Shown piece after piece: positions 1 to 38,563 of a DNA stretch of 38,563 nt (the first letter of the stretch is position 1; each line of letters begins with the position of its first letter). The position numbers and the translations under genes are program-made. A model generated the notes under the pieces. The model searched no databases and was not told the origin of the DNA. It saw only the letters and a list, made by a program, of their open reading frames with translations. Source of the stretch: a virus; IMG/VR virus record IMGVR_UViG_3300020159_002655, positions 1 to 38,563 of that record; one strand, given 5' to 3'.

Positions 1-656
1 GTTTCGGCCCCACTATTAAATTGACCGCTTGTGTCGTAAATAATTGGACTTTTATCTTTAAGTGCTCTTCGGCGCAAAGCTTCCGCCAGGTCCCTTGACT
101 CTTCGTGAACAAAGGTAGCCCCTCCCGGTGTCTGGTGAAATAAGTGAGCTTGATACTCGGGTATAATCAGCTTTGCATCATCGGGGTCAACAACGGCTGA
201 GCCAGGTTGAAAAATCGAATCTAGTCCATCAAGATATTCAAATAAATCGCTTGGGTTAGTGGGGACATCTCCCTTAAACGAATCCATTATTTGAGTTCTT
301 GTTGTGCTTTTTCCCGTTGCCGTCGTTCCGCCAATAACGGTAAAAACAAGGTCGTCGTCCCAGGCTCCGCCTTTAAAGTCTTCGCGTTCGGCCTGAGCTC
401 GTGCCATCTCGGCTTCTATATATGGAGACCATATAACGGACTGTCTTGCAGGACTCAAATTTCTTTTTTGTTGCCATGGTCTTGGGCTTAGGATTGCGTC
501 AAAAGTTGCTCTATCAGGAATATCTGGATGAGGTAAGCCAAGCAAGTCATGGAGACGCCAGTTTGGCCTCCATTTAATCCCCGACTTGGTCGATTTAATA
601 GCCTTGCCAATGTTTTCGCGTATTTGCGAGACTTCATCTGGGGAGTATCTACCCAT
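1..656 (-). CDS. Zeta-toxin-like P-loop kinase domain protein (partial, runs off left edge)
   Basis: Read on the minus strand from ATG at 656, the frame is open to position 1 (218 codons), so the C-terminus is missing. A Walker A loop, GGTTATGKST, lies at residues 109-118 (positions 303-332). About 40 residues later comes VVDPDDAKLIIPEYQAH, which resembles the zeta-toxin segment with a substrate-binding Asp, followed by a helix and a IIYDTSG strand. This order matches zeta-toxin/UDP-GlcNAc-kinase-like P-loop kinases; the family assignment is by motif only. The frame stays open upstream of the ATG to about 755 and encodes RGLSGAM immediately before it (654-668). That is the motif shared by the other large proteins here, so translation probably enters from upstream, by -1 frameshift from the preceding gene or a non-ATG start. 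No antitoxin is visible beside it. It is likely a cargo module in a phage late operon rather than a free toxin-antitoxin pair. Confidence 0.75.
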   Translation of the reverse strand, partial: MGRYSPDEVSQIRENIGKAIKSTKSGIKWRPNWRLHDLLGLPHPDIPDRATFDAILSPRPWQQKRNLSPARQSVIWSPYIEAEMARAQAEREDFKGGAWDDDLVFTVIGGTTATGKSTTRTQIMDSFKGDVPTNPSDLFEYLDGLDSIFQPGSAVVDPDDAKLIIPEYQAHLFHQTPGGATFVHEESRDLAEALRRRALKDKSPIIYDTSGQFNSGAE

Positions 657-730
657 TGCTCCAGAAAGTCCGCGTGAGGCTGACGCCCGATTATCCGTTG
701 CGCTTCTTGTGTCGCCCGGACGGTCGGGCG

Positions 731-2899
731 TTATGCTTTTTTTGGTTTTCTCCTCGCTCTAAAAAATCCACGAGGATATTTTTTAGCATTTCTGGCGGTG
801 CTGAGAATAGTGTTTTCTGTTTTATTTAGACCGTCTGGACGCTTTGCCGATGCCGTTCTGGAAAAAGAGCCTTTACTCATACGGTCAAGGTCTCCCTGAA
901 TCGAATCCAGCTCTCTAAAATCTACCTTGTTAGCTTTCTTAGGGGATGCAATTCTTACCCCTCTCGGTATTCCGGAACCCATTGAACCGCTCATTCCACC
1001 ACCGGAACTATTTTTATTAACTTTATGTGCTTGAACTTCGGGCCAAAAAGATTGAATAGAACGGCGTTTTTCTTCAAGGAGATTTATGTAATCGTCTAGA
1101 TAGCTATAGCTTCTATCTGTTGCCGTTGAAATATCGTGGTTATTATTTATTTCTTCAGCAAAGTTTTTAAGACTTGGTGATGTTTCAAAGAACCAATCCC
1201 TCATTCTTTGCCAATACTCAAGAGTTCCTTCGTCCTTTTTTTGTTCCGGCATTGTTTCAAAAAGCAAAGAAGCAAGACGCCACAGCTCTACTTGTTTTTT
1301 GCGCATCATTTGATACTCGTTTGAGGTTCTTTTTTTGAGTTCTTTTGCTTCTTTTATTGCATCATTTAGACGCCTTTTTAAATCTGACTCACTGCTGGCG
1401 TTAATCATCCTGTCCATCAGTCTTTCTGACGCCGCATTCATGGCGCGCTGCCGAGCAGCAATACTTGCTGCTTGTTCGGCCGCTCTTGAGTCTTGCTTTG
1501 ATGCTCCAGACTCTATTGCTCCTTGTCTACTCATGTCGCGAACAAGGCTCCAGTGCCGGTCTGGATAGTCGGGAGCGATTTCCCTAAACGATTCACCGTT
1601 TTGTACGCGCTGCCATATCGCAGCTCTTTCTGTTATTGCATCCGTGCTTTGTCCAAGCCTGTCAACTCGTTGAGCTTGTCTTTCCTGCATCTCTTCGTCA
1701 GTTAATTCGTAGTCTTCTTTTTGTTCAGGATTTAAACCCGCTGTACGAAGTAGTTTGTCCCAATTTATTTCTTCGCCATCAGTAAATTCTGTTGGACGTG
1801 GGGCATAGCGCTGTGCTTGGCTATCGGCTTTGTCGTCGGCCCATTCGCTCTCTTCATAGTCTCTAGCGCTCCTGTTAAAAGGGTGGTCCTTCAGCCAGTT
1901 TTTAATTGCGTCAATTTCTGCCCGCGCTTCCTTAAGGTCTTCGGGAGCGACGTCTGCATCTGGTCCAAGCAAGCGCTCGGCCTCTCCATCCCAGTCGTAG
2001 TCAGCACCCATTTCTTCAGAGATTTCATCTAGGACTTCATCTTGAAGACGGTTAAGTTCGGCCAAGTCGTTGGGGTCAAAGTCGTCTTCACCAAAAGGTT
2101 CGTCATCGCCCTCAAACGTATTCCTATCGGCACGACCTATAGAGCCTGTAAGCTTGTTGCCAGGACCGGAAGTTCTTTTTCTAAGTTCTTCTGGTTTTTT
2201 TGCAAACGGGTCAACGCCGTCCGCCATAGAATCACGCCGACGCAATATTGCATCTTTCTCTCTTTTGCGATATGCCTCTGCCAGCTGTGCTGCTTGTTTT
2301 TTAATGGGTTCAGGCATCCCTCCAGAAATGTCATTAATCATCGACGCGGTCAAACTGAACTCTTTTGGACCCCATGTGTTATCGAAGTCATCTTCAATTA
2401 AATTCTGCGCCCAATCCCATATTGCATTATGGCTGGATATTGCTTGCCGCTTCTTTCCAACATTGGTTATTTTTTGAATGCGGTCTTGGTCTTTTTCAAG
2501 AAGGTCAAGCATGGAGTTAGCAACACCTATTTCGGAGTCTTTATCTCTTTTTGAAATAGAACCAGTTAATTTTCTTCCAGTTGTTACCCTTTGTGGAACC
2601 TTTGGCTTATTTGGAACCTCTGTGGGTGCCGGCGTTGGTGTGGATGGAACAGGCGGCTTGATTGGGACTTCTTCTGGACGAGGAATTTCAATCGGCTTTA
2701 CCTTGGGCATGTTTTTTGGGCCAGCGGGCCGTTCGAAGGACGTCCCTTCTTGTACGGTTCCGTCCATGTCGCCATCAATGGCGTCGGGGTCAAATCTCTC
2801 GAAGCGGTTCCCTATCCTTTTGCCGCGTCTGAGAGCTTTTTCGTCGGTATTACTAAAGACAATACCTTCAATTTTTGTGATGTCAAATTTTTTAGTCAT
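731..2899 (-). CDS. Large modular virion-associated protein with EF-hand-like loop and LSGxM motifs (722 aa)
   Basis: No family recognised for the whole protein. Residues 37-58 are an EF-hand/dockerin-like loop, FDPDAIDGDMDGTVQEGT followed by SFERP. A Pro-rich linker (about 63-100) follows that closely resembles the one inside the prohead protease polypeptide (PKVKPI..P.PE.VPIKPP). LSG-type motifs sit at residues 111 (LTGSI), 250 (LTGSI) and 636 (MSGSM), separating an early helical region, an acidic helical region and a basic tail. A short stretch around residues 425-460 (AIWQRVQNGESFREIA) could be helix-turn-helix-like, but this is weak. The ATG at 2899 is preceded by GAGAGG. It is the penultimate gene before the left edge of the minus-strand operon and ends at a slippery A7 tract, so part of the product may continue into the kinase. 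It probably acts inside the virion, by analogy with its sister proteins. Confidence 0.7.
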   Translation of the reverse strand: MTKKFDITKIEGIVFSNTDEKALRRGKRIGNRFERFDPDAIDGDMDGTVQEGTSFERPAGPKNMPKVKPIEIPRPEEVPIKPPVPSTPTPAPTEVPNKPKVPQRVTTGRKLTGSISKRDKDSEIGVANSMLDLLEKDQDRIQKITNVGKKRQAISSHNAIWDWAQNLIEDDFDNTWGPKEFSLTASMINDISGGMPEPIKKQAAQLAEAYRKREKDAILRRRDSMADGVDPFAKKPEELRKRTSGPGNKLTGSIGRADRNTFEGDDEPFGEDDFDPNDLAELNRLQDEVLDEISEEMGADYDWDGEAERLLGPDADVAPEDLKEARAEIDAIKNWLKDHPFNRSARDYEESEWADDKADSQAQRYAPRPTEFTDGEEINWDKLLRTAGLNPEQKEDYELTDEEMQERQAQRVDRLGQSTDAITERAAIWQRVQNGESFREIAPDYPDRHWSLVRDMSRQGAIESGASKQDSRAAEQAASIAARQRAMNAASERLMDRMINASSESDLKRRLNDAIKEAKELKKRTSNEYQMMRKKQVELWRLASLLFETMPEQKKDEGTLEYWQRMRDWFFETSPSLKNFAEEINNNHDISTATDRSYSYLDDYINLLEEKRRSIQSFWPEVQAHKVNKNSSGGGMSGSMGSGIPRGVRIASPKKANKVDFRELDSIQGDLDRMSKGSFSRTASAKRPDGLNKTENTILSTARNAKKYPRGFFRARRKPKKA
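737..743 (-). promoter_or_regulatory. Candidate -1 frameshift slippery site A AAA AAA
   Basis: On the minus strand the last codons of the 722-aa gene are CCA AAA AAA GCA TAA, so the zero frame contains the heptamer A AAA AAA followed by G, two codons before the stop. A -1 slip on the two Lys codons would read AGC ATA ACG CCC and continue open through RGLSGAM into the zeta-like kinase. The downstream frame has a TAG 20-30 bases upstream of the slip and no ATG before the kinase ATG. I see no obvious stem-loop downstream and have not folded the region. An alternative is that the true tract has eight A residues (indel in the assembly), which would fuse the two frames outright. Confidence 0.5.
2726..2791 (-). 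other. EF-hand/dockerin-like loop, copy 1
   Basis: Residues 37-58 of the 722-aa protein. Acidic residues at alternating positions (D-x-D-x-D-G) followed by VQEGT and SFERP match the shape of a calcium-binding loop. Copies 2-4 lie at 7845-7910, 18116-18181 and 27437-27502. Confidence 0.6.
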
Positions 2900-2911
2900 G
2901 CGCGCCTCTCG

Positions 2912-3559
2912 TTAGCTGCTCATATCGGTAAATGAATACCTAGTCTTTTTTGCCCCTGATTTACGTGGGTGCCCATCAGGTAAAAGAGATATGTCTGATA
3001 TATATCTTAGATTCTTTGGTGCCGCTCCGGAGAGAACAGATAGAAATATGTTTACTCGTCGCATCGCCTCTTTTGAGCCATTTCTTTTTTCTTTGTCCCA
3101 AATGGTTTGCAGCATTGCCGGGGTAGCCATGTATGTGCTTCCTTTTTCGGCAAGTTTCATCTCTTTGTTGTGAGACCTGACTTTGGCAACAATAAATCTG
3201 TTGTCTGGTGCTTGCTGTTCTGATTTAACCTGAACTGCTTTAGAAACTAATCTAGAATTAGCTGGCGTCTTTTTAATAACACGTTTTATAAATTCGCGTT
3301 CTCTTTTTTCTCTGTCTTTTTTTGCTTGTGGCCCGACACCCATTGACCGTCTGTAATCAGACTCATTAGTGCAGGGCATCCATGCTTCGCCGCCGTCTAT
3401 TGTGGCGTATCTTCTGATGCCTATGCACCCCATTTGGCGAGACCTAACTCTGGCGGAGTCTGGGCTGAGATATACGTCTGGGTCGCCTTTTCTAATCCTT
3501 CTTTGTCCTTGCATTGCTTTTTCAGATAAGAGCTTCTCGTTTGTTTTATCTCTAAACAT
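2912..3559 (-). CDS. Hypothetical protein with GCIGI..WMPC motif (215 aa)
   Basis: The frame is open from a TTG at 3577, but GGAGGG lies 7 bases before the ATG at 3559, so 3559 is the better start. It overlaps the end of the upstream gene (stop at 3552) by 8 bases. The protein is basic and mostly helical in the middle. Residues 45-64 carry two Cys residues in the pattern GC-IGI-x..DG-x..WMPC-TN, ending in xxDYRR. The same pattern occurs in the 106-aa protein at 7965-8285, so the two are likely paralogous at this motif. The C-terminus contains VLSGAAPKNLRYISDI. Function is unknown. Its position inside the late operon suggests a virion or assembly role. Confidence 0.7.
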   Translation of the reverse strand: MFRDKTNEKLLSEKAMQGQRRIRKGDPDVYLSPDSARVRSRQMGCIGIRRYATIDGGEAWMPCTNESDYRRSMGVGPQAKKDREKREREFIKRVIKKTPANSRLVSKAVQVKSEQQAPDNRFIVAKVRSHNKEMKLAEKGSTYMATPAMLQTIWDKEKRNGSKEAMRRVNIFLSVLSGAAPKNLRYISDISLLPDGHPRKSGAKKTRYSFTDMSS

Positions 3560-6500
3560 CAGGACCCTCCACTTCAATTGTTCTAGGCTTTTGGCGCGTT
3601 GGAAGAGCTTCGTAGATTTCTTTGATATTAAAGAAATTAGGAAGGTCAGTCATTGTTTTAAGAATTAAACGTAGGCGCTTTATTTCTTCGTCGCTCATAC
3701 TTATCGATATTCCATTGTCGTCCGTCGGCAGGGCTTCTAATGAGTTGATAATGGCTAGAGCTTTCATTAGTTCTTGATATTGCGGCGTACTTATTTCAAT
3801 GTCTTTTGATTTTACTTTTGCTGCATATTCGTTTATGTCGTCAGCAAAGATGTACCAGTTATCCACATCTATTTCTGTAAAAAACCGCATTTGTTTATCA
3901 TTTGGAGAAACTATTGAGCGTCGTGTTGGCTGATTTGATATTGGAATTTTTTTAATATTTCTTCCACCCATTTCGCCAGACAGTCTTCTGGTCGGTTTTT
4001 CATCCTGCATTTCTTTGCGCATTTTTCTTGTGGCGCGACGAGTGCCTGGAGTTAGGTTATTAAACGGCACTGCTGTATTGTCCCAGTATTGAGATTTACC
4101 AATACGTCGTCTTAAATTGTCATCAGACCTTAACGACTGAACCATCGTGAGAAATGAATCAAATTCTTGCGTCATCTCAAAAATTTGCAAAGACCTGGCA
4201 ATTTTGTACAACCTTGCTCCATAGGCTTGTGCGTATGGGTCTTGTCCTTTTGCCCAGTCAAGTTGTTCAAACCATTCACCTTTTTCAAGGTCCCAACCCA
4301 TTGCTTCTGCATATATCGTCGCAAGCTCCTTTAAATTAGAAACATATTTAGGGTCAGTTCTTAGTGCTGTAATGTTTTCTCCTGCAACATTGTAACCATC
4401 TCCGTATGCAGCGCTTCCTCTGTCAATTGGAAAAGCCCACCAGTCATAGTGAGCATTATGAAGTTTTTTCCAGTCTTTTTTATTTTTCCAGTCTCTAAAC
4501 ATTTCAAGTTGCTCAGCTTGTTTTTCCTGCATGTGCTTATGGCCGTAAAACTTGATTGTATTTATATATTTGCTGGGCTTGTCTTGACGCTTGCGCCAAC
4601 CAAAAAACTTTCTTTTGTTTTTTTTCTTTTCCTGATTATTGTTACGTGCCGGAAGAGGCACTTCCCTTTCCCACGGGAGCGGCACGTCTATGGGCGATGA
4701 AGAAACACCTTCTCCGTCGTAACCGTTGGGGTTATAGTCTTTCCAAAATTCATACTCTTCGTCACTCAAGGTGTCAAGATAGTCGTTCCACTCTTCTTCT
4801 CGTTCTATTTCCTGTTCTAGTTCATAATCAAAATCATCCGCATCTGGGTCATAATCCGTATATGCAACTTCAATGTCCAATAGTTCGTCGATTATCCGGT
4901 ATCTTTCTTGCTCGCCAATATCAATACTGAACAAACGTTCGGCCAACAATTCCACTCTTGTTCCCGGGTCTCTATTCCAGTCCGAACCCATCATCTTCTT
5001 TAGCTCTTCTAGGTATGCACCAATTTCAGCGTCAGAGTCATATATGCCTATGGCTCCCATTAAAGATGAAGAGCGAGCCCGTCTGGTTTTTATTCTTTCG
5101 GTTGTGTCGTTTAGAACAACGTCTTGAAGAGTATCGATAGGAACATTTTTAATTTTTTTACCACGGCCAATTTTGCCAGAAAGCTTATTGGTCCGTTCAA
5201 AACTTATTATTCCATTTTCATTTTTTGAAGTTATTGGTTTACCGTCTGGTCCCAGTAAACCATTTTTTCCAGTATCAATTATTTCTAGCAAATCTGATAT
5301 GGGTCCTGGATAAGCATCAAAGCCCCATCGCATAAAATTATGAAACGTGCTTTGGTCTCTCCTATTATAAAAACGCATGAATTCCGGGTTTGTAGGCCAC
5401 GATTCAGATGCTTTTGAAATTGCTGGACTTTTGGCTAGTTGTCCCCATCCGTACTCTCTCCACCAAAAACGATGAGCTGCTTCTTTTTGAGCTTGAGTCC
5501 AATCAATAGGCGCATACTCAATCATGTCTCTATGAGCAAGGTAGTTGGCCCACTCTCCATGTCTGTCGTACGCTCTTCCTGTTCCATAGTGGCCAAATAG
5601 GTCGTGTAGACCATCACTGCCAATAAGAAAAGTACTGCCTGTTTGTATGTTCATTAGGGACATTACGTATTCTTGAATCCATGAAACATAATTACCCTTG
5701 TTGTAATCTGTTATTTGCAGTTCAGGAGGAATGGGTAGGTCTTTACCATCTTCTATAAACCCTTTAATTAGGTCATCTAGATATTTCTGATAAAGCCAGG
5801 GCCCACCAGTGTCAACGTCAACTTCATCATGTGCTGAATACCTGCCGGTATAATACTCTGCAATTTTTTTCCAAAGTTCCTCAACTGCTGCTATCGGCGG
5901 TAGTTCAACATCAGCCCAGTCTCGCTGTCTAGCCAAAAGCGGATTAATCAGCGGATGAGGCTCTGCAATTATTATTGGCAAACCGCCAGAGGCTGTTGAA
6001 ATTCTGATTGAATCCAAAAGCTCTCTTCGCATGCTGTCAATCTCTGGACGAAGCGGCATGTTGTAAATATCACCAGTTACAAAACCGTTTGCTATTTTCC
6101 CGGTTGCGCTTTCTACTGCTCCAGCTTGGCTTTCGTTAAGTTCGAATTCTTTCGAAACTTTTGCAATTAATTCAGAAAGAGGCAAAGCCTGAACGGTTCT
6201 TCTGTCCGCTCTCATTGAGCCACTTAACCCAGGACTTTTTCTTTGTTCGTCCGCCTTCTTGCGGCCGCTCTCTTCAATTTTTTTAGCCATGTCTGCACGT
6301 ATTTTTTGCTCTATAGCTCTTGTAGCTGTAAGCAATTTTTCGTCGAATTCATTTTCTGTCATGCCAAATTTTTCAGCTGACTCAGCGGAGCTGTGTGTTG
6401 CTCTGTAAATAAACATATCTTCTGTTTTTTTATCAAAGAATCCAGGGTTTCTCGTTACAACTTTAGCCAAGTCGGCAGCGAGGTTGCTAACTTTTCTTAC

Positions 6501-7964
6501 GCCAAGAGGCCCAGAGCCTTCAGGTATGTATTGTTTATTTGGGCTACCTAATCTTGTGAAAAGTTTTTCGCCTGCTTCTTTACGTTTTTTGTTTACTTCT
6601 CTGATTATTCTTTGATTGCGATGGCGAGATGCGCGGGATAAAATATCCAACTTTCTAGACATTTCCATATCATCCTCAAAAGCCAAAGCCAACCAGCCGG
6701 CATGACCAAAACCAATTCTGTGCTTTCCGGCAGCTAGGTCTTTAACTGGAATCCACTCAGCAGCTTTTGCATCTGACGCGGCAACAGCTTCCGTATCTGC
6801 CGGAACGTCATAACGGGCACCCCCAACACGTACGCCCTCAACAAATCTAGGGTCCCAGTCTCTCGCCTCTATTTCGCCTATGTAACGTTTTGAAAGCGCT
6901 TGTGATGCGGAAATACCAACTTCTTCTTCCATCTCCCGGTCCGCTGTTTGTTCTAGTGTTTCCCCCTCGTCATGTAGTCCACCGGGAAGAGTAAAACCTT
7001 CAGTGAACGGCGCTGTCTTGCGACGAATCATTAAAACTTCTTTTTCACCATTTTCATTAGTGCGAACAATTATGGCATCGGCTGCTTGCTGTTTTTCTTT
7101 TTTAGCAAAAGACCAGCTATTGGATGACCAGGAAACATCGTTGTCCATGTCTGAATCGTCAAGTATTGCGTCAAGGCTCACTCCGGCCGCTTCAGCTTCT
7201 TCTACTAAATTTTTTCCTACGATATCAATGTGTTTTTCACGTGTGGTTTTATCTGCGGAATCTCCAGGACCAATGTCCCCCCTTAGTCCTCTTCTCCGTT
7301 TTTCTCTATTTGTTAATTTTGGTTCTTCTGGTTTTGGCTCTTGAGGAGCAGGAGACGGAAAGTAGTCTTTAAATGTTTCGTTAACTATATTGCGAAGTTC
7401 ATTTTTTAAGTCGTCATCATCTATCTCTAGCGTTTCAGCGAGTTGGTCAAGCGTTAGCTTGGTTCCTGGTTTTTGTTTTGCTGCAACAAGACGTAGCGCA
7501 GTTGCCTTGTCTTCTGGGCGAAGTGTAGGTTTTGTTTGTTCTAAAGAAAACGAAGATTGTTTGGGTTTTGCTCTTTTGCGCGGTATTACAAGACCAGCTT
7601 TTCTTAGGTCTGAAATAAAATTTAAATATGAACGTGGGTCACTTGGTGTTGACGCAGTTGACCATATACGTCCGTCGGGCCTAATGAACTGTGGGTGATT
7701 GTTCTTACCTCTTCTGATTGTCCATCCTTGTTCTTTGGCCAATTCCTGAAGCTCTTTAATGCTCCACATGCCGCCCTCTCCACCCATTGAGCCAGAAAGT
7801 TTCTGAACAGGGGACCGCTGCGGAAGTCTATTTTTTAATACGTCAGGTCTTTCAAATGCTGTTGCATCCTGAACGCGACCGTCACCGTCGGCGTCTATGG
7901 CGTCAGGGTCAAAGCGGTCAAATCTTCCACCAATTCTTCTGTTTAATCTATTTCTAATAGCCAT
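3552..7964 (-). CDS. Giant modular protein with HicA-like, Nudix and LSGxM-delimited modules (1470 aa)
   Basis: Module order from the N-terminus: EF-hand/dockerin-like loop at residues 19-40; LSGSM at 56; a HicA-like small domain at about 65-130 (GWTIRRGKNNHPQFIRPDGR, then TPSDPRSYLNFISDLRKAG); a linker; a Nudix hydrolase domain at about 280-420 with a complete Nudix box at 329-351 (positions 6912-6980; Gly-x5-Glu-x7-Arg-Glu-x-x-Glu-Glu-x-Gly pattern satisfied); LSGSM at 580; a helical domain with HDLFGH at 787-792 and more His downstream; LSGKI at 928; an acidic region; LSGEM at 1328; and a helical C-terminus. Nudix enzymes hydrolyse nucleoside diphosphates linked to another moiety; the substrate here is unknown. 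The start at 7964 has CAGGAG about 12 bases upstream and abuts the stop of the previous gene. The toxin-like and hydrolase modules inside a late-operon giant suggest virion-carried effectors (inference). Confidence 0.8.
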   Translation of the reverse strand: MAIRNRLNRRIGGRFDRFDPDAIDADGDGRVQDATAFERPDVLKNRLPQRSPVQKLSGSMGGEGGMWSIKELQELAKEQGWTIRRGKNNHPQFIRPDGRIWSTASTPSDPRSYLNFISDLRKAGLVIPRKRAKPKQSSFSLEQTKPTLRPEDKATALRLVAAKQKPGTKLTLDQLAETLEIDDDDLKNELRNIVNETFKDYFPSPAPQEPKPEEPKLTNREKRRRGLRGDIGPGDSADKTTREKHIDIVGKNLVEEAEAAGVSLDAILDDSDMDNDVSWSSNSWSFAKKEKQQAADAIIVRTNENGEKEVLMIRRKTAPFTEGFTLPGGLHDEGETLEQTADREMEEEVGISASQALSKRYIGEIEARDWDPRFVEGVRVGGARYDVPADTEAVAASDAKAAEWIPVKDLAAGKHRIGFGHAGWLALAFEDDMEMSRKLDILSRASRHRNQRIIREVNKKRKEAGEKLFTRLGSPNKQYIPEGSGPLGVRKVSNLAADLAKVVTRNPGFFDKKTEDMFIYRATHSSAESAEKFGMTENEFDEKLLTATRAIEQKIRADMAKKIEESGRKKADEQRKSPGLSGSMRADRRTVQALPLSELIAKVSKEFELNESQAGAVESATGKIANGFVTGDIYNMPLRPEIDSMRRELLDSIRISTASGGLPIIIAEPHPLINPLLARQRDWADVELPPIAAVEELWKKIAEYYTGRYSAHDEVDVDTGGPWLYQKYLDDLIKGFIEDGKDLPIPPELQITDYNKGNYVSWIQEYVMSLMNIQTGSTFLIGSDGLHDLFGHYGTGRAYDRHGEWANYLAHRDMIEYAPIDWTQAQKEAAHRFWWREYGWGQLAKSPAISKASESWPTNPEFMRFYNRRDQSTFHNFMRWGFDAYPGPISDLLEIIDTGKNGLLGPDGKPITSKNENGIISFERTNKLSGKIGRGKKIKNVPIDTLQDVVLNDTTERIKTRRARSSSLMGAIGIYDSDAEIGAYLEELKKMMGSDWNRDPGTRVELLAERLFSIDIGEQERYRIIDELLDIEVAYTDYDPDADDFDYELEQEIEREEEWNDYLDTLSDEEYEFWKDYNPNGYDGEGVSSSPIDVPLPWEREVPLPARNNNQEKKKNKRKFFGWRKRQDKPSKYINTIKFYGHKHMQEKQAEQLEMFRDWKNKKDWKKLHNAHYDWWAFPIDRGSAAYGDGYNVAGENITALRTDPKYVSNLKELATIYAEAMGWDLEKGEWFEQLDWAKGQDPYAQAYGARLYKIARSLQIFEMTQEFDSFLTMVQSLRSDDNLRRRIGKSQYWDNTAVPFNNLTPGTRRATRKMRKEMQDEKPTRRLSGEMGGRNIKKIPISNQPTRRSIVSPNDKQMRFFTEIDVDNWYIFADDINEYAAKVKSKDIEISTPQYQELMKALAIINSLEALPTDDNGISISMSDEEIKRLRLILKTMTDLPNFFNIKEIYEALPTRQKPRTIEVEGPDV
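7845..7910 (-). other. EF-hand/dockerin-like loop, copy 2
   Basis: Residues 19-40 of the 1470-aa protein, FDPDAIDADGDGRVQDAT followed by AFERP. The D-A-D-G-D-G spacing fits a calcium loop. It begins only 18 residues from the N-terminus. Confidence 0.6.
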
Positions 7965-8285
7965 TTATAACAGAGCTCCTGGAGAACCTGGCGTCATTGA
8001 CGTGAGTGAACCGTCGGGCATTGTGGATATACCCGCAACGCCACGCTCACGCAGTTTTTCGTACCCACGGCCGCGTATCTTTCTTTTTGTTTTTTTACTG
8101 CCAGACATACGTTGCGTAACTTCCATCTCGTTAAATGCAGCTTTTTTTGTTGGTTCAGCTTCGGAAGATATACGGCGCAGGACGTCCATGGACGAACATG
8201 GCATCCAGTCTCCATCTTTGTCTTGATGAACACCAGTACATCCGATAAAAGATGCAATCTTCAGTGCTTCCTTGCGCGTGCTCAC
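7965..8285 (-). CDS. Small basic protein with GCTGV..WMPC motif (106 aa)
   Basis: Starts at GTG 8285 three bases after the stop of the upstream gene, with a weak AGG upstream; the stop abuts the next ATG. Residues 16-30 read GCTGVHQDKDGDWMPC, a two-Cys motif shared with the 215-aa protein at 2912-3559, again followed by a D-x-RR element. TQRMSGSKK later on resembles the LSGxM motif but lacks the final Met. No enzyme signature is present. The Cys pair with Trp and acidic residues could bind a metal or form a disulfide. Function unknown. Confidence 0.65.
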   Translation of the reverse strand: MSTRKEALKIASFIGCTGVHQDKDGDWMPCSSMDVLRRISSEAEPTKKAAFNEMEVTQRMSGSKKTKRKIRGRGYEKLRERGVAGISTMPDGSLTSMTPGSPGALL

Positions 8286-8288
8286 AAA

Positions 8289-8654
8289 TTACCTAATTGA
8301 CCTCTCGTCAAAGTCAGACAATGAAACAGAAGGATTTTTTTTCACATAAGCTTCAGCTGCAGAACGCGACGAAGATGTCCAATTGTCTGAAAATTTTTCT
8401 GCTTCTTTTAAGTGTTTTGACCATTTTGTTTTAATGCGGCCAAACAAAGATTCGTCATAATCTTTTTTTTCATTTATTAATTCATGAGATTTAAGAATGT
8501 CATTTCTAAATTTTTTTAAATTTGACTTTAGAGTCAGGGGAGGATAGTTAAGATACTTGAGCATTTCTTTATACTCTAAATACATCCTGTAGCGCGCATC
8601 CAGCATCTCTAGTTCAATACCGTGTTGTTCGAGTTCTTCTTGTTCGGTGCTCAT
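8289..8654 (-). CDS. Helical hypothetical protein (121 aa)
   Basis: ATG at 8654 with AGGA about 10 bases upstream. The sequence is charged and predicted helical (ELEQHGIELEMLDARYRMYL at the N-terminus), so coiled-coil is likely. No catalytic motif, transmembrane segment or signal peptide is seen. It sits in the 18-base gap-plus-gene stretch between the 1513-aa protein and the small Cys-motif protein, in the same direction. Role unknown; the position suggests a small virion or assembly protein. Confidence 0.65.
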   Translation of the reverse strand: MSTEQEELEQHGIELEMLDARYRMYLEYKEMLKYLNYPPLTLKSNLKKFRNDILKSHELINEKKDYDESLFGRIKTKWSKHLKEAEKFSDNWTSSSRSAAEAYVKKNPSVSLSDFDERSIR

Positions 8655-8672
8655 GTTAATTAATCCTATCTA

Positions 8673-11600
8673 CTAAGCTCTACTAAACCTAGCTGCGTCG
8701 GCGTGGGACATTGTGCGATGGAGCACAGCTAGAGCCGTGCGATTCAGCCACATAATTTGCTCGGTCTCCATATTTTTATCTGTATGCTTGTACCAGTCTT
8801 CATTTTTGTAATCTTTGCTTATCATCCACGACTGGCGGTTTGTAAAATATCCGTCATATCCAGCATAGATAGCAACTTGAGCTTCGTCCATATTAAATAT
8901 GCCTTGCTGCATTCTTAGAAGTCTGGCGTTCCATTCTTCGTCATCTTCACTTAATCCGCCTTCAGGGACAGAAATTTTTGACAACTCAATCTGCAACCAG
9001 TGTTCTATAGCCATAGATGCTATTGACATTGCTTCGTCATATCGCGGGTCGCCGGCTGCAAGCCCACCAAATGAACTATAACTATTGTTTGTAAGCATTG
9101 CTATTTTTAGATTGTCAATCAGTTCCATAAGTTCATCGTCGTCTACTCTCGTTCCGATGCTCATTATCGATGGAGATATTTCTACATGCCTCCTGCTCGA
9201 CGCATCTCGGAGCACGTCTTTAATCATGTCCGAAATATCGTCAAGCCACTGTCGGTTTGCAACTCTTGCTTTTGATGACACGAGTGCACCAATGCCGGCA
9301 GGTCCATAATATGTAAGTCCACTTCCGCCCTGGAAGTTGTCTCCACGTCCTCCGGCCTGACCGCCTCCTCCTATTGGCCATCTTTCGGCTTGCCTGTACT
9401 CTTCGACCATCATGTCAGGAGTTAAGTCTTTTCTTTTGTCATTTGTGTTTAAGAATCTAGACATGAAGTGCCAGCGCGGATTTCCTTCATCGTCTTTTTC
9501 TTTAAGCGCGTTTTCAAACTCTTCATCAGACAACTGAAGAGGGGCGTCGTTGTATCCGTTTAATTCAAGACTCATGTGAAGTTCCGCAATGCTTGAATCT
9601 GACGTCGAGCCAGAAGCTCCGTACTCTTCAACGGTCTGGCCATTAGGCAGTATTTTTGTTAAGAAAGCGTTTTGAACCTGGTCGTAAAAGTCTACTTCGT
9701 CTTGAGTAAGGGGAGTTATGGCAGCGTCAGGCTTGGTTGAGCTGGCATTTTCAATAAGCGGAGGGGTTTTGTGTTGAAGCAATAATTTCTCTAGTTCTTG
9801 GCTGCTTCTAACAATTCCCGGTTTTGGTGCAAGGCTTTCTGGTGTTAGTTTTCCACCAACTCTTAGTTCTCCAGAAGCTATTCGCTCAGCGCGCTCGCGG
9901 GCTTTGTTGGAAGCGCGTATACCATCGCCATACTCGGTACGTGCTCGAGTCTCTAAAATTTTGGCAATAGTTGTATCGTCTCCAAAGTATTCTTGTATAA
10001 ATTCTTCAAGTGATTTTATCTCAAATCCAAGCTGAGCTATTCTACGCGGAATTACTGCTGACTTATTTCCCGCTCTCCATGAACGAAGTTGATTGTCCAT
10101 GTCTGTTTGAAGAGATTTAAGCAAGGTCGCCGCCGTGTCAAACGCTTGAAGAAAATCAGTTGGCCTTCCGGTCATAAGGTATGAAGTTATTTGGTTGTGA
10201 GCTTGTAATGAAGTTTGTCTCGAATTGCTGCCAGTAAGCCAATTTTGCTGGTAGCTAGAGGCCGTGTTTATTTGGTCCCACGGATTTGACGGTGCGGGAA
10301 CGCGTAAAAACCATTCTGGAAGATTTAAGTCTGCATAACTTGGCGCACCCGATTGACCAGGTGTTGGACTAACAAGTGCTAGTGCAGCTTGAAGTTGTGC
10401 TTTTATAGGGTCAGAAACTAATATTGGAATGTCGTCCACGTCTCTTTGCATTTGCCAAGTGCTGTCAAAAGCTCTCGACACAAACCTGGTAATTAAATCT
10501 TTTAGAACAAACCTCTCCGCGCCTACAAGAGGTTGTCCTGATTCTGGGTCAAAATCAGAATTGACACCTATTAAAACGTCTCGTAATAATTTAAATCCAT
10601 GGATACTTTCTTTGTGCATTGCGGTGTTTCCATCCCACATGCGAATAACTTCATCCCATGATTCAAAAGCTTTATCTGAAACACCTGGAAATATTTCTCT
10701 GTCTTGGTTTTTGCCATTAAAAGATGCTCGTTTTTTAGGATAAGCAATAACTTCTGGACCTTTGCTTACTTTTGGGTAGTCTTTAAAGTCGACTGCGTCC
10801 GTGGTGCCCTCAAACTTAATTGCTTTCGACAAATCTATAAAACGGTTCGTTGCAGGGTCTCTAAACTGTGGCTCTCTTTTTCCACGTGTTACGCGCACGA
10901 ATCCAGAAACATCAACCCCTCGCCACATTGTTCCGGCTGGTTCTACGCCTTCAATCGACATATCTCTTTGGTCGACTGGTGTTACGTCGTCAAGTGTAAC
11001 GGCATCCACGCTTGCTGCTGCTGGCGGTTTCGGAGGCAATTTTACTGGCGGCTTTACCGGCGGAGAAGGTGGTGTCGCCGGAGTAGGCGGAGTAGGTGGA
11101 GTAGGTGGAGTAGGTGGAGTAGGCGGAGCGACGGGGGCCGGAGGGGCAGCAGGTGCCGGTGGTGCAGCAGGAGGTGATGCAGGAGGTGTTTTCTTTTTAC
11201 GTGAACGCTTTGGCGGTGGAACAACTCCAGCTGCCTGCAGTATTGCATCACGCTTAGATGGTTTTAGTTCATCAACGAGACTGTAGTCGTCGTTATTGAT
11301 AATTTCGGCAAGAACTTGGAAGTTGTGAGCATCGTTGTTCCATTGCCCTTGGACCCATCCGTCAATAATTCCAGACTTTTGAGTTGCTTCAATAACTTCA
11401 TCAAGGTCGATACTTCCGGGCTTGGATTTAAATGTGCGAGGTTGTGCGTTGTTTCTTTTAAAGCGCTTGCGACGTTCAATGTAGTCAAGGACGCGTTTTT
11501 CTTGAATGTCGTATGCTTGGTCGTAGGCTTGTTTTACTGCAGCACGAACGTCATCCTGTTGTTGCTGCGTCAGGGTGCTCATGTCGGGCATTAATTTTGA

Positions 11601-13214
11601 TGTACCTGTTTTAGCAAAAAACTTAGCTGTATTTGTATTGGCCATTGCCACATCGCGGCGCTTGGCTCTATTACTAGATTTGGGCTTACGTACTTTTTTA
11701 GAAGACTGTTTTGGTTTTTTAGTTCCGGTAGCAACATCTTGTGCAACTCTTGACAAGAGTCTTGCTGCTCTTTCTTTACGCGAATCGGTAGAGCGTGGTT
11801 TTCTGCCTCGCTTTTTTCTTGTTGTTTTTTTGTCTCTTACAGCGGTTGCTTTTGCGGCCGCTCTGTCTGCAAGACGCTGGGCAAGAGGTGGTTTTTGAGG
11901 GGATTTTCCAACGTTTGTTCGTTTTGATTTTTTGTTTTGCGCTTTATCTTGTTTTCTATAAGCATTAATTCTTTTTCTAAAATCCCTAGTGCTTGGACCA
12001 TCCGTTGTCGCATCTATTTTTCCGGTGGACAAATCAGATATATAAGACAATTGTTCTTCGGGTATCGCAACCCAGTTCCCATCCGGATTTCCGGCAACAA
12101 TATCATCAATGGTTTCTAGCCACTCTTGGTCTGTTTGACCAGACCTTACAAGCCATCCGTTTCTGGGGTCAGCAACGTTGTACAAATATTCAGCATCTTC
12201 CAAAGGAAGTTTTCGATTTCTTTTTTTAAGAGATTCTAAGAATTTTTCTTCTTGTGTTTGTTTGATTGTTGGTGCTTTGGGAGTCTTGGGAGGTTTTGTC
12301 GTTGGCTGAGCTGTTCTTCTTGCTGCTCTTCTGGATGTTGAAGTATTGCCGCGGGCTCTTATTCCGCCAGCAGCAGACTCAAGAGCTGTTGCTATTCTTT
12401 CAGCGACTCTTTCTCTTGCGGGTGCTTTTGCAGCACGGTTGGCTCTTCTGTCCAGTCTTCTGTTCGACCTTTCACCCGCACGCTGAAGTGTTCTGTCTCC
12501 GCGTGCTTCCAGGGACTCACCCATCCTGCGAATTGCGCCCAATTCTTGACCAGCAAAAGCTGTAAACCCACGACCAATTCGGCGCGAAACACCCCAAGTG
12601 CAGCCACGGCCAAACCTGTTAGTGAATTGGCCACCGTACGGTGTTTCTGGCGGACAACGCCATGAGCCTACTCCGCCTCGCGCAGAGGGGTCAAAGATAG
12701 CTCTAGCGCCTTTTGCCTCAAGTCTCATGCTGGCAATCTGCATGTCTAAAGAAAATGCTTTAGCTTTATATGTAATTGCATTTCTTTTAAATTCAACATC
12801 TATAAAGCTAATTGGCATATCCGACACAGACATACGCATGTCTTCATCGTCAGAATCAAAACTGTCCGGTTCTGGGATTTTCTGCTCTCCGGCCGGGTCA
12901 GATTTAATGTTTAGTTTTAAAGATTTTGTTTCTTCGTTCAGCATTTTACGTATTTGAATAATTACGTCATCTGAAAATTCGCCAGATAGTGAGCCAGCTT
13001 CGTCTTCTGTAAAGGGCTTTGGCTTGGAAGCGTAGAGCATTACATCTATCGAGTTTTTAATGTCATTGAGCGACATTTTTCTTGAATTGCACTGCTTTGC
13101 CCATGCAGCGCCAGTAGGGCTTGCGCCAAAAGCTCTTACGCTATTCTTGTCGCTTACTAGAACGGCAAATACAGAATCATTCAAAACGTCTTTTAGAAAA
13201 GATATTTGCTTCAT
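8673..13214 (-). CDS. Giant modular virion protein with CPxxTPxGGQFT motif, basic and Pro-rich linkers (1513 aa)
   Basis: Residues 187-205 (positions 12600-12656) hold a Cys-bounded motif, CPPETPYGGQFTN...GC, also seen in the next two giant proteins upstream. A strongly basic, Arg/Lys/Ala-rich region follows (about 210-560), suited to binding DNA or bridging. Residues about 668-731 are a Pro-rich linker made partly by a 9-bp tandem repeat. The C-terminal half is globular. Its last 250 residues include GGSGLTYYGPAGIGALVSSK and, near the end, IYAGYDGYF..LNRTALAVL, which recalls the last strands of phage ADP-ribosyltransferase-like domains; I cannot point to a certain catalytic R-S-E triad. SLSGEF at about residue 75 is a weak LSG-type match. 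ATG at 13214 overlaps the previous stop as ATGA. Probably an internal virion protein. Confidence 0.75.
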   Translation of the reverse strand: MKQISFLKDVLNDSVFAVLVSDKNSVRAFGASPTGAAWAKQCNSRKMSLNDIKNSIDVMLYASKPKPFTEDEAGSLSGEFSDDVIIQIRKMLNEETKSLKLNIKSDPAGEQKIPEPDSFDSDDEDMRMSVSDMPISFIDVEFKRNAITYKAKAFSLDMQIASMRLEAKGARAIFDPSARGGVGSWRCPPETPYGGQFTNRFGRGCTWGVSRRIGRGFTAFAGQELGAIRRMGESLEARGDRTLQRAGERSNRRLDRRANRAAKAPARERVAERIATALESAAGGIRARGNTSTSRRAARRTAQPTTKPPKTPKAPTIKQTQEEKFLESLKKRNRKLPLEDAEYLYNVADPRNGWLVRSGQTDQEWLETIDDIVAGNPDGNWVAIPEEQLSYISDLSTGKIDATTDGPSTRDFRKRINAYRKQDKAQNKKSKRTNVGKSPQKPPLAQRLADRAAAKATAVRDKKTTRKKRGRKPRSTDSRKERAARLLSRVAQDVATGTKKPKQSSKKVRKPKSSNRAKRRDVAMANTNTAKFFAKTGTSKLMPDMSTLTQQQQDDVRAAVKQAYDQAYDIQEKRVLDYIERRKRFKRNNAQPRTFKSKPGSIDLDEVIEATQKSGIIDGWVQGQWNNDAHNFQVLAEIINNDDYSLVDELKPSKRDAILQAAGVVPPPKRSRKKKTPPASPPAAPPAPAAPPAPVAPPTPPTPPTPPTPPTPATPPSPPVKPPVKLPPKPPAAASVDAVTLDDVTPVDQRDMSIEGVEPAGTMWRGVDVSGFVRVTRGKREPQFRDPATNRFIDLSKAIKFEGTTDAVDFKDYPKVSKGPEVIAYPKKRASFNGKNQDREIFPGVSDKAFESWDEVIRMWDGNTAMHKESIHGFKLLRDVLIGVNSDFDPESGQPLVGAERFVLKDLITRFVSRAFDSTWQMQRDVDDIPILVSDPIKAQLQAALALVSPTPGQSGAPSYADLNLPEWFLRVPAPSNPWDQINTASSYQQNWLTGSNSRQTSLQAHNQITSYLMTGRPTDFLQAFDTAATLLKSLQTDMDNQLRSWRAGNKSAVIPRRIAQLGFEIKSLEEFIQEYFGDDTTIAKILETRARTEYGDGIRASNKARERAERIASGELRVGGKLTPESLAPKPGIVRSSQELEKLLLQHKTPPLIENASSTKPDAAITPLTQDEVDFYDQVQNAFLTKILPNGQTVEEYGASGSTSDSSIAELHMSLELNGYNDAPLQLSDEEFENALKEKDDEGNPRWHFMSRFLNTNDKRKDLTPDMMVEEYRQAERWPIGGGGQAGGRGDNFQGGSGLTYYGPAGIGALVSSKARVANRQWLDDISDMIKDVLRDASSRRHVEISPSIMSIGTRVDDDELMELIDNLKIAMLTNNSYSSFGGLAAGDPRYDEAMSIASMAIEHWLQIELSKISVPEGGLSEDDEEWNARLLRMQQGIFNMDEAQVAIYAGYDGYFTNRQSWMISKDYKNEDWYKHTDKNMETEQIMWLNRTALAVLHRTMSHADAARFSRA
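11080..11124. repeat. 9-bp tandem repeat, five copies, encoding Thr-Pro-Pro
   Basis: On the plus strand the unit GGAGTAGGY occurs five times without interruption. On the coding minus strand each unit gives one Pro-Pro-Thr step, forming a (TPP)n linker inside the 1513-aa protein. Such a repeat can change length by slippage, so linker length may vary between relatives. Confidence 0.85.
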
Positions 13215-15253
13215 ACTTCTAGTCCAATAATATTGAGAAATGATTTTTTGCTGTTAGACAAGATATTAATTCTGGTTTCAATAAGTTTTTTTACCAAATT
13301 AATATGCGTTTTTTCGGCCTGTGAATACAAGCCGTCAAGCGCCAGCCGCGATGCCATCTCTGATACATCATACTGCCTTAATCTTGTTAACATTGCATCA
13401 AATAGCTTTAGCGCTATTCGTCTTTGGGCTTCTGAACGCTTAGCAAAATTAGCGCGCATAGATGCTAGATATTCTTCAGAGTAGAAATCGTTAGCTTTTA
13501 GCATTCTGCGTCGCTCTTCAGCCGAAAGACCAATTCCGGCAAGTGCTGCATTTCTGTTTATTGATGCGATTGTTCTATTTCCACCGTTCGCGTCTATTGA
13601 AACTATTGTAGATAAATCCCTGTCTCTGGTGTCTGTTATAAAATCGCTTACAGCAATACGTAACATGTCTTCGTAATTGTTTAAGTCAGAAGAGCTTTCT
13701 CTGTTTATTTTTGCTCTTTTTGCTACGTCTACTGATTCTTGTAACAGATAAGGCCGGCGAACTCCAGAACCGGAAACAAATACTTTTGGTGCTAGTAGCC
13801 CAAGATATTTTTGAACATCGTTAGCTACAGCAGCGCCAATGTGTTCGTAGTTAGACGATGCCGGTATATCCAGAAGTGTCTGTCCATCGGCTTTGTCATA
13901 CGCGGCAATTCCGTTTTTAAGCATTCTTTTTTTGTATATCCGGCTACGACGAACTGCTTCAGCAATTATCTGGGAGTCAATTTTTGAAATATCGCCATTA
14001 CTGTTTAGGTGGCGTATTGCATTTTGAAGGTTTGTTATTTTTTCTTCTATTGCCTTGCCGTCAGTAGCTATCGAATCCACTTCGACGCGGTCCGGCTTCT
14101 TTCCTTTTGCTGTTCTTAAAAACGCTTCGTAATACCATCTTCTCACCTGACGTACGTTTGAAGTGCCGGGAATAACGGCATCAATAATGTCGTTGGCGTT
14201 TTCTGTTTTGAAAGATTCCCTATATGCAATTCCGCTGCCCATTTCGGCAGCTAGGGCCTTTAGGTGAGCGCTGGGGTCAGAAGCGCTCCTTTGAGAACTG
14301 AGGGTTCTAATCGTTCTGCCGAGTTTTCTGCGCTCTCCTACAGTGAGGGTTCTTGATTTTTCAATAGAAATAACAGAACCACCAGGAAGTACATAAGTCA
14401 GTTTACGAACTCCAGTATTTGAAAGGAGGCCTATTTCATCATCTGTTCCAATTAGTGAGGCACTGTCAACAAACTGTATGTAGTTAGCGTTTTCCATGTC
14501 TCTGTTGTCCGGAACGGTGCGAAGAACTGCCGAGCTAACAACTGGAGAAAGGGAAAAACCATCTCGTCTTACAAGTCGACGGGCTGGCTTGGCAAAAGAC
14601 ACCATCTCGGCTACGACCTTGTTCGACGAAGACAGGTAGCTGTTCGGATTATCTGCTCCAACTCGTGGTATTTGAGGTGCGCGCGTGGTTATTACTTGCC
14701 CAGGAGCGTTTGGAAATCTAACGTTTTGAGCCGAGACGTTTGCAGACAAAACAGCACGCTGGGCTTGGTTAGCAAGCTGTCCAATGCTTTCGGCTAGCGC
14801 CGCCGCTACCTCGAATAGCTTTTGTCCGCAGGTAGAAAGTCGACTGTCGGTAAAACGTCCACCATACTGATATCCCTCAGGACACCTGTATCCACGGCTT
14901 CCGTCTCCGGGTTTTCCAACACCGGGGATATTCCCACCACCAGGAGTAAGAGACGAAAACAAACGAGACCTTACTGGGCTCCTCCACGAAGATGCGTTTC
15001 CCGGAATTACTGCAGATACTGCACCCTGTACTCCCTGTAGAAATCTACTATCTGAACCAGAAATTCCGGCTTTGTAATCGAACCTATTTCTCCCACCTTG
15101 CCTTTGAGCGCGGGCTTTAAAATTAATAAGAACCGACTTATTTTTACCTTCGATTGGGCCGTGAAAAATAGGAGGTCTAGTCAAGGCAAGACTCGCAGTC
15201 TTGTAACGTATGACCCTGTAGGCCATTGCTCCAGAAACTAGGGAATCTTCCAT
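13211..15253 (-). CDS. Modular virion-associated protein with CPEGYxYGGRFTD motif (680 aa)
   Basis: Residues 124-142 (positions 14828-14884) hold CPEGYQYGGRFTDSRLSTC, the same Cys-bounded module as in the 1513-aa and 1839-aa proteins. The N-terminal 100 residues are basic and Ser/Gly-rich. The rest is a long alpha/beta region with RRLVRRDGFSLSP and a helical C-terminus; no enzyme signature is recognised. An LSG-type sequence, LVSGAM, is at residues 5-10 (positions 15224-15238). The frame opens at ATG 15253, immediately after the upstream stop with no clear Shine-Dalgarno, so a start at Met10 (15226) is possible. The C-terminus overlaps the next gene by four bases (ATGA). Probably a structural or internal head protein of the same set as its neighbours. 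Confidence 0.7.
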   Translation of the reverse strand: MEDSLVSGAMAYRVIRYKTASLALTRPPIFHGPIEGKNKSVLINFKARAQRQGGRNRFDYKAGISGSDSRFLQGVQGAVSAVIPGNASSWRSPVRSRLFSSLTPGGGNIPGVGKPGDGSRGYRCPEGYQYGGRFTDSRLSTCGQKLFEVAAALAESIGQLANQAQRAVLSANVSAQNVRFPNAPGQVITTRAPQIPRVGADNPNSYLSSSNKVVAEMVSFAKPARRLVRRDGFSLSPVVSSAVLRTVPDNRDMENANYIQFVDSASLIGTDDEIGLLSNTGVRKLTYVLPGGSVISIEKSRTLTVGERRKLGRTIRTLSSQRSASDPSAHLKALAAEMGSGIAYRESFKTENANDIIDAVIPGTSNVRQVRRWYYEAFLRTAKGKKPDRVEVDSIATDGKAIEEKITNLQNAIRHLNSNGDISKIDSQIIAEAVRRSRIYKKRMLKNGIAAYDKADGQTLLDIPASSNYEHIGAAVANDVQKYLGLLAPKVFVSGSGVRRPYLLQESVDVAKRAKINRESSSDLNNYEDMLRIAVSDFITDTRDRDLSTIVSIDANGGNRTIASINRNAALAGIGLSAEERRRMLKANDFYSEEYLASMRANFAKRSEAQRRIALKLFDAMLTRLRQYDVSEMASRLALDGLYSQAEKTHINLVKKLIETRINILSNSKKSFLNIIGLEV

Positions 15254-15907
15254 TTAAAAGCACATCCCACATGAGCAACCTGGCTTTGACGTTCTTTCAT
15301 GCATGATGTCAGAATCGTCACCGCTGTCTCCGACATGTTCCCAGTTGGCATCGTCGCTAATGTACTTGGCCCATTCTGGTTCCATTTCCATAAAATCGCT
15401 TAGAACCTTATAGGCGTGTTCAAAATCCTCGTTTGTTACAACAGGGCTAAATGGCTCGTCACCGCCGTCAATCCCTGAGTATTTAAGACTTTTGCCTCCG
15501 GCGCGGGATGTGAGTTTTCTGATTCTGTCATCAAACTCGTTATCGTTCCATATTGAGCCACGTGTAACGCCTCTAATTTTTTTCTTGCAGTTTTTCATGT
15601 TGGGGTGGTGGCAACCTTCGTTAGGCCACAAACCAGTAGTCTCATGATGAAGCCATGCGCAAATATTGTTTAGTGGGTATAGCTCTGGATGGTCGGCCAG
15701 GATTACTCGGCAGCGCCTGAAACCTCCGGGTTTACGCATTATGGGACGCCAGTATCTAAGAAGTCTTTCTAGATTTCCACGTCTTGGACCGTAACCGCGC
15801 ATAACGTCGCCAGTTAGTCTTTCTTGTGGTATTGCGTCTATGGGGGTAGGTGCCTTCACCTGGATAATTTTTGCGCCTCGCGGTATAAGGGAGTCATTAT
15901 TTTCCAT
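15254..15907 (-). CDS. Hypothetical protein with Cys/His clusters (217 aa)
   Basis: The frame is open from 15934, but AAGGGG lies seven bases before the ATG at 15907, so that start is chosen; it overlaps the upstream gene by 11 bases. Visible features are a central Cys/His cluster (ICAWLHHETTGLWPNEGCHH, then CKKK) at about residues 80-110 and a C-terminal GCSCGMCF tail with four Cys. Both could bind a metal. The central cluster is loosely like the GC..WMPC motif in two other small proteins of this operon. No known family recognised. The late-operon location suggests a virion or assembly role. Confidence 0.65.
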   Translation of the reverse strand: MENNDSLIPRGAKIIQVKAPTPIDAIPQERLTGDVMRGYGPRRGNLERLLRYWRPIMRKPGGFRRCRVILADHPELYPLNNICAWLHHETTGLWPNEGCHHPNMKNCKKKIRGVTRGSIWNDNEFDDRIRKLTSRAGGKSLKYSGIDGGDEPFSPVVTNEDFEHAYKVLSDFMEMEPEWAKYISDDANWEHVGDSGDDSDIMHERTSKPGCSCGMCF

Positions 15908-16196
15908 TTTTTTTCCCCTTATCTTTTTTCTCAAAGCTTGGCATTAAAGTCGGGTCTGATTTTAAAAATTTAAGCAAGTTTTTTTTATAGGCGTCTATAT
16001 CTGAAAATTGCAAATTGCTATTAAGGGCTTCTTTAAAAGTCTGAAATTTTCCAAAAAAATCGTCAGTTATTGTAAAAGTTCCATCTTTGTCGACCTGCGC
16101 AGTGGATGGTGAACTTTCTCCACCGGATAGCGGTGAAGTTTTTTTTGAGGTTTTAAAGGGAAATAATTTTGTGGGTTTTATTTTATTAGTGGCCAT
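15897..16196 (-). CDS. Small basic protein (99 aa)
   Basis: The open frame extends to 16244, but ATG 16196 shares a base with the stop of the 693-aa gene (TAATG), the coupling arrangement used elsewhere in this operon, so I choose 16196. The sequence is Lys-rich at both ends with a SPLSGGESS stretch near residue 25 that is a partial LSG-type match, followed by VDKDGTFTITDDFFGKF. No family recognised. It may be a small internal or assembly protein. Confidence 0.6.
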   Translation of the reverse strand: MATNKIKPTKLFPFKTSKKTSPLSGGESSPSTAQVDKDGTFTITDDFFGKFQTFKEALNSNLQFSDIDAYKKNLLKFLKSDPTLMPSFEKKDKGKKNGK

Positions 16197-18277
16197 TACA
16201 CACCAAGTGCTTCCAGGGATATGGGCGGCATAAGCGATTTCCACCCGTTTCCGCCGTAAATCCAGTTTAGTATATCCACTACTGCACTGCGTACATCCGC
16301 CGGCATTGGAATATTTGCCGCTCCGCTCCCAAATATCAGAGAAGATATAAGCTCTGGGTATATCTCAGCGCTACTTATGGAGTTTTTTGACGCAAAAGTC
16401 AAGCCGTTTCTGTAACCCTGATGGGGGGCGGAACCGTAGGCCGAAACCTGCCTCATCCAATTAAGGAGCTTCCATTTGGTGCTGTCAGAAATAAAATCTG
16501 GCCACATGTCTGTCGTTTTGGCAAAAAATAAAGCCTGTCTTTGGAGTCTCATCCATGTATCCATAGTGTTTTGGTCTAGGGCATTTATGGTCTGAGATAC
16601 GTCAAACCTTTTATTTCCATTTGCGTCCACGGTTGAATATCCTGGTGTAAAAAGCGCAACAGATGCGGAATTAAGGGCAACGTTATTATTGTCTAAATAG
16701 TCAGATAAATCTTGTGAATCCATGAATGCCAGGAGTAACGATTCCATTGTTTCAGGCGAAGCTTGTCTGTCTTTAATTAGGTCGCCGTCGCCATCCATAA
16801 ACGGAACTTCATTTCCCATCTCGTCTACCGTCATAACAACATCTTTGCCGTGACCGGGGTGTCCGGGTGGGAATATGTCATAAAAGTAATTTAAACCATC
16901 ATCGTAAACAAACTTGCTTAAAGTTGCTATTTCTGATTGCTCCGGTGTTCCAGCATTGATATTTGATTCTAAATCATTTACCTGTTTTGTGGCTTCTGTA
17001 ATCTTTTCATTTAATTCGTCTATTTGTTGGTCCATCTGTAAAAGTATTGCCATTCCCTGCAGCAGTGGGATTGAGTTATTATCTACAAGGTCTTGAACTT
17101 GTGATTTTTCATCAACGAAGGAGTCTCTAACGTCTTCTATAGCCGCTGTCTGATTTTTAATTCCTTCAAGAAATTTTTCAGGGCCTAATATCTTGTAAAC
17201 TATTGAAGACCTAATAAGATTTCCAATAACATTATCTTCTAAGTCGTCGATAATATCGCGCATATTTGCTACTTTAAATAACTCATCTGGGCCGTAGTTG
17301 TCTTGTTCTAACTGCTCTAAAAGGTCAGCATCACCCGCTGCATTGGGAAAACGTTTTCTGAGTTTTGCGATTATTTCTTCTGCCATCCCCGGCATTACTA
17401 ATGCATGAATAGATTCATGTGTAGAAACAACCATAGACATCATTACTATTGCGCCCGCATATAACTGCCGTTGCGTTTCATCATCCGGAGCTTCACTTGC
17501 TTTTTTTAGTATTTGTTTTGAAACCTGGAGTCCAACTCCGTCAAAAAAATTAGCAGATTCTTCGGACAAAAGAGATTGAGCCAATGCGTTTATATTTGCT
17601 GGAACGCGAATAGTTAATCCAAACTCTGGATACTTTTGTGTACCATCTTTTAAATCTATTCTTGGCATAACAGATGTTGAGCCGCTTGCGGAAAAACTTC
17701 CATTATCTAATTCCATTTCTATAAAAGCACGGCGTTTTTTTAAATGCGGAACATCTTGCAATGTGTGAAGTATTGCGTAAATTGCACCCTGCTCTGAAGG
17801 GGAAAGTGTGTCTGAAAGATTTGAGCGTCCTTGTTGGTCTGTGTAATTTTGCTCTTGTCCAAAATGACGCAAGCTAACTTTATTAAAAACCTTTTTTAAG
17901 GCCTGAAGAGCGTCGTCTACGGTATTTAAATCTCCATACTTGGCACGCATGTCGGACATTATTTTTTCATATATTTTTACAATTGAATCATAATCCATAC
18001 CATCAAACTCTTTAATGTCTGGCGAGTTTGTAGCGGCCGGAGTTGCTGTATTCATGTTCTGGGACATGCTGCCCGAAATTCCGCGAGTGATTTTTGCTGC
18101 TGCACGTTCTAGCGCTGGTCTTTCGAAACGAGTGCTATCTTGAACTTTTCCGTCGTTGTCGCCGTCTACTGCATTAGGGTCAAAGCGAGCTGAAGTGTCT
18201 CTAATTTTTCGACCTAGCGCTTTTGCGTTTATTTTGTGTTGTTGTAGGAAACTTTGTCCCAATATTTTGTTTTTCAT
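16196..18277 (-). CDS. Modular protein with EF-hand-like loop, LSGSM and HExxH motif (693 aa)
   Basis: Order: basic N-terminus; EF-hand/dockerin-like loop at residues 33-54 (FDPNAVDGDNDGKVQDST then RFERP); ISGSM at 67-71; then a globular region. HESIH at residues 287-291 (positions 17405-17419), inside a helix (MVVSTHESIHALVMPGM), matches the HExxH zinc-peptidase signature. An acidic helix with Asp/Glu follows, but I cannot assign the third ligand. A coiled-coil-like stretch lies at about 410-460 (QIDELNEKITEATKQVNDLE). The ATG at 18277 has GAGG 8 bases upstream. If active, this would be a metallopeptidase carried with the virion; it could also be a degenerate fold. It lies directly downstream of the 1839-aa protein, which carries a second HExxH-type motif. 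Confidence 0.7.
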   Translation of the reverse strand: MKNKILGQSFLQQHKINAKALGRKIRDTSARFDPNAVDGDNDGKVQDSTRFERPALERAAAKITRGISGSMSQNMNTATPAATNSPDIKEFDGMDYDSIVKIYEKIMSDMRAKYGDLNTVDDALQALKKVFNKVSLRHFGQEQNYTDQQGRSNLSDTLSPSEQGAIYAILHTLQDVPHLKKRRAFIEMELDNGSFSASGSTSVMPRIDLKDGTQKYPEFGLTIRVPANINALAQSLLSEESANFFDGVGLQVSKQILKKASEAPDDETQRQLYAGAIVMMSMVVSTHESIHALVMPGMAEEIIAKLRKRFPNAAGDADLLEQLEQDNYGPDELFKVANMRDIIDDLEDNVIGNLIRSSIVYKILGPEKFLEGIKNQTAAIEDVRDSFVDEKSQVQDLVDNNSIPLLQGMAILLQMDQQIDELNEKITEATKQVNDLESNINAGTPEQSEIATLSKFVYDDGLNYFYDIFPPGHPGHGKDVVMTVDEMGNEVPFMDGDGDLIKDRQASPETMESLLLAFMDSQDLSDYLDNNNVALNSASVALFTPGYSTVDANGNKRFDVSQTINALDQNTMDTWMRLQRQALFFAKTTDMWPDFISDSTKWKLLNWMRQVSAYGSAPHQGYRNGLTFASKNSISSAEIYPELISSLIFGSGAANIPMPADVRSAVVDILNWIYGGNGWKSLMPPISLEALGV
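18116..18181 (-). other. EF-hand/dockerin-like loop, copy 3
   Basis: Residues 33-54 of the 693-aa protein, FDPNAVDGDNDGKVQDST followed by RFERP. This copy has the most canonical D-x-D-N-D-G-x-V pattern. Confidence 0.65.
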
Positions 18278-18287
18278 ATATAACCTC

Positions 18288-21200
18288 TTAAGGAGAAGGG
18301 GTGGGCAAAAAATTAGAATTAGGGCGGCGTTGTTCGACTTGTTGTTTTTCAGACTTTGCTGTTGTCAATCTGTCGCTGTTCATGAGTCTAAGCATGGCAT
18401 TAATACTCATATCCCAGGTATTTTCAATCCGGCTAATGTTTCGCATCAAAGGTTCATCTAAATAACTTAGTTGTTCATATTTCCAAATTGGGAGATTATG
18501 GTGCGCAGTGGACTTAACCCCCAGCAAAGATGCAAGATATTCAATGCGGGAATCTACTGCGTATGAAGTTCCGTGCATGCCTCCTGGAAATTTTTTTGGT
18601 TTGTAATCTGGGCCGTAGGTTTCTTTGCCCATTTCGTCAAGCATTTCGTCAATGACCTGTTTTTGGGCTGCTTGAAATTGTATTGCTTCATTCATGTCGC
18701 GGATTCTTTCCTCGTCTGTTAGACGAGCAATATTTCCCGATTCTGGCATCCATTTTTCAATTCCCATATCGGCCGCACTTGGGAGACGCACAATCCGATA
18801 CGTTCCTCGCGGCATTACCAACCCTTCTCCGGGCTTTGGCGTCATCACAGTGTCAACTCCAAAAAGATTGTCAAGCGAATCTGGGTTATTTTCTAAAATT
18901 GAGTTGATGCCGGTAATGATTGCATATGACTCACCTGTTGGGCTCTGTCTATCCATGTGACCCTGAACAAGGTGATTAAGAGAAAAGTGAATACTTCCAC
19001 GGTGGTATCGCATTGGTCCGGTTCCATCATCCTTTCTATTGTCTCCAAAGTCCTCAGTTGGCCTTAGTATTAAATTGCCATTTTCGTCGATTGTCGGCTT
19101 GTAGCTTGTTTGATGAACTGCAAACAAGTCTCGAGTGTCAATTACTGTTGGTGTGTATTCATAATTTTCGTTTATGCCATAGAACAGCGTGTTCTCGTCG
19201 CCTTTACTAATCCAATCGATGTCACCCATAGATTCTTCAATTTTTGCTACATATTTGTCTTTTTTACTTGTCCTGTGAGCTTTACCTACAGCCGCAAGAC
19301 GTTGTAGTTCTTTTTCGGCATCTTTATCGCCGCGAGAAGACGAATAAAGAAGGGCAGAGGCGTACCCGCTATTGTCTTTGTCTTCAAGCATTGCACCAAT
19401 TGTTGCATCCCACCAAGTCATCGCAATATTGCGGCCTTCATCGCTATCCGATGACGAGTTGCTTATTATGTAGGGGTTTAGTGGCAAAATCTTAACGTCT
19501 GCGTCAAGCTCAATAACTTGATTACCAAATTGAACAGAACCAAAAGCAAGTTTTTCTGAACCTACCGTGTATACGGGGAATGTATCAACGCTCTTTAATC
19601 CTTCAATCGGCTCGCCAAGTGTTTCAATTTCCAGCTTGTCAATCGGTGAATAGGGTTTACTGCGCACTACGTCTTCGGGGTTACGTGATACTTTGCCGGT
19701 CTTTATGCTTTGTCCGGTAGACATAGAGCCACTGAGTCCTCTAGTCCTTCCTGTATTGGGGGTTGTCGTTTCTCTCCTTTGGCTGTTAATTGCTTCAGTA
19801 ACGGCCTGTATTGCTTCTAGCCTTCCCTGTTCTAGCACTTCCTTAAACTTGTCTACGTTTTTGTCTTGCTCTGCTTTGATAAGTTCTTCTTCAATTTGTT
19901 TAGAAAAAGACATATTTGACGTTTTGCCATCTTGAAGGTCACGTAGGTGATTTAAAAGAATCATGTCGGCGACCGTTGAATCAGGGTTAATGTCTTCGTC
20001 TTTTATATTCGGAAAAGAACTCGGCATGACGTCTTTTACAAATGTTCGAGTCATTTGCGGGTTAAACAGTTCGACGGAATCGACGCCGCCAGCGCGAACA
20101 GAATCAAGTACTAAAGTGGTTCCATGCTTTTCTAATAACTCCTGTCGCGCAATAACAAAATTAGAAAAAGCTACTGCGTCGAGTGTTGTGTCGGAGCTCA
20201 TGATTCCAACAATCATTGAATCGTTGTTTCCAACCCGCGCTCCAATAGCTCTGTTTTCACGCCCAAAATGACTAGCGTTTACAACTATTGCTTGTACGTC
20301 GTCCATTGAAAATGAACCAGGAATAAGTGCTTCGTTGTATCCGCTAGTTCCTGAACCGCCAGCAGGACTAAGAAGGGAAAGTCCATCGTCAACCAACGAA
20401 TGATACAGAAGACCGGTTAACGGGTCGCCCTTTGCAAAACCAATAGCCGAAGCGCCATATCTAAGGCTCTCGGATGAAGCCATCTCTACTCCACCGGCAC
20501 CAAAAGAGGACAACGAATCTGCGGCAGTAAATCTGGCTCGTTCAGCTACGTGAGGCTTAAGTATTATTTGCCCGCCGGCACTATCGCCTCTCTTAGACCT
20601 ACCGTACATACGGCCGACATTTGAAGAGCCATCTACTTCACGACCAATTGTGTAATCCTCTGTAATTTCAACTTCTTCACCATATATCGACCTTAGGTTT
20701 TTGCGCCGATTTTTTCCAAGACCAGATTGTTGAATAACTCCAGACGCCGGTCTTAGTCTGTCTTCCAGTTCTGGTGGTATGCCATACATAGACTCCGCGT
20801 TCCGACGCACCCCCCTAACGTCTCCACCTCCGCCAGTCGCGCTAAATATTCCTGCTTCTCTTCTGGCATCAATATCAAATTGGGTGTAGTAAATACCACT
20901 ATCTATAAACTTCTGGGGTTCCTTTATGAAAACAGATATTCTTCTGTCAAAACTGTCGCCGAAATCGTTAGCTGCTTTTGTAAGGTCATCAATCATTTCT
21001 GATTCAGTAGCAGTGTTTAGGTAGTTAATAAAAGCATCAATTTTTTTAACTTTTTCTGTATCACCTGAAGCTAGTGCTAGTTCTCTTTCGATTGCCAGTG
21101 GCAGGCCTGGTCCGTAGTATGGATTGTGCAACATGATGCCGTCGTGTGCACTCAGCTCCTGTCTTACACGGTCTGGGTCAAAAATCGCACCAAGAGCAAC

Positions 21201-23807
21201 CATGTCGGAACGGACTTTAGATACTCCATTTTTCTCGACCATAGCCTTAAGTTGTGAACGTTTTTCTTCGCTAAGGACAGGCATGTTGTTTATGCTCTGA
21301 CGCATAACAGCAACAGATTCCGGCGTAACTTGACGCTGTACGACGTCAGTCAAGTCCGTTGTAAGACGTTGTGGATTGTAAAAATCTGTCGAGTTCTGAA
21401 CCTCTTCGATAATCTCTGTATTTTTTTGAACAGAACGCTCTGTTCCAGCGCTCATTGAGCCAGATAATTTACGAGCAGTTGCTGAAGCCTGTCTTCTGGC
21501 CGCGCGCTGAGTTCGTGTAACGTTGATTAATCTTCTCTGTTCGCGTGTGTTTGCAAGAATCGTTCTGAGCGGACCCTTGCCGCCGCGAAGAGTATGTGCG
21601 TCTGTTATTGCCGTGAAATCAAGCCAGTCATTATTAATGGCGAGCGCTGCTAGCTGACGCCACTTTTGTTCTTCACTATGCATTTGCCCATTTGGGGTTC
21701 GCAGTTTTTTTATTACTTCTGGAACTTTTAAAAGAGAAGCTATGTATTGATTATTGCCCTGCTGTGACTGAGGTATTGCAGTAATAACCGCATCAATTTC
21801 TTCTGGAGAATAATGCATAAAAAGTCTATCAAGGGTACTTTTACGTATTCTGTCTTTTCTTAGTTCCGCTGCCCTTTGTAAATTTTCTTGTGTATTTTGC
21901 ACAAAATCGTCGACCACGTTGGTTGTTATTTTGTCGAGGCTTGTGTCTTCATCGTCTGGAGCGTTGGGGTCTTTTGCTGCTCGCGCCGCTCGTGAAATTC
22001 TTCTTATTACTCCAGGCTTTGGTGCTTGACCAGTATCTGGTGGCTGAATTCCAGTTATGTCAACACCGAACATCATTTCTGACAATTTATTTACTGGCGG
22101 TATCTGGTCATTGGCGGCACGTTGGCTATTTAATTTGTCAATTCGTTGTTGGATGATTTCTGGGATAGATGAAAAAACTTTGTATGCTTCAGCATGTGTT
22201 TCTATGTTGTCATCTGGGTCAGCATTTGCATACCCAGAACCAACAAGGTCTCGAATAATGTCATTTAAATTGGGCGGCAAGCCGGACGACGTAGCAAGCA
22301 TGTCGTGGATTTTGTCATAAAGATTTTTAGTTGCTTTATCTACGTCTGCTGGTGTTTGTGCGTTTTGATGTTCTTGAATAAATGTCTCATAAGCATCGTA
22401 AACAGCTTTCTGTTCAAGAGTTATGTCTCCGTCATCTTTGAGTTGGTCAACTGTTTTTCCTAAAACATTTTCTTTAGCTTTAACTTCGGCCCAAACATTA
22501 GTCAGGTCAGTATCGGAAGTATCGTCCACATTAAGGCCCGCTCTTTTAAAACGCGCATGAAAGTCTGCTAAGTGGCCAAACTCGTGGCCCCCAACGTATG
22601 CGCCATATTCTCTTGCTGAATGAATTTCGTCCGGGTTGTTGCCATACCCCATCCCAAGCCAGTCTCTGTATTTGTCTGGATTTTCATCATAGTCTTTTTT
22701 GTTTTCTATCCATAGACGAGGGTTGTAGCTAAATTTTACAAACGGTTGGCTTTTCTCAGCCGTGACATCAATAGCAAAACCAGCGTTGCCAGTTTCTCCA
22801 ATTTGGTCACTCCAAATCCATGCTATTTGTGCCTTTGCGGCTTCTGGGTTTTTTAAAGACTCATAAAGCAACGAAGTAATAAATTCTTCACGAGAATCAA
22901 TGTAATCAAGAAGGTCTTTTCCCGTTAGGTCTCCATAGTCTTCAAGAAACTTTTTAATGCTTGCTTCGTCCATGTTTGGATAAGCTTTGAGTAACGCTTT
23001 TCGTGCGTTTTGAACATCTCTTACGTTGCCGAAATACTGACTAACAATTTTCTTTTGGTAAGCATGTCTTATTTTGAAAGACAAAAATCTTCTTGCCGCT
23101 TCGGCTGCACCATATAACTTAATTGTTCTCTGTACTGTTGAGGTCGCGTTAGAAGAACCTATGGGTGCTTGTGTCTGTACGGTTACGTCATCTCTGTCGC
23201 CGTCTGGAACGTGAGTTCTTGCAGCCATAGAGCCGCTAAGGGCCCTGCTTGCTGCTCCAGCGGCAGTTTGAACGGCATTGCTTGCAACCGTTCGAGCCGA
23301 TGGAACCAGACAGTTCGACATTTGTAAGTCAGTAAACTGGTTTGCTGCCGGGGTTCCGGCAGGACAACGCAATTTTCCTTGGTCGTCTACTGGTATGCCT
23401 CTTCTTTTAGCAACCATCGCTATTAGCTTGGATACACCAGGCATTCCGTTAAGCGTTTGACCAAGAACAGCTTTACTTTCAATTAGCCCAATTTCATTGA
23501 TGCTTCTATTTCTTTCAGTAATTGGTTGAAATAGTTTTCCTTTGTTTCCTCCTGGAAAAACGTCGAGAACAAGCTTGTGACCCACGGGGATTATGGGGAT
23601 TGGGTCGCCCTCTTTCCATTCCCTGGCCCATTTTTCTAATTCTGTTTTTGGAGGCTTGAGAGTTTTTGGTTTTTTTTCTGAAGTTTTATCCTCTTCAGCT
23701 TTAACAAATTGATGAGTACCGAAACCGTGCAGCTGAAAAGAGTCGCTGGCAATAGCTTTACTTAACTTGCTATTTGCGTCTTCTCTCTGAATACGTTCTT
23801 TGGCCAT
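18288..23807 (-). CDS. Giant modular protein with metallopeptidase-like HEFGHLADFH and three LSGSM motifs (1839 aa)
   Basis: The frame opens at 23837, but GGAG sits five bases before ATG 23807, which I take as the start. Modules: basic N-terminus; Cys-bounded CPAGTPAANQFTD...C at residues 148-166 (23310-23366); LSGSM at 190; a domain with HEFGHLADFH at 408-417 (22557-22586), a HExxH helix with an additional His like zincins; LSGSM at 781; an alpha/beta domain with YNEALIPGSFSMDDVQAIVV near its end; LSGSM at 1358; and a last domain with FAVHQTSY, HFSLNHLVQGHM and GTSYAVDSRIEYLASLLG blocks that I cannot name. It is the largest protein of the operon. The LSGSM positions divide it into about four blocks of 190-590 residues, each plausibly one folded unit. 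Probably virion-internal; peptidase activity is untested. Confidence 0.8.
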   Translation of the reverse strand: MAKERIQREDANSKLSKAIASDSFQLHGFGTHQFVKAEEDKTSEKKPKTLKPPKTELEKWAREWKEGDPIPIIPVGHKLVLDVFPGGNKGKLFQPITERNRSINEIGLIESKAVLGQTLNGMPGVSKLIAMVAKRRGIPVDDQGKLRCPAGTPAANQFTDLQMSNCLVPSARTVASNAVQTAAGAASRALSGSMAARTHVPDGDRDDVTVQTQAPIGSSNATSTVQRTIKLYGAAEAARRFLSFKIRHAYQKKIVSQYFGNVRDVQNARKALLKAYPNMDEASIKKFLEDYGDLTGKDLLDYIDSREEFITSLLYESLKNPEAAKAQIAWIWSDQIGETGNAGFAIDVTAEKSQPFVKFSYNPRLWIENKKDYDENPDKYRDWLGMGYGNNPDEIHSAREYGAYVGGHEFGHLADFHARFKRAGLNVDDTSDTDLTNVWAEVKAKENVLGKTVDQLKDDGDITLEQKAVYDAYETFIQEHQNAQTPADVDKATKNLYDKIHDMLATSSGLPPNLNDIIRDLVGSGYANADPDDNIETHAEAYKVFSSIPEIIQQRIDKLNSQRAANDQIPPVNKLSEMMFGVDITGIQPPDTGQAPKPGVIRRISRAARAAKDPNAPDDEDTSLDKITTNVVDDFVQNTQENLQRAAELRKDRIRKSTLDRLFMHYSPEEIDAVITAIPQSQQGNNQYIASLLKVPEVIKKLRTPNGQMHSEEQKWRQLAALAINNDWLDFTAITDAHTLRGGKGPLRTILANTREQRRLINVTRTQRAARRQASATARKLSGSMSAGTERSVQKNTEIIEEVQNSTDFYNPQRLTTDLTDVVQRQVTPESVAVMRQSINNMPVLSEEKRSQLKAMVEKNGVSKVRSDMVALGAIFDPDRVRQELSAHDGIMLHNPYYGPGLPLAIERELALASGDTEKVKKIDAFINYLNTATESEMIDDLTKAANDFGDSFDRRISVFIKEPQKFIDSGIYYTQFDIDARREAGIFSATGGGGDVRGVRRNAESMYGIPPELEDRLRPASGVIQQSGLGKNRRKNLRSIYGEEVEITEDYTIGREVDGSSNVGRMYGRSKRGDSAGGQIILKPHVAERARFTAADSLSSFGAGGVEMASSESLRYGASAIGFAKGDPLTGLLYHSLVDDGLSLLSPAGGSGTSGYNEALIPGSFSMDDVQAIVVNASHFGRENRAIGARVGNNDSMIVGIMSSDTTLDAVAFSNFVIARQELLEKHGTTLVLDSVRAGGVDSVELFNPQMTRTFVKDVMPSSFPNIKDEDINPDSTVADMILLNHLRDLQDGKTSNMSFSKQIEEELIKAEQDKNVDKFKEVLEQGRLEAIQAVTEAINSQRRETTTPNTGRTRGLSGSMSTGQSIKTGKVSRNPEDVVRSKPYSPIDKLEIETLGEPIEGLKSVDTFPVYTVGSEKLAFGSVQFGNQVIELDADVKILPLNPYIISNSSSDSDEGRNIAMTWWDATIGAMLEDKDNSGYASALLYSSSRGDKDAEKELQRLAAVGKAHRTSKKDKYVAKIEESMGDIDWISKGDENTLFYGINENYEYTPTVIDTRDLFAVHQTSYKPTIDENGNLILRPTEDFGDNRKDDGTGPMRYHRGSIHFSLNHLVQGHMDRQSPTGESYAIITGINSILENNPDSLDNLFGVDTVMTPKPGEGLVMPRGTYRIVRLPSAADMGIEKWMPESGNIARLTDEERIRDMNEAIQFQAAQKQVIDEMLDEMGKETYGPDYKPKKFPGGMHGTSYAVDSRIEYLASLLGVKSTAHHNLPIWKYEQLSYLDEPLMRNISRIENTWDMSINAMLRLMNSDRLTTAKSEKQQVEQRRPNSNFLPTPSP

Positions 23808-23874
23808 TGGCACTCCATCTATGAATGATGATGTCATTCAATTCTATTCGCCCAAAGTGCACCGGGCCGTATGA

Positions 23875-24153
23875 TTACTCGGCAACATCACCTGTTGCGT
23901 CTGTTGCCTCAGCTTGAACTGCTGGTTTATCGGCTTCAACGGCGGCAACTTCCTCTACAGGAGCGTCTGCTTCAACTTCTGCTTTTACCTTTTTAGGTTT
24001 TGGCGCAGCTTTTTCTTGCTTATCTTCTGATGGCACATCGACCTTGTTTAACTGAACTGAGTCTGAAAAAATTCCAGCCGTTGCTGCATCTGATTTGTTT
24101 GAAACTCCAGAATCTTGAAAGACGCCGGTTGGTGCTACATTTTTGTGCTTCAT
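23875..24153 (-). CDS. Small acidic Ala/Val/Glu-rich protein (92 aa)
   Basis: ATG at 24153 shares one base with the stop of the 489-aa gene (TAATG), so it is translationally coupled. The N-terminal 35 residues contain two similar short stretches, TGVFQDSGVSNKSD and AGIFSDSVQLNKVD, a small internal repeat. The C-terminal half is a low-complexity acidic tail (Ala, Glu, Val, Pro, Lys). No family recognised. Size, composition and position next to head genes are compatible with a minor decoration or scaffold-like protein, but nothing in the sequence proves this. Confidence 0.65.
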   Translation of the reverse strand: MKHKNVAPTGVFQDSGVSNKSDAATAGIFSDSVQLNKVDVPSEDKQEKAAPKPKKVKAEVEADAPVEEVAAVEADKPAVQAEATDATGDVAE

Positions 24154-25622
24154 TACTTTTCTCCTTGTATTCCGTGCTCAGCTGTAAGTATTTCAAATTC
24201 AAGCAAATCATTTAAGAATGATTCTTCTTCTGATTTTTCTTCCATCTTGGCTTTGTTTTGGTCTGCTGCCGAAACCCAATTTGCAGGAATTAATTCTTCC
24301 AGCCCTAGGTCCATGGCGCGCTTCATGATATGAGCCTTGGTCGCATCTTTGTCTTTTGCTCTACCATACGCTTGAATTGCGTTTCTAAGGTCTGACTCGT
24401 CTCCGATTGGGTAAGAACCGTCCGAAAGGGCGTTACCTTTCTTAGCCATGTCGCTGCGTGTGTCTTCTGAATATGCACGCTTAAGAGCAATTTCAGCGGC
24501 TTCTGCTTCTATTGAAGTTGCTTCGTCAAGCGTGTACTCGTCGTACCCAAGAAGTTCTCCATCAAGAGAAACGAACACATCGTAAGACTTGCCGTCCAAT
24601 CCTTCGATTTCTACCGCGTATGCATCAAAACCTTCAAACACGTCAGGCTCAATCGCAACGACGTCGCCGAATACGCTCTTTGTGGCAATCTCTGCAGCTT
24701 CAGCGAAGCTAATGAGGCTCTGGTTTTGGAGGCCGGACTTAACGTTGAGAACATCAGCATTAAGCATGTGCCATCCCATAACCTCTGCTGTTTCACCATC
24801 AAAGAAGATTTCAATTGGCTTGCCGTCTTTTCTTTCGACGTCCACAATAAAGAGGTCGGCATCATCTGAATAACCGGAGTCAAGAATCTTGCCGCTAAAC
24901 ATGTCTTCAGCAATTCCTTCAATTTCAAGAATTCCTGGCATGCTTCCTTCGGGCATGCAGCCACCAGGACATGAGTCGCAAACCGATTCACCTATTGGGT
25001 AGACTTTGCGCTCGAACTGACACATAAATAGTTCTTCTGTTTCCAAGTCAGCTGACTTGAAACCCATAGAGTTAAGACGCATCATGCGAGCCTTCTTGCG
25101 GGCCATTTTCTCTTCTGTGTCCTCTTCGTCCATTTCCTCATCGTCCATGGCCATTGGCTTCTTCTTCATTGGGAACATTGGCTCTTTGCCACTCGCTGCT
25201 GGCGTACGGCGTGTTAGTGCGGGCATTTCCTCTTCGTCCACCATGTCTTCAGCTTCATCCATAGCCTTCATGCGGTCCATGCGCTGTTTTCTTGGGCCAT
25301 TGCCGCCGCGCATAGACATCATCATTTTTTCTTCTTCTTCGTCGTCCATTTCTTCGTCTGCCATCATGCTTCCGTCCGGCATTCTGTGCATTCCGTTTGC
25401 GGCCATCTTGCGGCTCTTCTTAGTCGGCACCATTTCTTCTTCGTCGACTATTTCTTCTTCGTCGTCCATTTCCATGTCCATTTTGGCCATCATGGCCATA
25501 GCTCCACACTTGCCGCATGCTTTTGCGCCCGGCGTGTAGCCGCACTCAGATGTGTCTACGCCTTTGGCGCACTGAACGATTTCGCCGTCAGAGTCTAGTT
25601 TAACGATGGCTTTTTCCTGCAT
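24153..25622 (-). CDS. Acidic Met-rich head-region protein with two PepSY-like repeats (489 aa)
   Basis: Order: a short Cys-bearing N-terminus (SECGYTPGAKACGKCG); an extremely acidic Met/Glu/Asp-rich low-complexity region to about residue 185; CQFERKVYPIGESVCDSC; two successive PepSY-like repeats at about 235-295 and 305-370 (helix, then paired strands such as AYAVEIEGLDGKSYDVFVSL); and a C-terminal helical module with DGSYPIGDESDLRNAIQAYG. The last module is one I recognise from many phage capsid-maturation or scaffold-type proteins (DUF6582-like, from memory). It lies where a scaffold or capsid gene would be expected after the protease, but has no HK97 capsid-fold signature. A scaffold-like or internal head role is likely; PepSY domains elsewhere are often peptidase-associated. 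Both ends overlap the neighbours by one base. Confidence 0.7.
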   Translation of the reverse strand: MQEKAIVKLDSDGEIVQCAKGVDTSECGYTPGAKACGKCGAMAMMAKMDMEMDDEEEIVDEEEMVPTKKSRKMAANGMHRMPDGSMMADEEMDDEEEEKMMMSMRGGNGPRKQRMDRMKAMDEAEDMVDEEEMPALTRRTPAASGKEPMFPMKKKPMAMDDEEMDEEDTEEKMARKKARMMRLNSMGFKSADLETEELFMCQFERKVYPIGESVCDSCPGGCMPEGSMPGILEIEGIAEDMFSGKILDSGYSDDADLFIVDVERKDGKPIEIFFDGETAEVMGWHMLNADVLNVKSGLQNQSLISFAEAAEIATKSVFGDVVAIEPDVFEGFDAYAVEIEGLDGKSYDVFVSLDGELLGYDEYTLDEATSIEAEAAEIALKRAYSEDTRSDMAKKGNALSDGSYPIGDESDLRNAIQAYGRAKDKDATKAHIMKRAMDLGLEELIPANWVSAADQNKAKMEEKSEEESFLNDLLEFEILTAEHGIQGEK

Positions 25623-25846
25623 TAGGGCTCCTTGTGTTGGAGTGTCTTAAGTAGACAGCTTTTTTGATTTGTACAACCAGAACACGGCTGATGGCGTTTT
25701 TCGCCAGTAACTATGCACTGATACTTATGTTGAATATTGGTTAATGGTCTCGAAGTAGCATAACCCATTGAAGACCTTCTCTGGGTGTAGTTATTGCTTT
25801 CTCGAGCTGTTGTTGGCCGACCAGATGGCTGACCGGCCGGTGTCAT
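25622..25846 (-). CDS. Small Cys-containing protein (74 aa)
   Basis: ATG at 25846 overlaps the upstream stop as ATGA, and the stop shares a base with the next ATG. The N-terminal half is Ser/Thr/Arg-rich and disordered-looking. The C-terminal half has four Cys (CIVTGEKRHQPCSGCTNQKSC) that could form a small zinc knuckle. No family recognised. Confidence 0.65.
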   Translation of the reverse strand: MTPAGQPSGRPTTARESNNYTQRRSSMGYATSRPLTNIQHKYQCIVTGEKRHQPCSGCTNQKSCLLKTLQHKEP

Positions 25847-26190
25847 TTTAAATACGTGTTCAACCCCTTAACTGCCGTCTCCAAGGCGTCCAAGGTGTCT
25901 TCAGCCAAATATTCAGCATCTTCGATGACGATTCTGTTTCCATCAAGGTAACCCTCAATGCCGTGATACTCCATAACTGAAGAGATTGCGTCTACAACAT
26001 CGTTCATATGTGGCATTGCTGTTTTTATAGATATTTGGCTCGAGGTCACTAAACCTTGATTATCTATGGTTTCAGGTTCAAGAAAAAATCTTACAATTTT
26101 TTCAACTCCCGAATTAATAACAAACTCACCAGACTTTACGTCTATGTCGATTTCTTTATTTACAGAAATAAAAGACCTAATCATAGTCAT
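25843..26190 (-). CDS. Hypothetical alpha/beta protein (115 aa)
   Basis: Starts within the end of the protease gene (14-base overlap). The sequence alternates predicted strands (IDIDVKSGEFVINSG) with two helices (HMNDVVDAISSVMEYHGIEG and the C-terminal LDALETAVKGLNTYL). It vaguely recalls the segment EAFDMVNEVCEYHGLDVKEL in the protease extension (helix then YHG), so the two may share a small fold. No Cys, membrane segment or catalytic motif is seen. Located between protease and the acidic head protein, so probably involved in head assembly; function unknown. Confidence 0.65.
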   Translation of the reverse strand: MTMIRSFISVNKEIDIDVKSGEFVINSGVEKIVRFFLEPETIDNQGLVTSSQISIKTAMPHMNDVVDAISSVMEYHGIEGYLDGNRIVIEDAEYLAEDTLDALETAVKGLNTYLK

Positions 26191-29107
26191 CGTCCTTTTC
26201 TAGCTCTTTAATTTTTGATTTTAAATCACCAATAATTGATTGGAAAGCTTGTTCTTTTTGACTTGCGGCTTCGTATAGGTCAATCAATCTTGAGGCTTCT
26301 TTTTGAGCCTCTCTCTTGTTCATGTCTTCCCAGCGCATGAGATATTGGACGACACCTTCTTCGTCGCCCCATGACAGCCTGTCTGCCAGCGTGTCATTCC
26401 AATCACCCTGCATGCCGGCTCCCCATTTGTCGAATTCTTCTTCCATTTCATCCAATGCGTCCTCTAGTTCAGAAAGACTCATATCGTCAAGCTTTTCCTT
26501 AACTCTGTCTTGTGCGCTGTCCCACGCCTCCCATGCTGAATCACCATCTGTGGTTTCAAGAACCCTGTCCATCTCTTCACCAAACCCCATGGAGCCAGAC
26601 AAACCGCCTCCGCCGTCAGTGTCTCCACCCATGCGGTTGTCGTCCATTTCCGCATTTTTGTAGTCGCGTCGGAGTTTTGCTAATTGACTTTGTAAGCCTT
26701 TTATTTTTTCTTTTGACAAGTTGAAGTCTCGAGCCTGGGAGGATACGTCTTCCGGATTTCCAACTCTTTCGGTTATGGTAAGACTGTCAAATAGCTCCCG
26801 AGGAAGGCCTGTACGCTCGACCATTCGTTCAATGGCGGCCTTTTCCCAGTTCTGAAGTTTAGGTGGGCGTTTTCCTGGCTTGTCCCCGCTCATGGCTCCG
26901 GAAAGACCAGCTCTTCTTCTCATGGCTCCATAAAGTACTGTTTCGTCTCCTGTCGGTTTAGGTTTTTTTCCCGTTCTGTAATTGTCCCGACCAGACCATG
27001 AGTCGCCTGGTTGCGGATTACGCTTTGGTTTTCCGTCTGGTCCTAACTCGTACATGTCTGGCCCAGACCATGTTCCGTCTTCTCTCGGTTTAGGTCCCAT
27101 GGCTCCAGAGGGTCTTCCCCACTCTTCTTCGTACGGCTCAGATGTTGGTCCTCTGCGGCCTTCTCTTGGCTGCAACCGCTCTACAAGCTGGTCCATATCT
27201 CTGTCACGACTTCTTCTTTGAGCTGGTGTCATGTTTTGAGGGGAAAAAGTACGTGGCTTATTTCCACTCATGGCTCCAGAGAGTCTTGCGTATGCCGGCT
27301 CTTTTTTGGGTTCTACTGGAACTTTTGTAGGTGTTGGTGTTGGGGCCGGTGTAGGGGGCTTAATGGGCACTTTTTCAGGTTGAGGCACCTGGATTGGCTT
27401 AACTTTTGGCATCATTCTTGGAGCATCTGGTTTATCTGGTCTAGCAAACCTTGTTCCCTCTTGAATAGTTCTGTCGCCGTCGGCATCTCGGGCATCGGGG
27501 TCAAACCTGTCCATCATGTTGCCGGCAGTTCTTCCGATTCTACGAAGCTTTCCACCAATACCTTTTGCATTAAAAGAATCTGACATGTTTTCAGCAATCG
27601 TCATAATTGCGTTGTAGCCATCTTCGGATATTGAGTCAATAAATGGAACGGCAATTCCGTCGTCTAGTTCCTTAACGTCAAGGCCGTGGTATTCACAGAC
27701 TTCATTAACCATGTCAAAAGCTTCTGACTTTTCCTGGCCCATCGCTCTAATAAAAAGGTGCGCACCAGGGTTTCTTTCTTTAAACATCCCCCACGTCATT
27801 GGTTTTGGAGATGTTCCACACGTTCCGGCTCCGTCACATCCGCATCCACAGTCGCCGTGTGGTTTTTCCTGTACGCCTCTTATCATTTCGCGATATCCTC
27901 CATCGTCGTCGTCATGGTCGTGTCCAAAAGCATGTCCAGCTACATCTCCAGAAGGTGAGTTTGCTGGAATATAAACGGTTTCTGCTCTTACCTGGTGCGG
28001 TTCTCCAAACATAAATTCATCGCCGTCGAAGTAGTAGGTTGCGCGCATGGTTACCGACTGTCCACCGTTGTTTACATCAAAAACAACCATGTCCCTATCC
28101 GCAGTTCTTATTTTTACTGGAGCGCTAAACCGAGCAGATAGCGCTTTAGTAAGCTCAGCAACGCGGCCCATAGTTGTGTTCGACGCAACCCCTGGTGAGT
28201 CATAGATACTTTTAGAGCTATTGGAATAGTTGTCATTGCTGGCTGACTTCTTTTTTGATTTTCCGTATCTGTCAAGCATTCTTCTGCCTTTTGCTGCAAG
28301 TTCAGCAGCATCTTGTCTGTTCTTGGGCACTGGCTCACCCCATGCCGCTGCAGCAAGTGCGAGACGTGTTGGCTCACCATCGTCGTCCACAAGCGGGCCA
28401 GATGGGTTTGAGTAGAACCGAGTAAGGAAAGAACCTTTGCGACGCATCTTTTCTGGAGTGTCTGCAGGCCCCTTGACGCCAGGCTTAAGGTTTGCACCTT
28501 CTGTGCGCTTAAAGTGTGCCCTGCCAGCAGCCGTCAAGCCTCCATCAGGGTCTTTCAGCGGCTTGTCAGCCTTTATAGAGATTGTTCCGGTCAGTTGGTT
28601 GGCACCATGAAGAACAGGAGAGACTTCATAAAGCTCTACTTCTTTTAGAAGGTTGGCTTGCTGCGATGGGTCAAAAACTGCATCAAGAGTTTTGTATCCA
28701 ATTGACCACTCTTGCTCTTCGCCAAAAAACACAACGCTATGAAAAGCTTCTTTGCCACGCTCAGACTTCAGGTTGAACTGTACGCGAGCGTAAAGGCCAC
28801 CAATGCCGGCGCTACGCATCTTTGATGGAAGACGAGGGTCGTTAGGGCCAACTTCATAAACATCAAGAACTTTTCCAATTGGTTCATTCCAGTTATGACC
28901 CCAAACAACGCGAGGTTTACGTCTTTTAAGGCTTCCGGTAAAAGCCCCAGGAAGACAAACGTCACCAACTGAGTCTTTGTTTCCGATACCTGCTACAAAA
29001 CACTCAACAATACCAAGGGCTTCGTCAACATTAAACTGCCCAGCGTTGGCCTTAAATTCAGTAGCTTTTTCTTCAAACGTAGAAATATCAGTGAATGTAG
29101 ATGGCAT
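26177..29107 (-). CDS. HK97-like prohead protease with long modular C-terminal extension (976 aa)
   Basis: Residues 1-190 are a HK97-type prohead serine protease: His71 in WGHNWNEPIG and Ser135 in EEQEWSIGYK are the likely catalytic pair, and YEVSPVLHGAN closes the domain. The enzyme trims capsid and scaffold proteins during head maturation. A GLTAAGRAHFKRTEGANLKP domain follows (about 195-300, DUF6321-like from memory), then a domain with HDHDDDDGG and CGCGCDGAGTCG clusters, an EF-hand/dockerin-like loop at 536-557, a Pro-rich linker, and LSG-type motifs at 609, 666, 725, 735 and 836. Phage proteases of this family are usually about 150-250 aa, so roughly 700 residues are extra. ATG 29107 is chosen over 29140 because AAAGG precedes it by seven bases. 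The protease sits just after the portal, the standard place. It is the best candidate for cutting the LSGxM sites. Confidence 0.9.
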   Translation of the reverse strand: MPSTFTDISTFEEKATEFKANAGQFNVDEALGIVECFVAGIGNKDSVGDVCLPGAFTGSLKRRKPRVVWGHNWNEPIGKVLDVYEVGPNDPRLPSKMRSAGIGGLYARVQFNLKSERGKEAFHSVVFFGEEQEWSIGYKTLDAVFDPSQQANLLKEVELYEVSPVLHGANQLTGTISIKADKPLKDPDGGLTAAGRAHFKRTEGANLKPGVKGPADTPEKMRRKGSFLTRFYSNPSGPLVDDDGEPTRLALAAAAWGEPVPKNRQDAAELAAKGRRMLDRYGKSKKKSASNDNYSNSSKSIYDSPGVASNTTMGRVAELTKALSARFSAPVKIRTADRDMVVFDVNNGGQSVTMRATYYFDGDEFMFGEPHQVRAETVYIPANSPSGDVAGHAFGHDHDDDDGGYREMIRGVQEKPHGDCGCGCDGAGTCGTSPKPMTWGMFKERNPGAHLFIRAMGQEKSEAFDMVNEVCEYHGLDVKELDDGIAVPFIDSISEDGYNAIMTIAENMSDSFNAKGIGGKLRRIGRTAGNMMDRFDPDARDADGDRTIQEGTRFARPDKPDAPRMMPKVKPIQVPQPEKVPIKPPTPAPTPTPTKVPVEPKKEPAYARLSGAMSGNKPRTFSPQNMTPAQRRSRDRDMDQLVERLQPREGRRGPTSEPYEEEWGRPSGAMGPKPREDGTWSGPDMYELGPDGKPKRNPQPGDSWSGRDNYRTGKKPKPTGDETVLYGAMRRRAGLSGAMSGDKPGKRPPKLQNWEKAAIERMVERTGLPRELFDSLTITERVGNPEDVSSQARDFNLSKEKIKGLQSQLAKLRRDYKNAEMDDNRMGGDTDGGGGLSGSMGFGEEMDRVLETTDGDSAWEAWDSAQDRVKEKLDDMSLSELEDALDEMEEEFDKWGAGMQGDWNDTLADRLSWGDEEGVVQYLMRWEDMNKREAQKEASRLIDLYEAASQKEQAFQSIIGDLKSKIKELEKDDDYD
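27437..27502 (-). other. EF-hand/dockerin-like loop, copy 4
   Basis: Residues 536-557 of the protease polypeptide, FDPDARDADGDRTIQEGT (this copy has GDR rather than GDG) followed by RFARP and the same Pro-rich linker type as copy 1. It is the only internal copy; the others lie near N-termini. Confidence 0.55.
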
Positions 29108-29189
29108 GTAAAAACCTTTCGCCGCTTCAATGATAAACAATGAAATTCATTACTAGTGGAACACTTTACGTAAAGTGTTTTAACTTTAC

Positions 29190-31433
29190 TTAAAGTATGT
29201 CGAACTTAAGCCTGCATCTGCAGTTTATTGTCAGATGAGCTGGAGCTGATGGGTCTCCGGGGAATCGCATTTTTACTCCGTCAACAACAAAATTTTCACC
29301 AACATCAACCGTATTTCCCTGCATTAAGATATGTTCGGGCCGTACTTTTGCGTCTTTTCTTGTAACCCATGTTTTGCTTGGAGCACCCAGAAGACGGCTA
29401 GCAAAAAACGTTCCGGCATTGTAAGCGGCCTGAGCTTCGTGCTCTGCAATCATTCGTCTTCTTTTTGCAAGAAGATTTAAAAATATTGCAGCAAGCGCGG
29501 CTTTTAACATTCCTGATTTATCTTCATCTTCTTGAAGGGACTGCGCTATAAGTATTGCTGCCAGAATTTCTTCTTTTGTAGTGTTATTGACTTGCTGGGC
29601 TCTAGATATTTGCTGGTCGATATAGTCATTGAGCTCGTCTTCGTCAATCTCCACAGGCATTCCTGCTTTTTGCGATGCAAGCCTAGATGAGTCATCGATA
29701 ATTGCTTTTATTACTGGCCTAAGGTCCTCTGAAAGCTGTTTATTCCATACTTCAACATCAAATATTGACGAACCTTCCAGTTTGCCAACTTCAAGGTTTT
29801 TCTTGGCTTTAGCGCCCGAAGCTTTTTCTAGCACGACGCGGTTTTGTCTATCAAAGATTCTCTCCAGGGTACGGTCCATTATTTCAACCCATCGGTCAGA
29901 ATCTTGCTCCGCTTTAGTTTCCCATTCATCAAACTTCTCGTTCAATGACTTAAATGTCAACTCATTTACGTTTGCTGATAGGCCTTGAACCGGCCCAACT
30001 TCTGTTGGGATAAGTGGTGCGGCTTGAGCTTCCTGAGACAGCATTGCTGTCATTCCTTCTGCCGGTGGCGCACCAACCATTCCATCCATTCCGAGGGGTT
30101 GTCCTGGCATAGGCGGCAACGCGCCTCCTGGAGCTCCTGGAGGGGCTCCTGGTGCCCCTGGCTGCGCGCCCATCATGTCGAGCTGTTGCTGCTGTTGTGA
30201 GTCAAACGGCTTGTCTGTATATCCAATAGGAGTGAGGTTAGGGTTGGCCAACATTGCATTCATCAAGTCTGAATCAATTTCTTTTTTACCGGTGCCTATG
30301 CGGTATTCGTTAGGACTAATCAGTCCTGCCTGAAGTTCGTCCATCAAATAGCGTTCACGCTCTTGTTTGTACAAAACAAGCACTGGAACCTGAGATGTAT
30401 CAAAGTCGACGTAATACTCCGGGTCAAGATTGTCTAGCGCTCTAGCCATTTGCATGAGGTGAGGCATCATTGTTTCTACCCAGAACACACGAATTTCTTC
30501 TCCGGCATTAGAAAACGTTCGCCCAGCGGCGTTTCCAATTACTGATTCTGGAACGCCAAAAGCTGCAAGAATTTCTTCTTTTGTAATTTGACGCATCTGA
30601 ATGTACGCGGCATCTCTTGGCGATGCTCCAGTATCCACAAAGTCGACGCCTTCGTCAGACGACAGTACTGTTACTGCGCCAGTCTTTGACAAGTTTCCAC
30701 GAAAACGATTTCTAAGCTCGTCTTTGTCGTCATCATCAATCTCACCGCGAACAACAATAAGTCCACCCGGACGACCGTCGTTTAGAAGAAAGTTGCGGTT
30801 GTAAACTTTTGCAAGGTTTTCAATTTCAATTGCAATGCCGGCTGATTCCATTGGAGTCATTGACAAATAGGGGTCAAGAGGATGAGGACGACGAACCCAA
30901 ATAACGTCTTCAGGACGAAGGATAACCTTTGTGCCGTTGCGCATGTCCACCTCAAACCCGGACACGAAATTTTTTGGGTCAGGTATTGGTGCAGTGTGCT
31001 GTGGCGGCAGTAGATGAAGAGCAACAATTTCTCCGCCACGGCCGCGCACTTTTTCAATAAATGCTCCGCGACTTGACATGAGCAACTGAGAAGAAAGACG
31101 ATATCTAAAGATAAAAGAATTCTCACCCTGGTTAGCGGTTGAATTCAATATATCCAATATTGGGTTTTTCTTTTTTACAATTTCGCCTTCTGGAGAATTG
31201 TCTTTTCTCAAAATCATTGGCAGTCTTGCTTGGTTGCCAGCAATTGCGTCAATGCATCGGTTTACCCACGTAACCTTTTGCATTCCCTCGCGATACGCGC
31301 GCTCGATGTCCCACGAGTCTTTGTATGGTTTTCCAGCCAAAGATGGATTGTACGCGACTGGCGCACCTGGTCCAATCTGTACTGCTTTTTGCTCAAAATC
31401 TCTGAGATTTTTGTTACTTACATTCCAGGCCAT
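29190..31433 (-). CDS. Portal protein fused to a C-terminal MuF-like domain (747 aa)
   Basis: Residues 1-400 fit the HK97-family portal: a helical N-terminus with WVNRCIDAIAG, a wing and stem region (PEDVIWVRRPHPLDPY, then ASPRDAAYIQMRQITKEEILAAFGVPESVIG), and YLMDELQAGLISPNEYRI near its end. The portal forms the dodecameric ring at the unique vertex through which DNA is packaged. A Gly/Pro/Ala/Gln-rich linker (about 410-470) leads to a helical region and a MuF-type C-terminus (AAQAAYNAGTFFAS, then PAHLTINCRCRLKFDIL), normally a separate gene next to the portal. ATG at 31433. It is read divergently from the terminase gene, with one small membrane-protein gene between them. A fusion rather than a sequencing artefact is likely because the linker is in frame and the junction is clean. 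Confidence 0.9.
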   Translation of the reverse strand: MAWNVSNKNLRDFEQKAVQIGPGAPVAYNPSLAGKPYKDSWDIERAYREGMQKVTWVNRCIDAIAGNQARLPMILRKDNSPEGEIVKKKNPILDILNSTANQGENSFIFRYRLSSQLLMSSRGAFIEKVRGRGGEIVALHLLPPQHTAPIPDPKNFVSGFEVDMRNGTKVILRPEDVIWVRRPHPLDPYLSMTPMESAGIAIEIENLAKVYNRNFLLNDGRPGGLIVVRGEIDDDDKDELRNRFRGNLSKTGAVTVLSSDEGVDFVDTGASPRDAAYIQMRQITKEEILAAFGVPESVIGNAAGRTFSNAGEEIRVFWVETMMPHLMQMARALDNLDPEYYVDFDTSQVPVLVLYKQERERYLMDELQAGLISPNEYRIGTGKKEIDSDLMNAMLANPNLTPIGYTDKPFDSQQQQQLDMMGAQPGAPGAPPGAPGGALPPMPGQPLGMDGMVGAPPAEGMTAMLSQEAQAAPLIPTEVGPVQGLSANVNELTFKSLNEKFDEWETKAEQDSDRWVEIMDRTLERIFDRQNRVVLEKASGAKAKKNLEVGKLEGSSIFDVEVWNKQLSEDLRPVIKAIIDDSSRLASQKAGMPVEIDEDELNDYIDQQISRAQQVNNTTKEEILAAILIAQSLQEDEDKSGMLKAALAAIFLNLLAKRRRMIAEHEAQAAYNAGTFFASRLLGAPSKTWVTRKDAKVRPEHILMQGNTVDVGENFVVDGVKMRFPGDPSAPAHLTINCRCRLKFDIL

Positions 31434-31443
31434 GATTTAATAT

Positions 31444-31680
31444 TTATTCCTGTCCTAGGAGAAAACCAAACAAACCGCACCCAATGCCGGCACTGATATA
31501 ACCAGCAGGAGCATAAATCTGAAAACATCCAATAGATGTAAACAGTATAAACGAAACCATCATTATATTGGCGGCTGTACCCCTATTAGTGTACTTCCGT
31601 GCTTTATTAATAAAAAGTGTGATTCCTTGTTTAATATTTGAACTGGCTGCTTTGTTTGACTTTTTTCGGTCCGTTGGCAT
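31444..31680 (-). CDS. Small membrane protein, two predicted TM segments (78 aa)
   Basis: A basic, polar N-terminus (about 35 residues) precedes two hydrophobic stretches, NIMMVSFILFTSIGCFQI and APAGYISAGIGCGLFGFLLG, joined by a short turn. This gives a two-helix membrane protein. Size and topology would suit a holin-like or head-associated membrane protein, but no lysis gene is nearby, so I do not assign it. It is the first gene of the minus-strand block, divergent from terminase. Confidence 0.65.
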   Translation of the reverse strand: MPTDRKKSNKAASSNIKQGITLFINKARKYTNRGTAANIMMVSFILFTSIGCFQIYAPAGYISAGIGCGLFGFLLGQE

Positions 31681-31743
31681 TTACTTGCTCTCCCTGCTGT
31701 CTTCTGCATACTAATCTATACAAAGGCACCCGGAGGGAAAAGC
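31681..31743. promoter_or_regulatory. Divergent intergenic region between small membrane gene and terminase
   Basis: Sixty-three bases separate the two divergent starts, so it must contain or lie near the start signals of both transcripts. On the plus strand, TTGCTC (31685-31690) and TACTAA (31709-31714) are 18 bases apart and are a weak -35/-10 match; TATACA at 31717-31722 is an alternative -10. GGAGGG at 31732-31737 is a strong Shine-Dalgarno for terminase. I see no good minus-strand promoter. Confidence 0.3.
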
Positions 31744-33048
31744 ATGACCGATTGGAACAAGGTTCTTGAGTATTTAGAACCAAAAATTTCTTCATACGCG
31801 ACTGAAGCTCCATCTATTACTCAAAAAGTGTTCCTAAGAACCAACGGGATAGAGGCGCTTTTTGGTGGTGCGGCCGGTGGAGGAAAAAGCTCCGCCCTTC
31901 TAATGTCCGCTCTTCAATATGTTGACATTCCTGGTTATTCTGCAATTCTTTTTCGTCGTACGTTTGCTGACCTTTCGCTTCCTGGAGCACTTATGGACCG
32001 TTTTAGGTTATGGATGGCCAGTTATGACGATGTCCACTGGAACGCCAATAGCTACGTAGCTACGTTTCCATCTGGGGCAAGAATCTCATTCGGATATTTG
32101 AACAATACGAACGACTATCTCAGATACAAAGGTTCAGAATTTCAGTTCATCGGCATGGACGAGGTCACCGAAATCCGTGAATCCGACTACAGATACATGT
32201 TCTCCCGCTTGCGTCGCCCCAATACTGGCGAGCTTGCGAAGGTTCCCCTTCGTATGCGCGCCGCATCAAACCCGGCACCAAACTGGGTACGCCAACGTTT
32301 TATTGTCGAAGGCCCTACAACTGGGCGCATATTCGTTCCATCAAAGCTTGCAGACAACCCCGGAATAGACGCAGACTCATATCGCCAAGCCTTGCAGGCA
32401 TTGGACCCTATTGAGCGTCGCAGGCTTGAAGAAGGAGACTGGTGGGCTACCACCCTGGGTTCCTTGTTTGACCGTACTTCGTTTATAATTATTGACCCTA
32501 ATGAAGTGCCGTTAGTCACAGCTCAGGCGAGGGTTGTTAGGTTTTGGGACCTTGCGGCAACAGAGCCAAACCACTCAAACCCTGACCCCGACTGGACCGT
32601 TGGTACATTAATGCTTTTTGACCAGGGAGTTTCATACATTTTAGATGTGAAACGAGCCAGAGTAAAGGGCGACAAGGTGGAACAACTCATTGCCCAAACA
32701 GCTAACGAAGACGGCGTGGCTGTTCAAATTCGGATGGAACAAGAACCCGGTTCTTCCGGAAAAGCCCTTGTTGACCAATATGCCCGGTATGTCTTGGCTG
32801 GATATGATTTTGCTGGAATTAGAGCCACCGGAGACAAACTCACGCGCTCCAGACCCTTTGCCGCCGCCGTAGCAAACGGAAACGTTCGACTAGTGCGTAA
32901 CGCGTGGCTAAGCGAATGGCTCGATGAAATGTCTTCATTTCCAGAAGCTTGCTCCCATGACGACCAAGTTGACTCGGCCGTGGGTGCTTTCACTTTTCTT
33001 ACCGGATTGGGCTTGCCATACAGAAGACCGGTTGCTATCCTCGTGTAG
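31744..33048 (+). CDS. terL: Terminase large subunit (434 aa)
   Basis: The motor and nuclease of DNA packaging: it docks on the portal, pumps DNA into the prohead and cuts genome ends. Walker A GGAAGGGKSS is at residues 41-50 and Walker B IGMDEVTE has Asp139-Glu140. The C-terminal RNase H-like nuclease shows its acidic residues in VVRFWDLAAT (about 268) and SHDDQVDSAVGAF (about 412). Length is typical. ATG 31744 follows GGAGGG by six bases. No small terminase subunit is recognisable next to it. It starts the plus-strand block and is divergent from the portal operon. Confidence 0.95.
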   Translation: MTDWNKVLEYLEPKISSYATEAPSITQKVFLRTNGIEALFGGAAGGGKSSALLMSALQYVDIPGYSAILFRRTFADLSLPGALMDRFRLWMASYDDVHWNANSYVATFPSGARISFGYLNNTNDYLRYKGSEFQFIGMDEVTEIRESDYRYMFSRLRRPNTGELAKVPLRMRAASNPAPNWVRQRFIVEGPTTGRIFVPSKLADNPGIDADSYRQALQALDPIERRRLEEGDWWATTLGSLFDRTSFIIIDPNEVPLVTAQARVVRFWDLAATEPNHSNPDPDWTVGTLMLFDQGVSYILDVKRARVKGDKVEQLIAQTANEDGVAVQIRMEQEPGSSGKALVDQYARYVLAGYDFAGIRATGDKLTRSRPFAAAVANGNVRLVRNAWLSEWLDEMSSFPEACSHDDQVDSAVGAFTFLTGLGLPYRRPVAILV

Positions 33049-33081
33049 GTCAGTTACTGACTATCTACTACTAAGGAAATA

Positions 33082-33594
33082 ATGACTTTTTATGACGAAT
33101 TGGTCGAAGGGCTAGATGCTCTTGACAAAATGATGATGGCTATTGATTTGCAAATAATCCAAGCAGCAAAAGCAGAACCCGAGTACCAAGATGTAGCTAA
33201 AATAATGTTTCGTGTTTATACAGCTAAATCTAATATGTCGATGATTTACGATGAAGTTGCGGCCATACTGGACAAAGCAATGGCAGACGTCCCTGAAGTA
33301 AGTCTTGAAGATGGGGTAAAGATTGAGAAAAAAGTTGCCAGCGACCGTCGCGCATGGAAGCACGCAGACCTTGCTACCGAAATTGCTCGCCGGCTCATTA
33401 TGACAAATGTTGACATGAGCACTGGTGAGACACAAAAATCAACAGAAGAGCTGATTACGGAAATGCTTCGTTTTCTTCAGCCTTCATATTGGCGCGTAAA
33501 AGAACTTTCAACAATTGGAGTTAATGCCGATAATTACTGTGAAGTTCTTGAGCCCAAAACCAGCATCATAGTCCGCAAACCAAAGGTTAAATAA
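33082..33594 (+). CDS. Hypothetical helical protein of the recombination cluster (170 aa)
   Basis: ATG at 33082 preceded by AAGGAAATA. It is helical throughout and charged. The C-terminal half has WKHADLATEIARRLIM and PSYWRVKELSTIGVNADNYC, a pattern I recall from small proteins in actinophage replication/recombination clusters, without a known function. It ends one base before the Rad52-like gene starts, so the two are likely coupled. No catalytic motif seen. Confidence 0.75.
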   Translation: MTFYDELVEGLDALDKMMMAIDLQIIQAAKAEPEYQDVAKIMFRVYTAKSNMSMIYDEVAAILDKAMADVPEVSLEDGVKIEKKVASDRRAWKHADLATEIARRLIMTNVDMSTGETQKSTEELITEMLRFLQPSYWRVKELSTIGVNADNYCEVLEPKTSIIVRKPKVK

Positions 33595-34254
33595 ATGTCC
33601 GATATGTATTCAATGCTCAGTGAACCATTTCCTCGCGAAATGGAGCGTCAACTTAAAAAAGGAGGCGCGTCACTTACTTATATTCCGGTCAGTGAAGTAA
33701 TTACTCGTCTGAACAAAGTTCTCGGCGTAACCAAATGGTCTTTTGAGATTATTAGTTGTGGTCGTGATGCTCTTGACCCTGAATACATTGTTGCCCATGT
33801 TCGGATTACTTTGTACCTAGATGAAGGGTATGGCATGATTGCTCGTGATGGATTTGGTGGGCAAAAGATTAAGCGCACCAAAGCTGGCGAGATTGTTGAC
33901 CTCGGCGACGAAATGAAAGGTGCCGTCTCTGACGCACTCAAGAAAGCTGCGCAGACGTTCGGCGTTGGCCTTTACCTTGCCAGGTCGGAAGAAGCAATGC
34001 TTGAAGAGTACGCGGCCGAGCGTGAGCAGCGCGCACAAGACTCAATTAACCCTGAGATAGCAGCTCTTTGGAACGATTTTGTTACAACATCCAAGACTCT
34101 TAATGCTGAGCAAAAATCAGAACTTAACGACTTCTGGAATGAATATTCCAGTGGAGCCCCAAAGCCAACTAAAGCAACTGCAAGCGTCGACGACCTTCAT
34201 GCATTGATTGAAAAAGCACTCAAAATTTATGTAGGTAGCGGCTCGAATGAGTAG
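33595..34254 (+). CDS. Rad52-family single-strand annealing protein (219 aa)
   Basis: The N-terminal 130 residues fit the Rad52/Sak annealing fold: a strand pair near YIPVSEVITRLNKVLGVTKWSFEI, then AHVRITLYLDEG, and the diagnostic helix DEMKGAVSDALKKAAQTFGVGLYLA. Such proteins coat single-stranded DNA and pair complementary strands during phage recombination. The C-terminus is a helical, probably flexible tail of about 80 residues that may bind a partner. It overlaps the downstream nuclease gene by 8 bases, which is the expected annealase-exonuclease pairing. Confidence 0.85.
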   Translation: MSDMYSMLSEPFPREMERQLKKGGASLTYIPVSEVITRLNKVLGVTKWSFEIISCGRDALDPEYIVAHVRITLYLDEGYGMIARDGFGGQKIKRTKAGEIVDLGDEMKGAVSDALKKAAQTFGVGLYLARSEEAMLEEYAAEREQRAQDSINPEIAALWNDFVTTSKTLNAEQKSELNDFWNEYSSGAPKPTKATASVDDLHALIEKALKIYVGSGSNE

Positions 34255-35053
34255 CTCGCTTCCTCCATATTTATCGCCATCATCTATTTCAACGTTCGAG
34301 CAGTGCCCACTTAAATATAAGTACACGCGCATTGACAAGCTTCCTGAGCCACCAACAGAGGCGACCTTAATGGGTAATTTTGTTCACGAAGTTCTTGAAA
34401 ACTTTTATGCCTTGCCGCCGGATAGTCGAACAATACATGAAGTTAAACAAATAAGCGCTTCTGTTTGGGCCGAAAGCGGATGGCTTGAGCGCGTTGAGCC
34501 AATTATTGCCAACTCCGTTCAGGTCAAGTCAGGAAAATCAACGCTGGATAAAGAAATAAACGCCTTTAGGTGGAAGTCTTGGTTCTGCATTGAAAACATC
34601 TTTACAGTAGAAAATCCTCTTTTTGTAGAGCCGGCCGGCATTGAAACAGAACTGAACGGTCACATTGAAGGGGTTCCCATCAAGGGATTTATTGATAGGT
34701 GGTCTCGTTCTGATTCCGGACTCGTGATTAGTGATTACAAGACAGGAAAATCGCCAAGCCCACGTTTTGCTGGAGACAAGTTTGTACAGCTTCTTATTTA
34801 TGCTCTTGTTCTTAGCGGTTTTGAGGAAGCTCCGGTAGATGAGTTACAGCTCATTTACTTAAAAGACAATAAAGTTATGACTCTAAAGCCAAACGCGCAG
34901 CACCTAACTGAAACCATTGGCCGCGTCACTGCGGCATGGGAAGGTGTTGTGAAACGATGTGAAACAGGCGAATGGGAGCCAATACCACACCGTCTATGTG
35001 ACTGGTGTAATTTTAAAAACACAATCTGTCCACAGTGGAGTAAAAATAAATGA
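34247..35053 (+). CDS. Cas4/RecB-like PD-(D/E)XK nuclease with Fe-S-type Cys (268 aa)
   Basis: SISTFEQCPLKYKY at the N-terminus, GNFVHEVLENF (motif I His), GFIDRWSRSDSGLVISDYKTGK (the D and D-x-K catalytic core) and KFVQLLIYALVL (Gln motif) define a RecB-family nuclease domain. Cys20 together with three C-terminal Cys (LCDWCNFKNTICPQWS) form the 4Fe-4S staple seen in Cas4 and AddB-type enzymes. It is probably the exonuclease partner of the annealing protein encoded just upstream, resecting DNA ends to give single strands. The start at 34247 overlaps the previous gene, and its stop overlaps the next start (ATGA). Confidence 0.9.
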   Translation: MSSSLPPYLSPSSISTFEQCPLKYKYTRIDKLPEPPTEATLMGNFVHEVLENFYALPPDSRTIHEVKQISASVWAESGWLERVEPIIANSVQVKSGKSTLDKEINAFRWKSWFCIENIFTVENPLFVEPAGIETELNGHIEGVPIKGFIDRWSRSDSGLVISDYKTGKSPSPRFAGDKFVQLLIYALVLSGFEEAPVDELQLIYLKDNKVMTLKPNAQHLTETIGRVTAAWEGVVKRCETGEWEPIPHRLCDWCNFKNTICPQWSKNK

Positions 35054-35568
35054 ACGATGACGCATTTGCGCTCCTTATTGCTGAAGACGTAAAAAACACC
35101 GCAACGCCATCGCAGCGCGAATATCTTGCTCTTGAATCAAACCTTTATAGATGGAAGAGAGGCTTGTTAGCTTTAGCTGAAAATCTCAATCAGCAAATCG
35201 CATCACTTGACGCTGACCAGCAAGACGACATGCAGCGTTATGTTGCTATGGGTAAAGACGGGGAAAAACTTCTCGGTCAGTCAATAGAGCATTACACCTT
35301 AAAAATTGCAAAAATTAAACGCTTTAAGTTTCATGTCGAAAAAAAACTAAACGAAGTAAATTCTTATCTTGAAAATAGCGGTACAGAAAATGCCTCGTTT
35401 GCTGATTTTCTTAAAGCCGCAATCCTTAAACACAAAGAGTTAATAATCAAGTTTGAGCTCGACCCAACAGAAATCGACGAAGCTTTATGGGCGGCGGTTG
35501 ACAATGTCTGGAATTTTGACAACGCACTTAGTCGCATGCATGCAACAGACGGCCTTTATGCGTCATAG
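35050..35568 (+). CDS. Hypothetical helical protein (172 aa)
   Basis: Coupled to the nuclease gene by an ATGA overlap. It is charged and helical with a probable coiled coil at about 60-115 (YTLKIAKIKRFKFHVEKKLN). No catalytic motif, signal or membrane segment. The end (DNVWNFDNALSRMHATDGLYAS) overlaps the HNH gene. Likely an accessory of the recombination/nuclease cluster by position only. Confidence 0.75.
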   Translation: MNDDAFALLIAEDVKNTATPSQREYLALESNLYRWKRGLLALAENLNQQIASLDADQQDDMQRYVAMGKDGEKLLGQSIEHYTLKIAKIKRFKFHVEKKLNEVNSYLENSGTENASFADFLKAAILKHKELIIKFELDPTEIDEALWAAVDNVWNFDNALSRMHATDGLYAS

Positions 35569-35860
35569 GTCAAAAAAGAAAGAAGCCGAATATCGACTAA
35601 GACGCCCGCTTGTCGAGAGACTGCTTGGCGAAAAACCAAACTGCGAAGCCTGCCCGGTATTTGCTGAACACGACGGCCTTGTCACCTACGTGCGCAGACC
35701 GTCGGTCGATGTTCACGAACTGGTAAGACGCTCCCAGGGTGGCTCAATCTTAGATGAATCGAATCTCATGTGTGTTTGCCGTCCGTGCCATACGCGCATA
35801 GGTAATTATCCCCAGCTCGCTTTTGACCTGGGACTGGCAAAACATTCTTACGATTCTTAA
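35558..35860 (+). CDS. HNH endonuclease (100 aa)
   Basis: A short HNH-type nuclease: CEAC at residues 29-32 and CVCRPC at 72-77 form the zinc-binding pairs, and His53 (DVHELVRRSQGG), Asn69 (ESNLM) and His78 (CHTRIG) are the HNH residues. Several phages carry a small HNH protein near terminase that assists DNA cutting during packaging; here it closes the terminase/recombination group. The frame is open from 35453, but that would overlap the previous gene by 116 bases; ATG 35558 overlaps by 11, and 35540 is an alternative. Neither has a clear Shine-Dalgarno. It ends convergently with, and overlaps by four bases, the minus-strand gene that follows. Confidence 0.85.
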   Translation: MRHRSKKKEAEYRLRRPLVERLLGEKPNCEACPVFAEHDGLVTYVRRPSVDVHELVRRSQGGSILDESNLMCVCRPCHTRIGNYPQLAFDLGLAKHSYDS

Positions 35861-36498
35861 ATACCAACAGAGCCAATACGTGGGTCTATCCGCGCACTGC
35901 CACCAGGGTATATATCTCGTAATCTTTCACCGTCTGCTGTGGTAACGGCACCGCCGTGGATAACTTTTCCAGGACTAAATCCGTAGCAAGCGTTCACAAC
36001 ATCGCAAACGCCAAACATTAGGACTGAAATTCTTTTGCGTCTCCAGTTTGGGGCAGTAGTAATCTGCTGAATCATTGGGTCCCCAGCGCGCCAGTTAATC
36101 ATTCCGGCCCACGTAGACATGTACTCTTTTTCGAGAACCCGAGAGGCTTCTGAGCCCTCTACTACAGTGCCCCAAGGGTATCTATCGTCGGCAAATCCAA
36201 GAAGAATAAAATGAGCGGGCTGAATATGCCTCCCATCAAGAAGAACAAACCACATTTTTACTACTTCGTCTTCGGTTCCAAAAACTTCTTCACGGTAGTA
36301 CTTGACTACTAAACGACCTTCAGCGTCAACTTCTGCATACCCCCACTCGGTTGGGTCGTCGCCTGGCAGTTCTTCGCCAGCGTTATACCAGCGTTTTGGT
36401 GGCTGACCCATTCCAGCCGAAAGCCAACGAATGTCAAAGAAATTATCGCTTAATTTGTTTCCAGTATCAAGCGCAAATGTTGAAGGTAGTTTTGCCAT
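35857..36498 (-). CDS. Hypothetical protein (213 aa)
   Basis: No family confidently recognised. The C-terminal 90 residues, from PNWRRKRISVLMFGVCD to KVIHGG, have a strand-helix layout that recalls GNAT acetyltransferases, with RRKRIS where the acetyl-CoA loop RxxGxG/A would be; the glycines are missing, so I treat this as a weak resemblance. No Shine-Dalgarno is visible before ATG 36498, which follows the stop of the upstream 236-aa gene by 16 bases, so it is probably coupled to it. Confidence 0.7.
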   Translation of the reverse strand: MAKLPSTFALDTGNKLSDNFFDIRWLSAGMGQPPKRWYNAGEELPGDDPTEWGYAEVDAEGRLVVKYYREEVFGTEDEVVKMWFVLLDGRHIQPAHFILLGFADDRYPWGTVVEGSEASRVLEKEYMSTWAGMINWRAGDPMIQQITTAPNWRRKRISVLMFGVCDVVNACYGFSPGKVIHGGAVTTADGERLRDIYPGGSARIDPRIGSVGI

Positions 36499-36514
36499 AC
36501 GGCAAGACTATCAA

Positions 36515-37225
36515 TTAATCATTCCACCAAGTCACCCAAGGAGTCTTGGGGTCTGCTTTTTCCACGGCCTCAGAAACGCCACTGTAAGCAACATGGATTG
36601 TCACAGTTGCGTCGCCTTCGTAGTCTGTCCAGTCGCCATCGTTGCTGTATACAAACATGGTGAGAATTTCATCTGGGTTCAGGATTGCCATGTTGGTCTT
36701 GTACTTATTGGCAGCAAACTGCCCACTGCTCCAGCCGTTATTTCCCCAGTAAGGGTTATGAGAGTCGTTCAGTGCTGGTGCGTAGCCAGTTGACGAGCGG
36801 AAGGATACAGAGTTATCGTAGTTGTTATTGATGTACTGCGTCGTTGCATCCTTGTACGTGCCAGCAGGTGCGTCTTCTGGAAGACCCAACCAAATAGTCG
36901 GCTTAAACTCGTTGCTACCAAAAACAACATCAGTTTGGTCTTCCGGAGCGTCATACCCAAAGAATGGTGCCCAGTCTGTCGGCTGGTCATTAGCAGCAAG
37001 AACGGTACGAGGGGACTTGGCCTTTTGCGCTGAAAGTATCAATGTTCTTCCAGCGTCCTCAAACAAGTCACCATCAAAGGTTCCTTCAAGCATTCTTCTA
37101 TCTGCAGTAAACCAGATGCCCTCAATCTGAACCTTGAAAGGGAAGGAAACATTGATAAACGAGTTATTAAGGTCCCCAACCATGTACTCGTAAGTAACGA
37201 TTGATGGTGCGTTGATTCCAGACAT
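36515..37225 (-). CDS. Putative virion protein, beta-rich (236 aa)
   Basis: AGGAG four bases before ATG 37225 is a strong Shine-Dalgarno. The sequence is rich in aromatic residues, Asn, Gly and strands (NSFINVSFPFKVQIEGIWFT; NMAILNPDEILTMFVYSNDG), with few Cys and no catalytic motif, as expected of a beta-sandwich structural protein such as a head-fibre or tail-surface protein. The pattern near the end (DATVTIHVAYSGV) looks like a closing strand. Its minus-strand location, isolated between plus-strand genes, sets it apart from the main late operon. Assignment as structural is inference. Confidence 0.6.
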   Translation of the reverse strand: MSGINAPSIVTYEYMVGDLNNSFINVSFPFKVQIEGIWFTADRRMLEGTFDGDLFEDAGRTLILSAQKAKSPRTVLAANDQPTDWAPFFGYDAPEDQTDVVFGSNEFKPTIWLGLPEDAPAGTYKDATTQYINNNYDNSVSFRSSTGYAPALNDSHNPYWGNNGWSSGQFAANKYKTNMAILNPDEILTMFVYSNDGDWTDYEGDATVTIHVAYSGVSEAVEKADPKTPWVTWWND

Positions 37226-37267
37226 TTTTCTCCTAGAAATTATTAGGGTTCCCGAACATTATGACAT

Positions 37268-37306
37268 AAAAAAACACCCCGCCAATTTAATGACGGGGCG
37301 CTTTTT
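37268..37306 (-). terminator. Rho-independent terminator of the 116-aa gene
   Basis: On the minus strand, CGCCCCGTC (37292-37300) and GGCGGGGTG (37275-37283) form a nine-pair stem with two G-U pairs around an eight-base loop, followed by seven T (37274-37268). In the opposite sense the same arms have two mismatches and a shorter T run. It lies just after the minus-strand gene ending at 37324 and before the 236-aa gene. Confidence 0.85.
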
Positions 37307-37323
37307 ATGCGTTTTAGTTTTAT

Positions 37324-37674
37324 TTAGCCTTCAACAACTGTGAATGCTACAGTCATGTTTGCGCCGGCGGTGCTGGAACCAACTGCTGAGACATCAAGGT
37401 GAACGAGGTCGCCCTTTTCGAAGTCCACATTTGCTGCTGTAAGTGTTCCTTCGTCAGAAGTCCCAGCAGCAGCGATTGAGAAGGCTGCTGCGACGTCTGA
37501 GCCAACTTTAAGGTCTGCGACGAGTGCAGAGCCGACTGGGGCTGTGGTTACTGCAACATATGCACCGGTGATTTTGCCGGCGAATGGCATCGCCATTGTC
37601 ACGATACTGGTTGTGGCAAGTGTGCCTGGGATTGTGAGTGTTACTACTGTTGGGGCAAGAACTGCTGTTGACAT
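37324..37674 (-). CDS. Putative decoration or fibre-type structural protein (116 aa)
   Basis: AGGAG lies five bases before ATG 37674. The whole protein is Ala/Val/Thr/Gly-rich with short strands, and the order (KITGAYVAVTTAPVGSALVADLKVG, then FEKGDLVHLDVSAVGSSTAGANMTVAFTV) matches a beta-sandwich module I know from phage fibre and head-surface proteins. A strong Shine-Dalgarno, low-complexity compact fold, own promoter region and dedicated terminator suggest a highly expressed single-gene transcript, consistent with an abundant virion component. Confidence 0.7.
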   Translation of the reverse strand: MSTAVLAPTVVTLTIPGTLATTSIVTMAMPFAGKITGAYVAVTTAPVGSALVADLKVGSDVAAAFSIAAAGTSDEGTLTAANVDFEKGDLVHLDVSAVGSSTAGANMTVAFTVVEG

Positions 37675-37765
37675 TATTTCTCCTGTATTTGAAGGGTGTT
37701 TGTATATAGTAGCATGTCAAATATCTTTGTGGTTGTAAAAATATTGCAAAACACTATTGCGTAGT
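37675..37765. promoter_or_regulatory. Divergent promoter region between structural gene and RuvC-like gene
   Basis: About 90 AT-rich bases lie between two divergent starts. On the minus strand TTGACA is present (37715-37720), but the next well-placed -10 (17 bases on) is absent; TACTATATA right after it could be an extended -10 (TGCTACTAT). No palindromic operator is evident. The promoters cannot be placed with confidence. Confidence 0.3.
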
Positions 37766-38317
37766 ATGGTTCCTGTTGTGTTATCAATTAAGTTAATCGG
37801 CCTAGACCTGTCACTTGCCTCAACTGGCGTATCCATTTGTGGGAATTCTTCAATAGTTTCAACAAAACTAAAAGGCGCTGAAAGACTTTCTTCTATTTCT
37901 AAGTCAATTCTTAAAATATGTATTGACAATAAAGTTGATTGCGCAATAATAGAGAGCTATTCGTTTGCTTCTCGAAACTCACAGGCTCACAGCATTGGTG
38001 AACTCGGCGGTTGCGTAAGGATGACCTTATGGGACGCGGGCATACCGTACGTAGATGTACCTCCCACCTGTAGGGCAAAATTTGCTACAGGAAAAGGAAA
38101 CTCGTCAAAGGGTGATGTGCTTTCCGCCATATCGGCCAAAACAGGAATAGTTTTTTCCGGAGCAGGCAGTGACGACTTGTGCGATGCCTGGATTTTAGAG
38201 CAGATGGGTCTAGCGCACTTGGGAATAAGTGGATACACTTGGCCAGCAGTAAACATGTCGGCTCTTGATAAAATCGACTGGTCGCCACTTGAAGGACAAA
38301 ATGAACAATCGCAATAG
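37766..38317 (+). CDS. RuvC-like Holliday-junction resolvase (183 aa)
   Basis: An RNase H-fold nuclease of the RuvC type: Asp14 in IGLDLSLASTG, Glu63 in CAIIESYSF, and Asp136/Asp137 and Asp140 in GSDDLCDAW supply the catalytic acids, with KFATGKGNSSKGDV between them as in phage RuvC proteins. It resolves branched DNA, clearing recombination or replication intermediates before packaging. The frame is open from a TTG at 37757; ATG 37766 is preferred, though no Shine-Dalgarno is evident for either. It overlaps the next start by 17 bases. Confidence 0.88.
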   Translation: MVPVVLSIKLIGLDLSLASTGVSICGNSSIVSTKLKGAERLSSISKSILKICIDNKVDCAIIESYSFASRNSQAHSIGELGGCVRMTLWDAGIPYVDVPPTCRAKFATGKGNSSKGDVLSAISAKTGIVFSGAGSDDLCDAWILEQMGLAHLGISGYTWPAVNMSALDKIDWSPLEGQNEQSQ

Positions 38318-38563
38318 ACCAATCTCGCAGATGGAAATTGAAGAAGAGCTAATTCGTTTAGTAGAAATGCTTGAAGAAGAAACAGAAGCTTTTGAGACAA
38401 TTGCTGAAGACTGCGCCAAAAAAGAAGCTTATTATAAGTCTTCGTGGGCAAAAGAATACCTTTCCGCTAAGGGCTCAATCAAAGAACGAGAAGCCTGGTC
38501 GGACTACAAACTTGGCGACGAGATGCTTGATTACAAAATTGCCGAGGCTTTAGTTAAATCAAA
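38301..38563 (+). CDS. Small helical protein (partial, runs off right edge)
   Basis: ATG at 38301 with AAGGA a few bases upstream; the frame is open for 87 codons to the end of the window. The sequence is acidic, helical and coiled-coil-like (EIEEELIRLVEMLEEETEAF, then SSWAKEYLSAKGSIKEREAW). Short helical proteins of this kind are common next to recombination genes in phages, but the function is not known. The C-terminus is missing. Confidence 0.7.
   Translation, partial: MNNRNRPISQMEIEEELIRLVEMLEEETEAFETIAEDCAKKEAYYKSSWAKEYLSAKGSIKEREAWSDYKLGDEMLDYKIAEALVKS

Follow-up and report, generated by a model that had tools for sequence, protein, structure and literature searches.

A frameshift signal of the E. 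coli dnaX type consists of the slippery sequence A_AAA_AAG and a hairpin, and the shift shortens the product. The junction described here, at the end of a viral gene for a 722-aa protein, resembles that signal in having an A-rich slippery site with a predicted hairpin a few nucleotides downstream. However, the heptamer is A_AAA_AAA, the shift would extend the product, and the Shine-Dalgarno-like GAGGAG upstream of the A7 tract in the window is not conserved in two relatives (L002 and L003). The window is the whole stretch of DNA that was analyzed, the 38,563-nt IMG/VR record IMGVR_UViG_3300020159_002655.

In the PRFect paper (PMC10885494), tail chaperones are the principal case of frameshifting in phages; the paper also suggests frameshifting for pairs of genes that are found fused elsewhere and names VIP2 and MuF. 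As far as they are described there, tail assembly chaperones of the lambda gpG/gpGT type (Xu et al. 2004, cited in PMC10885494) are like the window in that a -1 slip at a heptamer near the end of a late gene would give a short protein and a fusion sharing its N-terminus. They differ in that the window has a zeta-type kinase as the extension, that its gene is part of the head block preceding the major capsid gene, and that no tail chaperone is made. The -1 frameshift in the major head protein of bacteriophage A2, again as summarized in that paper (Garcia et al. 2004, cited in PMC10885494), likewise gives an extended head-locus protein, but the upstream protein in the window is not a capsid protein and the appended part is an enzyme domain.

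Polyvalent proteins (PMC5512222) are encoded in late loci, reach huge sizes and combine many domains, with NUDIX, MuF and zeta-type kinases among these; they are thought to be packaged and injected, and they include a zeta-like kinase fused to MuF. The window has the same mix of domains in its late locus, with NUDIX, S78 protease, portal-MuF and kinase in one block; however, the domains of the published proteins are fused in one polypeptide frame, and a text search of PMC5512222 found no mention of frameshifting. A minor head protein of cyanophage PSS2, found through a match to phrog_16619, also carries a zeta-type kinase domain in a head-associated protein. Unlike the window, it is annotated as one gene, and the phrog_16619 match covers the kinase part only. 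A literature search for frameshifting together with zeta toxins in phages returned nothing relevant. Frameshifting is well known from phage tail genes, but no earlier report was found of a slip that appends a kinase to a protein of the head region. Comparison of the sequences indicates that the recoding site is genuine, conserved and unusual in what it appends.

The junction and its predicted hairpin

The 722-aa gene ends CCA AAA AAA GCA TAA (745-731, minus strand, CCAAAAAAAGCATAA), which in the zero frame reads RRKPKKA-stop (Table 1). A preliminary description of this DNA had claimed that the A7 tract is in the correct phase for a -1 shift, that the -1 frame has a long stretch without ATG, and that RGLSGAM is encoded ahead of the kinase ATG. 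All three hold: the heptamer conforms to X_XXY_YYZ in the zero-frame phase in three genomes, the first ATG, GTG or TTG of the -1 frame is the ATG at 656-654, which lies 74 nt past the zero-frame stop, and RGLSGAM was found in the -1 frame. The gap translates in this frame as SITPDRPGDTRSATDNRASASRGLSGA-M. The frame stays open for 252 codons, from 758 up to the contig edge at 3, so that no more than the first ~217 aa of the kinase, counted from its ATG, lie within the window. Since A7 runs alone are not rare on the coding strand (10 in 6.6 kb), it is the phase and the conservation that carry weight.

Table 1. Features of the junction in the window.
Feature	Positions	Strand	Remark
Zero-frame gene, 722 aa, ending KPKKA-stop	731..2899	-	
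Slippery heptamer A_AAA_AAA, zero frame CCA AAA AAA	737..743	-	identical in L002 and L003
Zero-frame stop TAA, right after the GCA codon behind the slippery site	731..733	-	kept in 3/3 genomes
RNA hairpin predicted as stimulator; its outer stem pairs 731-724 with 690-683 and encloses an inner stem	683..731	-	
-1-frame linker S-I-T-P-D-R-P...RGLSGA-M, no canonical start codon before the last codon	654..736	-	
RGLSGAM, copy of the LSG[SA]M motif repeated in the phage's late proteins	654..674	-	
-1-frame extension: linker and zeta-toxin-type P-loop kinase (Walker A GGTTATGKST), kinase cut by the contig edge	3..743	-	PF06414 26.3 bits against a cut-off of 22.3

A stimulatory structure about 5-9 nt downstream is part of a frameshift signal, and here a predicted hairpin begins 5-6 nt past the heptamer in all three genomes. 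The folding energies are -27.3 kcal/mol in the window and -26.7 and -24.1 kcal/mol in L002 and L003 (z -3.15, -2.80 and -2.10), and in each genome the hairpin stretch ranks at or near the top for stability among 565-621 windows over both genes. CGGGCG, which encodes Arg-Ala and is complementary to CGCC[CU]G, occurs in the 3' arm in 3/3 genomes despite indels and shifts in position.

The favored reading is a programmed -1 ribosomal frameshift at A_AAA_AAA that would fuse the 722-aa protein to the kinase, with a probability of roughly 0.87. Ribosomes would slip back one base at the A7 tract, stimulated by the hairpin, and a share of them would evade the TAA and continue in the -1 frame. One start would then give two proteins, the 722-aa protein and its fusion to the zeta-toxin-type kinase. 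The 722-aa part, whose gene lies between the portal/protease and major capsid genes, might carry a low-copy kinase into the head, and the kinase might travel with the DNA into the host; position and resemblance suggest that the fusion is packaged in the head. Several parts of this proposal are tentative: that the slip is ribosomal, that the fusion is the minority product, that the 722-aa part serves head delivery, and that the head protease cuts at the motif between the domains, which stands a little short of even odds.

The hairpin and its spacing suggest a ribosomal rather than a transcriptional slip. In transcriptional slippage, RNA polymerase would add one A to the A7 tract and the resulting A8 mRNA would encode the fusion in one frame. 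The homopolymeric A tract suits this explanation, the same protein would result, and at a similar junction in L032, a related phage, the tract is nine A's long. However, seven A's are short for efficient polymerase slippage, which moreover needs no conserved hairpin at ribosomal spacing, yet one is predicted in 3/3 genomes. The U_UUA_AAA at a comparable junction in L025, L087 and L088 also fits a ribosomal slip, and slippage by the polymerase appears improbable.

If the frameshift reading is true, phages would set the copy number of an enzyme-bearing head-locus protein by programmed frameshifting, as they do for tail chaperones. Gene callers would cut such a product in two and place the kinase start too far downstream, so that the fusion would be missed in metagenomic phages. 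The signal is short and is open to a direct reporter test.

Relatives with the same junction and fusions in one frame

The exact junction occurs in only three genomes, a pattern scan having returned only the contigs L002 (IMG/VR 3300028027_000068) and L003 (IMG/VR 3300032295_003012) besides the window. Amino acid identity of these two to the window is 53-55% in the 722-aa protein and 45-47% in the kinase extension. A tblastn search of annotated phages with the 722-aa protein or the window's kinase part as query found no relatives, nor did the bacterial or archaeal genomes searched. Actinomycetia phage DSL-LC01 was rejected as a relative, having only a small domain in common and no such junction.

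Both 722-aa homologues end KPKKA-stop, and their junction DNA is CCAAAAAAAGC[AG]TAACGCC[CT]GACC. After it, the -1 frame reads SITPDLPAAQSEAAVSRAIGPNSRKPKLSGA-M in L002 (SITPDLP...KLSGAM) and SVTPDLPDAQERAPKTKPGSGKIAGS-M in L003 (SVTPDLP...KIAGSM). Coding is therefore conserved in the new frame, as the frame is open in each genome and the peptide across the three has the consensus S[IV]TPD[LR]P...[LI][SA]G[AS]M. The gap is 74 nt long in the window, 86 nt in L002 and 71 nt in L003, and its interior can hardly be aligned, yet the -1 frame stays open and the motif is always at the end.

The preliminary description had looked to related genomes for seven or eight A's and had offered a one-base deletion in the homopolymer as the alternative. 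L002 and L003 retain seven A's, the frameshift geometry and the motif in the gap. Either a sequencing or assembly error (truly eight A's) or a pseudogene with a one-base deletion would give a broken frame in the window; homopolymers are error-prone, and the homologue in L035 is one continuous frame. However, the A7 tract and the same stop are present in three separate contigs from different samples, with the -1 frame open and the motif kept. An assembly error was rejected because the same error would be needed in all three. An error in the window only is thus refuted, and the explanation as a whole is exceedingly unlikely.

It had also been stated that relatives with a clear separate start and Shine-Dalgarno at the kinase would count against the fusion. 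No good Shine-Dalgarno lies at a workable distance from the kinase ATG in the window, L002 or L003, unlike the downstream major capsid gene of L002 and L003, which is preceded by AGGAG; other starts in the phage are also weakly preceded by Shine-Dalgarno sequences. The kinase could nevertheless be a separate gene, translated alone from ATG 656 by coupling or reinitiation with the gap as a spacer. An ATG is present at the motif's Met in 3/3 genomes, and coupled ATGA-type overlaps occur in the block (e.g. 25846/25843). This is very unlikely given that the -1 frame is open throughout the start-less gap of all three genomes and encodes there a conserved peptide and a copy of the motif typical of the phage, that a usable Shine-Dalgarno is absent, and that L035 and L004-L018 have a fusion in one frame. 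An internal start at ATG 656 may yield additional free kinase alongside the frameshift product. The ATA overlapping the stop was rejected as a rare start codon, as L003 has GTA there.

The single continuous gene that the preliminary description had thought possible in a relative was found in the more distant contig L035 (3300021963_000077), where one uninterrupted frame of 1,201 aa contains the 722-aa homologue and the kinase. Its residues 56-151 resemble the protein upstream of the 722-aa gene, residues 155-803 resemble parts of the 722-aa protein and residues 991-1138 resemble the kinase. The motif copies ISGAM and PSGSM lie between the 722-aa-like and kinase parts, and the major capsid gene directly follows. 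The polyproteins of L004-L018 end, in frame, with the kinase as their C-terminal domain; the frame is open for ~2,000 codons upstream, and the kinase again stands just behind a short motif (GPVGKM, EAGM or TASM by genome). Fusion of the kinase thus recurs among these phages, and in the window's clade a shift would bring it about. Comparison supports frameshifting as the best explanation through the signal, the -1 frame that stays open, what the gap encodes and the fused state of the two parts in other phages, and the original proposal of a slip at A7 is largely borne out by the relatives, the hairpin and the one-frame L035 gene.

The kinase, the repeated motif and the head locus

The extension had been called a zeta-toxin-like kinase, and this identity is upheld by both sequence and fold. 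L002 and L003 score 45.0 and 36.2 bits against Pfam Zeta_toxin PF06414, above the curated cut-off as in the window, and L035 has a strong match. A profile of nine relatives finds the zeta toxin structure 1GVN in the PDB with an E of 1.2e-8. The L002 extension was modeled with AlphaFold (pLDDT 75), the linker coming out unstructured, and a Foldseek comparison (TMt 0.66) matched the model to 1GVN, 3Q8X, PezT and AvrRxo1-ORF1. Kinases of the zeta-toxin family are defined by phosphorylation of UDP-N-acetylglucosamine. The window has a regular Walker A motif, GxxxxGK[ST], but L002 and L003 deviate from it with GG[SA]SASMKST, in which Met takes the place of the last Gly, so activity may differ; the Met may mark an altered or inactive nucleotide site. 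This change (SASMKST, ATGKST in the window) sits in the kinases at L002:6106-7107 and L003:6100-7080. An epsilon/zeta toxin-antitoxin pair was also considered and rejected, since no epsilon-type antitoxin was found beside the kinase, the neighbors in L002 and L003 being the 722-aa gene and the major capsid gene.

RGLSGAM in the gap had been taken as an argument for translation of that stretch, and the numbers strengthen it. The pattern [LIVM][STAG]G[SAG][MIL] has 15 copies in the window's late proteins compared to 1.6 expected (500 shuffles, maximum 6). Among these copies, the 987-aa protein that carries the S78 prohead protease and DUF6321 accounts for three, a 1849-aa protein for another three, the NUDIX protein for two and the 722-aa protein for four. 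When the gap was shuffled, the -1 frame was open and had such a motif at its end with a probability of 6e-4 for the window, 3e-4 for L002 and 7e-4 for L003. Because the motif recurs in late proteins and is present in the gap, translation of the gap is indicated.

LSG[SA]M may serve in processing or targeting, and its copy between the 722-aa part and the kinase would, from position and resemblance, be an inter-domain and possibly processing site. This gives a concrete hypothesis for the processing of giant head-locus proteins. In the L004-L018 polyproteins the inter-domain motif looks uniform within a genome, but its letters change from one genome to the next (GPVGKM, EAGM, TASM, SGSM), a pattern that co-evolution with a protease would be expected to leave. 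Late genes bearing LSG[SA]M lie on the minus strand at 26177-29140, 18288-23837, 16196-18277, 13211-15253, 3552-7964 and 731-2899.

In the direction of transcription, the block runs from portal-MuF (31433-29190) and the S78 protease (29140-26177) through large multidomain proteins, among them the NUDIX protein (7964-3552), to the 722-aa protein and the kinase, and in the relatives an HK97-type major capsid gene comes next. The 722-aa protein matched no family in Pfam or PHROG; it consists of an N-terminal D-G-D-x-D-G-x-V-Q-E-G-T-x-F-E-R-P module, a Pro-rich stretch and a charged part holding the four motif-like copies. An N-terminal module RFDPxAxDGDxDGxVQ[ED]xTxFERP is common to many late proteins of these phages, near residue 42 in 2899-731, at residue 24 in 7964-3552 and at residue 38 in 18277-16196 (minus strand), and it looks like a calcium-binding DxDxDG loop.

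Similar candidate junctions in related phages

A second frameshift candidate is in L025, on the same contig as L035, where U_UUA_AAA GCC TGA (7805-7817) is followed by the -1 frame SLRRTGDARRLGRLTDRFD... This frame lacks ATG, GTG and TTG for 140 nt and encodes a DGDGDG...FERP / HTH protein. The site is kept in L087 and L088 (~90% identity), and differences among the three over the -1 codon positions number 8/1/12. The hairpin is weaker (z -1.85), and a CTG start overlapping the stop is an alternative there. A third candidate, from a single genome, is at L032:2966-3007, with nine A's and a hairpin of z -4.65. Its 893-codon -1 frame is start-less for 164 nt past the zero-frame stop and has a CPPGT-type module and, near the end, a PI3/PI4-kinase-like region (sub-threshold Pfam match). 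The remaining slippery-site matches in the loci were mostly in non-coding frames.

A broader and rather doubtful proposal is that, in the virion-effector block of these phages, frameshifting serves generally to control dosage. Several lineages would independently use A_AAA_AAA, U_UUA_AAA or an A9 tract plus hairpin to place an effector domain on some copies of a head-locus protein, only a few in each head, and the genome-specific inter-domain motif would mark the point of release by the head protease.

T_TTA_AAA at window position 25852 was rejected as a frameshift site, as a start-stop overlap of the ATGA type makes a shift unnecessary. That T_TTA_AAA TGA overlap (25843-25852) holds the start ATG of a 74-aa gene, and the homologous site in L025 is the U_UUA_AAA candidate.
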